A DNA stretch of 61,137 bases from Sideroxydans sp. Its GTDB lineage: Bacteria; Pseudomonadota; Gammaproteobacteria; Burkholderiales; Gallionellaceae. Made by a program: the position numbers and the translations under genes. Where the stretch lies: contig JAQUAD010000011.1 of the NCBI GenBank assembly GCA_028687425.1, positions 1 through 61,137 on the forward strand. Direction: 5' to 3'. Positions 1-61,137 of the stretch are shown here, in pieces. Each line of letters opens with the position of its first letter. Position 1 is the first letter of the stretch. The notes beneath the pieces are model-generated. The model worked only from the letters and a program-made list of their open reading frames with translations. It was not told the DNA's origin and ran no database searches.

Positions 1-1
1 G

Positions 2-112
2 ATAGACGAGCTCAAGCCTGCATTCGGTGAAGAGAAGTTCTTTTTCGAGGAAGAACTGGAGCAGCTGTTCCACGAGCGCAACGACACCAGCACGGCGGAC
101 GATTTCGAGTAA
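2..112 (+). CDS. C-terminal fragment of an unidentified protein
   Basis: Only the last 36 codons are inside the window; the gene enters from the left edge and ends with TAA. The visible tail is strongly acidic and rich in Glu and Phe (FFFEEELEQLFHERND). This suits a soluble protein's C-terminal helix and tail, but no family can be named from so little sequence. The next gene is convergent, on the minus strand. Confidence 0.5.
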   Translation: MDELKPAFGEEKFFFEEELEQLFHERNDTSTADDFE

Positions 113-133
113 AGGCGCAGCCCCGCAACGAGC

Positions 134-433
134 CTATTCCGGCTCGCACTCCTGCTTGAAGATTTCCAGATTGGAAACATTCGCGACGCCACTCGGGGTG
201 GGTACCCAGAACCGTGCGCCGCAATGCGTCGTTTCGATACAACGCGTCTTGGGCATCGGGTCCTTTTCGACGAAAGGCCGCGCCAGACATTCGGTGTAAA
301 GACGATGGCATGCCTGGCCTTCAGCCAGACCGTACTGCATCAATACGACCTGTTCGAGGAATCTGCAGCGGGCCGTCTGTGCCTGTGCGGTGCCGGCCAG
401 CAACAATCCCAGAAGGATGGATATGGTGCGCAT
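134..433 (-). CDS. small secreted six-cysteine hypothetical protein
   Basis: A 99-residue protein with a clear Sec signal peptide: Met-Arg start, hydrophobic core ISILLGLLLAG, and likely cleavage after AQA near residue 19. The mature part is about 80 residues with six cysteines, which suggests disulfide bonds in the periplasm or outside the cell. An AGGAGGG ribosome site lies about 7 bases before the ATG. It is 12 bases downstream of the mechanosensitive channel gene on the same strand, so the two may be cotranscribed. Family not recognised. Confidence 0.7.
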   Translation of the reverse strand: MRTISILLGLLLAGTAQAQTARCRFLEQVVLMQYGLAEGQACHRLYTECLARPFVEKDPMPKTRCIETTHCGARFWVPTPSGVANVSNLEIFKQECEPE

Positions 434-445
434 ATCTGTGCCCTC

Positions 446-1330
446 CTATTCTTCCCGCTGCTGCACGATGCGTAGCGCGGGTGCCTTGCCCTGCTTGTCC
501 TGACCTGCATACAGCGTCAGGTGCGGGTATGGGATCTCTATGCCGTGCGCATCAAAGGTCTTTTTCAGGATGCTCAGAAAATTGCGGCGCACGTCCCATT
601 GCTCCATGGCAACGGTCTTGAAGCGGCAGCGGATGACAACCGCCGAATCTCCCCAGTCCTGCACGCCTTGTATATCGAGGTCTTCCATGATCTTGGGGCC
701 GACCTTCGGGTCCTTGCGCAGTGCCGCGGCTGCCATGCGCGTGACTTCGTACACCTCGTCCAGATCCTCACGATAGGCGACGCCGAACTCGATCAGCGCA
801 TAGGCATAGCCGCGCGACTTGTTGGTCAGGATGGTGATCTGCCCGTTGGGGATGTAATGCACATTGCCTTCGATGTCGCGCAGGGCGACATAGCGCAGCG
901 TGATGTCTTCCACCACGCCGATCTTGCCGGATATCTCGACCGCATCGCCCTGCCTGATCTGGTTCTCCAGGAGCAGGAAGATGCCGGTGAAATAATCCTG
1001 GATCAGGGTCTTGGCGGCGAAGCCCACCGCGATACCCACCACCCCCGCCGCGCCGAGTATGGGGGTGACCGAGACGCCCAGCTCGCTCAACAGCCAGACC
1101 GCCGCGACGACCAGGATGACCACATTGAAGATGTAGCGCAGCATCCTGGCCAGCGTCTCGACGCGCCGCCCTTCCTCCGCAGACTCGATCCCCTGGCGTG
1201 CATAGTCGCTGAACACGCGGATCAGCTTGCGACTCACGATGATGAGCGCCCAGGCGACCAGCAGCGTAAGGATCACGCGCAGCATCTCGGCCGGCACATG
1301 CAGATGATCGATGAAGGATGTGTTTTCCAT
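446..1330 (-). CDS. MscS-family mechanosensitive ion channel
   Basis: A 294-residue small-conductance mechanosensitive channel of the inner membrane, which opens on hypo-osmotic stress to release solutes. About three membrane segments occupy residues 15-110. The last carries the Gly/Ala-rich pore helix of the family (LGAAGVVGIAVGFAAKTL), followed by the beta domain (VEISGKIGVVEDITLR) and the C-terminal alpha/beta domain. The frame stays open 28 codons further upstream, but the chosen ATG has GGGAG just before it and gives the usual N-terminus. It is divergent from the antiporter gene at 1435; the two share a 104-base intergenic region. Confidence 0.93.
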   Translation of the reverse strand: MENTSFIDHLHVPAEMLRVILTLLVAWALIIVSRKLIRVFSDYARQGIESAEEGRRVETLARMLRYIFNVVILVVAAVWLLSELGVSVTPILGAAGVVGIAVGFAAKTLIQDYFTGIFLLLENQIRQGDAVEISGKIGVVEDITLRYVALRDIEGNVHYIPNGQITILTNKSRGYAYALIEFGVAYREDLDEVYEVTRMAAAALRKDPKVGPKIMEDLDIQGVQDWGDSAVVIRCRFKTVAMEQWDVRRNFLSILKKTFDAHGIEIPYPHLTLYAGQDKQGKAPALRIVQQREE

Positions 1331-1378
1331 ACCTGACTCCCAGCTTGGCGTGTCGTCGATTCTAACGCATGGCGCCCG

Positions 1379-1420
1379 AAGAACTGTCATGAAGGCTCGG
1401 GTATAATCGCACATCGTTCA
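1379..1420 (+). promoter_or_regulatory. sigma70-type promoter for the antiporter gene at 1435
   Basis: A perfect TATAAT lies at 1402-1407, 28 bases before the ATG, with an AGGAG ribosome site between them. The -35 position (about 1379-1384) matches poorly. The bases after the -10, GCACATCGTTCA at 1409-1420, recur exactly after the TATAAT of the kinase promoter at 25150. Confidence 0.6.
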
Positions 1421-1434
1421 TTGCAGGAGCTTCA

Positions 1435-2703
1435 ATGTCCACCACCGTACTCGTCATCGGCCTGATGGTGTTCTTTGCGCACTTTTTGTCGCTGCAATTC
1501 TCCCGCACCAACATCCCCGACGTGCTGGTGCTGATGCTTATCGGCATATTGCTCGGCCCCGTGCTGGGCATCGTGTCGCCCGGCGACTTCGGCAAGGTCG
1601 GCTCTTTGCTGGCCACCATCGCGCTGGTGGTGATCCTGTTCGAGAGCGGCACCTCGCTCAACCTCGACGTGCTGGGCGAGTCGCTCGGCACCACCGGTCT
1701 CCTGTCCGTCGCCTGCTTCATACTGACCACGGCGGTGGTCTCGGCGATCGGCATGTCCATGCTCGGCCTGGATGGCCTGCCCGCGCTGCTGCTGGGCCTG
1801 ACACTGGGCGGCACCTCCTCCGCCGTGGTGATCCCGATGGTGGGCGCGCTCAAACTTTCCGACAAGCCGGCCACCGTGCTGGTGCTCGAATCCGCGTTGA
1901 CCGACGTGCTGTGCATCGTGGGCGTGTTCGCCATGCTGCAGATCATGACACAGGGCGATGTGGCGGCCGGCAAGGTGGTGGGCGGCGTCATGGCGGCGCT
2001 GGTGTTCGCCGCGGTGTTCGGTGTGGTGGGCGGCATCGGCTGGCTGCTGGTGCTGGGCAAGGTGCGCGACTTCCCCAACACCATCTCGTCCACGCTGGCC
2101 TATGTGTTCATCGTATACGGCGCGACCGAGGCGCTGGGCTTCTCCGGCGCCATCGCCGCGCTGGCGCTGGGCATCACGCTGACCAACTTCCAGAAGTTCG
2201 GCCTGCACCGCATCCCCAACCTCGACAAGAACATCGAGCCCCTGAACGAGGTCGACCTGATCTTCTATCGCGAGGCGGTGTTCCTGCTGAAGACCTACTT
2301 CTTCGTGTATCTGGGCATCTCCATCCACTTCGGCGCTGTCCTGCCCGCCACGGTCGCTGTCGTGATGGTGCTGCTGGTCTACGCGCTGCGCCTGCTGCTG
2401 ACGCGCGTGGTGTTCCGCGACCCGACCTATACCCTGCGCGACACCGCCGTCACCTCCATGATGGCTCCCAAGGGACTGGCGGCGGCGGTGCTGGCCGCGC
2501 TGCCGTTGCAGTACGGCATCGCCGGCGGGGAAACGATACGCGACACCACCTACATGGTGGTGCTGTTCAGCATCTCGCTCACCGCGCTGCTGGTGATGGC
2601 CTACCCCGCACCCGCCGTGCGTAGCCTCTATTCGCGCCTGCTGGGCAAAGCACCCGGCGACACCCTGAAAGTCCCGGCATTCGTGCCGCCGCCCGAAGCC
2701 TGA
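1435..2703 (+). CDS. cation:proton antiporter (CPA superfamily)
   Basis: A 422-residue polytopic inner-membrane protein, hydrophobic nearly throughout with about 12 helices, of the Na+/H+ exchanger fold (PF00999-like). Family-type features are LFESGTSLNLDVLGES near residues 62-77 and LGGTSSAVVIPMVG near 121-134, the region that carries the ion-binding site. It lacks a cytoplasmic TrkA-type regulatory domain, unlike the KefB-like protein at 22479. Expected role is expulsion of Na+ or K+ in exchange for protons. AGGAG precedes the ATG. The next antiporter gene follows on the same strand after about 60 bases, so cotranscription is likely. The transported ion cannot be told from sequence. Confidence 0.9.
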   Translation: MSTTVLVIGLMVFFAHFLSLQFSRTNIPDVLVLMLIGILLGPVLGIVSPGDFGKVGSLLATIALVVILFESGTSLNLDVLGESLGTTGLLSVACFILTTAVVSAIGMSMLGLDGLPALLLGLTLGGTSSAVVIPMVGALKLSDKPATVLVLESALTDVLCIVGVFAMLQIMTQGDVAAGKVVGGVMAALVFAAVFGVVGGIGWLLVLGKVRDFPNTISSTLAYVFIVYGATEALGFSGAIAALALGITLTNFQKFGLHRIPNLDKNIEPLNEVDLIFYREAVFLLKTYFFVYLGISIHFGAVLPATVAVVMVLLVYALRLLLTRVVFRDPTYTLRDTAVTSMMAPKGLAAAVLAALPLQYGIAGGETIRDTTYMVVLFSISLTALLVMAYPAPAVRSLYSRLLGKAPGDTLKVPAFVPPPEA

Positions 2704-2764
2704 ACGCGTACCGCCCGGCATGCGCCGCACGGCGCTGCCGTCAACCCATTCCCGGAACACAAGC

Positions 2765-4153
2765 ATGATCATCACACTCCTGACGATAGCCACCATCCTC
2801 TTCCTCGCCCTGCAACTGGAGGAGAAACTGCGCGTGCCATCGCCGCTGGGATTGATCCTGCTGTCCTTCATCGCACACTATGTGTTCAAACAGGTGCCGG
2901 TACTCACCGGCGACACGGAACACTTCGCCCTGCTGGTCATCTTCCTGCTGCCTGTGTTGCTGATCTCCGATTCGCTGGAACTCAAGGTCGCCGACCTGAA
3001 GGAACATGCCTGGAGCCTGCTGCATCTTGCAGTGGTTTCCATCATCCTGTCGGTACTGACCGCACTGGCCATCTCGGACTGGCTGTTCGGCGATTATCAG
3101 TTGTCTGCCGCCGCAGTGATCGTGCTGTTCGCCATGGTGCTGGCGACCGATCCGGTTTCGGTGGTGAGCATCTTCTCCAAGTTCGAGCTGCCGCACCGCT
3201 TGAAGATCCTGGCCGAAGGCGAGAGCCTGCTGAACGATGCCACGGCGCTGATCGCCTTCGTGTTCGTCGGCCTGTATGCGCTGGGCGGCAACGAGATCAC
3301 CGCCGGCTATGTGCTCGGCATCAGCGCGGAAGTGATCCTGGGCTCGGTCGCGGTCGGCATGCTGGTCGGTTTCCTCGGCCTGATGCTGATGAAATCCACG
3401 CATAACCGCTTCGCCGAGATGATGGTGCTGATCATCGCCGGTTACGGGGCGTTCGAGATCGCCGAATATTTCTATGTGTTCCTCAATCTGCTGGGCGGGC
3501 ATTCGCATCTGCACCTGTCCGGCATCCTCGCTGTGATCTTCGCCGTGATCACGGTCAACCACGTGATGATGCAGGCGGTCGACGAGGAAGCACGCAGCAT
3601 CGAGGCCGACGAAGCCACTTTGCGGCGCGAGGCCATGAGCCACAACGCTTCCGCCGGCCTGATCGGCAACACGCTGGGCCGCCTGCGCGCCACCATCGCC
3701 GAGCGTGACCGGCATCTGCGCACCAAGGAGGACATCCAGCTGCTGGCGCTGGTGGCCAACACCATCCTGTTCATCGCCATGGCGGAGATGATCGACCTCA
3801 AGCTGCTGTGGCAATACCGGACCGAGATCCTGGTGATGTTCCTCGCCACCACGGTGATACGCGGCGCGATGATGGGGCTGTTCGCCGCCATCGCCAACCG
3901 CACCGCCAAGATGGTCGATATCAGCCTGCGCTGGTGGAGCGTACTCACCTTCGCCGGCATCAAGGGCGGCCTGTCCATCGTGATGATCACCATGATCCCT
4001 GCCGACTTCCCGCACCTTGAGATGTTCAGGGCGGTGGTGATCGGCGTTATCATGCTGTCCACTTTCCTCTATTCCGGCGCGCTGCTGCTCATCATCGGAC
4101 GCAACAAGGAAGCGTTCCGCAACGAGAAGCTGGCCGAGGAAGCACACCACTGA
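2765..4153 (+). CDS. Na+/H+ antiporter, CPA1/NhaP type
   Basis: A 462-residue inner-membrane antiporter. Residues 1-270 and 330-450 are membrane helices. The family signature is seen in VLFAMVLATDPVSVVSIF (the ATDPV motif) and AEGESLLNDATALIAFVF (the NDATA motif with acidic residues typical of CPA1 exchangers). A hydrophilic stretch at about 270-330 (MQAVDEEARSIEADEATLRR) interrupts the membrane part and is probably a cytoplasmic loop. An upstream in-frame ATG at 2720 would add 15 polar residues; the ATG used here begins directly with the first helix. Its stop overlaps the next gene's ATG by one base (TGATG), which implies translational coupling. Confidence 0.9.
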   Translation: MIITLLTIATILFLALQLEEKLRVPSPLGLILLSFIAHYVFKQVPVLTGDTEHFALLVIFLLPVLLISDSLELKVADLKEHAWSLLHLAVVSIILSVLTALAISDWLFGDYQLSAAAVIVLFAMVLATDPVSVVSIFSKFELPHRLKILAEGESLLNDATALIAFVFVGLYALGGNEITAGYVLGISAEVILGSVAVGMLVGFLGLMLMKSTHNRFAEMMVLIIAGYGAFEIAEYFYVFLNLLGGHSHLHLSGILAVIFAVITVNHVMMQAVDEEARSIEADEATLRREAMSHNASAGLIGNTLGRLRATIAERDRHLRTKEDIQLLALVANTILFIAMAEMIDLKLLWQYRTEILVMFLATTVIRGAMMGLFAAIANRTAKMVDISLRWWSVLTFAGIKGGLSIVMITMIPADFPHLEMFRAVVIGVIMLSTFLYSGALLLIIGRNKEAFRNEKLAEEAHH

Positions 4154-5076
4154 TGCTAGACGATATGGATATGACCGAACTTTTCCAGGGGCTGATCTCG
4201 CACCCGATGTTCACCAAGCTGGCCGAACTTGGTATCAGCCTTTTCTTCATCTTCCTGCTGGTGCGCTTCGCCAAACTGATCGCCACCAACAATATCGACA
4301 ACAAGGATCTGCGCTACAAGACGCGCAAGGCTTTCAGCCTGTCCGGCTATGTCCTGTCGCTGGTCATCGCTATCGCCATCTTCAGCAACCAGCTCTCCAA
4401 CCTGCCGGTGCTGATCGGTTTGCTCGGCGTCGGTCTCGGTTTTGCGCTGCGGGAACTGATCCAGAGCCTGATCGGCTGGGCGGTGATCACGTTCGGCAAC
4501 CTGTACAAGCCGGGCGACCGCATCATGCTCGGCGGCGTGATGGGCGACGTGATGGACATCGGCCCGCTCTCCACCACCGTGATGGAATGCGGCGACTGGG
4601 TGAAGTCCGACCTGTACAACGGTCGCGTGGTGTATCTGCCCAACAACATCGTGCTGCGCGAGCAGGTGCAGAACTACAGCGTGGACTTCCCCTTCCTGTG
4701 GGACGAGATCGTGGTGCCGGTGCGCACCGATTGCGACCACCGTCTGGCGCGCCAGATCCTGCTCGACGTGGGCAAGCGCGAGCAGGCCGGCACCATGGCT
4801 GCCGCACAGGAATACTGGTCCAACTTCATGCTGCACCATCGCGCCGAGGATGCCCGGCTCGACATCGTGGTGACCATGAGTTTCGACGCCAACTGGATCG
4901 AGTTCACCCTGCGTTATCTGGTGGATTACACGCGCCGCCGCACCACCAAGGACAGGCTGTTCACCGCCATCCTGGACGAATTCGAAAAGACGGACGGCAA
5001 GGTCAGGGTCGCGTCGCCGCAGTTGCAAGTGACCGAACTGCCGGATATGCACATGCGTCCGGCCACCTCGAACTGA
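4153..5076 (+). CDS. MscS-family mechanosensitive ion channel, second copy
   Basis: A 307-residue channel with three N-terminal membrane segments, the MscS pore-helix region (VLIGLLGVGLGFALRELIQSL at about residues 80-100) and the beta domain (LGGVMGDVMDIGPLSTTVME). The beta domain is longer and more divergent than in the protein at 446-1330, so the two are not recent duplicates. Its start overlaps the antiporter stop. An antiporter and an osmotic release valve are therefore made from one transcript. Confidence 0.9.
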   Translation: MLDDMDMTELFQGLISHPMFTKLAELGISLFFIFLLVRFAKLIATNNIDNKDLRYKTRKAFSLSGYVLSLVIAIAIFSNQLSNLPVLIGLLGVGLGFALRELIQSLIGWAVITFGNLYKPGDRIMLGGVMGDVMDIGPLSTTVMECGDWVKSDLYNGRVVYLPNNIVLREQVQNYSVDFPFLWDEIVVPVRTDCDHRLARQILLDVGKREQAGTMAAAQEYWSNFMLHHRAEDARLDIVVTMSFDANWIEFTLRYLVDYTRRRTTKDRLFTAILDEFEKTDGKVRVASPQLQVTELPDMHMRPATSN

Positions 5077-5113
5077 TACCCTTTCCCATTTTCAACCCGC
5101 TCAAGTTCATTCC

Positions 5114-5821
5114 ATGAAGAATCGTTTTGCACGCACCCTGCCGCTCGCGCTCGCACTGCTCGCCACGCCCGCCCTGTCCGCCGAACCCGTCGTCGCCGAT
5201 CGCCCCGGCTTCAGCACCGGCACGCACACGGTCGCGCCCGGTCACTACAACATCGAGCTCGGGTTCCAGGCCGGCGATGTGAGCGAGACCCTGCCGCTGA
5301 CGAACGTACGCATCGGCCTGACACCGAAAGCCGAACTGGATGTGCAGTGGGGCGGCTGGACCTTCGATCATGGCCGCAGCACCCTCAACAACCTGAGCCT
5401 GGGCGGCAAGTATCGACTGGATGACCGCGGCCCCTGCAAGCTGAGCCTGCTGGGCACGTTCATGCTGCCCAGCGGCAATGCCAACCCGTCCGGCAGCGGC
5501 ATCGCCCCGCAGGCCGCCCTGCTGTGGAACCGTGGCGACTGGTTCGGCATGTTCCAGCTGGCCAGCAGCCATGCGGGTTCGCTGCACACGCAGGCACAGG
5601 CCGCCGTCGGACATACCTTTGCGCACGGTGCGCAGCTCGGCAGCTATCTCGAACTGTTCGTCGACCATCCGCTGAACCATGCCGGCAGCGACAGCATCCT
5701 GGTGGATGGCGGCTTCGCCTGGCTGCTTGATACGCGCACCCAGCTCGACCTGCATCTGGGCCTGGATGTGAACGGCAACGCCGCCCACTTCATCGGCCTC
5801 GGCTTCGCCCGCAGCTATTGA
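5114..5821 (+). CDS. outer-membrane beta-barrel protein, MetA/phenol-pathway 'transporter' type
   Basis: A 235-residue exported protein. The signal peptide covers about residues 1-22 (basic start, LPLALALLATPALSA, cleavage before EPVV). The mature part is made of alternating polar and hydrophobic strands and ends in an aromatic-terminated strand (GLGFARSY), typical of outer-membrane barrels. The motif ADRPGFSTGTHTVAPGHYNIE resembles the opening of small barrels annotated as transporters of the phenol MetA-pathway family. Substrate unknown. It lies 37 bases after the MscS gene on the same strand and may carry ions or small solutes for the adjacent inner-membrane systems. Confidence 0.7.
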   Translation: MKNRFARTLPLALALLATPALSAEPVVADRPGFSTGTHTVAPGHYNIELGFQAGDVSETLPLTNVRIGLTPKAELDVQWGGWTFDHGRSTLNNLSLGGKYRLDDRGPCKLSLLGTFMLPSGNANPSGSGIAPQAALLWNRGDWFGMFQLASSHAGSLHTQAQAAVGHTFAHGAQLGSYLELFVDHPLNHAGSDSILVDGGFAWLLDTRTQLDLHLGLDVNGNAAHFIGLGFARSY

Positions 5822-5893
5822 CCCTATCGCTCGCCGGCATCGCTGCTTGATGCCCGGGCAACTTCTTTGAACCCAGCAAGCAGGTAACACGTC

Positions 5894-7402
5894 ATGCCCA
5901 CCAGCAATCTCCCTGAAATCAGAACCAATGTATTGAGCGGCCTCACCGTCGCGCTCGCACTGGTGCCCGAAGCCATCGCCTTCGCCTTCGTGGCGCACGT
6001 GCACCCGCTGGTCGGACTGTATGCCGCGTTCATGGTCGGCCTGATCACTTCGCTGATCGGCGGCCGCCCCGGCATGATCTCCGGCGCAACCGGTGCGCTG
6101 GCGGTCGTGATGGTGGCGCTGGTCGTGCAGCACGGCGTGGAGTATCTGTTCGCCACCGTGGTGCTGATGGGCGTGCTGCAGATCGGCTTCGGGCTGGCCA
6201 AGCTCGGCAAGTTCATCCGCATGGTGCCGCACCCGGTGATGCTGGGCTTCGTCAACGGCCTGGCCATCGTGATCTTCCTGGCGCAGATGGGACACTTCAA
6301 GACACCGGACGGTGAATGGATGCAGGGCGCCGCGCTGTACACCATGCTCGGCCTGATCGCGCTGACCATGGCCATCATCTATCTGCTGCCCAGACTGACC
6401 AACGCCATCCCTTCCACGCTGGCCGCCATCGTCGCCACTTCCGCGCTGGTGATCTTCGCCGGCATCGACACCAAGACCGTGGGCGACATGGCCTCCATCG
6501 CCGGCGGCCTGCCGAGCTTCCACCTGCCCGACGTGCCGCTGAACTGGGAGACCTTGAAGATCATCTTCCCCTACAGCCTGATCCTCGCCGCCATCGGCCT
6601 GATCGAGTCGCTGCTGACTCTGAACCTGATCGACACCATGACCGACACGCGCGGCAAGCCCAACCGTGCCTCGATCGGGCAGGGCGTGGCCAATGTGGTC
6701 ACCGGTTTCTTCGGCGGCATGGGAGGCTGCGCCATGATCGGCCAGAGCATGATCAACGTCACCAACGGGGCGGTGAAGAATCTTTCCGGCATCGCCGCCG
6801 CCCTGTTCCTGCTGGTCTTCATCCTGTTCGCTTCCGAGTGGATCGAGATGATCCCGCTCGCCGCGCTGATCGGCCTGATGTTCGTGGTGTCCGAGAAGAC
6901 CTTCGAGTGGGGCAGCTTCCAGTTGTTCGGCAAAGTGCCCAGGACCGACATCGTGGTCGGCATCACCGTCGCCGTGGTGACCGTGCTGACCGACCTCGCC
7001 ATCGCCGTGATCGTCGGCATCATCATCTCCGCGCTGGCCTTCGCGTGGGAGCATGCCAAGAGCATGGAAGTGCGCGTCACCACCGAGGAACACGGCTGGA
7101 AGGTGTACGACCTGCACGGCTCGCTGTTCTTCGCCTCGTCGCAGAATTTCCTCAACCTGTTCACGCCGAAGGACGACCCGCAAGAAGTGGTGATCGACTT
7201 CAAGCACGCGCGCGTCAAAGACCACTCCGGACTGGAAGCCATCGACCAACTGGCTGAACGCTACACCCAGCTCGGCAAGAAACTGCACCTGCGCCATCTG
7301 AGTCCGGACTGTCTGGAGCTGCTCGGCAAGGCGCGCGGCATGGTCGAAGTGAACGTGCTGGAAGACCCGCATTACCATCCGGCGGACAACCGCCTCGGCT
7401 GA
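5894..7402 (+). CDS. SulP-family inorganic anion transporter with STAS domain
   Basis: A 502-residue protein. The transmembrane part (about residues 1-385) opens with the SulP signature region ([21 protein letters not shown]) and includes [18 protein letters not shown] cytoplasmic STAS domain occupies about residues 390-495 ([16 protein letters not shown] and [20 protein letters not shown]). Family members move sulfate, bicarbonate or other anions, often with Na+ or H+. The length suits the shorter bacterial type. The neighbouring Na+ systems make a Na+-coupled bicarbonate or sulfate role reasonable, but that is inference. Confidence 0.92.
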
Positions 7403-7490
7403 GCCGATGCGCGGTGCCGGGCAGCGCGCCTAACATATCCGCCGCCTCGATTCCATGCACACGTTTCCCCAGCTTGGCTAACATAGTCAC

Positions 7491-10286
7491 ATGGACCCGA
7501 CCTTCTTGCTGCCCGCGATCCTCGCCATCGCCCTCACCGCCAGCCCGCTGCCGCTGCTGATGGAGCGTTTCGGACGCGGCCAGACTGCACTGGCCACGGT
7601 GATGGTGATGATGGCCTGCCTGGCCCTGCTGCTGCCGCTGCTTCCCGCCGTCATGAACGGAACGACCTTGCTGGCGAGCTTCTCCTGGCTGCCCGACTGG
7701 GGACTGTCGCTATCCTTCCGCCTCGATGGGCTGGGCTTGATGTTCTCGCTGTTGATCCTCGGCATCGGCCTGCTGGTCACGCTGTACGCCTACTACTATC
7801 TGGACGGGCACGACAAGCTGGGGCGTTTCTACACGCTGCTGCTGCTGTTCATGGCCTCCATGCTGGGCGTGGTGCTGTCGGAGAACCTGCTGTTGCTGGT
7901 GGTGTTCTGGGAACTCACCAGTCTCGCATCCTTTCTGCTGATCTCCTACAAACAGGAGAGTTACGAATCGCGCCTGGCCGCGCGCATCGCGCTGGCGGTC
8001 ACCGGCGGCGGCGGACTGGCATTGTTCGCCGGTGTGCTGCTGCTGGGGCATATCGCGGGCAGCTACGAGCTGTCCGCGGTCTTGGCTGCGGGCGAACAGA
8101 TACGCGCGCACGAGCTGTATGTGCCCATGCTGATCCTCGTGTTGCTCGGCGTATTCACCAAGTCGGCGCAATTCCCCTTCCATTTCTGGCTGCCGCAGGC
8201 GATGGCCGCGCCCACGCCGGTGTCGGCCTATCTGCACTCCGCCACCATGGTGAAGGCGGGCGTGTTCCTGCTGGCGCGCCTGTATCCGGCGCTGGCCGGC
8301 AGCGACGAGTGGTTCTGGCTGGTCAGCGGCACCGGCGCGCTCACGCTGGTGTATGCCGCCTATCTCGCTTTTTACCGCTATGACTTCAAGGGTCTGCTGG
8401 CCTATTCCACCATCAGCCATCTCGGGCTGATCACGCTGCTGTTCGGTCTGGATACGCCGCTGTCGGTGGTGGCGGCCGTGTTCCACATCATCAACCACGC
8501 CATCTTCAAAGCCTCGCTGTTCATGGCGGCCGGCATCGTCGATCACGAGTGTGGCACGCGCGACATGCGCCGCGTCAACGGTCTGTTCAAGTTCATGCCC
8601 ATCACCGCCACGCTGGCCATCGTCGCGGCCGGTTCGATGGCCGGTGTGCCGCTGCTCAACGGCTTCCTCAGCAAGGAAATGTTCTTTGCCGAAACGGTGG
8701 GGCATCCGGTGTTCGACGAGATGAGCTGGCTGCTGCCCGCCTTCGCCACGCTGGCCGGCATCCTCGCCGTGGCCTATTCGTCGCGCTTCATCCACGACGT
8801 GTTCTTCAACGGTGACCCGGTCAACCTGCCGCGCCAGCCGCACGAGCCGCCGCGCTGGATGCGCGCGCCGGTGGAGGTGCTGGTGGCGATGTGCCTGCTG
8901 GTCGGCATCTTCCCGCAATGGAGCATCGCACCGATATTGCATGCATCCGCCAGTGCGGTGCTGCAACAGCCTCTGCCGGAATTCCATCTGGCGGTGTGGC
9001 ACGGCTTCAACGCGCCGTTCATGATGAGCCTGGTCGCGCTGGCGGGCGGCATCGCGCTGTACGCCATGCGCCACAGCCTGTATGCACTGTATGACCGCCT
9101 GCCGTCCATCCACGCCAGCATCGTGTTCGAGCGCGCCTACGAGAGGATGGTGGCGACTGCGCAATCACTGGTCGCCTGGATGGACAACGGCTCTTTGCAG
9201 CGTTACCTCGCGCTGTTCTTCACCTTCGTGCTGGCGCTGGGTGGCTGGGCCTGGTGGAGCGCGCCTGCCACCGCGCTGCCTGCAGTCACACACGCTGCGG
9301 ATGCGGCCAGCATCATCGCGCTCGGCATGCTGCTGATCGCTGCGACCGGCGTGGTGCTGCTGCACCGCCAGCGCCTCACGTCCATCGTCTTCACCAGTGT
9401 GATCGGCCTGATCGTGGCGCTGATTTTCGTGCGCTTCTCCGCGCCGGACCTGGCGCTCACCCAGCTTTCGGTCGAGGTGGTGACCATCGTATTGATGTTG
9501 CTGGCGCTGTATTACCTGCCACCGACTTCGCACGCCGAGGATGCCCTGCCGCGCCTCGTGCGCGATGCATTGCTGGCGCTCGCCGCCGGTGTCGGGCTGG
9601 GCGCTGCGAGCTATGCAATGCTGATCTCTCCATTCGAAACGATCTCCAGTTACTACCTTGCGCAATCCGTGCCGGGCGGCGGCGGCAGCAACGTGGTGAA
9701 CGTGATCCTGGTGGACTTCCGCGGCTTCGACACACTGGGCGAGATCACCGTGCTGGCGATGGTGGGACTGGCCGCGCACGCGCTGCTGGATAAGCTCATC
9801 CTCAAGGCGCCGCTGCGCGATGCTGAAGGCCGCGCCTGGGCGACCGAACGCCACCCGCTGTTCCTGCATATGCTGATGCGCCCGCTGCTGCCGCTGGCGC
9901 TGATGGTGTCGGTGTACATCTTCCTGCGCGGCCACAACCTGCCGGGCGGCGGCTTCGTGGCGGGACTGGTGACCGGCGTCGCGCTGATCCTGCAATACCT
10001 CGCCAGCGGTATCGGTTTCGCCAGCGCGCGCCTGCCGCAGCGGCTACCCTTGTTCCTCGCGGCCGGCCTTGCATGTGCAGGCGGCATCGGTGTGGCCGCC
10101 TGGGCTTTCGGCTTCCCCTTACTCACTACCGCGCACGGCCATGTCACCCTGCCGCTGATCGGCGACATCGAACTGGCCTCTGCCTTGGTGTTCGACCTCG
10201 GCGTGTATCTGGTAGTGGTCAGCGTGGTGCTGATGGTGCTGGCCGAACTGGGTAAATTGTCGGTGCATCATGAGGAGAAGATCTGA
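7491..10286 (+). CDS. mrpA: Mrp Na+(K+)/H+ antiporter subunit A fused to subunit B
   Basis: A 931-residue giant subunit of the multisubunit Mrp antiporter. Residues 1-500 are the ND5-like proton channel, with complex-I-type motifs such as LVVFWELTSLASFLLI and FPFHFWLPQAMAAPTPVSAYLHSATMV (written here in part only). The segment around 560-780 is the MrpA C-terminal extension, including the DLALTQLSVEVVTIVL stretch. The last 140 residues (from about HPLFLHMLMRPLLPLAL) match a MrpB subunit, including RGHNLPGGGFVAGLV. An A-B fusion and the absence of a free mrpB define the group 2 (Pha-type) operon. Its stop overlaps the mrpC start by one base. Confidence 0.94.
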   Translation: MDPTFLLPAILAIALTASPLPLLMERFGRGQTALATVMVMMACLALLLPLLPAVMNGTTLLASFSWLPDWGLSLSFRLDGLGLMFSLLILGIGLLVTLYAYYYLDGHDKLGRFYTLLLLFMASMLGVVLSENLLLLVVFWELTSLASFLLISYKQESYESRLAARIALAVTGGGGLALFAGVLLLGHIAGSYELSAVLAAGEQIRAHELYVPMLILVLLGVFTKSAQFPFHFWLPQAMAAPTPVSAYLHSATMVKAGVFLLARLYPALAGSDEWFWLVSGTGALTLVYAAYLAFYRYDFKGLLAYSTISHLGLITLLFGLDTPLSVVAAVFHIINHAIFKASLFMAAGIVDHECGTRDMRRVNGLFKFMPITATLAIVAAGSMAGVPLLNGFLSKEMFFAETVGHPVFDEMSWLLPAFATLAGILAVAYSSRFIHDVFFNGDPVNLPRQPHEPPRWMRAPVEVLVAMCLLVGIFPQWSIAPILHASASAVLQQPLPEFHLAVWHGFNAPFMMSLVALAGGIALYAMRHSLYALYDRLPSIHASIVFERAYERMVATAQSLVAWMDNGSLQRYLALFFTFVLALGGWAWWSAPATALPAVTHAADAASIIALGMLLIAATGVVLLHRQRLTSIVFTSVIGLIVALIFVRFSAPDLALTQLSVEVVTIVLMLLALYYLPPTSHAEDALPRLVRDALLALAAGVGLGAASYAMLISPFETISSYYLAQSVPGGGGSNVVNVILVDFRGFDTLGEITVLAMVGLAAHALLDKLILKAPLRDAEGRAWATERHPLFLHMLMRPLLPLALMVSVYIFLRGHNLPGGGFVAGLVTGVALILQYLASGIGFASARLPQRLPLFLAAGLACAGGIGVAAWAFGFPLLTTAHGHVTLPLIGDIELASALVFDLGVYLVVVSVVLMVLAELGKLSVHHEEKI

Positions 10287-10612
10287 TGGAAGCATTGCTC
10301 GCAATCGCCATCGGCATTCTCACCACCTGCGGCGTATTCCTGATACTGCGCGCGCGCACCTTCCCGCTCATCCTCGGGCTGACGCTGCTGTCCTATGCGG
10401 TCAACCTGTTCCTGTTCGCCAGCGGGCGGATGCAGATGGACGCGCCGCCGCTGATCCGCGACGGCGCCAGTTACACCGACCCGCTGCCGCAGGCGCTGGT
10501 GCTCACCGCCATCGTCATCGGCTTCGGCATGACCGCGTATCTGGTGATGCTGGCGCTGCGCGCGCTGGCCGAATCCGGCGACGACCATGTGGATGCGAAG
10601 GAAAAGCAATGA
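10286..10612 (+). CDS. mrpC: Mrp antiporter subunit C (NuoK-like)
   Basis: A 108-residue protein with three membrane helices, homologous to the NuoK subunit of complex I. Typical features are GLTLLSYAVNLFLFASG in helix 2 and DPLPQALVLTAIVIGFGMTA in helix 3. The stop overlaps the mrpD start (ATGA), so translation of the operon is coupled. Confidence 0.94.
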   Translation: MEALLAIAIGILTTCGVFLILRARTFPLILGLTLLSYAVNLFLFASGRMQMDAPPLIRDGASYTDPLPQALVLTAIVIGFGMTAYLVMLALRALAESGDDHVDAKEKQ

Positions 10613-12132
10613 CCCAGCACGCCGCCATCCTGCCCATCCTGATCCCGTTCGTTGCCGCATTGCTGCAACTGGCGGCGAAGGGTTATGGCATCGCCGCGCA
10701 GCGCGCCCTCGGCCTCGGCGGCGCACTGTTCGGCGTGGCCGCCGCGCTGTGGCTGGTGCTGCTGGCCGATGACGGCATGGTGCGGGTGTACGCGCTGGGC
10801 GACTGGGCGGCACCGTTCGGCATCGTGCTCGCGGTGGACCGACTGGCGGCGCTCATGGTGCTGCTCACCGCCTCCTTGTCTGCCGCAGCGCTGCTGTATG
10901 CCAGCGCCGGCTTCGACGAACGCGGACGGCATTTCCACCCGCTGTTCCAGTTGCAGGTGTTCGGCCTGCAGGGCGCCTTCCTCACCGGCGACCTGTTCAA
11001 CCTGTTCGTGTTCTTCGAAGTGATGCTGCTCGCTTCCTATGTGCTGCTGGCGCACGGCGGCGGCATGGCGCGCACCCGCGCCGGGCTCGCTTACGTGGCG
11101 CTGAACCTGGCGGGTTCCGCGCTGTTCCTGATCGCGCTGGGCATGCTGTACGGGTCGCTGGGCACGCTGAACCTGGCCGATGTGGCGCAGCGTCTGCAAG
11201 CGCCCGGCATCGACATCGCGACGGCGCGGCTCGCCTGCATGCTGCTGGTCGCGGTGTTCGCGCTGAAGGCGGCCTTGCTGCCGCTGTCGTTCTGGCTACC
11301 ACATGCCTACGCCGCCGCCGGTACGCCGGTCGCTGCGCTGTTCGTCATCATGACCAAGGTCGGCATCGTCAGCATCCTGCGCGTGCAGGCCATCGCCTTC
11401 GCGCCTGCCGTCGCCACCGCTGACCTGCTGGACGGTTGGCTGTTGCCGCTGGCGCTCGCCACCGTGCTGTTCGCCGCGCTGGGCGCGCTCGCCGCACCGC
11501 GCCTGCGCGACCTTTCCGCCTGGCTGGTACTCGCCTCGGCCGGTACGTTGCTGGTCGTGCCCGTCTTCCCGCAAGCGGATGTCAGCGCCGCCGCGCTGTA
11601 TTACCTGGTGCAATCCACCTTCGTCGCCGCCGCGCTGTTCCTCATCGCAGAGATGGTCGCCATGCGGCGCGGCGAAGTGGCCGATGCCTTCCAGCCCGGC
11701 CCGCGTCTGCACACCCTCTGGCTGGGATTGGCCTTCCTGCTGGCGGCCGCCAGTGCCGTCGGCTTGCCGCCGTTCGCGGGTTTTCTCGGCAAGCTGATGC
11801 TGCTGACCGCGCTACGCGACAGCGGCAGCGCCACGGCGATCTGGTCGGTGTTCCTGTTCGCCGGTCTGCTGCTGATGCTGGCACTGGCGAAGGGCGGCGG
11901 ACGCCTGTTCTGGGAACGCAGCCCCAACCACCCGCACGGCAGCACCCATCCTTTCGGCTTGCGCCGCGGCCTGGCGCTCGCACTGCTGGTTTCGCCCGCG
12001 CTGCTGCTCGCCTTGTTCGCGCGCCCGGTATCGGATTACGCGGCACGCGCCGCCGCCCAGCTGCATGACCCGCAGGCGTATGTCGCTGCGGTGCTCGGCA
12101 CTCATCACATCGAACGGGAGACCCGGCCATGA
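10609..12132 (+). CDS. mrpD: Mrp antiporter subunit D (ND2/ND4-like)
   Basis: A 507-residue proton-translocating subunit with about 14 helices. The core antiporter-like motifs are FFEVMLLASYVLL (the conserved membrane Glu) and FALKAALLPLSFWLPHAYAA (the conserved Lys and the following helix). The frame is open further upstream inside mrpC, but the ATG overlapping the mrpC stop gives the normal family N-terminus. It is followed by mrpE with another ATGA overlap. Confidence 0.94.
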   Translation: MTQHAAILPILIPFVAALLQLAAKGYGIAAQRALGLGGALFGVAAALWLVLLADDGMVRVYALGDWAAPFGIVLAVDRLAALMVLLTASLSAAALLYASAGFDERGRHFHPLFQLQVFGLQGAFLTGDLFNLFVFFEVMLLASYVLLAHGGGMARTRAGLAYVALNLAGSALFLIALGMLYGSLGTLNLADVAQRLQAPGIDIATARLACMLLVAVFALKAALLPLSFWLPHAYAAAGTPVAALFVIMTKVGIVSILRVQAIAFAPAVATADLLDGWLLPLALATVLFAALGALAAPRLRDLSAWLVLASAGTLLVVPVFPQADVSAAALYYLVQSTFVAAALFLIAEMVAMRRGEVADAFQPGPRLHTLWLGLAFLLAAASAVGLPPFAGFLGKLMLLTALRDSGSATAIWSVFLFAGLLLMLALAKGGGRLFWERSPNHPHGSTHPFGLRRGLALALLVSPALLLALFARPVSDYAARAAAQLHDPQAYVAAVLGTHHIERETRP

Positions 12133-12620
12133 AGCACCGCCTGCTGCCACGTCCCGCGCTGTCCGTCACCCTGTTCCTGCTGTGGGCGGCGCTGAGCAAT
12201 GCCGCCTCGGCCGGCATGCTGTTGCTTGGCGCGCTGCTGGCCCTGCTGCTGCCGCACATTGTGTCGTCGTTCTGGCCGGATGCGCCGCGACTCGCCCGTC
12301 CATCACTAGCTATCAGGTTCGCGGGACGTATCGCCTGGGACATGCTGCTCGCCAACTGGGCAGTGGCGCGGCGCGTGGTCGGGCCGGTGAGCGCGCTGCA
12401 TCCTGCCTTCGTCGAGGTGCCGCTCGACCTGCGCGACCCGTTCGCCGCCACGGTGCTGGGCAGCATCGTATCGCTGACACCGGGCACGGTATCCATCGAC
12501 GTGGACCGCGAACGCTGGGTATTGCAGGTACATGCGCTGGATGCGCCTGATCCGGATGCGTTGATCCGCCAGATCAAACAGCACTATGAGACACCGATCC
12601 GGGAGATATTCGCATGCTGA
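12129..12620 (+). CDS. mrpE: Mrp antiporter subunit E
   Basis: A 163-residue protein. Two or three N-terminal helices are followed by a cytoplasmic domain with the family pattern LRDPFAATVLGSIVSLTPGT and IDVDRERWVLQVHALD. MrpE is needed for assembly of the antiporter complex in characterised systems. It overlaps mrpD by four bases and mrpF by seven. Confidence 0.93.
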   Translation: MKHRLLPRPALSVTLFLLWAALSNAASAGMLLLGALLALLLPHIVSSFWPDAPRLARPSLAIRFAGRIAWDMLLANWAVARRVVGPVSALHPAFVEVPLDLRDPFAATVLGSIVSLTPGTVSIDVDRERWVLQVHALDAPDPDALIRQIKQHYETPIREIFAC

Positions 12621-12883
12621 ACTTCGCCATCGAACTCGGTTTCGTCCTCATCGCACTGGCCATGCTGCTCAACCTGTGGCGGCTGGTGAAAGGCCCCGAC
12701 ATCACCGACCGCATCCTCGCGCTGGACACCCTCAACATCAACGCCATCGCGCTGCTGGTGCTGTTCGGTATCCGCGCCGCGAGTACGGCGTACTTCGAGG
12801 CCGCGCTGATCCTGGCGGCGATGGGCTTCGTCGCTACCGTGGTATTGTGCAAGTATCTGTTACGCGGAGACATCATCGAATGA
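12614..12883 (+). CDS. mrpF: Mrp antiporter subunit F
   Basis: An 89-residue, three-helix subunit with the characteristic KGPDITDRILALDTLNINA segment between helices 1 and 2, containing the conserved membrane Asp. Overlaps mrpE at its start and mrpG at its stop (ATGA). Confidence 0.93.
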   Translation: MLNFAIELGFVLIALAMLLNLWRLVKGPDITDRILALDTLNINAIALLVLFGIRAASTAYFEAALILAAMGFVATVVLCKYLLRGDIIE

Positions 12884-13194
12884 ACCCTTTCATCGAATTC
12901 GTTGTCGCATCGCTGATCGTCGTGGGCGCGCTGTTCGCGCTGCTGGGTTCGGTCGGCCTGGCGCGCTTGCCGGATTTCTTCACCCGCCTGCACGGGCCGA
13001 CCAAGGCGACCACGCTGGGGGTGGGAGCGATGGTGCTGGCTTCCGCGCTATATTTCACTGCCATGCGCGACGGAGTCAGCCTGCACGAGATCGCGGTGAT
13101 GATGTTCCTGTTCATCACCGCGCCGGTGTCGGCGCACCTGCTGGCCAAGGCTGCGCTGCACCGGCAGCGCAGGGAGGCTGACAAAGCGCAATAG
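12880..13194 (+). CDS. mrpG: Mrp antiporter subunit G
   Basis: A 104-residue, three-helix subunit with the MrpG signature FALLGSVGLARLPDFFTRLH followed by GPTKATTLG. A longer open frame exists upstream, inside mrpF, but the ATG overlapping the mrpF stop fits the family length. It is the last gene of the operon; 79 bases separate it from the ATPase gene. Confidence 0.93.
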   Translation: MNPFIEFVVASLIVVGALFALLGSVGLARLPDFFTRLHGPTKATTLGVGAMVLASALYFTAMRDGVSLHEIAVMMFLFITAPVSAHLLAKAALHRQRREADKAQ

Positions 13195-13273
13195 CGCCAG
13201 CCACTGCCGCCGCACCCGCCGGGCGAATGGTGTAGCGCACAACTGGAATCATCGTATCGAACCGGAGGTAAAC

Positions 13274-15958
13274 ATGACAGCGCAACCTTGGCACAGCATC
13301 CCCGCAGACGATACGCTCGCGATACAGCACAGCAGCGCGCACGGCCTGTCCTCCGACGAATCCGCGCGCCGCCTCGCGGAGCACGGGCCGAACCGCCTTA
13401 CTCCCCCGCAACGGCTCGGGCCGCTGATGCGCTTCCTGCTGCAGTTCCACAACGTGCTGATCTACGTGCTGCTCGGCGCGGCAGTGGTCACCGCGCTGCT
13501 CGGCCACTGGGTGGACACCGGCGTCATCATCGGCGTGGTGTTGATCAACGGCATCATCGGTTCCATCCAGGAAGGCAAGGCGGAGAAGTCGTTGGACGCG
13601 ATCCGCAACATGTTGTCGCTGCACGCTGTGGTGCTGCGCGACGGGCAGCGCCAGGAGATCGATGCACAGCATCTCGTGCCCGGCGACATCGTGCTGCTGG
13701 CTTCGGGCGACAAGGTGCCGGCCGATCTGCGCATGATCGAACTGCGCAACCTGCGTATCGAGGAAGCCGCTTTGACCGGCGAATCAGAGCCGGTGGAGAA
13801 GTCACTCGCAGCGGTGGCAGAGCATGCGCCCATCGGCGACCGCACCTCGATGGCGTATTCCGGCACGCTGGTGGTGTTCGGCCAGGGGCGCGGCGTGGTG
13901 GTCGCCACCGGCGACGCCACCGAGATCGGCCGCATCGGCCAGATGCTGGCCGCCGTGGAAAGCGTGGAGACGCCGCTGCTCAAACAGATGGCCGTGTTCG
14001 GACGCTGGCTGACTGCGGGCATCCTGCTGCTGGCCGGACTCACGCTGGCCTTCGGCATGATCGTGCACGGCCAACCGGCGGCCGACATGTTCCTCGCGGC
14101 GGTGGGCCTCGCGGTCGCCGCCATCCCCGAGGGGCTGCCGGCCATCATGACCATCACGCTGGCCATCGGCGTGCAGCGCATGGCGGCGCGTAACGCCATC
14201 ATCCGCCGCATGCCGGCAGTGGAAACACTGGGCGCCGTGACCACCATCTGCTCGGACAAGACCGGTACCCTGACCAGAAACGAGATGACGGTACAGCGCC
14301 TCATCAGCGCCGACCATGACCTCGCAGTGGAAGGCACCGGCTATGCACCGCAAGGCAGCTTCAGCCGCGCAGGGCAAGCGCTGCAAGCCGCGGACACGCC
14401 GGAACTGACGGATATCGCGCGCGTCGCGCTGCTGTGCAACGACGCCACCTTGCGCGAGGTGGACGGTGCGTGGCGACTGGAGGGCGATCCGACCGAAGGG
14501 GCTTTGCTCGCGCTGGCCTATAAAGCCGGACTCGATCCGCATTTCGAGTCGGAGGCGCTGCCGCGCGTGGATGCCATCCCGTTCGAGTCTGAGCATCGCT
14601 TCATGGCGACCTTGCATCACGATCACGAGGGGCATGCCTTCGCGTTCCTCAAAGGTGCGCCGGAAGCCTTGCTGGAGCGCTGTTCGCATCAACGCCATGC
14701 TGGAGAGGACAAACCGCTGGATGTCGCGTTCTGGCACAGCCGCATCGAACAGTTGGCTGCAAGCGGACATCGCGTGCTGGCGCTGGCCTTTGCACCCATG
14801 GAAAATGGCCGGCGCGAACTGCTGTTCGAAGATGTCGCAGGCGGGCTGACATTGCTGGCACTGACCGGCATCATGGACCCGCCGCGCGATGAGGCGATCC
14901 GCGCCGTGGCGGTCTGCCGTGCCGCCGGCATCCGCACCAAGATGATCACCGGCGACCATGCCGTGACCGCCGCCGCCATCGCGCACGCCATGGGCATCGG
15001 CGGCAAGGATGCGCGCGCCGTCACCGGTGCCGAGATCGAGCAGATGGATGATGCGGCATTGCGCCGTGCCGTGACCGGGATCGACGTGTTCGCGCGCGCC
15101 AGCCCGGAACACAAACTGCGCCTGGTCGAGGCGCTGCAAGCCAACGGCGAAGTAACTGCCATGACCGGCGACGGGGTAAACGACGCGCCCGCGCTCAAAC
15201 GCGCGGATGTCGGCGTGGCGATGGGTCACAAGGGCACCGAGGCGGCCAAGGAGGCGGCCGAGATGGTGCTGGCGGACGACAATTTCGCTTCCATCGCCGC
15301 CGCCGTGGAAGAAGGCCGCACCGTGTACGACAACCTGCGCAAGGCGGTGGTGTACGTGCTGCCGACCAGCACTGGGCAAGCTGCCATGGTGCTGATCGCC
15401 GTGCTGTTCGGCATGACGCTGCCGATCACGCCGGTGCAGATCCTGTGGGTGAACATGGTCACCGCCATCACCCTGTCGCTGGCCATCGCCTTCGAACGGC
15501 CCGAGCCGGGGCTGATGCAACGTATGCCACGCGACCCGAAGGAACCGCTGGTGAACGGCTTCATGCTGTGGCGCATCGGCTTCGTCACCGCGCTGCTGGT
15601 GGCGACTTCGTTCGGCATGTTCCTGTGGGAACTCGGGCGCGGCATGGCGATCGAGACGGCGCGTACCGCTGCGGTCAATACGCTGGTGATGGGAGAAGTC
15701 TTCTACCTGTTCAATTGCCGCCGCCTGACCGACTCCATCCTGTCGCGCGAGGGGTTCTTCGGCAACCGCCATGTGCTGCAGGCCATCGCCGTGCTGCTCG
15801 TGCTGCAAGTGCTGTTCACCGAGCTACCGCTGGCGCATACCCTGTTCGGTACCGCACCGCTCAATATGGTGACTTGGCTGATCATCATCGCCGCCGGTGT
15901 GCTCGTGCTGTTCGCCGTGGAAGGTGAGAAGGCGCTGATCCGCTACCGGTCAGCGTAG
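13274..15958 (+). CDS. P2-type cation-transporting ATPase
   Basis: An 894-residue P-type ATPase. It has an N-terminal cation_ATPase_N domain, the actuator loop with TGES (residues about 172-175), the phosphorylation site DKTGTLT with Asp328, the nucleotide-binding domain, and TGDGVNDAP at about 630. The TM4 motif is PEGLP (about 284), as in Ca2+ pumps. In TM6 the Ca2+-ATPase pattern NxxTD is NMVTA (residues 727-731), so the Asp of the second ion site is Ala. The ion is therefore uncertain: Ca2+ is possible with one site, and Na+, K+ or Mn2+ are alternatives. GGAGG stands just before the ATG. It sits between the Mrp operon and other ion genes. Confidence 0.9.
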   Translation: MTAQPWHSIPADDTLAIQHSSAHGLSSDESARRLAEHGPNRLTPPQRLGPLMRFLLQFHNVLIYVLLGAAVVTALLGHWVDTGVIIGVVLINGIIGSIQEGKAEKSLDAIRNMLSLHAVVLRDGQRQEIDAQHLVPGDIVLLASGDKVPADLRMIELRNLRIEEAALTGESEPVEKSLAAVAEHAPIGDRTSMAYSGTLVVFGQGRGVVVATGDATEIGRIGQMLAAVESVETPLLKQMAVFGRWLTAGILLLAGLTLAFGMIVHGQPAADMFLAAVGLAVAAIPEGLPAIMTITLAIGVQRMAARNAIIRRMPAVETLGAVTTICSDKTGTLTRNEMTVQRLISADHDLAVEGTGYAPQGSFSRAGQALQAADTPELTDIARVALLCNDATLREVDGAWRLEGDPTEGALLALAYKAGLDPHFESEALPRVDAIPFESEHRFMATLHHDHEGHAFAFLKGAPEALLERCSHQRHAGEDKPLDVAFWHSRIEQLAASGHRVLALAFAPMENGRRELLFEDVAGGLTLLALTGIMDPPRDEAIRAVAVCRAAGIRTKMITGDHAVTAAAIAHAMGIGGKDARAVTGAEIEQMDDAALRRAVTGIDVFARASPEHKLRLVEALQANGEVTAMTGDGVNDAPALKRADVGVAMGHKGTEAAKEAAEMVLADDNFASIAAAVEEGRTVYDNLRKAVVYVLPTSTGQAAMVLIAVLFGMTLPITPVQILWVNMVTAITLSLAIAFERPEPGLMQRMPRDPKEPLVNGFMLWRIGFVTALLVATSFGMFLWELGRGMAIETARTAAVNTLVMGEVFYLFNCRRLTDSILSREGFFGNRHVLQAIAVLLVLQVLFTELPLAHTLFGTAPLNMVTWLIIIAAGVLVLFAVEGEKALIRYRSA

Positions 15959-15989
15959 AATCCATTCCATGCCGATGAGGGATCACTGA

Positions 15990-16691
15990 ATGAAACCCGA
16001 CAATCCGTCTTCGCGCACCAGTGCCCCAACCAGGGGCGCGCACATCGCCCGTTATCTGCTGATCGGCTTTTTCACCGTCGCCCCGCTGTGGGTCACCTGG
16101 CTGGTGTTCGAATTCCTGCTCGCCATCCTCGCCGGCATGGGCACTCCGCTGTTGCACGCTGCGGCAGGTCTTCTACGCCCGCTGTCGGAGACACTCTCCA
16201 GTTGGCTGCTCGATTCCGCCTTGCAGCAGCTGATCGCCATCCTGCTCACGCTGGGCGCGCTATATGCCATCGGCGTGCTGACCACGCTGGTGCTGGGGCG
16301 GCGCTTGCTGGCGTGGCTGGAAACCCTGCTGGAAAGGCTGCCGCTGGTACAGACCATCTATGGCGGCACCAAGCGCTTTCTGGCCAGTCTGCGCGATCCG
16401 CCCGCCCGCGGCCAGCGCGTGGTGCTGATCAGTTTCCCTTCGCCCGAGATGAAGGCGGTCGGCTTCCTCACCCGCGTGATGCAGGACGCCGACACGGGAC
16501 GCGAACTGGCGGCAGTGTATGTACCGACCTCGCCCAACCCCACCTCTGGCTACATCGAGATCGTGCCCTTAAGCGAAGTGGTGTACACCGACTGGACGAT
16601 GGAAGAAGCCATGAGTTTCGTGATGACCGGCGGCACCAATGCGCCGGAGCAGGTGAGTTATTCTTCCAGCTCAGGGAAGGGCGGTAACTGA
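15990..16691 (+). CDS. DUF502 family membrane protein
   Basis: A 233-residue protein with two N-terminal membrane helices (about 20-50 and 70-100) and a C-terminal soluble domain containing ERLPLVQTIYGGTKRFLASL and VYVPTSPNPTSGY, which are hallmarks of DUF502. The molecular function of the family is unknown. GAGGG precedes the ATG, and the stop overlaps the start of the diguanylate cyclase gene by one base, so the two are translationally coupled. Confidence 0.9.
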   Translation: MKPDNPSSRTSAPTRGAHIARYLLIGFFTVAPLWVTWLVFEFLLAILAGMGTPLLHAAAGLLRPLSETLSSWLLDSALQQLIAILLTLGALYAIGVLTTLVLGRRLLAWLETLLERLPLVQTIYGGTKRFLASLRDPPARGQRVVLISFPSPEMKAVGFLTRVMQDADTGRELAAVYVPTSPNPTSGYIEIVPLSEVVYTDWTMEEAMSFVMTGGTNAPEQVSYSSSSGKGGN

Positions 16692-17542
16692 TGCAAATAC
16701 TAAAAGCATTGCTCTGGCAACCCGGCGCTGGCGCGCGCAAGGGCATTATTGCGGCATCGCTGGCACTCGCGCTGGGTGTCGGCTATTTGCACACGCTGGC
16801 AGGCTTGGCCTATGAATTCCATGTTTTGTTTGTTTTTCCGGTACTGGTTACGGCGTGGTTCGTCAGCGCCCGCGCAGGCTATGGGATGTCCCTGCTGGCT
16901 GCCACAGAGTGGTTCATTGCCGACCGTCTGCTGGCAGGTCAACAGACCGATCCGCTCCCGCTGCTGTTCAATATCGGCATGCGGCTGGTGATTTTTGTCG
17001 GCTGGGTCTGGTTGCTGGACGAAATGAGGCGCGTGCTGCAACGTGAATCGCGGCTGGCGCGCGAAGATGAGTTGACGCAGCTCCCAAACCGCCGGGAATT
17101 TTATGAACGCGGTCGCGCGGCATTTTCACAGGCACAGCGGCTGAGTTCTCCATCAACGGTGGTGTTCTTCGACCTCGACAAATTCAAGTATGTCAACGAC
17201 GAACTGGGCCATGAAGTGGGCGACCAGCTACTGGCGAAGGTTGCCGCAGTGATGCGCCTGCATGTGCGTGCAAGCGATGTCGCTGGCCGACTCGGCGGTG
17301 ACGAGTTTGCACTGGTGCTGCCAAACATGGATGCAGCGGCAGCGATGCCCTATGTCGAGGAACTCCGGCAAAGGCTGCTTGCAGCGATGAGCGAACACGG
17401 CTGGGGTGTGACGTTCAGCATCGGCGTCGCCAGCTATCACGTGACGCCCTTGGATTTCGATACCGCGCTAACTCAGGCTGATGCTCTGATGTACGAAGTG
17501 AAGAACGGTGGACGTAACCGCATCCTGCAACGCATCTTTTAA
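16691..17542 (+). CDS. membrane-bound diguanylate cyclase (GGDEF)
   Basis: A 283-residue enzyme that should make cyclic di-GMP from two GTP. Residues 15-115 form about four membrane helices, a compact sensor of unknown ligand. A short linker (MRRVLQRESRLAREDELTQL) leads to the GGDEF domain. The catalytic motif GGDEF is intact (about residues 201-205), and an inhibitory I-site RxxD (RASD) lies the usual five residues before it, so product inhibition is expected. Base composition is slightly less GC-rich than its neighbours. Coupling to a DUF502 gene inside an ion-transport block suggests it may sense ionic or membrane state. Confidence 0.92.
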   Translation: MQILKALLWQPGAGARKGIIAASLALALGVGYLHTLAGLAYEFHVLFVFPVLVTAWFVSARAGYGMSLLAATEWFIADRLLAGQQTDPLPLLFNIGMRLVIFVGWVWLLDEMRRVLQRESRLAREDELTQLPNRREFYERGRAAFSQAQRLSSPSTVVFFDLDKFKYVNDELGHEVGDQLLAKVAAVMRLHVRASDVAGRLGGDEFALVLPNMDAAAAMPYVEELRQRLLAAMSEHGWGVTFSIGVASYHVTPLDFDTALTQADALMYEVKNGGRNRILQRIF

Positions 17543-17564
17543 CGCATCATAGGAGCTGGATTCT

Positions 17565-19199
17565 TTGGGAATGGAAATGAATGACTGGGCCGCATTTGGC
17601 GGACTGCTCGGCGGCATCGGCCTGTTCCTGCTCGGCATGAGCCTGATGACGGACGGCATGCGACTGGCGGCCGGCCAGGCGCTGAAAGGCATACTCGCCA
17701 ACTCCACCAGTACACCACTGCGCGGGCTGGCATCCGGTGCGTTGATGACGGCGCTGGTGCAGTCGTCCAGCGCGGTGACGGTAGCGGCCATCGGCTTTGT
17801 CAATGCCGGCTTGCTCACGCTGGGCCAGTCGCTGTGGGTGCTGTTCGGCTCCAATGTCGGCACCACCATGACCGGCTGGCTGGTGGCACTGGTCGGACTC
17901 AAGTTCAAGATTGACGTGCTGGCGCTGCCGCTGATCGGCCTCGGCATGATGCTCAAATTCGCCGGCGGCAACGGCAAGCGCGGCGCGCTGGGCATGGCAT
18001 TGGCCGGTTTCGGCGTGCTGTTCCTTGGCATCGACATGCTGCGCGTGTCGTTCTCTGGCGTGGGCACCGATTTTTCGCTTGCGGAATTTGATGGTATGAC
18101 CGGCATCGTGCTGATGGTGCTGACCGGCATCCTGATGACGGTGGTGATGCAGGCTTCCGCCGCCTCGCTGGTGATGGCCTTCACCGCAGCCGAGAGCGGC
18201 ATGATCGGCATCGAAGCTGCGGCCGCCATCGTGATCGGCGCCAACGTCGGCACCACGGTGACCGCTTTGATCGCCGCTATCGGCGCCACGCCGAACGCGA
18301 AACGCGCCGCCTTGGCGCATGTGCTGTTCAACGTGATCACCGGCATCGTCGCCCTGCTGTTGCTGCCGGGCCTGTTGTGGTTGATCGCCTTGCTGCGCGA
18401 CCTGCTGGAAATGGATGCCGCACCCGCCGCCACGCTGGCCATGTTCCACACCGTATTCAACCTGCTCGGCGTGGCGCTGATGTGGCCGCTGGTGGGACGG
18501 CTGACGCATTTTCTGGAACGGCGTTTCCGCACGGCGGAAGAGGACGAGGCCCGCCCGCAATATCTGGATGCCAACGTGGCCGAAGTGCCGGCACTGGCGC
18601 TCGACGCGCTCAAGCGCGAAGTGCAGCGCATGGGCACCATCGCCCTGCGCGCGTTGCGAGGTGCGATCAGTGGCACATCGGCAGAGCTCTCCGGACGCGA
18701 CCAGCAGATCGTCGCCAGCCTCAATCTGGCCATCGCCGATTTCATCGCGCGCCTGAACCGCAGCGGCATGTCACCGGAAGGTGCGCAGCGCCTGCCGGCC
18801 ATCCTGCGCACCGCGCGCTATTACGAGACGCTAGCCGAGCTCGCGCTGGAAGTCGCCTCCGCCTCGCATCAGCCCCTGCCGCACACCTCGCTCGAATCCG
18901 GCAAGTTCATCGCGCAAGCCGAGGCGCTGCTGGATGCTGTCGATCCGGCGACCGGCATGCAGGATAGTGCCGCCATGACACTCGCTCTGCAGACGCTGGA
19001 AGCGCATTACCAGTCGCTGAAATCTCGCCTGCTCGAAGCCGGTGCCCAAGGACAGTTGCCGGTGGCGGAGATGGATGCGCGCCTGCGCATCGCCGGTGCC
19101 ACCCGCCGCGCCGCACAGCAGGCGGTGAAGGCGGCACTCATGCTGGCGGATGAAACAGTGATGATCACGCCGGATGGCTTACAGGAGACACCACGCTAA
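17565..19199 (+). CDS. Na/Pi cotransporter family protein with PhoU-like domain
   Basis: A 544-residue protein. The membrane part (about 1-340) holds the inverted repeat of PF02690: QSSSAVTVAAIGFVNAG with GSNVGTTMTGW in the first half, and MQASAASLVMAF with GANVGTTVTALI in the second. A C-terminal helical PhoU-like domain spans about 350-540. The family exports or imports phosphate or other anions with Na+. Start choice: AGGAG at 17551 is best placed for TTG at 17565; ATGs at 17571 and 17577 are alternatives and differ by only a few residues. Confidence 0.9.
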   Translation: MGMEMNDWAAFGGLLGGIGLFLLGMSLMTDGMRLAAGQALKGILANSTSTPLRGLASGALMTALVQSSSAVTVAAIGFVNAGLLTLGQSLWVLFGSNVGTTMTGWLVALVGLKFKIDVLALPLIGLGMMLKFAGGNGKRGALGMALAGFGVLFLGIDMLRVSFSGVGTDFSLAEFDGMTGIVLMVLTGILMTVVMQASAASLVMAFTAAESGMIGIEAAAAIVIGANVGTTVTALIAAIGATPNAKRAALAHVLFNVITGIVALLLLPGLLWLIALLRDLLEMDAAPAATLAMFHTVFNLLGVALMWPLVGRLTHFLERRFRTAEEDEARPQYLDANVAEVPALALDALKREVQRMGTIALRALRGAISGTSAELSGRDQQIVASLNLAIADFIARLNRSGMSPEGAQRLPAILRTARYYETLAELALEVASASHQPLPHTSLESGKFIAQAEALLDAVDPATGMQDSAAMTLALQTLEAHYQSLKSRLLEAGAQGQLPVAEMDARLRIAGATRRAAQQAVKAALMLADETVMITPDGLQETPR

Positions 19200-19725
19200 A
19201 ACAGCGTCTGCAACGCCTGTTCCGGATGCGGAGCGTGTGCGCCACAACCGCTGGCTGCGCTGGATCGGACCGGCGCTGCACCATCCGCAGTTGTGGCACA
19301 TCACCCGGCGCGGCGTCGCACTCGCGGTTGCACTCGGCATCTTCTTCGGCCTGCTGGTGCCGATCACGCAGATCCCGCTGTTCGCCGCGGCTGCCGTGGT
19401 TTTTCGGGCCAACATTCCCACCGCGATCGCCAGCACGCTGGTCACCAATCCCGTCACCTTCGCGCCGATCTATTACGCCGCCTATCACCTCGGCGCGATG
19501 CTGATCAGCAATGACGACAGTCTGCAGAATCTGCAGAGCGTCCAGACGGGGAACGGGGAAAGCAGCTGGATAGAACGCATCGCCGCACTGGGAAAACCGC
19601 TGTTGCTGGGACTGCTGATCCTGGCCGCTTCGATGGGTGCGCTGGCCTATCTGTTGGTCAACGGAATATGGCGGCTGAAGATATGGCTCGCCTGGCGGCG
19701 TCGACGCCAGCGGCGGTTGCACTGA
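19174..19725 (+). CDS. DUF2062 family membrane protein, N-terminus doubtful
   Basis: A DUF2062 protein with three membrane segments. The family pattern HNRWLRWIGPALHHPQLW, ITRRGVALAVALGIFFGLL and the later NPVTFAPIYYAAYHLG are clear. The 5' end is odd. The only ATG in this frame (19174) lies inside the preceding gene and gives an atypical N-terminus. The frame after the preceding stop instead encodes LKQRLQRLF (about 19196-19222), which looks like the family's usual opening, and then joins PDAERV in the main frame after an apparent one-base loss near 19222. An AGGAG at 19183 precedes an ACG codon in that frame. A GTG at 19237 is another possible start. Function unknown. Confidence 0.75.
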   Translation: MAYRRHHAKTASATPVPDAERVRHNRWLRWIGPALHHPQLWHITRRGVALAVALGIFFGLLVPITQIPLFAAAAVVFRANIPTAIASTLVTNPVTFAPIYYAAYHLGAMLISNDDSLQNLQSVQTGNGESSWIERIAALGKPLLLGLLILAASMGALAYLLVNGIWRLKIWLAWRRRRQRRLH

Positions 19726-19796
19726 TTATTCTTTTCTTCTCTTTGGTGGCTCCTTCCGTATCCGCCCAAGTGCACCGCATGCCTGGCAGGTACCTG

Positions 19797-20063
19797 CTAT
19801 GGCGATTGCCAATCATGGATGGAATCCACAATGTAGACGGGAAGCTGAAAACCACATTTTCGAATGAAGCTATAAGCGGCATCCAGATCCGCCCACAGGC
19901 GTTGGGATCCTTCGGAATTAAGTTCGACCACATTGACGACATCGGCTGACAACGCCGCCCCATACGCAGATACGGACCACGCCGCAGTGGGTAATGGCCT
20001 TCTGATGATCATTTTCTCTATATCACCATTAGCTATCAGGGCTACAAGATCTTTAGGGAGCAT
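19797..20063 (-). CDS. small hypothetical protein
   Basis: An 88-residue frame encoding a plausible alpha/beta protein with a central RLWADLDAAYSFIRKCGF segment, a pattern that looks like a real small conserved protein rather than a shadow. A GAGGA lies right against the ATG, too close for an ideal ribosome site, so the start is uncertain. It is convergent with the DUF2062 gene and on the same strand as the small genes that follow. Family not recognised. Confidence 0.4.
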   Translation of the reverse strand: MLPKDLVALIANGDIEKMIIRRPLPTAAWSVSAYGAALSADVVNVVELNSEGSQRLWADLDAAYSFIRKCGFQLPVYIVDSIHDWQSP

Positions 20064-20137
20064 TCCTCAGTCAACTTTGCTTGGGATCGATATTTAAGTG
20101 ATATGGGCAATTTCTGTCGAATGGATACGCGCTCCGG

Positions 20138-20356
20138 CTAGGTCGCACTGGCCTTCTTGAGCAATTCGTACATTTCATCTTTCAGGAGCAATTTCTTCTT
20201 TTTCAGGCTCTCGATATCCTCATGACTGGCCGGCTCGATATGCGCCTCCATGTTCTTGACCTGCTGATCCAGTTCATTGTGCTTGTTGAACAAGCGGTGG
20301 AAGTGGGGATCATTCACTTTGAGGCGAGAAATCAGCTCGCGATATTCGGGAAACAT
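20138..20356 (-). CDS. DUF465 / YdcH family protein
   Basis: A 72-residue, highly charged helical protein with the DUF465 layout: MFPEYRELISRL, HFHRLFNKHNELDQQV and a Lys-rich KKKKLLLKDEMYELL. It is probably a coiled-coil hairpin; the family has no firm function. The frame is open 14 codons further upstream, but the chosen ATG has a strong AAGGAGGAG about 5 bases before it. Confidence 0.85.
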   Translation of the reverse strand: MFPEYRELISRLKVNDPHFHRLFNKHNELDQQVKNMEAHIEPASHEDIESLKKKKLLLKDEMYELLKKASAT

Positions 20357-20424
20357 TGCACTCCTCCTTGGGTTCGCTAAAACAGCATCAACAAGCATCG
20401 ATTACAGAAAAAGCCACCCCAGCA

Positions 20425-20649
20425 TCATCCTTCGAACGTTGCCAGAACGAACAAGGTGTGACGGCCTCTGCCGCCACCGATGCGGCGGATCTTTCCATTT
20501 CGCTTCAAATCTCCGACAACCATCCCGAGCATGGGATTCGCAGTATCGACCCCCAGCTCCACGGCCAGCTTGCGCAGGTCAAGGCAGGCGAACCGACGGA
20601 ACACTCTCAATACCGCCTCGCTGGAAATCGAGATTGTATCGTTTCTCAT
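20425..20649 (-). CDS. small winged-helix-like hypothetical protein
   Basis: A 74-residue basic protein. The part AVLRVFRRFACLDLRKLAVE followed by LKRNGKIRRIGGGRGRHTL reads like helix-turn-helix plus a wing (Gly/Arg-rich hairpin), so DNA or RNA binding is possible. AGGAAG lies about 6 bases before the ATG. It is one of several short genes on this strand. No family was recognised. Confidence 0.5.
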   Translation of the reverse strand: MRNDTISISSEAVLRVFRRFACLDLRKLAVELGVDTANPMLGMVVGDLKRNGKIRRIGGGRGRHTLFVLATFEG

Positions 20650-20705
20650 ATGGCTTCCTGACTAGCGTGACATGAACCAATAAGCGAATGGTGCCAAAGC
20701 GGCTT

Positions 20706-20939
20706 TCAGTGATTGAATTTGCCCTCTGCCAATAAACGGTCTATTTCGAGTTCTGCCTGGGCCCAGTCATCCTCGCAACTTCCCTCATCGAAGCCCCGCC
20801 GCTCGGCGATGTAGTAGGCGGCGACCTGGACATAGTGATGACATTGTTCCGATGTTATCGGATGGGACAGTTCGGCATTTATTTCTGTAACACCAGCCCT
20901 CGCGTTAACAGGCGATGCGATTTTCCTAGACTTTGTCAT
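20706..20939 (-). CDS. DUF2934 family protein
   Basis: A 77-residue protein whose second half carries the DUF2934 pattern: AAYYIAERRGFDEG, then an acidic stretch, then DWAQAELEIDRLL. The family is small and has no known role; it is common in environmental proteobacteria. A strong AAGGAGAG precedes the ATG. Confidence 0.8.
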   Translation of the reverse strand: MTKSRKIASPVNARAGVTEINAELSHPITSEQCHHYVQVAAYYIAERRGFDEGSCEDDWAQAELEIDRLLAEGKFNH

Positions 20940-20965
20940 TAGTCTCTCCTTCGTGTGGTTGTGTG

Positions 20966-21412
20966 CTACAAGGTTCTGGCGGTTTCAAGAGTCGTGTCAA
21001 TTGACTGTGGCTGGAAGAGAACGCGCTCGACCTTCAGGCGATGCACCTCGCCAGTCGGAAATTTCCAGTCGATCGATTGACCGACACTCAACCCCAGAAG
21101 GGCGCAGCCGACAGGGGCCAACACCGACACCTTCCCTGCCAAGGGAGCGGCCTCTTCGGGGTAAACCAATTCAACTTCGCGGATCGTACAGGTACTTTGA
21201 TCCGTGTAGATGATACGGGAGTGCATGGTAACGATATTGCCCTGAATACGATCCGGAGGGACGACAATGGCACGTTCCAGCTCTTCGGCCAAAGGATGAT
21301 TGCCAACCAGTTTGCTCAGGCGGACAAAATCATCCCCGGATATGAACAAATCCTCCTGACCCGGCAAGAACGAGCGATAGCCGCAATCGGTGTATGTCTT
21401 TTCAAGTTTCAT
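20966..21412 (-). CDS. rnk: regulator of nucleoside diphosphate kinase (GreA/GreB family)
   Basis: A 148-residue protein with a short N-terminal helical part (LFISGDDFVRLSKLV, PLAEELERAIVV) and a GreA/GreB-type C-terminal FKBP-like domain (IREVELVYPEEA, VSVLAPVGCALLGLSVGQSIDW). Rnk binds RNA polymerase without the cleavage activity of Gre factors and affects nucleotide pools. The start at 21412 gives the family N-terminus; no good Shine-Dalgarno sequence is visible. It is divergent from the LysR regulator. Confidence 0.85.
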   Translation of the reverse strand: MKLEKTYTDCGYRSFLPGQEDLFISGDDFVRLSKLVGNHPLAEELERAIVVPPDRIQGNIVTMHSRIIYTDQSTCTIREVELVYPEEAAPLAGKVSVLAPVGCALLGLSVGQSIDWKFPTGEVHRLKVERVLFQPQSIDTTLETARTL

Positions 21413-21523
21413 GATTGACCATGGTAGCCACCTGTCCAGCACTTGATTAGCCCCCATATCGGAACCAGAATGTATTCATAGAGGATACAATCAACTGTAG
21501 TAACTACTTGCTATGGGCCTTGC

Positions 21524-22453
21524 ATGCTCGACTTGAATCTATTGGCTGTATTTGCCCGCGTCGCCGAATCCGGCAGCTTTGCCGAAGCGGCGCGTCGTCT
21601 GGGCAGCTCCCGCTCCGCCGTCAGCAAGGCTGTCGCTAAACTGGAAGTCGCCTTGGGCGCGCGCCTGCTCAATCGCACGACGCGACACCTGAGTCTGACC
21701 GAGATCGGCACCGCCGTCGCCGAGCATGGCAACCGGATTCTTGAGGAGGCCGCAGATGCTGAGAGCCTCGTTGCCAGCCTCACATCCGAACCGCGCGGCG
21801 TGCTGCGCATAAGCGCCTCCGTTGCATTCGGCACACTGCATGTCGCCCCGGCGCTCGCCGAATTCCTCCCCTTGTATCCCAACATCAAAGTGGATCTTAC
21901 GATCACCGACCGCTTGGTCGATCTTGCCGAAGAAGGCTACGATCTGATCATCCAGGTTACCGGGCAGCCGCAGGAACACTTGGTCGCCCGCAAGCTGGCT
22001 CCCGTCCGGCGTCAACTATGTGCAACACCGGAGTATTTCCATCAGCGAGGCATTCCCCAAACGCCCATGGACCTGGTATCTCACAACTGCCTTGATTACA
22101 CCCGCTCCGGAGAACAGGGGCGCTGGCGATTTGCCGGGCCGGAGGGGGATATTTCTGTGCCGGTGAACGGTCCGCTGCATGTGGACGATGACGAGGCGCT
22201 ATCGCAGGCTGTGCTTGGTGGCTTGGGGGTAGCACTCCTGCCGACATTCATCATCGGCAAGGATCTGCAGGCCGGAAACCTGCAAGCGGTGCTGTCGGAA
22301 TACATCCCGGTCGAACGCCACGTCTATGCCATGTATTTGCCGACCAGGCACTTGCCCACCAAGGCGCGTGTTTTCATCGATTTCCTGATCGAGCGCATCG
22401 GCACAGATCCTTATTGGGACCGTGACAATAGAGACGATACACAAAAGCCATAG
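21524..22453 (+). CDS. LysR-family transcriptional regulator
   Basis: A 309-residue regulator with an N-terminal winged helix-turn-helix (LLAVFARVAESGSFAEAARR, LGSSRSAVSKAVAKLEVALG) and a LysR substrate-binding domain (about 90-295). The regulated genes are not evident; the divergent rnk and the convergent antiporter are the neighbours. The closest familiar type is the subgroup acting on neighbouring oxidoreductase or efflux genes, none of which lies here. Confidence 0.92.
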   Translation: MLDLNLLAVFARVAESGSFAEAARRLGSSRSAVSKAVAKLEVALGARLLNRTTRHLSLTEIGTAVAEHGNRILEEAADAESLVASLTSEPRGVLRISASVAFGTLHVAPALAEFLPLYPNIKVDLTITDRLVDLAEEGYDLIIQVTGQPQEHLVARKLAPVRRQLCATPEYFHQRGIPQTPMDLVSHNCLDYTRSGEQGRWRFAGPEGDISVPVNGPLHVDDDEALSQAVLGGLGVALLPTFIIGKDLQAGNLQAVLSEYIPVERHVYAMYLPTRHLPTKARVFIDFLIERIGTDPYWDRDNRDDTQKP

Positions 22454-22471
22454 AGCACTTGATACAAATCT

Positions 22472-22489
22472 CGCGCAACTATTTGCGCG
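22472..22489. terminator. hairpin between convergent genes
   Basis: CGCGCAA and TTGCGCG form a perfect 7-bp stem with a 4-base loop, and the hairpin covers the stop codon of the antiporter gene. There is no clear T-tract on either strand, so it is at best a weak or factor-assisted terminator shared by the LysR gene and the antiporter gene. Confidence 0.4.
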
Positions 22490-24179
22490 GCTCTTCCATC
22501 ACCGGCTTGTAGTCCCAGTCCCTGACGCCCTGCATGATCAGGTCGATATCCGCTGACGGCACACGCAGTATCTGCAAGGCGGTCGCCCCCAGGCGCAAGC
22601 TGGCCTCGATGGCTTCCGGATAGGCATGGGTCGCTCCGGCGTTCAGTAGAAGGGAAGTGGCTTCCAGGTCGCGCGCCCGGGCGATGACCGGCACCTGCGG
22701 AGAAGCTTTGCGCAAATGCGAAACCGTTCGCAATGCCTTGTCCGCATGGTCGATCGTGATCACCACCAGCGCGGCGCGTTCCACATGGATGGCGGTTAGC
22801 AGCTCAGGGTCTGAGATGTCGCCATACAGCACCGGGTGCCCGTCCGCGCGGCCGCGTGCCACACGTGTCGCGTCGTGATCGACCGCGACAAACGGGATGC
22901 CGGAGGTCTTCAGCAGCACAGCAATGGTGTGACCGACGCGACCGTAGCCGCCGATCACGACCTGCACGTCACCGGCGTCCGGCAAACCTTCCGGCAAGTG
23001 CTGGAGTTCGTCACGCCGTTCGCCGACGATTCCAGTCGCGATGGCGCGGTTGAAACGGATCAGCACGGCACCGGCGATCATGGACAGCAGCACCGAGGTG
23101 ATCGCGATCTGGCCCAGCACTTCGTCGATGACAGCGGAATCCAGCGCGATGGCGATCAGCGCCAGGCCGAATTCGCCACCGACTGACAGCAGCAGGCCGG
23201 TGCGCCAGGATTGCATCGCATCGGCCCCGCCCTGGCGCATCATCGCGGCGACGATGAGCGTCTTGCTGACCACGATGAGCAGTGCGCCGAGCAGCGTCCA
23301 GTGCCAGATCGGCGGAATCGCCGCCGGATCGAAACGCATGCCGATGCCGATGAAGAAGATGCCCAGCAGCACGTCGCGGAACGGCCGCATGCTGGATTCC
23401 ATCTGGTGACGGAACTCGGTTTCGCCCAGCATCATGCCGGCGAGGAACGCTCCGAACGCCAGCGACAAACCGAAGCTGTTGGTGGTCCACGCGGCCAGCA
23501 ACGCGACCAGCAACACCGCAAGGGTGAACAACTCGGCGGAGCGGCGCTCGGCGACCAGATGGAACAGCGGACGCAACAGCCAGCGCCCGGCGAAGAACAC
23601 CAGTGCGAACGCGATCACTGCCTTGACCATCGCCCAGCCCAGCGCGCCGGCCAGCGCCGCCGCACCAACCGAGACGCCCAGCACCGGAATGATGACGATG
23701 AAGGGGACGGCGGTGACGTCCTGGAACACCGACATCGCCAGGCCCAGCCGGCCATGGCGGGAATTTTCCTCGCCCTGTTCGGCCAGCAGGCTGCCGATGA
23801 TGGTCGTGGACGACTGGGCGAACACCGCACCGATCACGAAGGCTGCGGCAACCGGCAGCCCCGCCAGCCACGCGACGATGCCGACCGCCAGGGTGGTGAA
23901 CACGACCTGACCGGTACCCAGTCCGAACACTTGGTGACGCAAGGCATGCAGCTGCGGCAGCGAGAAATTGAGGCCGATGGTGAACAGCAGGAACACCACG
24001 CCGAACTCGGCGAGCGCCTTGAATTCGGGCACATACACCGTCGGTCCGGCGGTGTGCGGACCGAGGATCACGCCGACCAGCAGGTAGCCCAGGCTGGTCG
24101 GGATACGCAGGCGCTGAAACAGGAGTACGACAGCGACCGTCACGCCAAGCAACAGGATGATTAAAAATAGATTCTCCAT
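22479..24179 (-). CDS. monovalent cation:proton antiporter with TrkA-N domain (KefB/YbaL-like)
   Basis: A 566-residue CPA2 protein. Residues 1-380 are about 12 membrane helices with the family motifs RIPTSLGYLLVGVILGPH and AVFAQSSTTIIGSLLAEQG. A Rossmann-type RCK/TrkA-N domain starts at about 400 with VVIGGYGRVGHTIAVLL. The regulatory domain suggests gating by NAD(H) or a glutathione adduct, as in Kef systems. It is followed upstream on the same strand by the universal stress protein, whose stop is 12 bases away, so the two form an operon. Confidence 0.93.
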   Translation of the reverse strand: MENLFLIILLLGVTVAVVLLFQRLRIPTSLGYLLVGVILGPHTAGPTVYVPEFKALAEFGVVFLLFTIGLNFSLPQLHALRHQVFGLGTGQVVFTTLAVGIVAWLAGLPVAAAFVIGAVFAQSSTTIIGSLLAEQGEENSRHGRLGLAMSVFQDVTAVPFIVIIPVLGVSVGAAALAGALGWAMVKAVIAFALVFFAGRWLLRPLFHLVAERRSAELFTLAVLLVALLAAWTTNSFGLSLAFGAFLAGMMLGETEFRHQMESSMRPFRDVLLGIFFIGIGMRFDPAAIPPIWHWTLLGALLIVVSKTLIVAAMMRQGGADAMQSWRTGLLLSVGGEFGLALIAIALDSAVIDEVLGQIAITSVLLSMIAGAVLIRFNRAIATGIVGERRDELQHLPEGLPDAGDVQVVIGGYGRVGHTIAVLLKTSGIPFVAVDHDATRVARGRADGHPVLYGDISDPELLTAIHVERAALVVITIDHADKALRTVSHLRKASPQVPVIARARDLEATSLLLNAGATHAYPEAIEASLRLGATALQILRVPSADIDLIMQGVRDWDYKPVMEEPRK

Positions 24180-24191
24180 TTTTTCTCCGGA

Positions 24192-25073
24192 TCAGGCGCT
24201 CAGCAGCACATCGCAACCGGCGTGGTACAGGATGTTCTGTGTCACGCTGCCTAGCAGGCGCTCGTCGAGCGGGCTGCCGCTGTGCTTGCCGATGACGATG
24301 AGGTCGCTGCCGCGCGCCTCCGCCTGATCGAAGATCACGCTGGCCGGCGAGCCCTGTAGCGCCAGCGTTTGCAGATGATCATCTGTAGTCCCCAGCTTGC
24401 GCAGGAGCGATGCCAGCCCCGCTTCCGCCTGTGTAAATTCCCTTGTGCGGAAATGTTCGATGTCTTCCTCGCGCGCGCCGCCCAGCCGCATGCTGGCCTC
24501 CAGCGGCACCAGCCAGGCGTGGACCAGCACCTTTTGGGCCTCGGGGAACACATCCAGCGCGAGGCGGGCGGCACGTTCCGAGGAAGCCGAGAAATCGGCC
24601 GCGACGAGGATATCCCGGTACAGCGCGGGATGTTCCCGTCGCACCAGCAACACCGGCACCCGCGCGGCCTCGATCACTTTGAGCGCGGTACCGCCCAGCA
24701 CGACATCGCTCACCCAGTTCTCGCCATGCTCGCCCACCACCAGCAGGTCGGCCTGGCGCGCCGCGACGACCGCGCCGATCTGTTGCGAGGCGCGTCCGCT
24801 GAGCACTTCGGTTTCAACCGACAGCGCGAATTCCTGCTCGATCTCTGCCGCCAGTTTGCTCAGCCGCGCACGCTGGCTAACCAGCGGCTTAACGTCGTTC
24901 CAGCCGGGCAGGTCGTACACCGCCTTGAGACTGGCCCATACGCTGTCGTTGAACACATGCACCAGGACGAGTTGCGCGCCCCAGGCATGCGCCAGATGCG
25001 CGGCCTGACGCACCGCGCGCGTGGCGCTTGCGGAAAAATCGGTTGCGGTGATGATAGTACGCGGTGTGGCCAT
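24192..25073 (-). CDS. universal stress protein, two tandem Usp domains
   Basis: A 293-residue protein with two UspA domains: residues about 1-148 (TIITATDFSASATRAVRQAA to VPVLLVR) and 150-293 (DILVAADFSASSERAARLAL to CDVLLSA). Each has the start-of-fold D-F-S motif. The nucleotide-binding loops are GEHGENW in the first and GKHSGSPLDERLLGS in the second; the second fits the ATP-binding G-x2-G-x9-G-S pattern better. It is the first gene of an operon with the KefB-like antiporter, a pairing consistent with stress control of cation flux. Confidence 0.92.
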   Translation of the reverse strand: MATPRTIITATDFSASATRAVRQAAHLAHAWGAQLVLVHVFNDSVWASLKAVYDLPGWNDVKPLVSQRARLSKLAAEIEQEFALSVETEVLSGRASQQIGAVVAARQADLLVVGEHGENWVSDVVLGGTALKVIEAARVPVLLVRREHPALYRDILVAADFSASSERAARLALDVFPEAQKVLVHAWLVPLEASMRLGGAREEDIEHFRTREFTQAEAGLASLLRKLGTTDDHLQTLALQGSPASVIFDQAEARGSDLIVIGKHSGSPLDERLLGSVTQNILYHAGCDVLLSA

Positions 25074-25120
25074 GACGTTCTCCTGTGCGGGGATCGGGTT
25101 TCGATTGTAACGCTATCCGC

Positions 25121-25140
25121 CATGCCGCGAATGCGGCATG
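25121..25140. promoter_or_regulatory. perfect inverted repeat, candidate operator
   Basis: CATGCCGC and GCGGCATG flank a 4-base GAAT centre, a perfect 8-bp palindrome. It lies between the divergent stress-protein and kinase genes and covers the expected -35 position of the kinase promoter. It could be a repressor site or a hairpin; the lack of a T-run argues against a terminator. Confidence 0.5.
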
Positions 25141-25146
25141 CCGCGC

Positions 25147-25169
25147 TGGTATAATCCGCACATCGTTCA
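25147..25169 (+). promoter_or_regulatory. extended -10 promoter for the kinase gene
   Basis: TGG followed by a perfect TATAAT (25150-25155) is an extended -10 element, which would compensate for the poor -35. The downstream 12 bases (25158-25169) are identical to those after the -10 at 1402. The predicted leader is only about 26 bases and has no Shine-Dalgarno sequence. Confidence 0.6.
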
Positions 25170-25187
25170 ACCACCCCATACCACGAT

Positions 25188-26126
25188 ATGAAGACTCTGA
25201 TCTGCGGTTCCATGGCTTTCGACACCATCATGGTGTTCAAGGACCACTTCAAGAAACACATCCTGCCCGAGCAGATCCACATCCTGAACGTTGCTTTCCT
25301 GGTGCCCGAGATGCGCCGCGAATACGGCGGCTGCGCGGGCAACATCGCTTACAACCTGCAGATGCTGGGCGGCGCGCCGCTGATCATGGCGACCGTCGGC
25401 GACGATTTCGGCCCCTATGCGACGCGCCTCGACAAGCTCGGGCTGGCACAGACGCACATCAAACATGTAGAAGGCAACTTCACAGGCCAGGCCTTCATCA
25501 CCACCGACCTGGATGACAACCAGATCACCGCCTTCCACCCCGGCGCGATGAGCATGTCGCACCTGAACCATGTGAAAGACGCCAAGGAAGTCACGCTGGC
25601 CATCGTATCGCCGGACGGCCGCGACGGCATGCTCAAGCATTCGCGCGAACTGAATGCGGCAGGCATCCCCTTCCTGTTCGATCCCGGCCAGGGCATGCCC
25701 ATGTTCTCCGGCGATGAATTGCTGGAGATGGTCGAGCTTTCCAACTACGTCACGCTGAATGATTACGAAGCCAAGATGCTGCAGGAGAAGACCGGAAAAT
25801 CGCTGGCCGACATCGCGCAGCGTGTGTCCGCACTCATCGTCACACTGGGTGGCGACGGCTCCATGATCTATGCCGACGGCAAGCAGATCGCCATCCCCAC
25901 ACCGAAGCCCAAAGCCATCGTCGACCCGACCGGTTGCGGAGACGCCTATCGCGCCGGCCTGCTGTATGGCATCCAGGCGGGCTGGGACTGGGAGACCACG
26001 GGCCGCCTGGCATCGCTGATGGGCTCGCTCAAGATATCCAGCCGCGGCGGACAGAACCACCAGTATTCTCGTGCCGAGATCATGGCGCTGTTCGAGAAGA
26101 GCTTCGGCTTCACCATCAAACTGTAA
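25188..26126 (+). CDS. PfkB-family carbohydrate/nucleoside kinase
   Basis: A 312-residue ribokinase-fold kinase. The N-terminal GG motif region is EYGGCAGNIAYNLQMLGG (residues about 46-63). The C-terminal signature is DPTGCGDAYRAGLLYG, with the catalytic Asp in GCGD (Cys in place of the common Ala). It resembles the betaproteobacterial proteins annotated as carbohydrate or adenosine kinases; substrate unproven. No ribosome site is visible before the ATG. The next gene, a fructosamine-kinase-like protein, starts 3 bases after the stop. Confidence 0.88.
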   Translation: MKTLICGSMAFDTIMVFKDHFKKHILPEQIHILNVAFLVPEMRREYGGCAGNIAYNLQMLGGAPLIMATVGDDFGPYATRLDKLGLAQTHIKHVEGNFTGQAFITTDLDDNQITAFHPGAMSMSHLNHVKDAKEVTLAIVSPDGRDGMLKHSRELNAAGIPFLFDPGQGMPMFSGDELLEMVELSNYVTLNDYEAKMLQEKTGKSLADIAQRVSALIVTLGGDGSMIYADGKQIAIPTPKPKAIVDPTGCGDAYRAGLLYGIQAGWDWETTGRLASLMGSLKISSRGGQNHQYSRAEIMALFEKSFGFTIKL

Positions 26127-26129
26127 GTC

Positions 26130-27005
26130 ATGCAGATACCGGGCGCGGTCGCATCAGCCATCAGCGATGCGACGCAGCGCCCGTTTCAATTGCTACGCGC
26201 CACACCTGTCGGCGGCGGCGACATCAATCAGACTTGCCGTCTGGAAGGTTCGGACGGCACCCTATATTTCCTCAAACTGAACGCTGCGCAACACCATGCG
26301 ATGTTCGTCGCCGAGGCGGCAGGATTGCTTGCCATCGCTGCCAGCAACACGGTACGCGTACCGCACCCGATCGTGCATGGCACGGCAGAGGGGCTCAGTT
26401 TTCTGGTGCTGGAACACCTGCGACTGGGCGGGCGAGGCAACGCGCGGCAACTCGGCGAACATCTTGCTGCCTTGCATCGCAGTAGCGCGGAACGCTTCGG
26501 CTTCTCGCAGGAGAATTTCATCGGCACCACGCCGCAGCCCAATCGCTGGACGGATGACTGGCTGGATTTCTGGCGCGAGCAGCGCTTGGGATTCCAGCTA
26601 CGCCTGGCCGCGAAGAACGGATATGGCGGCGAACTGCAAAGGCAGGGCGAGAAGTTGCTGGACGTGCTGCCCGCATTCTTTGATGGCTACACCCCTCAGC
26701 CCTCTTTGCTGCACGGAGACCTGTGGGGCGGCAATCACGGCTTTCTTGGCGATGGCACGCCGGCCATCTTCGACCCGGCCGCCTATTACGGCGACCGCGA
26801 ATGCGATATCGCGATGACTGAACTATTCGGCGGCTACCCGCCGGAATTCCATGCGGCTTATCAAGCGGCATGGCCGCTGGCTGCCGGCTATGCGAAACGG
26901 CGCGACCTGTACAACCTCTATCACATCCTCAATCATGCCAATCTGTTCGGCGCTGGCTATGCCAGACAGGCCGCGAGCATGATTTCATCGCTCTTGCCTT
27001 CCTGA
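26130..27005 (+). CDS. fructosamine/ketosamine-3-kinase family protein
   Basis: A 291-residue kinase of the aminoglycoside phosphotransferase fold. Seen are the N-terminal region GGGDINQTCRLEGSDGTLYF, the catalytic loop LLHGDLWGGNHGFL and the metal-binding DPAAYYGDRECDIAMTELFGG. Family members phosphorylate sugar adducts on protein amines, starting repair of glycation, or free small substrates. Coupled to the PfkB gene at 3-base spacing, so both probably act in carbohydrate or glycation metabolism. Confidence 0.9.
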   Translation: MQIPGAVASAISDATQRPFQLLRATPVGGGDINQTCRLEGSDGTLYFLKLNAAQHHAMFVAEAAGLLAIAASNTVRVPHPIVHGTAEGLSFLVLEHLRLGGRGNARQLGEHLAALHRSSAERFGFSQENFIGTTPQPNRWTDDWLDFWREQRLGFQLRLAAKNGYGGELQRQGEKLLDVLPAFFDGYTPQPSLLHGDLWGGNHGFLGDGTPAIFDPAAYYGDRECDIAMTELFGGYPPEFHAAYQAAWPLAAGYAKRRDLYNLYHILNHANLFGAGYARQAASMISSLLPS

Positions 27006-27028
27006 GCCATATCCCCTGCATTTTTTTA

Positions 27029-27057
27029 TTGCCAATAACAACAATACCGTGCATAGT
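27029..27057 (+). promoter_or_regulatory. sigma70-type promoter of the cold-shock operon
   Basis: TTGCCA (27029-27034) and CATAGT (27052-27057) are separated by 17 bases. The implied 5' leader is about 130 bases, long as is usual for cold-shock genes, and contains a small GCCGC/GCGGC hairpin at 27101-27116 and an AGGAGA ribosome site at 27185. Confidence 0.55.
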
Positions 27058-27196
27058 GCGCCCCGCGATTCAAGTCTGTCGTTGTTGTTTGGTTCTGTAA
27101 GCCGCTTATCTGCGGCAATTCCCTTCATCTGTGTGCCGTCTTGAAGTTCGCTCCCAACTGGGCAATGCGTCCAAAATATTTATCAGGAGATTCATC

Positions 27197-27400
27197 ATGG
27201 CAACAGGTACAGTAAAGTGGTTCAACGACGCGAAGGGCTTCGGCTTCATCACCCCGACAAATGGTGGCGATGATCTGTTCGCACATTTTTCCGCAATCCA
27301 GAGCTCGGGCTTCAAGACATTGGCTGAAGGCCAATCCGTTGAGTTCGATATCGTCACTGGCCCCAAAGGTCAGCAGGCTTCCAACATCCGCGCTGTTTAA
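27197..27400 (+). CDS. cspA: CspA-family cold-shock protein
   Basis: A 67-residue single OB-fold RNA chaperone with RNP1 (KGFGFIT) and RNP2-like (DLFAHF) motifs, and the standard opening [11 protein letters not shown]. The frame is open upstream, but AGGAGA about 6 bases before this ATG and the family length fix the start. It follows a long untranslated leader and is five bases before the IF-1 gene. Confidence 0.96.
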
Positions 27401-27405
27401 ATTCC

Positions 27406-27666
27406 ATGGCAAAAGAAGAACTGCTCGAAATGAATGGTGTGGTGGATGAGGTCCTGCCGGATTCTCGCTATCGCGTCACACTGGAGAACGGTCACCAGCT
27501 CATCGCTTACAGTGCCGGCAAGATGAAGAAGAATCACATCCGCATCATCGCCGGTGACAAGGTGTCGCTGGAAATGTCGCCCTACGACCTGACCAAGGGA
27601 CGCATCACGTTCCGTCATATCGAAGGACGCACAGCTTTCGTGCCACAGCAGAAGCGCAAGTTCTGA
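27406..27666 (+). CDS. infA: translation initiation factor IF-1 (second, cold-shock-linked type)
   Basis: An 86-residue S1/OB-fold factor that binds the ribosomal A site during initiation. The pattern [24 protein letters not shown], in which the first half is the IF-1 opening, is clear, as is [17 protein letters not shown]. It is longer than the 72-residue form, with a basic tail (QQKRKF), as in the additional betaproteobacterial copy. There is no visible Shine-Dalgarno sequence in the five-base gap after cspA, so translation probably depends on coupling to the upstream gene. Confidence 0.94.
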
Positions 27667-27683
27667 TCCGCGCTTTGCTGAAG

Positions 27684-27720
27684 ATGCCGGTGCTGCCTTG
27701 CGCATCACCGGCATTTTTAT
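27684..27720 (+). terminator. rho-independent terminator of the cspA-infA operon
   Basis: ATGCCGGTG (27684-27692) pairs fully with CACCGGCAT (27706-27714), followed by TTTTTAT. It ends the operon directly before the convergent apaH stop, and the T-run reaches the start of the apaH frame's last codons. Confidence 0.85.
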
Positions 27721-28541
27721 TACCAGTGTCTGGCCACCGGACTGTTGCAAGCCACCTGGAACAGCTGCCGGTCTTCAAGACGTATGGCCGTCATCGGCCC
27801 GCCCCACAGGCAACCGGTATCCAGAGCGATGATGTTCGGCTCGACCTTCAGACCCAGCGCGGACCAATGCCCGAAGATGATGGTGGCATCGGCACTGAGG
27901 CGTTTCTTCACCTCGAACCACGGCAGGTACCCTGGCGGGATATTTTCCACCTCGCCCTTGAACTTGAATTCCATCTCGCCCTGCGGGGTGCAGATGCGTA
28001 GCCGCGTGAACGCATTGACGATGACGCGCAGTCGCTTGTAGCCCTGCAGATCGTCTTCCCAGCCGTGCGGCGCATTGCCGTACATCTTCTCCAGAAACAC
28101 CGCGTAGTCATCGCTGCGCAATGCGCTTTCGACTTCATGCGCCAATGCCAGCGCCTGCTTCACCGACCATTGCGGCAACAGCCCGGCATGCACCAGCACG
28201 TGCTCGCCTTCTGCATGCATCAGGCGCTGGTGACGCAGCCAATGCAAAAGCTCCTCGCGGTCAGGCGCATTCAGGATCCCGTCCAGCGTATCGCTGCTGT
28301 GCAACTTGCCTATCCCCTCGGCAACGGCCAGCAAGTGCAGATCATGGTTGCCCAACACCGTGATCGCACTGCTTCCCAGAGATTTCACCAGACGCAGCAC
28401 CTCCAGCGAGCCCGGGCCACGATTGACCAGATCGCCGACGAACCAGAGTTGATCTTGTGCCGGATCGAAGCGGATATGCTCCAGCAGTTGTTGGAGTTCG
28501 GTGTGGCAGCCTTGTATGTCGCCCACGGCGTAGATGGACAT
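27720..28541 (-). CDS. apaH: symmetrical bis(5'-nucleosyl)-tetraphosphatase
   Basis: A 273-residue metallophosphatase that splits Ap4A to two ADP. The metal ligands are in GDIQG near the start, GDLVNRGP and GNHD, in the usual order and spacing. The start at 28541 gives the standard opening MSIYAVGDIQG; the frame is open for 21 more codons upstream, without family similarity. Divergent from the MBOAT gene across 88 bases. Confidence 0.96.
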   Translation of the reverse strand: MSIYAVGDIQGCHTELQQLLEHIRFDPAQDQLWFVGDLVNRGPGSLEVLRLVKSLGSSAITVLGNHDLHLLAVAEGIGKLHSSDTLDGILNAPDREELLHWLRHQRLMHAEGEHVLVHAGLLPQWSVKQALALAHEVESALRSDDYAVFLEKMYGNAPHGWEDDLQGYKRLRVIVNAFTRLRICTPQGEMEFKFKGEVENIPPGYLPWFEVKKRLSADATIIFGHWSALGLKVEPNIIALDTGCLWGGPMTAIRLEDRQLFQVACNSPVARHW

Positions 28542-28629
28542 CAGAGTTCCCGTTGATTCACTGTAAAATAGGGTAACAGAAAATACCGTCCACGCTATGC
28601 ACACGCCTCGACTCGCCGCTTTTTAAACG

Positions 28630-30117
28630 ATGCTCTTCAACTCCTACAGTTTCATTTTCCTGTATTTGCCGGTGGTGTTTCTGGGCTTTTTTCAGCTTGG
28701 GCGTATTCACCACACCTATGCGGCTGCCTGGCTGGCTCTGGCATCGTTAGTTTTCTATGGCTATTGGAACCCGGCCTATGTCGGACTATTGCTCGGTTCC
28801 ATCATCTTCAATTACGCACTGGGCATGTGGATAGCAAAAGCCGGCATGAAACAGGAGACACGTCGCAAGACTCATCTTCTTGCATTCTCCATTACAGCAA
28901 ACCTCCTGCTGCTGGCTTACTACAAATATGCAAATTTCTTCCTCTCCAGCGTAAACAGCATTGCCGGGTCCAGCCTTTCGCTGGGCGAGATCATCCTGCC
29001 GCTTGGTATCTCGTTCTTCACATTCACCCAGATCGCTTTCCTGGTCGACACCTGGCAAGGCAAGGTGAAGGAATACAACTTCGTCCATTACGTGTTGTTC
29101 GTCACTTACTTCCCCCACCTTATCGCCGGCCCCGTGCTGCACCATAAGGACATGATGCCGCAGTTCGCACATGCTTCGACCTACCGCATCAACTGGGACA
29201 ACGTGGCGACCGGCCTGTTGCTGTTCACGCTCGGCCTGTGCAAGAAAGTGCTATGGGCCGATTCGCTGGCGCCTTATGCCACTGCCATCTTTGACGGTGC
29301 GCAACACGGGCTGTCCGCCGGCATCCTGCCGACCACTTATGAAGCATGGTCTGGCGCACTGGCCTACACCCTACAGATCTATTTCGATTTCTCCGGCTAT
29401 ACCGACATGGCACTGGGGATCGCGCTGATGTTCAACGTAAGGCTGCCGATCAATTTCAATTCACCGTACAAAGCAACCAGCATCATCGACTTCTGGCGGC
29501 GTTGGCACATCACCCTCTCCACCTTCCTGCGCGACTACCTGTACATTCCGCTCGGCGGGAACCGTCATGGCAAGCTACGCCGTTATGGCAACTTGTTGGT
29601 CACCATGCTACTGGGTGGGCTGTGGCATGGCGCCGGCTGGACCTTCGTGCTTTGGGGGGCGTTGCACGGCATCTATCTCACCATCAACCATCTGTGGCGT
29701 GAGCTGATTTCCGAGAAATATCTGCGCTGGGTACCGGACTGGCTGGGCACACTGGCAGGGGGCACACTGACCTTCATTGCCGTGGTCGCGGCCTGGGTGG
29801 TGTTCCGCGCGGACAATATGCCGCAGGCCATGGTCATGCTGAATGCCATGTTCGGCATTGCCGCGCGTCCGATCTCGCTCGATGCCGTATTGCATGGCAA
29901 CCTGCTGCTGCTCACCAACATGTCGGGACGGGAGCTGTTGCGTTTACTGATTCCCGGCCTGCTTTGGGTCTGGCTGCTGCCGAATTCGACGCGCATCCGC
30001 TTCATCAAGGGCAGCAACATGCTAATGTTGGCGCAGCTCGTTATTGTGCTTTACATGTTGTACGTGGCGATCGATCAGTTCGGCAGCTACAGTCCGTTCC
30101 TCTACTTCCAGTTCTGA
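28630..30117 (+). CDS. MBOAT-family O-acyltransferase (AlgI-like)
   Basis: A 495-residue membrane acyltransferase with about 11 helices. The MBOAT signature IDFWRRWHITLSTFLRDYLY with PLGGNR and the catalytic-His region LWHGAGWTFVLWGALHG are present. AlgI-type proteins pass acetyl groups across the inner membrane to decorate polysaccharides. The following gene encodes an SGNH-type periplasmic partner, so this pair probably acetylates the glycan made by the rest of the locus. It marks the left edge of the surface-glycan region. Confidence 0.92.
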   Translation: MLFNSYSFIFLYLPVVFLGFFQLGRIHHTYAAAWLALASLVFYGYWNPAYVGLLLGSIIFNYALGMWIAKAGMKQETRRKTHLLAFSITANLLLLAYYKYANFFLSSVNSIAGSSLSLGEIILPLGISFFTFTQIAFLVDTWQGKVKEYNFVHYVLFVTYFPHLIAGPVLHHKDMMPQFAHASTYRINWDNVATGLLLFTLGLCKKVLWADSLAPYATAIFDGAQHGLSAGILPTTYEAWSGALAYTLQIYFDFSGYTDMALGIALMFNVRLPINFNSPYKATSIIDFWRRWHITLSTFLRDYLYIPLGGNRHGKLRRYGNLLVTMLLGGLWHGAGWTFVLWGALHGIYLTINHLWRELISEKYLRWVPDWLGTLAGGTLTFIAVVAAWVVFRADNMPQAMVMLNAMFGIAARPISLDAVLHGNLLLLTNMSGRELLRLLIPGLLWVWLLPNSTRIRFIKGSNMLMLAQLVIVLYMLYVAIDQFGSYSPFLYFQF

Positions 30118-30118
30118 C

Positions 30119-31135
30119 ATGAAACAGGCCAAAGTATTCTCTATTGTGGTGATGCTGGCGGTGCTCTGCTACGGCGGCGTCGGTTTCTATTTCCTGCCAA
30201 GAGCAACGTTTCAGGGGGAGCTTACGCGCATGTCGCTGCTGCCTGAAACCTTGTTCGGCTGGACCAAGGCACAACCCTCGATCGACAAACAATGGATGAA
30301 GCAAGCCGCAATGCAGGATGCGGATGTGCTGGTCATCGGTGACAGTTTTTCAGACGGCCGTATCTGGCAAACCAGGCTCACCCGCCAAGGCTACAAGGTC
30401 AGAACCGAAACCTGGGACAGCATGCGCGGAATCTGTGCGGACTTCATGCCTTGGCTACGCGACCAGGGCTTTCACGGCCGCTTCATTGTGCTCGAATCCA
30501 TTGAGCGCAATCTGGTGAATGATCTCAAGAAATCGGTAGCCTGCCAGAAGATGCAATATCACCCCAATGCCCGTACCGATGCGCCGCGCTATCCGCCCGC
30601 GGTTTCATTCGATGTAAATGGAGGCAACTACGCCGGCAAGTTATCCACCGGCTTTCGCACCCTTCTGCATGTCCTGGAATACGAACGCCTGAGCCAAGCT
30701 CAGGATTTCAGCACTTGGGTATTACCCAATGACGTTACCATGGCCAGGATAGAAAACGGTTGCGCGCTATTCAGCCATGCCAGTTGCAACGACACCCTGT
30801 TCCTGTCGTATGACTTGCATGGTGAGGTAGACGACAGCGCACTGGATAACATTGCGACGCTTAACGCCCGCATGGAAGGCGTTACACCTGTCTGGATGTT
30901 CGTACCGAACAAGAGCACCGTCTATCGCTACCCGGACAAGCAATTCTGGAACAAGGCAGAAGTGCGTTATGGCGCCCCCAATCTGATGCGCATGATGCAG
31001 CGTGCGGTGGACGACAGGATTATTGATCTGTACCCCGCTAATAACACTCATGTGTCTACGACTGGCTATCTGCTACTGGGCGATGAGATTCTTAAGGTGC
31101 TACAAAAGAACACAGCCACGAGTAAGTCGCACTAG
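30119..31135 (+). CDS. SGNH-type O-acetylation partner (AlgJ/AlgX-like)
   Basis: A 338-residue protein with one N-terminal membrane anchor (VFSIVVMLAVLCYGGVGFYF) and a periplasmic hydrolase-like domain. VIGDSFSDGR holds the SGNH nucleophile Ser at about residue 78, and PANNTHVSTTGYLLLG near the C-terminus holds the likely catalytic His. It begins one base after the MBOAT stop, so the two are coupled. It probably transfers the acetyl group to the glycan in the periplasm. The conserved N and G block-II/III residues were not checked. Confidence 0.8.
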   Translation: MKQAKVFSIVVMLAVLCYGGVGFYFLPRATFQGELTRMSLLPETLFGWTKAQPSIDKQWMKQAAMQDADVLVIGDSFSDGRIWQTRLTRQGYKVRTETWDSMRGICADFMPWLRDQGFHGRFIVLESIERNLVNDLKKSVACQKMQYHPNARTDAPRYPPAVSFDVNGGNYAGKLSTGFRTLLHVLEYERLSQAQDFSTWVLPNDVTMARIENGCALFSHASCNDTLFLSYDLHGEVDDSALDNIATLNARMEGVTPVWMFVPNKSTVYRYPDKQFWNKAEVRYGAPNLMRMMQRAVDDRIIDLYPANNTHVSTTGYLLLGDEILKVLQKNTATSKSH

Positions 31136-31196
31136 CATTCCCGAAAAGTGCTTCAGGCCTTGGGGCTTCCTTTTTGTATCCACCGCACTCACTTAC

Positions 31197-32393
31197 CTAG
31201 CGATGAGCTGCATTGTCATGCAAGACGATTCGCCAATCGGCATTACCTCCCTGCGGAAACACCCTGATATAGGACGCTCCATTGTCATCAACAAATGTTT
31301 TATTCGCTGAGTACGGAATCCAGTTGTGGTTATAGCCGTCGTCAGTTACCACAAAAAATTTCACAATTGCACCAACAAAAATAAAGAAATATAGATATCT
31401 GAATGCTCTTCCCTGGCTATTGGTTTTGTATAGGTTAAGCATAAAAAGGAATATCAGGACGCAAGGGGCGTAGCCATAGCGCTCCCCTCCACTCATTTTC
31501 AGCGAGACAAAGGTGAAAACCAAGACCAAATATACTGCCATTAATACTGGGAAATTTAGTTCTCGCACAACGAACAAATCTTTTCGAAGTATATAGATCA
31601 GGTACCCAAGCAAGATGTATCTCAAACCCAGCGGCACCTCGGTAAATATGCCAGCGAATGTTCTGAGCAGGCCTATTGGATAGTTGGCTAGATTCTCCAA
31701 GGAGAATCTAGCAACTTGATCTCCCATGCTTAAATAAATCAATGACAACAGCTGAATTAGCAGTCCTGCCAGTAGTATGAACAATATAGACAGGTGCTTA
31801 CGATTCCATCCTGCCTTCCAACACTTGTAAATATAAAAAGGGGCCAATACGACTGTTGTTACTCCGGTCATTGAACAGAATAGAAGCAGCACGCTTACGG
31901 CAATAAATTTCGCTCCATCAATCTGATCTATATCTGACAAAAACAGCAAACATCCAAAGAGACAAAAGTAAAATTGTAAGTTAACCGTGTTTAGCCAAAT
32001 CTCCTGATAGGAAAGGAATAGAGCGAAAAAAACTAAAGAAATACGCTTGAAGTCGTCATCCCAAAATTTGGACTTTAGATACAACGGAGCGCTTATACAC
32101 AGAAGCATAAATATTAGCGATGCGAACGTTGTGAAATACGCTATTCCTTCCAAGCCGAATAGCTTAAATCCAACACTTGTGATGATGTTGTTCGCAAGCG
32201 AAAAATAGCCGAGATGGGGCGAAAATATGCTGGCAATCAACCCATGATCCAGTACTGCCTGGATATGGACAGATCCTTCTTCCGCCCAAATTCTGGGTTG
32301 CATAAAATACAGCGGCTCACGAAGAAAAATTCCTATCAATGCTATTAATAGGACGACTATATTTTTCTGTTTCTCATTTAGAGCCAACATCAT
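31197..32393 (-). CDS. GT-C-like polytopic membrane protein, candidate glycosyltransferase
   Basis: A 398-residue protein with about 10-11 helices and strikingly low GC against its neighbours. After the first helix, the first outer loop carries MQPRIWAEEGSVHIQAVL; an acidic pair in this position is the usual catalytic site of GT-C enzymes that use polyprenyl-phosphate sugars. A soluble C-terminal tail follows the last helix (DDGYNHNWIPYSANKTF). No named family was recognised. It lies beside the DPPR-synthase, phosphatase and DprE-like genes on the same strand as two of them, so it is a candidate arabinosyltransferase (inference). Confidence 0.7.
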   Translation of the reverse strand: MMLALNEKQKNIVVLLIALIGIFLREPLYFMQPRIWAEEGSVHIQAVLDHGLIASIFSPHLGYFSLANNIITSVGFKLFGLEGIAYFTTFASLIFMLLCISAPLYLKSKFWDDDFKRISLVFFALFLSYQEIWLNTVNLQFYFCLFGCLLFLSDIDQIDGAKFIAVSVLLLFCSMTGVTTVVLAPFYIYKCWKAGWNRKHLSILFILLAGLLIQLLSLIYLSMGDQVARFSLENLANYPIGLLRTFAGIFTEVPLGLRYILLGYLIYILRKDLFVVRELNFPVLMAVYLVLVFTFVSLKMSGGERYGYAPCVLIFLFMLNLYKTNSQGRAFRYLYFFIFVGAIVKFFVVTDDGYNHNWIPYSANKTFVDDNGASYIRVFPQGGNADWRIVLHDNAAHR

Positions 32394-32670
32394 GACCTTT
32401 TCAATTTCTTGGGACCATTTCTAGAAAATACCGGCAGATTTCTACCAAGTGTCTTCACTTGGGAATGCGTGGCTGCGACGATACTGACGATCCGTTTTCA
32501 TTCACGGCCTTCAATGAAGCGCCCAAGCAAGCCCCATACCCTCATCGTCAGTTGACCTGATTGAGCAGCCATACTGAAACCTAGATTCCCTGACAACTTT
32601 GTGATTGCGGCACACCATTTCAGTTACTCCACCATCTGCGTGTCAAATGTAAAGTCAGGTGCTAGATTGA
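32394..32670. other. 277-base intergenic region without a gene
   Basis: It lies between two minus-strand genes. No open frame of note, no tRNA and no clear inverted repeats were seen. It may hold the promoter of the GT-C-like gene; the drop in GC begins here. Confidence 0.5.
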
Positions 32671-33087
32671 TTAATTAGCATATATCCACACTAAAGTTGC
32701 AACCGATATACCCACTACAACCCCCGCGAGGATTTCAGTCCGAGAATGTCCCATCCGCTCCCGCAGCAAGTGATGGCCTTGAATATCAGCAGACAATCTA
32801 TTGATTGCCGCTGCATGCTTGCCCACCTGCTGACGCAGGCTACTGGCATCGAGCAGCACAATAAATGCCGATGTGAGCGCAATGCCGAAGGCAGGGTGAG
32901 CAATCCCTTCTTTCAGCGCGATAAGCATAGTCATACTGCTAACAATCGCACTGTGATTACTTGGCAATCCGCCATAGCCAATAAGGCCAAACGCTAATTG
33001 CCTAGCCTTGATGCTGTTGATGGCAAACTTGGTAACTCCAGCTATGAACCAAGCCAGAAAGGGAGTAAGCACATAAGAGTAGTCCAT
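32671..33087 (-). CDS. divergent PAP2-type phosphatase (DUF212/YuiD-like)
   Basis: A 138-residue membrane protein with about four helices. It carries YGGLPSNHSAIVSSMTML and GHSRTEILAGVVVG, the two half-sites of the PAP2 phosphatase pattern as seen in DUF212 (PSNHSA and GHSRTE). It starts 2 bases after the DPPR-synthase stop with AAGGG before the ATG. In mycobacteria a PAP2-type enzyme removes the 5-phosphate from polyprenyl-phospho-phosphoribose, and the position here suggests the same step. That role is inferred from context. Confidence 0.8.
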   Translation of the reverse strand: MDYSYVLTPFLAWFIAGVTKFAINSIKARQLAFGLIGYGGLPSNHSAIVSSMTMLIALKEGIAHPAFGIALTSAFIVLLDASSLRQQVGKHAAAINRLSADIQGHHLLRERMGHSRTEILAGVVVGISVATLVWIYAN

Positions 33088-33089
33088 AT

Positions 33090-33974
33090 TTATCCCTTTG
33101 CCGGCCACATGGCCCAACTGCAAACAGCTATCCACAACAACACCGTTAGCAGTAGTTGCCAATCAGCCAGCAAGGCATCCGTCGGAGATTCACCGCCATC
33201 AAGGGCTTCAACCACAAACCAGTAGCGAAACAGGCCGAACAAAACCAATGGAACCGTGATGACCAACTCGGGTTTAGCCGACATCACAAACATACTGTAG
33301 AAAAGCAGTGCCCCTGTTGCTGACATCTCGGCATAGCGATCCACCAGTGCGACAGAATATTTCTCCAACACTTTGCGGCCCTCTGTGCCGCTCTGGTTCA
33401 ATTCTTGTCGTCGTTTGACAGCCGCCAGATAAAGCGCAAGACACAAGGTGGTGATAAACATCCAAGATGAGACCGGCACAGCCAGTGCCATGGCTCCCGC
33501 ATAGACACGCAGCACAAAGCCTATAGCAATTGAAAAAATATCTACAACAGGCTGATGCTTGAGCACAAATGTGTAGGCCAAGTTGAGCGCCAGATAAGCT
33601 GCTATAACCATCACCACATTAGGAGCGACAAGCCACCCCCACACCAAAACAGCATACAGAATGGCAAGCAGTATCTGAGCAGCCGGGATTGAGACAATCC
33701 CGGCTGCCAGCGGACGAGTCTTGGATTTTTTGGGGTGACGGCGGTCTCGCTCGACATCGTGCATGTCGTTGACGATATAGGTAGCTGACGAAGCCACGCA
33801 AAAGAGCAGCATAGCCAACATGGCATGGCTGACAGACTCTGCATCCAGGAATCCTCCAGCGAATACCAGCGGAGCAAGAACAAAGACGTTCTTAATCCAT
33901 TGCCTTGGCCGCATGAGCCTGACCAAGCCCAGCGCAGTCGCTAGAGACAAACGGGACATTTCTGTATCATGCAT
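33090..33974 (-). CDS. UbiA-family DPPR synthase (polyprenyl-phosphate phosphoribosyltransferase)
   Basis: A 294-residue membrane prenyltransferase-fold enzyme. The first Asp-rich motif is NDMHDVERDRRHPKKSKTRP, which has the HPxKxxRP tail typical of decaprenyl-phosphate 5-phosphoribosyltransferases rather than of quinone enzymes. The opening LMRPRQWIKNVFVLAPLVFA is also typical of that subgroup. It should move phosphoribose from PRPP to a polyprenyl phosphate, the first committed step to polyprenyl-phospho-arabinose. Divergent from the GtrA gene with only 26 bases between start codons. Confidence 0.88.
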   Translation of the reverse strand: MHDTEMSRLSLATALGLVRLMRPRQWIKNVFVLAPLVFAGGFLDAESVSHAMLAMLLFCVASSATYIVNDMHDVERDRRHPKKSKTRPLAAGIVSIPAAQILLAILYAVLVWGWLVAPNVVMVIAAYLALNLAYTFVLKHQPVVDIFSIAIGFVLRVYAGAMALAVPVSSWMFITTLCLALYLAAVKRRQELNQSGTEGRKVLEKYSVALVDRYAEMSATGALLFYSMFVMSAKPELVITVPLVLFGLFRYWFVVEALDGGESPTDALLADWQLLLTVLLWIAVCSWAMWPAKG

Positions 33975-34000
33975 TTTTTGAACCTAGGTGGCGTTAATTA

Positions 34001-34414
34001 ATGTTTGCTACGACCAAGCTGGCGATTACTTATGGCATTCTCGCACTAATCGCAACGGCGGCAAACATTGGCACTCAGGATCTGGCTATCCGCATCTACA
34101 GCGGCTCTTTCTACATTCTGGTCTCGATCATTACAGGCACTGGGGTGGGACTTGTCGTCAAGTACATTTTAGACAAGCGCTACATTTTTCGCTTTCGAGC
34201 ACGTAACATCGCCCACGACACACAGACGTTTACCCTTTATACCGTCATGGGCCTGGCAACTACTGCCATCTTCTGGGGGTTCGAGTTTGGCTTCCATCAC
34301 GTCTTCGAAACTAAGGAGATGCGATACGTGGGCGGCATTATCGGCCTTTGCATCGGCTATCTGACCAAATACCACCTCGACAAGCGTTACGTTTTCCGCT
34401 CGGAGGCCGGATGA
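34001..34414 (+). CDS. GtrA-family membrane protein
   Basis: A 137-residue protein with four helices and the GtrA hallmarks: the repeated YILDKRYIFRF and YHLDKRYVFRS at the ends of the two halves, and TGTGVGLVVKY. GtrA proteins are thought to help move polyprenyl-phosphate sugars across the membrane. The stop overlaps the DprE1-like start (ATGA). In Mycobacterium tuberculosis a GtrA-like gene (Rv3789) also precedes dprE1. Confidence 0.9.
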   Translation: MFATTKLAITYGILALIATAANIGTQDLAIRIYSGSFYILVSIITGTGVGLVVKYILDKRYIFRFRARNIAHDTQTFTLYTVMGLATTAIFWGFEFGFHHVFETKEMRYVGGIIGLCIGYLTKYHLDKRYVFRSEAG

Positions 34415-35712
34415 CACCGGTTTCATCTTGGGGACGTCTCAGCGCCCATCCTCACAATGTTATTAGCCTGAACAACCCATCTAATGTCAGGAATATCCTT
34501 TGCAATAGCCGGCATCCTGGCTTAGCTCATGGCATGGGCCGCAGTTATGGAGATGTCTGCCTGAATCCCGAAGGTACCCTCTGGCTGACGACTGGACTAG
34601 ACCATTTCACTGCTTTTGATGAGTGCACGGGGCGCCTGGTATGTGAATCTGGCGTGCTGATAAGAGACATTCAAAGGTTGATGATTCCGCGCGGCTGGAT
34701 TCTTCCTGTGACACCTGGGACCCAACTAATAACCGTCGGCGGCGCCATTGCTAATGACGTACACGGGAAAAATCACCATGTACTGGGCTCATTCGGCGAT
34801 CATGTCAAGAAGCTCACCCTTATCCGTACGGATGGTGAAGTCATTCATTGCGGGCCGAATCAACATCCCGATTGGTTCGCCGCAACCGTCGGCGGGTTAG
34901 GGCTGACCGGGGTAATCACGCAAGCTGAGATTCAACTACGGCGTGTTCCAGGACCATGGCTGAATACCGAGACCGTTCCCTACAGCGATCTGGATGAATT
35001 TTTCCGACTTGCGGATGCTTCCGAAGCAGGGTGGGAACACACGGTGTCCTGGATTGACTGCCTCTCGGGCGGCAGAGGGCGTGGCTTGTTCATGCGGGGC
35101 AACCCTGCGGACATCGGGCAGCGCCCTGAACCCCGTGATCGCAAACTGACTATGCCCATGGCCCCCCCCGTTTCCATCATCAACCAGCTGTCTCTACGCC
35201 CCTTCAACATGGCTTACTACCACCTCAAGAAACTGCGAGCTGGACAGAAAATCACCCATTACGAGCCATTTTTCTATCCATTGGACAACCTGCTCGAATG
35301 GAACCGGATGTACGGTCCGAAGGGTTTCTTCCAATACCAGTGCGTACTGCCGCGCGAGATAGGCAGAGATGCCGTACAAGCCATGCTTAGAGAAATCTCT
35401 GGAGCTGGGGATGGCTCTTTCCTTGCAGTTCTGAAGACATTCGGCAACTGCCCGCCAGTTGGCATGCTAAGTTTCCCGCAACCCGGCGTTACGCTTGCCT
35501 TGGACTTCACCAATCATGGCGAGCGCACATTCAAACTTTTCGCCAAGCTTGATGCTATCGTGCGGGAGGCGAAAGGGCGTATATACCCTGCAAAGGATGC
35601 CCGGATGCCACGGGAGCTTTTTGAAACTGGCTATCCGCGCCTCCCTGAATTTACCAAATATCGAGATCCTGGTATCAGTTCAGCGTTCTCGCGCCGTGTG
35701 ATGGGGAGCTGA
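34411..35712 (+). CDS. dprE1: DprE1-like FAD-dependent decaprenylphosphoryl-ribose oxidase
   Basis: A 433-residue FAD-linked oxidase of the VAO fold. The FAD-binding part includes AHGMGRSYGDVCLN (about 39-52) and TPGTQLITVGGAIANDVHGK. A C-terminal AKD motif with Lys395 corresponds to the catalytic Lys of mycobacterial DprE1. It should oxidise the 2-OH of polyprenyl-phospho-ribose, the first half of epimerisation to arabinose. The position of the mycobacterial inhibitor-target Cys (in ICVDF) is here Ala363 (GVTLALDF). Start: ATG overlapping the GtrA stop. Next gene is the reductase partner, with no gap. Confidence 0.9.
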   Translation: MTPVSSWGRLSAHPHNVISLNNPSNVRNILCNSRHPGLAHGMGRSYGDVCLNPEGTLWLTTGLDHFTAFDECTGRLVCESGVLIRDIQRLMIPRGWILPVTPGTQLITVGGAIANDVHGKNHHVLGSFGDHVKKLTLIRTDGEVIHCGPNQHPDWFAATVGGLGLTGVITQAEIQLRRVPGPWLNTETVPYSDLDEFFRLADASEAGWEHTVSWIDCLSGGRGRGLFMRGNPADIGQRPEPRDRKLTMPMAPPVSIINQLSLRPFNMAYYHLKKLRAGQKITHYEPFFYPLDNLLEWNRMYGPKGFFQYQCVLPREIGRDAVQAMLREISGAGDGSFLAVLKTFGNCPPVGMLSFPQPGVTLALDFTNHGERTFKLFAKLDAIVREAKGRIYPAKDARMPRELFETGYPRLPEFTKYRDPGISSAFSRRVMGS

Positions 35713-36465
35713 ATGAGACCTATGAGAAAGATTGTTATCGTTGGCGCAACCTCAGCCATAGCCGAACATTGTGCGAGGCTTTGGTTAAAGAACGAGCCTG
35801 CAGATTTGATCTTGCTGGGCCGTGATGCTCAACGCATCGAAAGAGTTGCAGCTGATCTAAAAGTGCGAAGCCCAGCCTCTACGATTCATATCTTGCAGGC
35901 TGACTTTATGGATCCGACTGCAATCCAGACAACTGTTGAAATTATTGCAAACCAAGGTCCGGTTGATATTGCACTCATAGCACACGGCACGTTGCCTGCA
36001 CAGGCAGAATGCCAAGTCGATTTGGGTCTATGTCGCGACACACTTGAAATCAACGGCATTTCTCCTGTGCTTTTCGCAGAGTGTTTTGCCAAGCATATGG
36101 AAGCCTCCAACCGAGGCACGATAGCCATTATCGGATCGGTCGCGGGCGATCGTGGAAGAAAATCAAACTATGTGTATGGTGCGGCAAAAGGACTTGTTGA
36201 CCGTTATGCGCAAGGGCTCCAACACAGATTAGCCGGCAGCGCGGTCAAAGTTTCGTTGATCAAGCCCGGGCCAACGCAAACACCCATGACAGCCCATCTC
36301 CGCTCCCTCAACGTAAAGCTTGCACCGGTCGACAACGTTGCAGAACTGATTGTTAGGGGGATCGAAGCTGGCCAAGATGTAATCTATGCACCCAAAAAGT
36401 GGAGGCTAATTATGTTAGTAATTAAGCATATGCCATCCAGCATATTCAACAAATTGAATATTTAG
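35713..36465 (+). CDS. dprE2: DprE2-like short-chain dehydrogenase (decaprenylphosphoryl-keto-ribose reductase)
   Basis: A 250-residue SDR. The NAD(P) motif is VGATSAIAEHCARLW (the GxxSxIA type of DprE2), and the catalytic Ser and YxxxK are in IIGSVAGDRG and YGAAKGLVD. It should reduce the 2-keto intermediate to polyprenyl-phospho-arabinose. The C-terminus ends with hydrophobic IMLVIKHMPSSIF, which suits membrane association. GGGGAG sits 4 bases before the ATG, which directly follows the dprE1 stop. GC is lower than in region 1. Confidence 0.9.
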   Translation: MRPMRKIVIVGATSAIAEHCARLWLKNEPADLILLGRDAQRIERVAADLKVRSPASTIHILQADFMDPTAIQTTVEIIANQGPVDIALIAHGTLPAQAECQVDLGLCRDTLEINGISPVLFAECFAKHMEASNRGTIAIIGSVAGDRGRKSNYVYGAAKGLVDRYAQGLQHRLAGSAVKVSLIKPGPTQTPMTAHLRSLNVKLAPVDNVAELIVRGIEAGQDVIYAPKKWRLIMLVIKHMPSSIFNKLNI

Positions 36466-36506
36466 TCATTCAAAGACTAGGTGGCAGGTTTCTGTCGGAA
36501 TCTTCT

Positions 36507-36547
36507 CTGGCATTACCCACCAACGGCATCACGCATGCCAGACTTTT
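36507..36547 (+). terminator. hairpin with T-run after the dprE1-dprE2 genes
   Basis: Two nested options exist: CTGGCAT/ATGCCAG across a long loop, or GGCAT-CACGC-ATGCC (36525-36539) as a compact hairpin. Both are followed by TTTTT at 36544-36548. It lies between the convergent dprE2 and glycosyltransferase genes. Confidence 0.6.
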
Positions 36548-36575
36548 TCAAACAAGCTGTACGCTGACCAGCGCA

Positions 36576-37490
36576 TTAATCAGCCTGCCCCCACTTGCAC
36601 TTCCCGGGCTCCGGATCCCAAGCCTCAATCCCATCCAGCGGGTAGTTGTAGCGTAAGGCGTACCGCACACGACGCAATTTCCCAAGCCAAGTTGGCCGGA
36701 CGAAATTATGCGGATTATCTGGCGTGCTACCCCCGTCAGATCTACGCAATGATGGGAGGTAGTAGCGATAAAACTCCAGTTGAGTGATGCCCCATTTCAT
36801 CACGAACATGCGACCACCCTGATTGTGAGTGATGCGTCCTGTACTCGCCATGCCGAAATGATAGAAACGACTGGCGCCCACAATGCGAAAGTTACGGCAT
36901 CCCGCCACCCAGAATTTCATGAGCAGATCATCGTCACTGCTCATGCCGGGCGAGAATTCCAAACTGTATCCACCGACCATAGCCCACCACTTCTTGTGGA
37001 ATAAGGTAGGTTGCGAGGCTGCACCTTCCCGATCACCGCGTGGATCATCGAGATACCCCTTCAGGAACGCTGTCTCATCAAAGGTTTCCGGTGTTCGGCC
37101 AAAATCCTGTTTGACAATAATTTCATTACCACCGTCCTCAGGCTGGACTAGCGTGCCAAAGAACAAGGCCAGATCGGTATCCACTGATTCGATTGCCTCC
37201 ATGAACGCCTTATCCCACCCGGGTGCGGCGACCATATCGTCGTTCATGAACAGTACCCAATCATGCGTCGCCTGCGCCACCGCATGATTCACAGCAAGAC
37301 AGACGCCAACATTCTTGTCACTTTGCGTGTACCTGACTCCTTGGGCACGCACCCATTCCAGAGAACCATCCGAGCCGTCATTCAGATGCACGATGATCTC
37401 GTGCGCATGGGTCGAATGCCTTTGCAGACTCTCTATGCAGAGTTTCAGATGCGACAGATTGTTCCAAGTCGGAATAACGATGCTGAACAT
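36576..37490 (-). CDS. glycosyltransferase family 2
   Basis: A 304-residue GT-A enzyme. It opens with FSIVIPTWNNLSHLKLCIESL, has the DxD-type metal site in MNDDMVAAPGW (about 82-92) and a later acceptor region with FSPGMSSDDDLLMKFW. There are no membrane segments. It should add one sugar from a nucleotide donor; sugar and acceptor unknown. It is isolated: convergent with dprE2, and a 573-base gap separates it from the next gene on its own strand. Confidence 0.88.
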   Translation of the reverse strand: MFSIVIPTWNNLSHLKLCIESLQRHSTHAHEIIVHLNDGSDGSLEWVRAQGVRYTQSDKNVGVCLAVNHAVAQATHDWVLFMNDDMVAAPGWDKAFMEAIESVDTDLALFFGTLVQPEDGGNEIIVKQDFGRTPETFDETAFLKGYLDDPRGDREGAASQPTLFHKKWWAMVGGYSLEFSPGMSSDDDLLMKFWVAGCRNFRIVGASRFYHFGMASTGRITHNQGGRMFVMKWGITQLEFYRYYLPSLRRSDGGSTPDNPHNFVRPTWLGKLRRVRYALRYNYPLDGIEAWDPEPGKCKWGQAD

Positions 37491-38063
37491 ATTGCTTCCT
37501 TAATTTTGATAACGCCATCGGAGCAACCCAAACTATGGATTGACACTTTAAAGGCATCCTGCCCCATCTATTTACATGGAGTCGCCACAACGTGTATAGA
37601 AATACAGTGCAAATTTCGTACTCCCTGTTCCCACTCCGCAACCCACGTAATGGGAACAGCGCTAATCAGATCACCATTGCATTGCCATTCGGCAAACCTT
37701 CCAGGATCAACCCGCAAGACAGCCCGATATGCCCAGAACAACTTACCTCTGCAAGTACACAACTCCCAAATGGGCGTATCTCAAAGGTTAATGTGGTAAC
37801 AGGGCTCCAAAATACTGGATGTGAAATGGATGTGCGGGCTGCACTCCCGGCCCATCCCCACCGGAATTGGCCGCTCGCATTGCTCATGTGCTCTTCACAA
37901 CGCACACTTGAAGATCAGGAAGTAACGCTGCTTTAACGGCGCATACCCCCAGTTTCAACATGTACAGCTTCGCTTTATGCATCTGTTTTTCATACACAGA
38001 ATATCGGCGCTGTTCGTAGCCGAATCCCGCATTAGCGCATTCGCAACTTCTACAATAGACCAC
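37491..38063. other. 573-base gap with no supportable gene
   Basis: Short frames on both strands cross this stretch, but none has a ribosome site, a recognisable family pattern or a stable composition. It could be a degraded gene, since frames on the plus strand (37592-37936) are open at unusual length. No insertion-sequence ends or tRNA were seen. Confidence 0.5.
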
Positions 38064-39977
38064 TTACGCAGCAGACACGGAAGGAGCCTCTTCCCACATA
38101 TGATCAAAAATTTCGCCTTGCGGACGATACCCTTCAACGACTTTTTCCAGAATTTTCCTGATTGAATCACACTCAAAGCGATGGCAGGCTGCATCAATTT
38201 CGCTTAAGGCTGAATGTAATTCGGGCCAAGCCAGCTCCCGCTCTTCCGCCCGCATGATGAGCGGGTGCGCCGTGCCAGTAACGTTCTCCCCGATCAGCAA
38301 TTCCTCATAGAGTTTCTCGCCGGGGCGCAGGCCGCTGAAAACGATCTCAATGTCACCTTCAGGATGGTCTGTATCACGCAACTCCAAACCACTCAGGCGA
38401 ACCATTCGCCGCGCAAGGTCTATGATCTTGACCGGCGCTCCCATATCCAGCACGAAGACATCGCCCCCGCTGCCCATCGCTCCAGCCTGCAGCACCAGCG
38501 TAGCCGCTTCCGGAATAGTCATGAAATAGCGCGTGATATCGGGATGCGTGACAGTCACCGGACCGCCATTCTGGATCTGTTTCCTGAACAACGGCACGAC
38601 CGAGCCAGATGAACCCAGCACGTTGCCGAAACGCACCATGCAATAACGGGTCGGGCCACCTTCACGGGCGAAAGCTTGCAGAATCAGCTCTGCGAAACGC
38701 TTGGTAGCGCCCATCACATTGGTCGGGCGCACGGCTTTGTCGGTCGAGACCAGCACGAAGGTTTCCACCCCCGCATCGCGCGCCGCTTCAGCCGTCCGCC
38801 AGGTGCCAAAGACATTGTTGCGAACGCCCTCGATGAAATTCCGCTCCACCAGTGGCACGTGCTTGTATGCAGCCGCATGATAGATCGTCTGCACACCAAA
38901 GGCGCGGATCACTTGGGCAATGCGCTGCTGATGCACCACTGAGCCGAGTATGGGAATCACTTCCGTCTTCGCGCCATTCTGCGCCGGTACAGCGGATAAC
39001 TCCTGCTCGATCTGGTACAGCGCATACTCGGAAAGCTCGAACAAAACCAAACGCGCCGGCTGCTGCAAAATGATCTGACGGCACAACTCCGACCCGATCG
39101 ACCCACCCGCACCGGTCACCATCACCACCTTGTCGCGTATGCATTTCGACAGCAATTCCGGAATAGGCTGCATCGAATCACGTCCGAGCAGATCGTCGAT
39201 CTCAACCTCACGCACTTCTTCTACCTTCGAAGCACCGGTCACCAGATCATGCATGCTGGGAACCGTCTTGACCGAAACACGGTAACCTTCGATCTGGCTG
39301 ATAATTTCAAGACGGCGCTTGCGGGAAGCCGAGGGAATTGAGAGCAGTACGGAAGTGAAGCCCTCCGTATCCAGAACCGCAGCGAATTCATCCGGCGCAT
39401 GCACTGCAATCCCGGCAATCTCGCTACGATGCAAATCAGCATTGTCATCAAAGAACGCCACCACCTGGAAATGGCGACCGGCCTGCAAGGCAGAGGCCAG
39501 CTTAACACCAGTCTCTCCCGCGCCGTATATCGCCACACGCTCTTTTTCCAATCTACTACCGCGTTGCTCGAACCTTCGCAGGTATGCCCGAGCGATCAAA
39601 CGGCTACCGCCGATGTATAGCAACGCGATGCCCCAATAGATGACATATGAAGAGCGCGGGATTGCCTTAGTTGCCAACAGCGTATCGGCAGCAAGAAGCA
39701 ATAACACCGCCAGTGTCACACCTTGCAGAACGGTGATGACCATCCTGTCTTCCATATAACGAATGACGGCGCGGTACAAGCCGATTTTTACAAACACAGG
39801 TATTGCCACTAAAGGCGCGAGCAATATCACCCAATGCAGCCCCGAAATATTGGGCAACCAACTGCCAGTTCGCAGGGCAACGGCCGACCAGAGCGCCAGC
39901 GGCAGCAATACCAGATCAGAAGCAACCATGATCAGTCGCTTGGATCTTCTGGAAAGACGTGTCAGGAAATATCTCAC
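38064..39977 (-). CDS. CapD/PglF/WbpM-type nucleotide-sugar 4,6-dehydratase
   Basis: A 637-residue membrane-bound SDR. Residues 1-130 hold four helices; a CoA-binding-like Rossmann domain begins at IYGAGETGVKL (about 150); the catalytic domain has VTGAGGSIGSELCRQI (about 290) and VSTDKAVRPTNVMGATKR, in which Met replaces the usual SDR Tyr, as in WbpM and PglF. It should turn UDP-GlcNAc into the 4-keto-6-deoxy sugar. Length and layout match the full-size family. It heads a run of minus-strand genes with a sugar transferase and an aminotransferase. Confidence 0.93.
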   Translation of the reverse strand: MRYFLTRLSRRSKRLIMVASDLVLLPLALWSAVALRTGSWLPNISGLHWVILLAPLVAIPVFVKIGLYRAVIRYMEDRMVITVLQGVTLAVLLLLAADTLLATKAIPRSSYVIYWGIALLYIGGSRLIARAYLRRFEQRGSRLEKERVAIYGAGETGVKLASALQAGRHFQVVAFFDDNADLHRSEIAGIAVHAPDEFAAVLDTEGFTSVLLSIPSASRKRRLEIISQIEGYRVSVKTVPSMHDLVTGASKVEEVREVEIDDLLGRDSMQPIPELLSKCIRDKVVMVTGAGGSIGSELCRQIILQQPARLVLFELSEYALYQIEQELSAVPAQNGAKTEVIPILGSVVHQQRIAQVIRAFGVQTIYHAAAYKHVPLVERNFIEGVRNNVFGTWRTAEAARDAGVETFVLVSTDKAVRPTNVMGATKRFAELILQAFAREGGPTRYCMVRFGNVLGSSGSVVPLFRKQIQNGGPVTVTHPDITRYFMTIPEAATLVLQAGAMGSGGDVFVLDMGAPVKIIDLARRMVRLSGLELRDTDHPEGDIEIVFSGLRPGEKLYEELLIGENVTGTAHPLIMRAEERELAWPELHSALSEIDAACHRFECDSIRKILEKVVEGYRPQGEIFDHMWEEAPSVSAA

Positions 39978-40016
39978 TGATTGCTCATGATTCTTAAAAA
40001 GCGATGGCTGATGATA

Positions 40017-40619
40017 TTACAAATTGTTGCGCAACCAGACCTTGGCGATAGTCTGCCATATGATCCGGATATCCAGCCACAATGAGCGCTGGTCGACATA
40101 CTTTTGGTAATACCCAAGTTTGATCGGTAATATCTTCTCGATATATTCCTTCTCCGGATCAGCGGCCCCCTCCAGCATCTCGTTCTCATTGCTGAACTCG
40201 ATAGAAGCCGTATCCGTGATTCCCGGCCGGACCGACAGCACCCGATCACGCACGTCAGCAGGGTAATGGACCACATATTTCGGCACTTCAGGGCGCGGCC
40301 CCACCAGACTCATATCGCCCACTAACACATCAATCAACTGCGGCAGCTCATCCAGTTTGGATTTGCGCAAAAAACGTCCGCTACGGGTGATGCGCGCATC
40401 CTGGCCGACCGTCACCTGTGGCCCGCGCGCCTCGGCATTGACCACCATGCTACGAAACTTATGGATCCTGAACACACGCCCCTTGCGCCCCACACGCTCC
40501 TGGCGAAAGTACACCGGCCCTGCAGAGTCGAATTTGATCCAGAACGACACGAATATAAACAGGGGCGCGCACATCACAAGACCGCACGCAGATAGCAGAA
40601 TGTCAAAGAGCCGTTTCAT
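40017..40619 (-). CDS. PglC/WcaJ-type phosphoglycosyl transferase (initiating sugar transferase)
   Basis: A 200-residue monotopic enzyme that puts the first sugar phosphate on undecaprenyl phosphate. It shows the re-entrant hydrophobic N-terminus (KRLFDILLSACGLVM), the basic RQERVGRKGRVFRIHKFRSM, the catalytic Asp-Glu in KSKLDELPQLIDVL, and GDMSLVGPRPE. It is of the short (PglC) size. The frame extends upstream, but the ATG has GGAGG 5 bases before it. It is 16 bases after the aminotransferase gene, so they are cotranscribed. Confidence 0.93.
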   Translation of the reverse strand: MKRLFDILLSACGLVMCAPLFIFVSFWIKFDSAGPVYFRQERVGRKGRVFRIHKFRSMVVNAEARGPQVTVGQDARITRSGRFLRKSKLDELPQLIDVLVGDMSLVGPRPEVPKYVVHYPADVRDRVLSVRPGITDTASIEFSNENEMLEGAADPEKEYIEKILPIKLGYYQKYVDQRSLWLDIRIIWQTIAKVWLRNNL

Positions 40620-40635
40620 GGAAGCCTCCGCCACC

Positions 40636-41790
40636 TCAAGCAGCAAGGATCTCCTTGATCGCGGCAATGACCTTTGACTGATCTTCCTCACTCATGCGCG
40701 TATACAAAGGCAGACTGACCGCAGCCTGGTAGGCCTTCAGCGCATGTGGAAAATCTTCCGGCTGCAGCGCGTAGGTATCACGCCAATAGGGTTGCAGGTG
40801 AAGGGGAATGAAATGCACGCTGCACCCGATGCCACGTTGCGCCATCGCCTCGATGAATGCGTCTCGCCCGATAGGTGACGCATCGCTCAAGCGGATCACA
40901 TACAGATGCCAGGCATGCATATCGCCCGGCAACGCAGCAGGCGGTAACTGCACAGGCATATCAGCCAACTCGCGATGGTAGCGTTCAGCCATTTCTTGGC
41001 GCTTCTGTTGGAAGCGCCGCGCTTTCATAAGCTGGTGGATACCCATTGAAGCAGCGATATCCGTCATGTTGTACTTGAAGCCGGGCGCCACCACCTCATA
41101 CTGCCATGCCGGCTTTGTCGATACATAGCGATCGAAGGCATCCCGACTGATGCCGTGCAAGCGCATCACCTTGCACCGAGCCGCGATAGAAGGGTCTCGT
41201 GTAACGACCATCCCTCCCTCGCCGGTGGTGATGGTCTTGGTCGCGTAGAAACTGAATACCGTCGCATCGCTATCGAGCGTACCTACAAGCTTCCCGCCAA
41301 CAATTGTGGGCAAAGAGTGGGCAGCATCCTCTACCACTTTCAGTCCGTGCTTGCGTGCAATTGCAATAATGGCGTCCATCTCGCAAGCGAGGCCGGCAAA
41401 ATGTACTGGAATAATTGCCTTGGTTCTCTCGGTGATAGCAGCTTCGATCTTGCTCACATTGATATTCAAGGTATTCGGATCGATATCCACGAACACCGGA
41501 TGCGCACCTAGATAGCGGATCACTTCGGCAGTCGCGGTAAAGGTGTATGGCGTTGTGATCACCTCATCCCCGGCGCCCACGTCAAGCGCCTCTAGCGCAA
41601 GGTGCAATCCGGCCGTAGCAGAATTGACCGAAATGGCTTCACCTTGCACGCCAACGAAATCAACAAACTCTTTCTCGAAACGCTTGGTCTTTGGCCCAGT
41701 TGTCACCCAGCCAGAACGGAGTGAATCTACAACTTCGGCGATTTCTTCTTCCCCGATATCGGGCAAGGCAAATGGGAGGAAATATTTCAT
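40636..41790 (-). CDS. DegT/DnrJ/EryC1/StrS sugar aminotransferase (PglE-like)
   Basis: A 384-residue PLP enzyme. The PLP Lys is in [16 protein letters not shown] (about 182), with the preceding [10 protein letters not shown] loop holding the cofactor Asp. It should aminate C4 of the keto sugar made by the neighbouring dehydratase. This trio resembles the Campylobacter PglF-PglE-PglC route, but no PglD-type N-acetyltransferase gene was seen nearby, so the initiating sugar may keep a free amine or be acetylated elsewhere. Confidence 0.92.
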
Positions 41791-41835
41791 GTTCAGGAAG
41801 GGGCTATGTCGCTCAAATTTACTTTTTTTATTATC

Positions 41836-43086
41836 TCATCTGGCCGGATCACATCTATATCTTTTTGGCAGCGCAGCTGCCAGTAGCACCGCTAGTGCCA
41901 AGGCATAAAACATGATGATCATCTTCAAATTCAAGAATTCCACTGTAAATCCGTATACCGCAACCGATATGATCAGTATCGCCCCCATCAATCCTGGCAC
42001 CTCCCGACACTTGTCACCTGAGCGGGCCGCCCGAATGAAATACCGGAGAGGAACCAGATACAACATCAGCGCTGCCAACAACCCAACAACGCCATACCTC
42101 ACCGCAGCACTCAACAGATCGTTATGCAATTCTCCATACGACAAATGCAAAGCTTTGCCCGAAATAATTCCCTGCTGCACCAATTCATCGAAGGCCGCAC
42201 CAAATGACACCGTGCCCGTGCCAAACCACGGATTGGAAGCAATCACATGCCATGATGCGCGCCATTGTTGCAGACGAATGCCTTCTGCCGAATCACGCCC
42301 CCCATCCATGAACGCCTGCAAGTGGCGCACACCCTCATCCACCCTGTGATGAACGATATCCACCATTCCATATAGCAAGATCGGCACGCACAACACCGAT
42401 ATCAACCAAACCATTGAGGATCTGCGCGACAAACCCGGCGCCTTCACCCGCCACACAAACAACAGCACTAGCGGGATCGCCAGCCAAGCACCGCGTGCAC
42501 CCGTAGCAAATGATGCATACATGCCCGCAAGCAACCCAGAGAATTTAAGTAGTCGCACCCCCACCTTGTCCCTTGCCCCCCAGTCCAGCGAGGTGATCGA
42601 CATCATCCCGAACAACAATGCCAGTCCGCCGAAATGTATGCCATCCGGGAAGAAGCCCTTGCCCTGCCCTCCGCTGACATCATGGAATAACAATACAAAG
42701 ATCAGGCAAGCATAGGCACCAGCAATGAATCCATACTGAATGATCGAGAGCACCAAGGGACTGAGCATGCTCAGATACAAAAGGATTGGAATGACCAATA
42801 CGTAACGAAACGGGCCGTCATACGCCGGTAAGTCAAACTCTTGGTGATAGGCTTGGCTCGCAAATACAGCCAACACCGGCATAATTAAAACCAAGCAAAC
42901 AGTACGAATTTCCGACTCGGTCCATATATCAGCAATTTCTGGCCTGCTGCGTAGCAGGCCCCATAGCGAGATCAGAAACACAAATAAAAATATTAGGCCC
43001 GCACCACCTTTGAGGAAAAGTGAAGTTGCCGGAAATATCAGTAGCAGCACACCTATGATTAGGCGCAGGGAATATAAATGCTTCAT
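41836..43086 (-). CDS. O-antigen ligase-like (WaaL) membrane protein
   Basis: A 416-residue polytopic protein with about 11 helices. A large periplasmic loop near the C-terminal half contains WHVIASNPWFGTGTVSFG and the typical LSYGELHNDLLSAAVRYG with the His conserved in ligases. It would join the finished glycan to lipid A core or a protein. A TTG one codon earlier is also possible, but the ATG is preferred. Divergent from the pseudaminic acid operon across about 100 bases. Confidence 0.85.
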   Translation of the reverse strand: MKHLYSLRLIIGVLLLIFPATSLFLKGGAGLIFLFVFLISLWGLLRSRPEIADIWTESEIRTVCLVLIMPVLAVFASQAYHQEFDLPAYDGPFRYVLVIPILLYLSMLSPLVLSIIQYGFIAGAYACLIFVLLFHDVSGGQGKGFFPDGIHFGGLALLFGMMSITSLDWGARDKVGVRLLKFSGLLAGMYASFATGARGAWLAIPLVLLFVWRVKAPGLSRRSSMVWLISVLCVPILLYGMVDIVHHRVDEGVRHLQAFMDGGRDSAEGIRLQQWRASWHVIASNPWFGTGTVSFGAAFDELVQQGIISGKALHLSYGELHNDLLSAAVRYGVVGLLAALMLYLVPLRYFIRAARSGDKCREVPGLMGAILIISVAVYGFTVEFLNLKMIIMFYALALAVLLAAALPKRYRCDPAR

Positions 43087-43132
43087 CAAATTGATCTTGA
43101 AATGCCTCGGCGAAGATCGCTTCGTTCAATAG

Positions 43133-43138
43133 TATAAT
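43133..43138 (+). promoter_or_regulatory. -10 element of the pseudaminic acid operon
   Basis: TATAAT 50 bases before the pseB ATG in an AT-rich stretch between divergent genes. No convincing -35 box was seen at 16-18 bases. Confidence 0.45.
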
Positions 43139-43187
43139 TAGAAAAGAGAACATCATAATCAAATATCGTCAGGGACTTATAAAACGC

Positions 43188-44186
43188 ATGTTTAACGACA
43201 AGACCATACTCATCACCGGCGGCACTGGCTCCTTCGGACACACCTTTGTGCCCATGACCCTAAAGCGTTTCAATCCCAGAAAGCTCATCATCTTCTCCCG
43301 CGACGAGATGAAGCAATGGGAAATGGCCAAGCTATATGGCAGCGATTCGCGCGTACGCTTCTTCATTGGAGACGTGCGAGACAAGGACCGCTTGCACCGC
43401 GCGCTGGATGGTGTTGATTTTGTCGTACACGCTGCCGCCACCAAGATCGTTCCTACTGCGGAATACAACCCATTCGAGTGCGTCAAGACCAACATCAATG
43501 GCGCAATGAACCTGATTGATGCTTGCATCGACCAAGGCGTCAAGCGGGTCGTAGCCCTATCCACCGACAAGGCAAGCAGCCCCGCCAATCTTTACGGCGC
43601 AACCAAGCTGGCCTCAGATAAATTATTCGTTTCCGGAAACTCCTATGCTGGCAGCCATGACACCCGCTTTGCTGTGGTTCGTTATGGCAATGTGATGGGA
43701 TCGCGCGGTTCGGTTATCCCTTTCTTCCTCACTCGAGCTCACACAAACAAATTACCTATCACCGATTCCCGCATGACGCGTTTCATGATCACCTTGGAAC
43801 AAGGAGTGGAACTGGTCTGGCATGCCTTCAATGACATGGTCGGAGGCGAAATCTATGTGAAGAAGATTCCTTCGATGGTGATTACCGACATCGCCAAAGC
43901 GGTCGCCCCCGAAGCCGAGCACGAGATCATAGGCATCCGTCCCGGCGAGAAACTGCACGAGCAGATGATCAGCCCGGAAGACTCCTACCATACCTACGAA
44001 TATCCCGAGCACTACAAGATCCTCCCCGCCATCCACCAGTGGAGCGAAGATGCCAACCGCATCAAGGACGGCATTAAAGTACCGGAAGGCTTCACTTACG
44101 AATCCGACAACAACAAGGACTGGATGTCAGTGCAGGCCCTGAAAACCTGGATCGAGCAGAACAAAGCCAAGATCGGCACCATCTGA
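43188..44186 (+). CDS. pseB: UDP-GlcNAc 4,6-dehydratase (inverting), pseudaminic acid pathway
   Basis: A 332-residue SDR. The NADP motif is TGGTGSFGHTF, and the catalytic residues are in LSTDKASSPANLYGATKLAS with Tyr and Lys of the YxxxK motif; the family-typical YNPFECVKTNINGAMN is present. It removes water and inverts C5 of UDP-GlcNAc, the first step to CMP-pseudaminic acid. First of five Pse genes with overlapping or nearly touching ends; its stop overlaps the pseC ATG by one base. Confidence 0.96.
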   Translation: MFNDKTILITGGTGSFGHTFVPMTLKRFNPRKLIIFSRDEMKQWEMAKLYGSDSRVRFFIGDVRDKDRLHRALDGVDFVVHAAATKIVPTAEYNPFECVKTNINGAMNLIDACIDQGVKRVVALSTDKASSPANLYGATKLASDKLFVSGNSYAGSHDTRFAVVRYGNVMGSRGSVIPFFLTRAHTNKLPITDSRMTRFMITLEQGVELVWHAFNDMVGGEIYVKKIPSMVITDIAKAVAPEAEHEIIGIRPGEKLHEQMISPEDSYHTYEYPEHYKILPAIHQWSEDANRIKDGIKVPEGFTYESDNNKDWMSVQALKTWIEQNKAKIGTI

Positions 44187-45355
44187 TGTCAGGCTACATT
44201 CCCTACGGCAGACAGGATATCTCTGAAGCGGATATCCAATCGGTCATCGACGTCCTGCATTCGGACTGGCTGACCCAAGGACCGGCCGTTCCGCGATTCG
44301 AGCAGACCGTAGCGGATTATTGCAACGCGGCACATGCGCTCGCGATGAACAGCGCCACCTCGGCCCTGCACGCAGCCTGTTTGGCACTGGGCTTGGGCAA
44401 GGGGGATATCCTGTGGACCACCCCCATCACCTTCGTCGCCTCGGCCAACTGCGCCCTGTATTGCGGTGCCGCTGTCGACTTCGTTGACATAGATCCGCTC
44501 ACATACAACATGAGTGTCGCTGCCCTCGAGCGCAAACTTATAGAAGCTGAGAAACTCGGAAAGCTGCCCAAGATCGTCATCCCCGTCCATTTCGCAGGCC
44601 AATCTTGCGAAATGAAAACGATCAAGGCATTGGCCGACCGTTATGGTTTCAAGATCATTGAAGATGCCTCCCACGCCATCGGCGGCAAGTACCTCGGCCA
44701 GCCGGTAGGAAATTGCCGCTACTCCGACATCACCATCTTCAGCTTCCACCCCGTCAAGATCATCACCACTGCAGAAGGCGGCATGGCCCTGACCAATGAT
44801 GCGGAACTGGCGGCGAAGATGGCACTGCTGCGCAGCCACGGCATCACCCGCGACCCTACGCAGATGACGCACGAAGCCGATGGCGCCTGGTACTACCAGC
44901 AGATCACCCTCGGCTACAACTACCGCATGACCGACATGCAAGCCGCGCTGGGAGCCAGCCAGATGCACCGCCTGGATGGATTCGTGGCACGCCGCCATGA
45001 GATCGCCAAGCGTTATGATGAACTTCTTGCCGGCCTGCCCTTGACCACACCGTGGCAGCACCCGGACACGCATTCCGGATTGCACCTCTACCCGATCAGA
45101 TTGAAACTGGACAATATCGACACCTCTCACCGCGCAGTGTTCGATCATCTCCGTGCACAGAATATCGGCGCCAACCTGCACTATATCCCGGTGCACTTGC
45201 AGCCCTATTACCAAGCAATTGGATTCACAGCAGGAAGCCACCCGGAAGCCGAGCGTTACTATAACGAAGCGATCAGCCTGCCGATGTATCCGGGGCTAGG
45301 CGATGCGCAGCAAGATCGAGTGATCGAGGCATTGCGAGTAGCCACATCAAAATGA
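44186..45355 (+). CDS. pseC: UDP-4-keto-6-deoxy-sugar aminotransferase of the Pse pathway
   Basis: A 389-residue PLP aminotransferase of the DegT fold. The PLP Lys is in FSFHPVKIITTAEGGMAL, and EDASHAIGGKYLG precedes it. The opening YIPYGRQDISEADIQSVI is typical of PseC, which aminates C4 of the PseB product. Overlaps pseB and pseF starts by one and four bases. Confidence 0.95.
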   Translation: MSGYIPYGRQDISEADIQSVIDVLHSDWLTQGPAVPRFEQTVADYCNAAHALAMNSATSALHAACLALGLGKGDILWTTPITFVASANCALYCGAAVDFVDIDPLTYNMSVAALERKLIEAEKLGKLPKIVIPVHFAGQSCEMKTIKALADRYGFKIIEDASHAIGGKYLGQPVGNCRYSDITIFSFHPVKIITTAEGGMALTNDAELAAKMALLRSHGITRDPTQMTHEADGAWYYQQITLGYNYRMTDMQAALGASQMHRLDGFVARRHEIAKRYDELLAGLPLTTPWQHPDTHSGLHLYPIRLKLDNIDTSHRAVFDHLRAQNIGANLHYIPVHLQPYYQAIGFTAGSHPEAERYYNEAISLPMYPGLGDAQQDRVIEALRVATSK

Positions 45356-46041
45356 AGCTTGCGGTCATTCCAGCTCGAGGTGGTAGCAAACGCATCCCGC
45401 GCAAGAACATCAAATTATTTAATGGCAAGCCGATGATCGCTTGGTCTATCGAGGCAGCGAAGTCTTCCGGGCTTTTTGAGCGCATCATTGTTTCTACTGA
45501 TGACTCCGAGATTGCTGAAATCGCCAAGCAATGGGGCGCTGAGACTCCCTTCATGCGACCAGAAGAATTGTCGAATGATCATGCCGGAACGACGCCGGTT
45601 ATTGCGCATGCAACTCAATGGGCTTTGGCACAAGGAATGGATGTTGAAGCAGTATGCTGCATCTATGCCACAGCGCCATTTGTAAAAGTGGATGACTTGA
45701 AGCGCGGTTGGGAATCTCTGATATCGGACGATTGGGACTTCGCCTTCTCCGTGACTGATTTCGCAGCGCCCATTTTTCGTGCCTTCAAAGAAACAGAGTC
45801 GGGCGGTATCGAGATGTTCTATCCAGAGTATTTTTCCACGCGCTCACAAGACCTGCCTGTAGCGCTGCATGACGCAGGGCAATTCTACTGGGGGAGGCCA
45901 GCCGCGTGGATAGAGAGCAAGCGCATCTTTGATCAGCGTTCAAAACCAGTTTTGATTCCTCGTTGGCGAGTGCAAGACATCGACACACCGGACGATTGGG
46001 CGCGAGCCGAAATAATCGCGCCCGTGATTATGGAGCGTTGA
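45352..46041 (+). CDS. pseF: pseudaminic acid cytidylyltransferase
   Basis: A 229-residue nucleotidyltransferase. The opening KLAVIPARGGSKRIPRKNIK is the CMP-NulO synthetase CTP-binding motif, and the SFSVTDFAAPIFRAF and DAGQFYWGRP regions match the PseF subgroup. It makes CMP-pseudaminic acid, the last step, though it sits third in the operon. Five bases separate its stop from the next ATG. Confidence 0.95.
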   Translation: MKLAVIPARGGSKRIPRKNIKLFNGKPMIAWSIEAAKSSGLFERIIVSTDDSEIAEIAKQWGAETPFMRPEELSNDHAGTTPVIAHATQWALAQGMDVEAVCCIYATAPFVKVDDLKRGWESLISDDWDFAFSVTDFAAPIFRAFKETESGGIEMFYPEYFSTRSQDLPVALHDAGQFYWGRPAAWIESKRIFDQRSKPVLIPRWRVQDIDTPDDWARAEIIAPVIMER

Positions 46042-46046
46042 TATCA

Positions 46047-47567
46047 ATGCCGGTTTGCCATATCGCCTTTCGTACTGATGCTTCCAGTGAGATCGGCACT
46101 GGTCATTTCATGCGCTGCCTGACACTGGCCGATGAATTGCGCAAAACCGGGGCCGAGATTCGTTTCATCTGCCGTGAATTGCCGGCCCACCTCGCCGAGA
46201 TGCTCACCGAAAAGGGCATCTCGCATTTCCCTCTGACCGGCGAACCGCCCGCCCCGCATGCCAGCAATCTGGCGCACTCACACTGGCTGTGGACAGATCA
46301 GGAACACGATGCGCAAGTGTGCTTGCAGGCACTCGAAGGCCAAACATGGGATTGGGTGGTGGTTGACCACTACGCGCTCGACCACCGCTGGGAAAGCAGG
46401 ATGCGTATCGCTGCTTCAAAGATCATGGTAATCGACGACCTGGCTGACCGACGGCATGAATGCGATTTGCTGCTCGACCAGAACTACTACATCGACATGG
46501 ACGAGCGCTACCGCGACAAGGTCTCTGAGGACTGCCGCCTGTTACTCGGCCCTCGCTATGCATTGTTACGCGAGGAATTCAGAGCACTGCGCAAGCAGGA
46601 TGTGCCTCGGTCAGGCGATATCCGCCGCATTCTGGTGTTCTTCGGCGGTATCGATGCGGACAACTTCACCGGCCAGGCCATCCAGGCGCTGGTACGTTTA
46701 AACCTCAAAGCGTTGCATGTGGATGTCGTGATTGGCGCTCGACATCCTCAACTTTCAGATATTAAAAACTCCTGTATCGCTGCAGGATTCACCTGCCATG
46801 TGCAGACCCCTCACATGGCCGAATTAATGGCGACAGCGGATCTGGCTATAGGCGCCGGTGGCATTGCGACGTGGGAGCGTTGCTGCCTGGGGTTGCCAAC
46901 ACTCGCTTTCAGCGTAGCCGAAAACCAACGCGCACAGATCCGCGATGCCGCCGAAATCGGACTGTTGCTAACAGCCAATGTATCTGCCGACATTCCATCT
47001 GCCATTTGCCGACAGATAAGTGCATTGATCGACAATCCCATATTGCTAAGGCTGACCTCGAGAACAGCAAGTGCACAAGTGGATGGCAAAGGAAGCCTGC
47101 GCATCCTGACGGCATTAGGGGCCAATAACATTCATATTCGTCGAGCTACTATTGCCGATGCCCGCAATCTGTTCGATTGGCGCAACCACCCCGACATCAG
47201 GGCAGTATCCTACAGCCATGCCGAACTTGATTGGCCTTCCCACTTACAATGGGTGGAGCAGACCCTGCAGAGGGCTGATCGTGAACTTCTTATCGGCGAA
47301 TTGGATGGTCGAGCGCTGGGCGTCGTACGTTTCGACTTCCAAGACATAACTGCGGAAGTTTCCATCTATCTGGTTCCTGACGCTGGTTTCAGCGGACAAG
47401 GTCGCAATTTGTTGCTGGCGGCAGAGCATTGGATGAGAATCCATCATCCAAAGATCGGGCGTGTGGCTGCCTCAGTTCTGGGTGACAACATGCCTTCGCA
47501 AGGTTTGTTCCTCGGTGCTGGCTACAAGATGCAAGATATCCATTACATAAAAGAACTTCAGGATTGA
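46047..47567 (+). CDS. pseG: PseG-PseH fusion: UDP-sugar hydrolase plus GNAT N-acetyltransferase
   Basis: A 506-residue two-domain protein. Residues about 1-358 are PseG, a GT-B-fold UDP-2,4-diacetamido-trideoxy-altropyranose hydrolase: FRTDASSEIGTGHFMRCLTL (first part), VVVDHYALDHRWE and GAGGIATWERCCLGLPT. Residues about 361-506 are a GNAT domain of PseH type (IRRATIADARNLFDWRNHP, VGxG-like SGQGRNLLLAAEHW). So steps 3 (4-N-acetylation) and 4 (UDP removal) are on one chain. A longer frame overlaps pseF, but this ATG gives the proper PseG opening. Stop is 2 bases before the pseI ATG. Confidence 0.93.
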   Translation: MPVCHIAFRTDASSEIGTGHFMRCLTLADELRKTGAEIRFICRELPAHLAEMLTEKGISHFPLTGEPPAPHASNLAHSHWLWTDQEHDAQVCLQALEGQTWDWVVVDHYALDHRWESRMRIAASKIMVIDDLADRRHECDLLLDQNYYIDMDERYRDKVSEDCRLLLGPRYALLREEFRALRKQDVPRSGDIRRILVFFGGIDADNFTGQAIQALVRLNLKALHVDVVIGARHPQLSDIKNSCIAAGFTCHVQTPHMAELMATADLAIGAGGIATWERCCLGLPTLAFSVAENQRAQIRDAAEIGLLLTANVSADIPSAICRQISALIDNPILLRLTSRTASAQVDGKGSLRILTALGANNIHIRRATIADARNLFDWRNHPDIRAVSYSHAELDWPSHLQWVEQTLQRADRELLIGELDGRALGVVRFDFQDITAEVSIYLVPDAGFSGQGRNLLLAAEHWMRIHHPKIGRVAASVLGDNMPSQGLFLGAGYKMQDIHYIKELQD

Positions 47568-47569
47568 TA

Positions 47570-48625
47570 ATGCCTCCAGAAATACGAATCGCAGACAGAC
47601 TGATAGGCTGCAACAACGCGCCTTTCATCATCGCCGAGATGTCCGGCAACCATAACCAGTCTTTGGAGCGCGCACTGGAGATCGTTGAGGCAGCCGCCAA
47701 AAGCGGCGCGCATGCCTTGAAAATTCAGACCTACACGCCGGACACCATGACGCTAGATCTGGATGAGCGCGAATTCCATATCAGCGACCCGAACAGTCTC
47801 TGGGCCGGCAGCTCGCTCTACAAACTCTACGGCGAAGCCTATACGCCTTGGGAATGGCACAAGCCCATCTTCGACCATGCGCGCAAGTTAGGAATCATCC
47901 CGTTCAGCACGCCGTTCGATGACACCTCGGTCGATTTCCTAGAGACTCTGGATGCCCCCTGCTACAAGATCGCCTCTTTCGAGAACACCGACCTGCCGCT
48001 GATCCGCAAGGTCGCCGCCACCGGCAAACCCATGATCATCTCCACCGGCATGGCGACCGTGGCAGAACTTGACGAAACTGTACGCGCAGCAAGAGAGGCC
48101 GGCTGTCGCGACTTGATCTTGCTCAAATGCACCAGCACCTACCCAGCCACAGCGGAGAACACCAATATCCTGACCATCCCTCACCTGCGCGAACTGTTCG
48201 GGTGCGAGGTCGGCCTGTCGGATCACACCATGGGTGTCGGCGTATCGGTTGCCAGTGTCGCGCTGGGCGCGACTGTGATCGAGAAGCACTTCACTTTGAG
48301 TCGCGCCGACGGCGGCGTGGATAGCAGTTTTTCCATGGAGCCCGCTGAGATGGCACAGCTCGTCATCGAATCTGAGCGCGCTTGGCAGGCGCTAGGGAAG
48401 GTCAGTTACGGCCCGACCGAGAAAGAAAAAAAATCCCTAGCATTCCGCCGTTCACTTTACTTGACGCGCGACATGAAGGCCGGCGAAACGCTCACCCGTG
48501 AAAATGTCCGAGCCATCCGCCCCGGCTTCGGCCTGCCTACAAAATATCTTGATGTCGTACTCGGCAAACAGCTAAAGAAGGATGTCGTCAAAGGCACACC
48601 GCTTTCATGGGAACTGATCGGTTAA
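47570..48625 (+). CDS. pseI: pseudaminic acid synthase
   Basis: A 351-residue NeuB-type enzyme that condenses the altrose derivative with phosphoenolpyruvate. The TIM-barrel motif IIAEMSGNHNQSLERALEI is the PseI opening; a C-terminal SAF/antifreeze-like domain spans about 285-351 (RSLYLTRDMKAGETLTRENV). The TTG at 47564 overlaps the previous stop, but the ATG six bases later is preferred. With pseB, C, F and GH it completes a full CMP-Pse pathway. Confidence 0.95.
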   Translation: MPPEIRIADRLIGCNNAPFIIAEMSGNHNQSLERALEIVEAAAKSGAHALKIQTYTPDTMTLDLDEREFHISDPNSLWAGSSLYKLYGEAYTPWEWHKPIFDHARKLGIIPFSTPFDDTSVDFLETLDAPCYKIASFENTDLPLIRKVAATGKPMIISTGMATVAELDETVRAAREAGCRDLILLKCTSTYPATAENTNILTIPHLRELFGCEVGLSDHTMGVGVSVASVALGATVIEKHFTLSRADGGVDSSFSMEPAEMAQLVIESERAWQALGKVSYGPTEKEKKSLAFRRSLYLTRDMKAGETLTRENVRAIRPGFGLPTKYLDVVLGKQLKKDVVKGTPLSWELIG

Positions 48626-48650
48626 CTTACTTCCAGCAAAGGAGAACAAC

Positions 48651-49433
48651 ATGAGCATCATGAACACAATCAAGTTGCATGCAGCCGAGTACCTGTGGAA
48701 ATTGCCCAAGGCCACATTCACAGACCCACAAGCGGCCGACCTGTCCAAACAACTGGTCGAAAACGGCTGTTGCGTCATCGAAAATTTCATGTCTCCAGAG
48801 CAAGTCGACACGCTGGTAGCGAATGCTGAACGTGCCTACCAGCAATTCCCTGATCGCGTATCGCTCGAGTCCAATGGGGCAGACCAGCGCATCTATGCCG
48901 TCGACCATCTGGACAAATCTTTCCTGCTAACCGAGGAACTGGCAGTCGCCGACCGCATCAATGCCGCGTTCGACCGTGGCTCCAACAAGACATGGTTCCA
49001 AATGATAGGCAAAATCACTTACAAAGAGGGAAATCTCGGCTCGGGTTCCGGTTGGCATCGCGATTCTCCTTTCACACACCAGTTCAAGGCCATCCTCTAT
49101 CTGACCGATGTGACCGAAGAGAACGGCCCCTTTGAATACATCAAGGGCACACACCGCAAGGACAGCCTGAAGGAAACCGCAAAGTTCCTCGGCATAGAGA
49201 CCAGCCAATATCGCTTCTCTCCGGATCAAATCGAACGCCTTGAAGCTTCCGGCATCGTCCCCAAACGCACCACTGTCACGGGCAAGAAAGGTACGTTGCT
49301 GATGGCGGACGTACGAGGGCTGCACTGGGGCAAGCCGCTCCGCTCCGGGCAGCGAATGGCCATTACACGCTACTTCTTCCCGAACGGCGTACCTGCCCAT
49401 TTCTCGAAGCTATATCCTCAGGCCGTACTCTGA
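48651..49433 (+). CDS. phytanoyl-CoA dioxygenase (PhyH) family protein
   Basis: A 260-residue Fe(II)/2-oxoglutarate oxygenase of the cupin fold. The metal triad is visible: HxD in GSGWHRDSPFTHQF and the distal His in RGLHWGKPLRSGQRM, followed by the 2-oxoglutarate Arg. AAAGGAG precedes the ATG. Members hydroxylate diverse small molecules. Placed directly after pseI, it may modify a sugar precursor or the finished glycan; substrate unknown. Confidence 0.88.
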   Translation: MSIMNTIKLHAAEYLWKLPKATFTDPQAADLSKQLVENGCCVIENFMSPEQVDTLVANAERAYQQFPDRVSLESNGADQRIYAVDHLDKSFLLTEELAVADRINAAFDRGSNKTWFQMIGKITYKEGNLGSGSGWHRDSPFTHQFKAILYLTDVTEENGPFEYIKGTHRKDSLKETAKFLGIETSQYRFSPDQIERLEASGIVPKRTTVTGKKGTLLMADVRGLHWGKPLRSGQRMAITRYFFPNGVPAHFSKLYPQAVL

Positions 49434-49500
49434 CCACGTATTCATAACAAGGAAATGCATCATCGTCACAGGGATTGATACGCTGGTCAGCGAAGAAGAA

Positions 49501-50868
49501 TTGCTGGAAGAATGCGGATTCTGGAAGCAGTATTCCAAAGACCTGCGCAAACCGGCCGGAAATGTACTGGCGCGCTGGTATTGGCTGGCGCGCGCCGCGT
49601 TGCGCGCGTTCGCCATCATCCTTCTCGCACGGGGGGAGCGCCCTTCTCCTTCTACCGAGCACAAGACCTGTGACCTGCTGTTAGTCTATTTCACCAGAAA
49701 CCAGCGCAACGCTTTCGGGCCATGGCTGAAAAATGCCGATGCAGCCATACAAACTGCCTCCAATCTTGGCGAAACTGATTGGCACATCTCCTGGCGACAG
49801 TGCGCCATCCTCACCCTGCGCTACCTGCTCCCAATATATCGTTTGCTATGCAAGCGCGCTGACTCACACGAGACCATCCCTTGTCTGGAAGAGTTCGTCC
49901 GCTACCAAGCGGGTTTGATATTGGCCGAGGAACTTTTCAACCGGGTCAGCCCCATGGCGGTAGGCACAGCCAACGATCACAGCGGCATCTCACGTGCATT
50001 CATCCGTAAGGCACGCGCCAAAGGTATGCGCGTGATCTACACCCAGCATGCGTCTGTCGGCAACGGCTTCCCCGCGCTGGACTTCGACCTTTCATTGCTC
50101 GACGGCCTGCAGGCATACCAGCAGTACCTGCGCTCCGGACCCGCTCGTGGCGAGATCGTCATTACGGGCCGGCACCACATCGAAACACGCGAAGCCCGCT
50201 CTGCGCCATCCGGAAAAATCGTTGGCCTGGCCACCAACAAAGCAGACAGCCTGCTCACCTGGCACCGCCTGATGCGCGGCATCCGTGCTGGCGGATTCAG
50301 CATGGTCATGCGTTGCCATCCCGCCGAACGCCGGCTGATCCTGTGGAAGCTACTCTGCCGGCTGCATGGGGCAAAGCTGGATACCGGGACACTGGCAGGA
50401 TTTCTGGCGCGTATCGATGTCATGGTCAGCGGTTTGTCCGGCACCATTCTGGATGCCGCCATCCGCGGCATCTCCAGCCTCGTCTTCATGCCTACGCAAC
50501 TGAAATCCCCGCGCATGGAGGATTACTACGGGTTCGAACGCTTCGGTTTATGCCGTCGCATTTCCATCGATGACGATCCAACTCCGCTATTGAGCGCCGC
50601 AATAGCGGCCAGGCTGGACCCCAGCATCGTGGGCGTATTCGAGGCTGGATTGTTCCTGCATCCCGATGAGGAAAAACGCAAGGTTGTATCGCTGTTCATG
50701 CAGCAGATCACACGCGGCACCAACATTGACCTTGCATCGGCAGGCGGTTACATCCGCACATTCCAGACGAACGGTTCTTTCCTGTCACCCCTAAGCTACG
50801 CCGAAGAGATCGATCGTCACGGCTGGCTCGACACTGGAACAGCCTCATCCCAAGGCGCAGCCCGATGA
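49501..50868 (+). CDS. GT-B-like candidate glycosyltransferase, possibly CMP-pseudaminic acid-using
   Basis: A protein of at least 455 residues. The C-terminal half has VMRCHPAERRLILW and RIDVMVSGLSGTILDAAIRG, the donor-site layout seen in KpsS, polysialyltransferase-like and CDP-glycerol transferase-like GT-B enzymes. The start is unclear. TTG at 49501 is the only conventional start, with no good ribosome site. The same frame reads on upstream to about 49435 (KCIIVTGIDTLVSEEELLEE) without a stop and without ATG or GTG, so the true start may be non-standard. Stop overlaps the next ATG by four bases. Directly after the Pse genes, it could transfer pseudaminic acid (inference). Confidence 0.7.
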   Translation: MLEECGFWKQYSKDLRKPAGNVLARWYWLARAALRAFAIILLARGERPSPSTEHKTCDLLLVYFTRNQRNAFGPWLKNADAAIQTASNLGETDWHISWRQCAILTLRYLLPIYRLLCKRADSHETIPCLEEFVRYQAGLILAEELFNRVSPMAVGTANDHSGISRAFIRKARAKGMRVIYTQHASVGNGFPALDFDLSLLDGLQAYQQYLRSGPARGEIVITGRHHIETREARSAPSGKIVGLATNKADSLLTWHRLMRGIRAGGFSMVMRCHPAERRLILWKLLCRLHGAKLDTGTLAGFLARIDVMVSGLSGTILDAAIRGISSLVFMPTQLKSPRMEDYYGFERFGLCRRISIDDDPTPLLSAAIAARLDPSIVGVFEAGLFLHPDEEKRKVVSLFMQQITRGTNIDLASAGGYIRTFQTNGSFLSPLSYAEEIDRHGWLDTGTASSQGAAR

Positions 50869-52103
50869 CCGCTCGCCATGAGCTCCTGCTGTTCTACGCC
50901 GCCCGTGCCGCCGGCCTGCTCGTTAAGCCGCTCACTCTCTGGATACTGGTCAAACTGCAGGCCACGGATGCCAGCTATTTCGTCGCGACCTATTACTTTC
51001 TGGTCGCCGCCACATTCATCGCGTTGAATGCCGAAGCGCACATCCCGTTCTTCAAACTCCGGTTCGGTGGTGAAGAAATATCCCGCCACAAACTGGGGAT
51101 CGAATTCCGCAATTACACGCGCGCACTCTTCAGCCACATCGCCGTCTTCCTGCCGCTGATCATGCTCGGTTTCTTCTACTACCTGGGCAACGTCATCGAA
51201 GCCGCGATGTTCTCCCTCTTCATCCTGCTGGAGAAATTCTGGGACGAATTGCAACGGTACATGATCTTCTCCCGTCGCTATACCCAATGGTCCCTATGGT
51301 TCATTGCAAAGATGCTGACTCCTTCTCTGGCCATCGCGATCGCCTACTGGTTGAAGCTGGATATGATGTGGAGCGTGTGTTTCGCGATGTCTGCCTTCGC
51401 AGTCGCCCTCACAATGACCATGCTGCGACAAAAAGAACGACGCATGCTGCTGCATTCAACAACGAATGCATTGCGGTCTTCCACCTCGCAATACTTGACA
51501 GCCTACAAACAGCGCTTCGCCATCGCGCAATTACTGGCCATCTCATCGACCAATCTATTGCAAATGGATAAATGGCTGACCGGCCAGGCAGGATTGAAAA
51601 GCATCCTCGTCGAACTAGTACTGCTCAGCCAGTTCGGCGCAATCTTCATCGTCCTGATCGACAACCTGTTCTTCTCGCGCAACCGGGACCGTTTCGTATT
51701 GAAGAAACGCCATATCGCAGAGATCGTTGCTTGGCCGCGCATGTTCTTGGTTGCCTTCGCCTACCTCGCCGGCGCGCTGCTCGTGATCGCAATTTTCAAG
51801 GCAACCTTGGGTATCGCAAAACTGGAGCTACTTGATGCAGGCATGGCCATCAGCATTTTCGTGATCGTCGGCATGACACGCCCGTTGACCGAACACGCAT
51901 TCTGGCATCTGCCCAGGCACAGGTCTGCCATGGTGGATGTCGCCACGATAGCCACGATGGGCATCTTCGGGTACTGGGCGCTATCCAGCTACGGCTTGCA
52001 CGGCATGTTCGTTATGCTCGTCCTCGCATTATCATTGCGTGCAGCCGGTTTTCTGGCCCTTTGCCAACGCTCCTGCATCGACGAACGGGATTTTGTGAAA
52101 TGA
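50865..52103 (+). CDS. Wzx-like polysaccharide flippase
   Basis: A 412-residue membrane protein with about 12 helices and basic interhelical loops (MLRQKERRMLL, FFSRNRDRFVLKKRH), the size and pattern of lipid-linked oligosaccharide flippases of the MOP family. Similarity is weak and comes mainly from topology and position between transferase and polymerase genes. Its start overlaps the previous stop and its stop overlaps the next start, so it lies in one tight operon. Confidence 0.65.
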   Translation: MTARHELLLFYAARAAGLLVKPLTLWILVKLQATDASYFVATYYFLVAATFIALNAEAHIPFFKLRFGGEEISRHKLGIEFRNYTRALFSHIAVFLPLIMLGFFYYLGNVIEAAMFSLFILLEKFWDELQRYMIFSRRYTQWSLWFIAKMLTPSLAIAIAYWLKLDMMWSVCFAMSAFAVALTMTMLRQKERRMLLHSTTNALRSSTSQYLTAYKQRFAIAQLLAISSTNLLQMDKWLTGQAGLKSILVELVLLSQFGAIFIVLIDNLFFSRNRDRFVLKKRHIAEIVAWPRMFLVAFAYLAGALLVIAIFKATLGIAKLELLDAGMAISIFVIVGMTRPLTEHAFWHLPRHRSAMVDVATIATMGIFGYWALSSYGLHGMFVMLVLALSLRAAGFLALCQRSCIDERDFVK

Positions 52104-53410
52104 AGATAAGGAACCTCGGGGAAGCCACAATCCTTTTTTACGCGGCCATCACCTACGTCCCGCAGTTCTTCTTTCATCTGCTGGATGAACCTGTCATGAG
52201 CGGGCATTACAGGATCGGTGACAGCACTCAGGGCTATGCCATCTTCATACCGATCTTCTTCCTGCTCGTAATCGCGCTCAACCGATTATTGCCCCGCTTC
52301 TCCGATGCACCGCTGAAACTGCTGGCGCTTGCCCACCCCATCTTTACTTCAAGAACCCTCCAGCTCGGTGTGGGTTTCACGGCGCTGGCACTGGCGATCA
52401 ATTTCTTCCTGACCCAGAACATCAGCTTCCGCCAAACGCACCGGATGGCAGACTCCGGCATCTGGGTCGGGTTGCTATTCGCCCTCAAGCCCTACATTTA
52501 CATCTGGATGCTCTATCGCTTCTTCGAGATTCTGCATACCGACCAGCCGCGACCGCTCACCCGATTCATGAGCATGGTTTTCCTCGCCGCTCTAGCGCTT
52601 TCTGTCTCCAGCTCGTTGAACATGGTGTTCGTTTTCTGGATGGCGCTTCTGGCCTTGCTTCCGAACCGTTTCATCCGCCGCCTTCTTCTTTCAGCCCCGG
52701 GGCATTCTCATTTCGATCTTGCAAAGCTGGCAAGTACCCTGATGATTCGGCCGGTGCTCGGCATCCTCGTCGTTCTGGCTATCATCTCAGTCGGATTCTT
52801 CAACAAATTCGGCATCGCCGGGACCTTCGCAAGGATAGATGTCCTGGGCATCTGGAGCATCGTCGAGGAACTGTTCATCCGGCTTTCTGCCAGCTATGCC
52901 TCCACGATCTCGTTCGCGAGCTATAACCTGTTCAATTTCGAGATATACCAGACTGCATTCACGGTGCCTTTTGACAGCCTCCTTTACAGACTCTCAATTT
53001 TGTTCTCCGCAAGCGATCTTGCTTCCAGACCGGAGATCACGCAGATATCCCGGTTGAATTATCTGGAATACATCCGGCGCGACCTGTTCGGCACACTGCC
53101 CAACGCGGGCGCGTCACCCGGCCTGGTCGGCTCTGCTTTCTTTGCCGGCCCCTTCCCGCTCGGCTTCCTCATCATCGGGCTCTATACCGTGATGGTCATT
53201 CGCCTCATCAATCTGGCACAACGTGCATTGCCGAACCTGCCGAAACCCCTGATGGTGCTGTTCATGACTGCGATGACATTCACACTGTTCGAAAGCCCGC
53301 TGGACTATCTGATAATCATCGACCCGTCGTTCCTCTATATCGCGCTTTACATTACGGCGCTCGCATCCATCTACTCCCGGCACCAGAGCAACAATGTCAA
53401 CCACCCCTAA
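52100..53410 (+). CDS. Wzy-like O-antigen/capsule polymerase
   Basis: A 436-residue polytopic protein with about 11 helices. It has a large periplasmic loop in the C-terminal half (DVLGIWSIVEELFIRLSAS to GTLPNAGASPGLVGSAFF), the typical layout of oligosaccharide repeat-unit polymerases. ATG at 52100 is chosen because it overlaps the previous stop; an in-frame ATG at 52061 lies deep in the previous gene. Sequence conservation in Wzy is always low, so the call rests on topology and place. Confidence 0.65.
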   Translation: MKIRNLGEATILFYAAITYVPQFFFHLLDEPVMSGHYRIGDSTQGYAIFIPIFFLLVIALNRLLPRFSDAPLKLLALAHPIFTSRTLQLGVGFTALALAINFFLTQNISFRQTHRMADSGIWVGLLFALKPYIYIWMLYRFFEILHTDQPRPLTRFMSMVFLAALALSVSSSLNMVFVFWMALLALLPNRFIRRLLLSAPGHSHFDLAKLASTLMIRPVLGILVVLAIISVGFFNKFGIAGTFARIDVLGIWSIVEELFIRLSASYASTISFASYNLFNFEIYQTAFTVPFDSLLYRLSILFSASDLASRPEITQISRLNYLEYIRRDLFGTLPNAGASPGLVGSAFFAGPFPLGFLIIGLYTVMVIRLINLAQRALPNLPKPLMVLFMTAMTFTLFESPLDYLIIIDPSFLYIALYITALASIYSRHQSNNVNHP

Positions 53411-54446
53411 GCAACCCTTCGTTACCGTCATTCTTCCGATTCGCAATGAGGCTCGCTATATCGGCCCCTGCCTGGACAGCATCCTGGAAACGGAATACCC
53501 GCTGGATTCTTTGGAAGTGCTGGTTATTGATGGAAACAGCACTGATGAGACCGCAGCGCTCGTTTCCGGCTACTCAGAGAATCATCCCTTCATCAAGCTG
53601 ATGCACAATCCTCACCGCACGGTTCCATATGCCATGAACATCGGCATCAAGGCCGCCAATGGCGAAATCATAGTCCGCATGGATGCCCATGCCTCATATG
53701 AAACCAGTTACATCACCAAGCTCATCGAATGGATGGCAGTCCTTGGGGCCGACAACGTAGGCGGGATCTGCCTGACACGCCCGTCCTCCAATGCGCCAGA
53801 AGCATATGCAGTCGCCACCATTCTGTCTCACCCGTTCGGAGTGGGTGACTCCCATTTCAGAATCGCAACCTCCAAAGAACCCCGCGAGGTTGATACGGTT
53901 CCATTTGGTTGTTACAAGAAAACCACCTTGGAACGTCTAGGGTATTACGACGTGATGATGACCCGCAACCAGGATGATGAGCTGAATGCCCGCTTGCGTC
54001 GGCAAGGTGGGCGGATCTTTCTGATCCCGGAGATCCAGGTTGAATATTTTGCCCGGGACACGCTATCGAAGATGTCCAAGATGCTATATCAATATGGCTA
54101 CTTTAAGCCGCTGGTAGCGCTAAAAGTTGGCCGCCCCGCGACCTTGCGGCAATTCGCCCCGCCGGTCTTTGCTGCATCGGTCTTGTTCTTGCCGCTGTTC
54201 TCCATATTGTTCCCGCCGCTTCTCTGGCTATGGGCCTGCATCATCGGCGCGCACTCATTTCTCAATCTGAGAATATCCTCTTCGATTGCTTCCAATCACG
54301 CCAAGCCCATTACCACGATCCTGGCGAAGGGATTCTTTATGGCGCATATGGCCTATGGTTTGGGATACCTGAAGGGAACTCTTGATTTTGTGATTTTAGG
54401 GAAGCATAAGGGCGGAAAAAATGACGCGATCGCACTGTCACGCTGA
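53394..54446 (+). CDS. glycosyltransferase family 2, ExoA-like, membrane-linked
   Basis: A 350-residue enzyme. The GT-A domain covers about 1-230: PFVTVILPIRNEARYIGPCL, LVIDGNSTDETAAL, the metal-site region IVRMDAHASYE and the acceptor-base QDDELNARLRRQGG. Two or three helices follow (ASVLFLPLFSILFPPLLWLW). This matches the ExoA/succinoglycan type that extends a lipid-linked glycan at the membrane. Overlaps the polymerase gene by 17 bases. Confidence 0.9.
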   Translation: MSTTPKQPFVTVILPIRNEARYIGPCLDSILETEYPLDSLEVLVIDGNSTDETAALVSGYSENHPFIKLMHNPHRTVPYAMNIGIKAANGEIIVRMDAHASYETSYITKLIEWMAVLGADNVGGICLTRPSSNAPEAYAVATILSHPFGVGDSHFRIATSKEPREVDTVPFGCYKKTTLERLGYYDVMMTRNQDDELNARLRRQGGRIFLIPEIQVEYFARDTLSKMSKMLYQYGYFKPLVALKVGRPATLRQFAPPVFAASVLFLPLFSILFPPLLWLWACIIGAHSFLNLRISSSIASNHAKPITTILAKGFFMAHMAYGLGYLKGTLDFVILGKHKGGKNDAIALSR

Positions 54447-54575
54447 CAAGCCATATAGAACTGACGCAGCAGATAAGTCACGCTTTTGCCGGCTAATGTA
54501 CAATCTCACTATAAGAGCCATGTCACTGTGCATCACACATTGGCACTAGATTTAATCAACTTTGGAATGGATATT

Positions 54576-55859
54576 ATGAATAAAGTTATCGCTGTAGTGG
54601 GGCTTGGATACGTCGGCTTGCCGCTTGCTGTTGAATTCGGGAAAAAGTTCGAAACAATCGGCTATGACCTTTCTGTTGCAAAGATCGAAAGCTATAAGAA
54701 ATGCTTTGACCCTTCCGGCGAAGTTTCTTCAGAGAATCTTGCAGCAGCCACCAAATTACATCTCACTACCGATCCTACGGCCCTTGCCAAAGCCGACGTC
54801 ATTATCGTGGCCGTGCCCACACCTGTTGATATCGCCCACACACCTGACTTCTCACCACTGATCGGCTCTTCGACTACTGTTGCCACCCACATGAAAAAGG
54901 GAGCCATCGTCGTCTACGAATCAACCGTGTACCCTGGCGCAACAGAAGAAATCTGCATCCCGATTCTGGAGAAGGTTTCCAACATGAAATGGATGCAGGA
55001 TTTCCACGTTGGCTACTCCCCCGAGCGAGTCAATCCCGGCGACAAAGAGCGCACCCTGACCAAGATCGTCAAGGTTGTTTCGGGAGACGATAAAGCCACG
55101 CTGGACACCCTGACCGACCTCTATGGCGCCATCATCGTAGCGGGTGTACACCCGGTCACATCAATCAAAGTCGGTGAAGCCTCAAAAGTCATAGAGAACA
55201 CCCAGCGCGACCTGAACATTGCTTTGATGAATGAATTAGCGCTGATATTCGACCGCCTTGGCATCGACACATTGGAAGTGCTGGAAGCATCGGGCACTAA
55301 GTGGAACTTCCTTCCATTCCGTCCTGGCCTAGTCGGCGGTCACTGCATCGGCGTAGATCCTTACTACCTGACACACAAAGCCGAGATGCTCGGCTACCAC
55401 CCCGAGATCATCCTTGCCGGGCGCCGCATCAACGACGGCATGGCCGCATTCATCGCCAAGCAGACCATCAAAGAAATGATCCATGCCGGCAACCAGATCA
55501 AAAATGCCAAAGTAAACGTGTTGGGCCTGACCTTCAAGGAGAACTGTCCGGACCTCCGCAATTCAAAGGTGGCAGATGTCGTCCGCGAACTGGAAGACTT
55601 TGGTTGCGAAGTCCATGTGCATGACGCAGTAGCCGATGCTCATGAAGCACATGAGGAATATGGCATTGATCTGGTCAAATGGGATGACCTCCCGGCTGCC
55701 GATGCGATCGTCGCAGCCGTCTCGCACAAAGAATATCTGGCAATGCCGAAAAACGAGCTGTTCACCAAACTAAAGCCGGGCGGCGTCTTCGTGGATGTGA
55801 AATCCGCCCACGATCCCAGCACCATTCGCTCTGCCGGCTTCAAGCTCTGGCGCTTGTGA
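54576..55859 (+). CDS. nucleotide-sugar 6-dehydrogenase, UDP-GlcNAc/GalNAc type (TviB/WbpA-like)
   Basis: A 427-residue enzyme that oxidises C6 of a UDP-N-acetylhexosamine to the uronic acid in two NAD steps. The NAD motif is VVGLGYVGLPLAVEFG, the catalytic Cys is in VGGHCIGVDPYYLTHKA, and GLTFKENCPDLRNSKV is the C-terminal domain signature; GYSPERVNPGDK is also typical of the TviB/WbpO subgroup. The frame is open further upstream; this ATG gives the family length. A 129-base gap before it suggests its own promoter. Confidence 0.93.
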   Translation: MNKVIAVVGLGYVGLPLAVEFGKKFETIGYDLSVAKIESYKKCFDPSGEVSSENLAAATKLHLTTDPTALAKADVIIVAVPTPVDIAHTPDFSPLIGSSTTVATHMKKGAIVVYESTVYPGATEEICIPILEKVSNMKWMQDFHVGYSPERVNPGDKERTLTKIVKVVSGDDKATLDTLTDLYGAIIVAGVHPVTSIKVGEASKVIENTQRDLNIALMNELALIFDRLGIDTLEVLEASGTKWNFLPFRPGLVGGHCIGVDPYYLTHKAEMLGYHPEIILAGRRINDGMAAFIAKQTIKEMIHAGNQIKNAKVNVLGLTFKENCPDLRNSKVADVVRELEDFGCEVHVHDAVADAHEAHEEYGIDLVKWDDLPAADAIVAAVSHKEYLAMPKNELFTKLKPGGVFVDVKSAHDPSTIRSAGFKLWRL

Positions 55860-55891
55860 TGTGTGTGCAGCACATTGCTGCATGCCTGATA

Positions 55892-55922
55892 CTGCCGGGT
55901 TCTGCTGCTCAGGACCCGGCAG
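55892..55922 (+). terminator. strong GC-rich hairpin after the dehydrogenase gene
   Basis: CTGCCGGGTTC pairs with GGACCCGGCAG (11 bp, one G-T pair) around a 9-base loop, 33 bases after the stop. No T-tract follows, so it may act as a factor-dependent terminator, an mRNA stabiliser or an attenuator for the gene at 55998. Confidence 0.55.
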
Positions 55923-55997
55923 ATTGACCTGTTATCCCCGTCGTTTCTGTTGCACGAACGTCTCGAATGGCCATTTGACAGGTCATAGCCAGTAACC

Positions 55998-58184
55998 ATG
56001 TTCTCTTTATTTGCGATATGCGTTCTTATGATGGTCATCCCATTTGTGTGGATGACCAAGCCGAGCACCGCGCCTACTCAACGGCATGACACCACAGCCC
56101 TCATCACCGGGCTGCTGCTTTGCATCGCGGCGCTCTTCCCTTATTGGGCATTCGGCCAATATTCCGCTGTCGGTTGGAACGACGAATTCGACCTGACCAT
56201 CCCATGGAACATTGAATTGACACGGCAGCAGCCGGGCGAGTCATTCAACCACTCATTCGCCGGTGGCACAGGCATCGCACAAGCATCACCGGCTGAGCAT
56301 GTATCACTGCTGCGAACGCTGCTGGCGATTGTGCCGGACTGGGTAGCGGCCGATATCTACAGAGTCCTGCAACTGTTCCTGCTTTTCTCCGGCCTATACC
56401 TCACCGCCCGCAAGTTGTTTGGGGCAGTGCCGCGCGCGGCTTTCATCGGCGGCGTCATCGGCTGCTTTATCAACAGCATCAATTACGGCTGGGCGATCGG
56501 CGGTATCAACTGGCTGTATAGCGTCCTGGCTTGGGCTCCGTTGGTCTTATTCAACCGAGGCAATCTTTCGGCACGCAATATCTTTCTCGCGTTCATCTTT
56601 GGATGCATCGCAGCCAGCGCCACCTTTCCCGCGTTCTTCCTGACCGGTTTCTTCCTGCTCTACCTGCCGCTCTTCTGGTATTTCCGGATAGTTGATTCTG
56701 GCCGCGTAAGCTTGTTGCCGCAAATCTGCTTGCTGGTCGCAGTTATGTTGCCGGTCGTTCTCAACTGGTCTGACTTGCCGCATTACCTTGCGCAGATCGG
56801 TGCCGATTCCGCCCGCATGAACGGGCTGGGAACACTGGCAGATGTCGAACGTTTCTTGCAGGGCACGCCAACCAGCAGCAGTGGGGCATTCCTATCCAAT
56901 ATGCGGGATATGCTTTCCTGGGCATTCCGGTACCACAATGCAGTTTTACTGAGCATCATCCTGTTCGCCTACCTCCAATTGAAAGGCAGCGCATATGCCA
57001 AGCTAGTTCATGCATTCGGGATTTCAATCCTGATGCTGGCTTTATTACCGTATATCGGCCACCTGACCGATGTCGCAGCAATCGCCAACTACCGCTGGAA
57101 CCAGAACTTCGACAATGCCCTGATTTGGGCATCGCTGTTATCGAGCATTGCATTCAGCACACACTTAACGAAAGCTGCGCGCCATCGCCCTGACAGCGAG
57201 ACCACGGCGGACATCCCGGCTCGGCCCTGCAAGATCCTGCGAATTTTTGAGCGCTTCAGCACTACCTCGGTAGCTTACCTTCTGCTTGTATGGGCTATCG
57301 TGCTCATGGCTTATCCGCATATCTACAAGTCACTCTACGGCCTCTCCGTCAATGGCGGTTGGGGCGTATTCAGTCAGTATGCGTCGCTCAAATCCCTGCA
57401 CGAAGATAGCGAAGACTTCCGCGTCATCTCGCGCGGATATACGCCAAAGGCCTCGATCGCCCCTGCGTACGGAATCGATACTTTTGATGGCATGCGACCA
57501 AACTTCTCATGGCGACGCTCTATGTTCTTCAAGCATGCCGTGCTAAAGAACTATGCCCCCCCCATGCACACGAGCCGCCAACACATCTTCAATGGCGTGC
57601 ACTTGCAGGATATTAACTTTCACGCGCTGAACATGGCCAACGTGAAATACATGCTGAGCGATGCCATCATTAACATCCCCTTCCCGAACAAACGCATCTT
57701 TCTGGCGCAAGCCAAAACCGTTTCCGACGTAGGCGGCATTGCCGCCCACAACAGTGCGTTATCTCAGCAAATCGTCATGCCTGCGTTGGTGGCTTATGAG
57801 ATCGGTGAGCCATGGGATCGCGTCTTTATTCCGCAGAATTTCAGCACCTCACCTTTTACCAATTATCAGATTGGTTACTATGATCAATTAGCTTCGCTGC
57901 CCAGAAACCATGTACTGATCGCCAAGAATGATGCCGAGCATATGACCGCAATAGGAGGCAATATAGGGAAGGTACTTTCATGGAATGAAGCGCAGGACGG
58001 CCTTACTATTCACTTAAATGGCTCGCCAGCTCAGGTTGTTTACAACCAAGAATATAGCCCTGCGTGGACTGCCTCATGCGATAACGGTCTTAAGCTCCCC
58101 ATTACGTCGGCCAATGGAATAATGATGCTTATCTCAATACCTCGGGGTTGCAAGGTTGCCAAGTTTTCCATTTCGGCCGAATAA
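55998..58184 (+). CDS. large YfhO/GT-C-like membrane protein
   Basis: A 728-residue protein with about 12-14 helices in the first 460 residues and a C-terminal extracytoplasmic domain (about 470-728). The first outer loop carries SAVGWNDEFDLTIPWN; acidic residues there suit a GT-C active site using a lipid-phosphate sugar. The general design resembles YfhO-type proteins, which decorate surface polymers. Substrate unknown. It starts a group of large membrane and GT2 genes that resembles a glycan side-branch module. Confidence 0.7.
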   Translation: MFSLFAICVLMMVIPFVWMTKPSTAPTQRHDTTALITGLLLCIAALFPYWAFGQYSAVGWNDEFDLTIPWNIELTRQQPGESFNHSFAGGTGIAQASPAEHVSLLRTLLAIVPDWVAADIYRVLQLFLLFSGLYLTARKLFGAVPRAAFIGGVIGCFINSINYGWAIGGINWLYSVLAWAPLVLFNRGNLSARNIFLAFIFGCIAASATFPAFFLTGFFLLYLPLFWYFRIVDSGRVSLLPQICLLVAVMLPVVLNWSDLPHYLAQIGADSARMNGLGTLADVERFLQGTPTSSSGAFLSNMRDMLSWAFRYHNAVLLSIILFAYLQLKGSAYAKLVHAFGISILMLALLPYIGHLTDVAAIANYRWNQNFDNALIWASLLSSIAFSTHLTKAARHRPDSETTADIPARPCKILRIFERFSTTSVAYLLLVWAIVLMAYPHIYKSLYGLSVNGGWGVFSQYASLKSLHEDSEDFRVISRGYTPKASIAPAYGIDTFDGMRPNFSWRRSMFFKHAVLKNYAPPMHTSRQHIFNGVHLQDINFHALNMANVKYMLSDAIINIPFPNKRIFLAQAKTVSDVGGIAAHNSALSQQIVMPALVAYEIGEPWDRVFIPQNFSTSPFTNYQIGYYDQLASLPRNHVLIAKNDAEHMTAIGGNIGKVLSWNEAQDGLTIHLNGSPAQVVYNQEYSPAWTASCDNGLKLPITSANGIMMLISIPRGCKVAKFSISAE

Positions 58185-58396
58185 CAATGATCGCTTTTGT
58201 TTAGTTTCAGATGCTGAATGTATTTGAATTCGGATATCGATATTTCCGAGAATTTCATTAGTTGCATTTACTTAACGCCGTTTATCATGCGGCCAATTGG
58301 AGTTCTTGCAACGTTTTTTGATTAAGTAAAACTGATTGCCAACCTCATGCTATTAAGCATCCATGCAATCATGCTGGCTTCATAAAGGGATTAGAA
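58185..58396. other. 212-base AT-rich intergenic region
   Basis: No frame of note. This is where GC content falls sharply, and it probably holds the promoter for the 58397 gene. No repeats were seen at the boundary. Confidence 0.4.
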
Positions 58397-60226
58397 ATGC
58401 AACGCGCTCAACTACATGCTCAAGATGTATTGCAACTATTTGTTACGCTTCTTGCATCCTTGCTTTTATCTTTCTTGTTAGGGAATTCACTCAGCTGGGA
58501 TGCCGAAATCTTTAAGTCATCGGGCAGTATCTTCTTAGCAACTCTAGCTGTGGTTCTTACTTTCTATCTTTTTACGCAACACTTGCGCAGTGTTGCTTGG
58601 GGGCTAGTTGCGTTATCGCTATTGTTGGGCGCGGGAATCTTCTGGCAAGTGCCGTTCGTATATTTTGCTGTGTATCCTCTTGGGCTTTGGGGCGGCATTC
58701 GCCTGTTTGTAGAATCAAAGCAACGCCTAAAATTGGCTGATTTTTCGGCAATCATTGGTAACGGAATTCTCGCTGCTTGCCTCTCTATCGGGATGCTCTA
58801 TAACACCGTCGGATTTCAGTCCCAGAAGGCAATCGAAGCGCTTCGCATAACCTCGGATACTCTTTTCCATTCAGCCATCGCTGCTAGCATAAAGAATTAC
58901 GGGATATCAGCGGTTGGAGCACATGGTTTATCAGAGGTGCCATATTACACAGCATCACATGCATTCTTTGCGACAATAAGCGCGCTGTCCCAGCAGACTG
59001 TCATTGAAACGTATTTAGTCCTCACGCCCATTCTGCTTCTACCTCTTTGTCTTGCCGTATTTGCTTTCGTCACGACTCAAATTCACGACAATCATTTCTT
59101 TCAAAGATATTTTGCTGCTTATGGAAGCATCGCCCTTTTGATGACCAAAGTTTTTGACGCATGGGGAGTGCTACCGAGTTATTTCCACTCCGAATCTTAT
59201 ATGCTCAGCTTGATATTTGTTGCCTTAGCCATGCAGCTGATTATGAAAAGAGAGTTGAGCACCTTTGATCAAATCCTGCTCATTGGCATCTTATTCATAA
59301 CAGCAAACTGCAAGGCGAGTAGTGCATTGATGATATTGGGTTTATTGGCAACTCGGTGGGCATTCTTTAATAGAACAAAAAGAGATTTTTTTGCCCTCTT
59401 CGTTTCAGCATGCGTTGTTCTTTGGTTCGTCTCACCCGTTCTCACAGCATCGTTGGAGCACGAATCGAATAATTCATCTAGAGAATTTTGGTTCTTCTTG
59501 AAGCACTGGGTCACTCTGCGCGATTTTGTTGCACAAGACATGCTTGCTGAATATTGGCAAATACTTTTGTTTGCATTATTACATTTTGCGTCCGGATGGT
59601 TTGTCATCCTCTCCAGATTAGATTTTTCGAATCCGCGAAGTATAGTTGGGGACCGAATAACCACATTCCTGCTTAGTGCCATGGTTGCAGCCATGGCCAT
59701 CTTGGCAGTTACACAAATTCCTGGGGGAGGCGGGTATTACTTTTCAAATGTCGTGATGTGGATGTCTCTTCCTTGGTTTATACCCGCCCTAGTTGACCAA
59801 TTGGCAGCGGTTAAAAGTTGGCACTTCTTTGCAACGACCATAATTGTCGGCCTGCTGGCCGGGCGAATCGCAAACCAAACTCGCGAGATTCCACCTGGGC
59901 TGCCTAAGGATGTCGCGTTCTTTGAGCAGATGTATAAAATACGAGATGAGACTCCGACAGATAGTGTGATTTTGGTTACTAAGCGAGATTTGACGGATTA
60001 TGTTCATCACGGCAATAAAACTCAAAGCTGCTCAATGGATGCAATCCTGTTCCCAGCAATCGCAGAACGTGCCTTCGTCGGTGTGTTTAATCGTCATTGC
60101 AATCGTTTTGGTTACGGCCTCTCTTCGTATTTTGGCGATTCCAAACTTTTACCAGCCTACATTCCTGATCGGATTGAGGTTTATTCTTTGCCCTTCGCAG
60201 TGCGGACTTCACCGTTCCAAGACTAA
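58397..60226 (+). CDS. large low-GC membrane protein, GT-C-like
   Basis: A 609-residue protein with about 13 helices in residues 1-510 and a soluble C-terminal region (TREIPPGLPKDVAFFEQMYK onward). The loop after the first helices has NSLSWDAEIFKSSG, again an acidic pair outside the membrane. GC is much lower than in the region up to 56 kb, which suggests a different origin from the core of the locus. AAGGGA lies about 8 bases before the ATG. No named family was recognised. Confidence 0.65.
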   Translation: MQRAQLHAQDVLQLFVTLLASLLLSFLLGNSLSWDAEIFKSSGSIFLATLAVVLTFYLFTQHLRSVAWGLVALSLLLGAGIFWQVPFVYFAVYPLGLWGGIRLFVESKQRLKLADFSAIIGNGILAACLSIGMLYNTVGFQSQKAIEALRITSDTLFHSAIAASIKNYGISAVGAHGLSEVPYYTASHAFFATISALSQQTVIETYLVLTPILLLPLCLAVFAFVTTQIHDNHFFQRYFAAYGSIALLMTKVFDAWGVLPSYFHSESYMLSLIFVALAMQLIMKRELSTFDQILLIGILFITANCKASSALMILGLLATRWAFFNRTKRDFFALFVSACVVLWFVSPVLTASLEHESNNSSREFWFFLKHWVTLRDFVAQDMLAEYWQILLFALLHFASGWFVILSRLDFSNPRSIVGDRITTFLLSAMVAAMAILAVTQIPGGGGYYFSNVVMWMSLPWFIPALVDQLAAVKSWHFFATTIIVGLLAGRIANQTREIPPGLPKDVAFFEQMYKIRDETPTDSVILVTKRDLTDYVHHGNKTQSCSMDAILFPAIAERAFVGVFNRHCNRFGYGLSSYFGDSKLLPAYIPDRIEVYSLPFAVRTSPFQD

Positions 60227-60261
60227 ATAATCGTATTTATTTATAGTATTGTCGGATACCT

Positions 60262-61137
60262 ATGCCACATATTTCCATAGTCGTTCCAGTTTATAAGGCC
60301 GAGGATTGCTTAAGGGAGCTTTACCTTCGCCTGAAATCATCACTCTCCGCTATCACAGAAGATTTTGAATTACTGCTCATTGAAGACTGCGGTGGGGATC
60401 AATCTTGGGAAATAATAGGCAAATTAGCCCTAGAAGATACTCGAGTAAGAGGCTTTCAATTCAGTCGCAACTTTGGCCAGCATTATGGAATTACGGCTGG
60501 GTTAGATCATTGCGATGGCGATTGGGTCATTGTGATGGATTGCGACCTTCAGGATAGGCCGGAGGAAATACCCCGCCTTTACGCTAAAGCACAAGAGGGA
60601 TTCGATGTTGTATTGGCTCGCAGGGGTCGACGTAGCGACCCCGCTATGAAACGACTGATGTCGTCTATTTTCTACACGGTATTCAGATATCTCGCTGAAA
60701 CAGATTATGATGGAGAGGTTGGTAACTTTAGAATTATTTCTCGGAAAGTAGTCCTAAGCTACCGTGGTATGCGGGAGCAATTACGGTTCTTTGGTGGACT
60801 GGTGTCTTGGATGGGCTACTCGGCAGTAAGTATTGATGTGCAGCATGACGAACGATTTGCTGGAGAAACAACTTATACCTTTCGAAAGCTCTGGAAACTT
60901 GCCAGTGAAACAATTGTTGCCTTTTCTGATAAGCCGTTGCGATTAGCGGTCCGTTTCGGATTTGTTATTTCATCTTTGGCTTTTGCATATGGGGCTTACA
61001 TTGTTTACCGCGTATTAATGCATGGTGTTCCTATACCTGGGTGGACAGCCTGATTGTGTCGCTATATTTCTTGAGCGGCATCATCATCAGCATTTTGGGA
61101 ATTATTGGGGTATATCTCGGGAAGACCTTTGATGAAG
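60262..61137 (+). pseudogene. GtrB-type glycosyltransferase with a frameshift near its 3' end, cut by the window edge
   Basis: A polyprenyl-phosphate glycosyltransferase-like GT2: ISIVVPVYKAEDCLRELYLR, VMDCDLQDRPEEIPRLYAK (metal site) and a helix FGFVISSLAFAYGAYIVYRV. The frame stops at 61051-61053 right after PIPGWTA. The next frame continues with SLIVSLYFLSGIIISILG and IIGVYLGKTFDE to the window end, just what GtrB proteins have as their second helix and tail. One base appears missing near 61045-61047 (ACAGC where ACAAGC would fit). It may be a real mutation or a sequencing error. The truncated product is 263 residues with one helix less. Confidence 0.8.

Follow-up and report, generated by a model that had tools for sequence, protein, structure and literature searches.

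A predicted D-arabinofuranose donor cassette with a DUF212 protein in a Sideroxydans sp. genome

Known D-arabinofuranose systems and the Sideroxydans locus

The mycobacterial DPA pathway employs Rv3806c, Rv3807c, DprE1, DprE2, and Rv3789, and the mycobacterial gene order Rv3789-DprE1-DprE2-AftA resembles the order GtrA-DprE1-DprE2-(multi-TM ORF) considered here. We analysed 61,137 nt of Sideroxydans sp. contig JAQUAD010000011.1; this whole stretch is called the window, and all positions refer to it. By homology, the window encodes the four enzymatic steps of the mycobacterial pathway, but its host is a proteobacterium, the lipid carrier is probably undecaprenyl, a DUF212 protein appears to replace Rv3807c, the acceptor is presumably not arabinogalactan, and the window proteins score only 112-237 bits against their solved counterparts.

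Among Gram-negatives, Pseudomonas paraeruginosa PA7/Pa5196 is reported to carry D-Araf genes (PSPA7_6245-6251), including a DPPR-synthase ortholog, on a genomic island (PMC12369383, PMC11127046), and its pilin is arabinosylated with TfpW, encoded beside pilA (PMC12369383). Set beside the published description of PA7, the window likewise holds a predicted Gram-negative D-Araf gene set with a DPPR-synthase relative; however, its candidate transferase adjoins the cassette and no multi-TM candidate lies by the pilin gene. In the three-component pentofuranose systems, such as those of Citrobacter youngae O1/O2 with GT136, a PRPP-derived polyprenyl-P-pentofuranose donor is combined with a flippase and a GT-C enzyme (Kelly et al. 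2024, PMC11127046); for the systems with Araf, the study reports homologs of DprE1/E2 (PMC11127046). C. youngae has a HAD-UbiA fusion and a MATE transporter, whereas the window has an unfused UbiA, a DUF212 protein, and GtrA as the likely flippase, and its transferase candidate belongs to an unclassified family. Judged by these reports, a D-arabinose donor pathway is not new to Gram-negatives. The initial annotation, which had regarded D-arabinose as rare in their surface polymers, overstated this rarity; besides these publications, a genome scan for DprE1 relatives gave at least 547 stretches, and the carriers include cultured environmental species such as Methylovulum miyakonense and Undibacterium hunanense.

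Gene layout and the predicted donor pathway

The cassette consists of two divergent gene groups with intact reading frames, DUF212-UbiA on the reverse strand and GtrA-DprE1-like-DprE2-like on the forward strand (Table 1). The expectation that a four-step gene set of mycobacterial type is encoded together was confirmed, with every named gene in place. Because this arrangement recurs in many genomes, with the order [DUF212-UbiA][GtrA-DprE1-DprE2] found in several classes of Proteobacteria, it is beyond chance. GtrA does lie directly before dprE1; more precisely, the last 4 bases of GtrA, which ends at 34414, are also the first 4 of dprE1. The protein encoded after the MBOAT gene is presumably AlgJ/AlgX-like, judging from its position.

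Table 1. Features of the cassette and its surroundings; G033 is the nearest genome carrying the cassette
Feature	Position	Strand	Basis
MBOAT O-acyltransferase (AlgI/DltB-like)	28630..30117	+	PF03062 E=3.1e-36; present in G033
Protein downstream of MBOAT gene	30119..31135	+	no Pfam match; present in G033
Multi-TM protein, candidate GT-C arabinosyltransferase	31197..32393	-	W-A-E-E after first TM segment; linkage; hhalign
DUF212 (divergent PAP2) protein, probable polyprenyl-P-ribose-5-P 5'-phosphatase	32671..33087	-	PF02681; module exchange
UbiA-family polyprenyl-phosphate phosphoribosyltransferase (DPPR-synthase-like)	33090..33974	-	motif NDMHDVERDRRHPKKSKTRPLA; Pfam UbiA; NF008978; 8j8j
GtrA/DPMS-TM family protein, probable flippase of lipid-linked pentose	34001..34414	+	PF04138; gtrA_1
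DprE1-like FAD oxidase (putative 2'-oxidation of polyprenyl-P-ribose)	34411..35712	+	solved DprE1; PF01565; AKD lysine
DprE2-like SDR reductase (putative second half of 2'-epimerisation)	35713..36465	+	solved DprE2
GT2-family glycosyltransferase	36576..37490	-	PF00535; last gene of block common to window and G033

The UbiA protein matches Pfam UbiA (E=9.7e-21) and passes the NCBIfam decaprenyl-phosphate phosphoribosyltransferase model NF008978 (217.5 bits, cut-off 207), while falling narrowly under the sister model NF008977 (230.1 vs 234 bits) and well under NF008976 (171 vs 474 bits). Its best solved relative is the DPPR synthase 8j8j (E=2.6e-43), the next UbiA protein of another kind following at 5.1e-11. 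The NDxxDxxxD motif is present as NDMHDVERD. The likeness to DPPR synthase claimed earlier stands on NF008978 and 8j8j, but the motif spelling given with it, HPxKxxRP, is that of the solved DPPR synthase; the window protein reads HPKKSKTRP, that is, HPxKxxxRP, one residue longer, and this extra residue occurs in 33 of the 34 unfused UbiA proteins from 80 loci.

As anticipated, the closest solved protein to the oxidase is DprE1 (E=3.6e-69, next flavo-oxidase 8.5e-9, a lead of ~200 bits), and the AKD lysine is present; HGKNHH is also kept, and the A-K-D columns are invariant in seven aligned rows. The protein matches the FAD-binding domain PF01565 and, with 338 vs 500 bits for the equivalog NF053785, is DprE1-like without being filed as a DprE1 equivalog. 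The reductase is DprE2-like, its nearest solved relative being DprE2 as predicted (E=2.7e-31, next SDR 8.8e-16, a lead of ~50 bits), and it also lies under its equivalog NF053786 (170 vs 250 bits). GtrA matches PF04138 (E=1.6e-8) and NCBIfam gtrA_1 (189 bits, cut-off 50). The profile searches suggested in the initial annotation thus place UbiA within one DPPR-synthase model, leave the oxidase and reductase under the equivalog cut-offs, and give DUF212 instead of PAP2. The clade placement of the oxidase and the UbiA protein, named there as the refuting point, is addressed through the solved relatives and the curated cut-offs, of which one is passed and two are missed. Generic UbiA, flavo-oxidase, and SDR enzymes were rejected on the wide margins of DPPR synthase, DprE1, and DprE2 over the next families, and the pathway assignment of the three proteins is well supported by sequence comparison.

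On the basis of homology, residues, gene order, recurrence, and exchange of modules, we propose, with a probability of roughly 0.8, that the cassette makes polyprenyl-phosphate-D-arabinofuranose for a periplasmic GT-C glycosyltransferase, and that it is a three-component system for pentofuranose modification which includes a module for epimerisation to D-arabinose. UbiA would use PRPP to load ribose-5-P onto a polyprenyl phosphate, probably undecaprenyl phosphate, and DUF212 would take the 5'-phosphate off polyprenyl-P-ribose-5-P to give polyprenyl-P-ribose. Oxidation at C2' by the DprE1-like protein and reduction with inversion by the DprE2-like protein would yield polyprenyl-P-D-arabinofuranose, which GtrA would flip to the periplasm; there, the 31197-32393 protein would transfer D-Araf to an acceptor, more likely O antigen or exopolysaccharide than pilin. 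It is quite improbable that the product is another lipid-linked pentose and the DprE1/DprE2-like pair not a true 2'-epimerase: the scores under both equivalog cut-offs and the ribose- or xylose-delivering systems described by Kelly et al. (PMC11127046) would fit such a product, but the leads of solved DprE1 and DprE2, the retention of AKD and HGKNHH, and a DprE2 match in 78 of the 80 loci (the other two end just after dprE1) argue for epimerisation.

DUF212 and the two proposed front ends

The initial annotation placed a PAP2-like phosphatase two bases after UbiA. Its position was right, with the ATG at 33087, two bases past the UbiA stop, but its family was not: the protein's sole Pfam match at E 0.001 is PF02681 'Divergent PAP2' (DUF212; E=2.6e-31), with none to the ordinary PAP2 family (as Rv3807c), and a PDB search gave no credible match. 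The residues PSNH and GH...EI, which we take to resemble PAP2 motifs, are invariant in 23 aligned rows.

UbiA was detected in 72 of the 80 loci, divergent and unfused in 34 and co-oriented with dprE1 in 38. The divergent loci comprise 22 with DUF212, 18 of which have a GtrA match, and 12 in which neither phosphatase was found, with a HAD motif in none; copies of DUF212 could be missed among them if divergent, the search query having been the window's sequence alone. In contrast, 36 of the 38 co-oriented loci have the HAD motif (32 by script, 4 by eye), the remaining two being cut by a contig end, and none has DUF212. The association of DUF212 with UbiA arrangement gives a Fisher p=3e-10, with loci counted as if unrelated, and Pfam finds both HAD and UbiA in all five fused proteins examined. 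Because, among the 80 loci, DUF212 turned up solely with a divergent, unfused UbiA and in none with HAD-UbiA, it is the probable 5'-phosphatase of polyprenyl-P-ribose-5-P. A housekeeping neighbour was rejected: DUF212 occurs in two of 61 genomes, the window's own and G033, both carriers of a window-type cassette, and is absent from G036 and G093, whose DprE1 matches are more distant.

In a quick DprE1 tree, built without mycobacterial sequences and with rows L023 and L128 labelled fused by hand, 40 of 88 inner branches were drawn open; the well-supported branches force only one or two front-end changes, which makes the best tree's count of 10 uncertain. The titles and abstract openings returned by a literature search contain no assignment of DUF212 to an arabinose-donor pathway, and the modular make-up, DUF212 with unfused UbiA vs HAD with co-oriented UbiA, may be the new part.

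Transferase candidates, acceptor, and distribution

The multi-TM protein at 31197-32393, which lies within the range of the initial annotation but was passed over there, has no credible match in Pfam, NCBIfam, or the PDB, the last searched with both the protein and its profile. Its family keeps the acidic motif in nine of nine aligned members. A homolog adjoins HAD-UbiA/dprE1, a differently built D-Araf cassette, in the genome G726; five of the seven other genomes of the family have no dprE1 within the stretch examined. By hhalign, the family aligns with a dprE2-adjacent family at probability 80 (E=1.4e-5), whereas two controls, both membrane proteins, reach 0.4 and 0.1. Multi-TM ORFs (≥330 aa) beside dprE2 occur in 33 of the 72 loci with room, vs 346 of 3400 control points. 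Among 38 multi-TM proteins, two match a GT-C-type Pfam model (PMT_2) and others match Sel1, Wzy_C, Wzy_C_2, PglL_A, or acyltransferase models; RYxxP/RYxxxP, present in 18 of the 38 candidates and in 15 of 67 further multi-TM ORFs, is a weak GT-C mark.

There is some chance, though a minor one, that the lipid-linked pentose is used by another membrane protein, such as 55998-58184 or 58397-60226, and that 31197-32393 has another job. Both are large, with 8 and 9 predicted TM segments and no Pfam match, and the slot directly after dprE2, filled by a multi-TM ORF in many loci, is here a reverse-strand GT2 gene. However, both lie ~20 kb from the cassette and 58397-60226 adjoins a GT2-family gene (60262-61053) that may make its own donor, while 31197-32393 lies inside the block common to G033 and has the homolog beside another D-Araf cassette. 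The 31197-32393 protein is the best candidate GT-C arabinosyltransferase.

G033, a 94% complete genome, is the only one of 33 same-genus genomes with a window-type cassette. Positions 25144-37484 are common to both at 80-84% DNA identity and in the same gene order, and the DNA match ends at 37484; a DNA search of the whole G033 genome with 37500-56500 (E 1e-5) gave a single match, a stretch of 467 bases at 68% that lies on a different contig. The earlier view of a donor supplying the glycan encoded elsewhere in the locus is more weakly supported, as G033 has the cassette with almost no DNA match to these neighbours. Retention of the cassette beside differing glycan genes would also suit a type IV pilin as acceptor, the documented Gram-negative use (PMC12369383), and the genome has a pilin match (PF00114, contig C106). 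This acceptor is unlikely, since the 20 kb around the pilin gene hold no ORF with ≥6 predicted TM segments, whereas pilA and tfpW are linked in P. paraeruginosa, and the cassette sits in a polysaccharide locus. A decayed or silent island is scarcely credible: the GC content of 0.48-0.53 at 30-36 kb vs 0.54-0.68 at 1-28 kb and the patchy presence in the genus would fit such an island, but the intact frames and the conservation in G033 speak against decay. A phage-borne cassette was rejected, with no DprE1 match in 50,697 phage records (E 1e-10), and viral contigs scanned with 31197-32393 gave six pattern matches and no relatives. DprE1 matches 64 plasmid records at E 1e-20, all with <60% identity.

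We slightly favour the broader reading that DUF212 represents an unassigned phosphatase class acting on polyprenyl-phosphoryl-ribose-5-phosphate, that UbiA+DUF212 and HAD-UbiA are swappable front ends of a single mobile cassette for the D-arabinose donor, which serves many different GT-C transferases, and that the 31197-32393 family, itself unclassified, is one of these and transfers arabinose. If this is true, DUF212, a family of unknown function, would gain a testable substrate, and genome sequences would allow D-arabinofuranose to be predicted in many Proteobacteria, which would differ in their transferases. Biochemistry would in addition gain non-mycobacterial DprE1, DprE2, and DPPR-synthase homologs, together with a set of candidate arabinosyltransferases.

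Organization of the cassette and identity of its enzymes

The 2.79 Mb genome contributes the window as one complete contig of 61,137 bases, which starts with a chromosomal stretch including a fructosamine-kinase gene and a metallophosphatase gene; the rest, reaching the contig end, is a polysaccharide locus with the cassette inside. The two divergent arms of the cassette are separated by 26 bases, and a GT2 gene lies on the reverse strand downstream of dprE2.

Cassette genes and neighboring glycan genes in the window
Feature	Position	Strand	Remark
UbiA	33090-33974	-	divergent from the GtrA/DprE1-like/DprE2-like arm
DUF212	32671-33087	-	same arm as UbiA
GtrA	34001-34414	+	plus-strand arm
DprE1-like	34411-35712	+	plus-strand arm
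DprE2-like	35713-36465	+	plus-strand arm
Multi-TM protein without annotation	31197-32393	-	farther along the minus strand from DUF212
Other glycan genes			Polysacc_synt_2 proteins, sugar transferase, aminotransferases, Wzy_C, NeuB, cytidylyltransferase, PhyH

UbiA scores above one curated NCBIfam model of DPPR synthase (217.5 bits, cut-off 207) and narrowly under its sister model (230.1 bits, cut-off 234), and its best solved relative is a DPPR synthase (E = 2.6e-43). The DprE1-like protein matches solved DprE1 with 237 bits (next family, 38 bits) and the DprE2-like protein matches solved DprE2 with 112 bits (next SDR, 62 bits); both fall below the NCBIfam equivalog cut-offs, hence the "-like" in their names. 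Given the margins by which these solved relatives lead, the DPPR-synthase, DprE1, and DprE2-type genes proposed in the initial annotation are real and well identified. The PAP2-like phosphatase proposed there is present as a gene for a putative phosphatase, but its Pfam match is DUF212 (PF02681, "divergent PAP2") only, with no second family; the PSNH and GH...EI motifs of DUF212 are invariant in 23 aligned rows. Aligned to solved DprE1, the DprE1-like protein has Ala (VTLALDF) where the stretch WNICVDF has its cysteine, and a pattern search of 81 rows found Ala in 61 and Ser in three at this position, with 17 rows unmatched by the pattern.

D-arabinose had been considered rare in Gram-negative surface polymers and the product unusual, but the pathway is of a known kind: D-Araf biosynthesis genes and pilin arabinosylation are published for Pseudomonas paraeruginosa (PMC12369383), and Kelly et al. 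2024 describe three-component pentofuranose systems, with DprE1/E2 homologs for Araf-containing glycans (PMC11127046). A polysaccharide containing D-arabinose is also reported from Devosia submarina (PMC8707391). The window cassette is a variant of this known pathway by virtue of its DUF212 front end (a family to which the PA7 phosphatase may also belong), divergent layout, and unclassified transferase candidate.

Two probable front ends of the pathway

A genome-contig scan with a seven-row alignment as the query returned at least 547 DprE1 relatives among 586 candidate stretches, of which we analyzed the best 80 loci. UbiA was detected in 72 of these 80. In 34 loci, UbiA is unfused and divergent from dprE1, accompanied by DUF212 in 22 and by a HAD fusion in none. 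In the other 38, UbiA is co-oriented with dprE1; a script identified a HAD motif in 32, and inspection by eye added four (L067, whose predicted ORF holds only part of the domain, L099, L109, and L120), the remaining two (L094 and L095) are interrupted by a contig end, and DUF212 occurs in none. Pfam assigned HAD plus UbiA to all five fused proteins submitted and UbiA alone to the single unfused one. The UbiA motif reads HPxKxxxRP in 33 of the 34 unfused proteins and HPxKxxRP in 35 of the 38 co-oriented ones, the other four lying outside the search pattern.

Kelly et al. report removal of the 5'-phosphate by the HAD domain of the Citrobacter HAD-UbiA protein; for PA7, the number 6246 denotes UbiA at one point of their paper and the phosphatase at another (PMC11127046). 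Mainly because DUF212 with an unfused UbiA replaces HAD-UbiA, DUF212 is probably, judging from gene context, the polyprenyl-phosphoryl-ribose-5-phosphate phosphatase, and this is the strongest new testable claim of the analysis. Counting against it are the 12 unfused loci in which neither DUF212, searched with the window's sequence only, nor a HAD motif was found nearby (L046, L074, L075, L079, L080, L083, L087, L098, L104, L105, L114, and L119), where the 5'-phosphatase may be encoded elsewhere or be too divergent for the search. Many of these 12 are alphaproteobacterial by title. Either front end can accompany DprE1 proteins that share 73-76% identity with that of the window. A rapidly built DprE1 tree with 91 rows contains 10 changes of the labelled front-end state, only one or two of which are forced by well-supported branches. 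DUF212 is present in two of 61 genomes, the window's own and G033, the nearest carrier of this cassette type.

Candidate arabinosyltransferases

Of the 72 loci in which the sequence extends 1500 bases or more past dprE2, 33 contain a multi-TM ORF (330 aa or longer, in either orientation, with six or more TM segments predicted from a simple count of hydropathy) whose start lies from 400 bases before to 800 bases after the dprE2 end; control points elsewhere in the loci had one in 346 of 3400 cases. The candidate set that we collected has 38 members: of the 35 ORFs of this kind across all loci it includes 32, together with four ORFs on the cassette's other side, a second ORF in locus L060, and the window's protein. 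Their sequences are widely divergent. Many of the 38, inspected by eye without a control, have an acidic residue following the first TM segment, a mark of GT-C enzymes. Pfam matched PMT_2 and Sel1 in two each, and Wzy_C_2, Wzy_C, PglL_A, and Acyl_transf_3 in one each; since only two match PMT_2 and other models are matched, the set is not purely GT-C.

The window's multi-TM protein at 31197-32393 is the best, though unproven, transferase candidate. Its family is rare, occurring, with its own genome counted, in one of 300 genomes of the order (one query sequence), four of 369 of the class (two query rows), and five of 398 of the phylum (five query rows). Homologs occur in G033 and in genome G726, where the gene adjoins HAD-UbiA, dprE1, and dprE2; in the other five genomes with homologs, no dprE1 was found in the 9-20 kb fetched, two stretches being bounded by a contig end on one side each. 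In all nine aligned members an acidic residue follows the first TM segment, in the motif W-[AG]-[ED]. The family profile matched that of a family in which 10 of 17 members adjoin dprE2 (probability 80, E = 1.4e-5, 206 columns); the two controls, a UbiA alignment and an ABC-transporter-type membrane family of only three near-identical rows, gave probabilities of 0.4 and 0.1, respectively. Locus L135 contains tandem homologs (9484-12332) near an ORF that resembles a GT2 enzyme by eye, with no dprE1 within the 20 kb fetched, a sign that members of this family may also act with lipid-linked sugars of other kinds.

Spread of the cassette and the glycan acceptor

At E 1e-20, a DprE1 relative is present in 22 of the 120 genomes that were searched, the window's own counted; among the 33 same-genus genomes (G001-G033), G033 alone has one, 84% identical to the window's. 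By title, the best 80 loci are from beta-, gamma-, and alphaproteobacteria, plus one Desulfovibrio and one Acidobacteria, and 64 plasmid records carry DprE1 relatives. Identities to the window's DprE1 of 79% in Microbulbifer and 75% in Pseudochelatococcus suggest that the gene spread by horizontal transfer. DprE1 proteins of a more distant group (39-43% identity) occur at loci L027-L038, which come from genomes within the family and order of the window; the UbiA and DprE2 genes that accompany them are arranged differently.

The window matches G033 DNA at 25144-32437 and 32587-37484 (80-84%) and at 17577-19147 (76%). The common block stops at 37484, at the GT2 gene, past which the glycan genes differ, as though the region specific to the glycan had been swapped at that boundary. 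Against the whole G033 genome (94% complete), 37500-56500 gave a single match of 467 bases at 68% on a different contig; the GT-like ORF that G033 carries beyond the common block is a different one, as is its Wzy_C protein. The window's further glycan genes are therefore not tied to the cassette, and the proposal that the donor feeds the glycan built by the rest of the locus is not supported by this comparison for 37500-56500.

Those genes include nonulosonic-acid-type genes at 43188-49433 (NeuB, cytidylyltransferase, and aminotransferase), among them a 534-aa ORF (45963-47567) with a C-terminal GNAT domain, which resembles a PseG-PseH fusion, followed by a PhyH dioxygenase. Close to the contig end (55998-61053), a GT2-family gene follows the genes of two large multi-TM proteins (728 and 609 aa; neither has a Pfam match); together these may form a second lipid-phosphate-sugar and GT-C system. 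The genome has one pilin match, and the 20 kb around this gene contain no ORF with at least six TM segments. There are two readings: a transferase that tolerates different glycans as acceptors, or an acceptor that is itself conserved.
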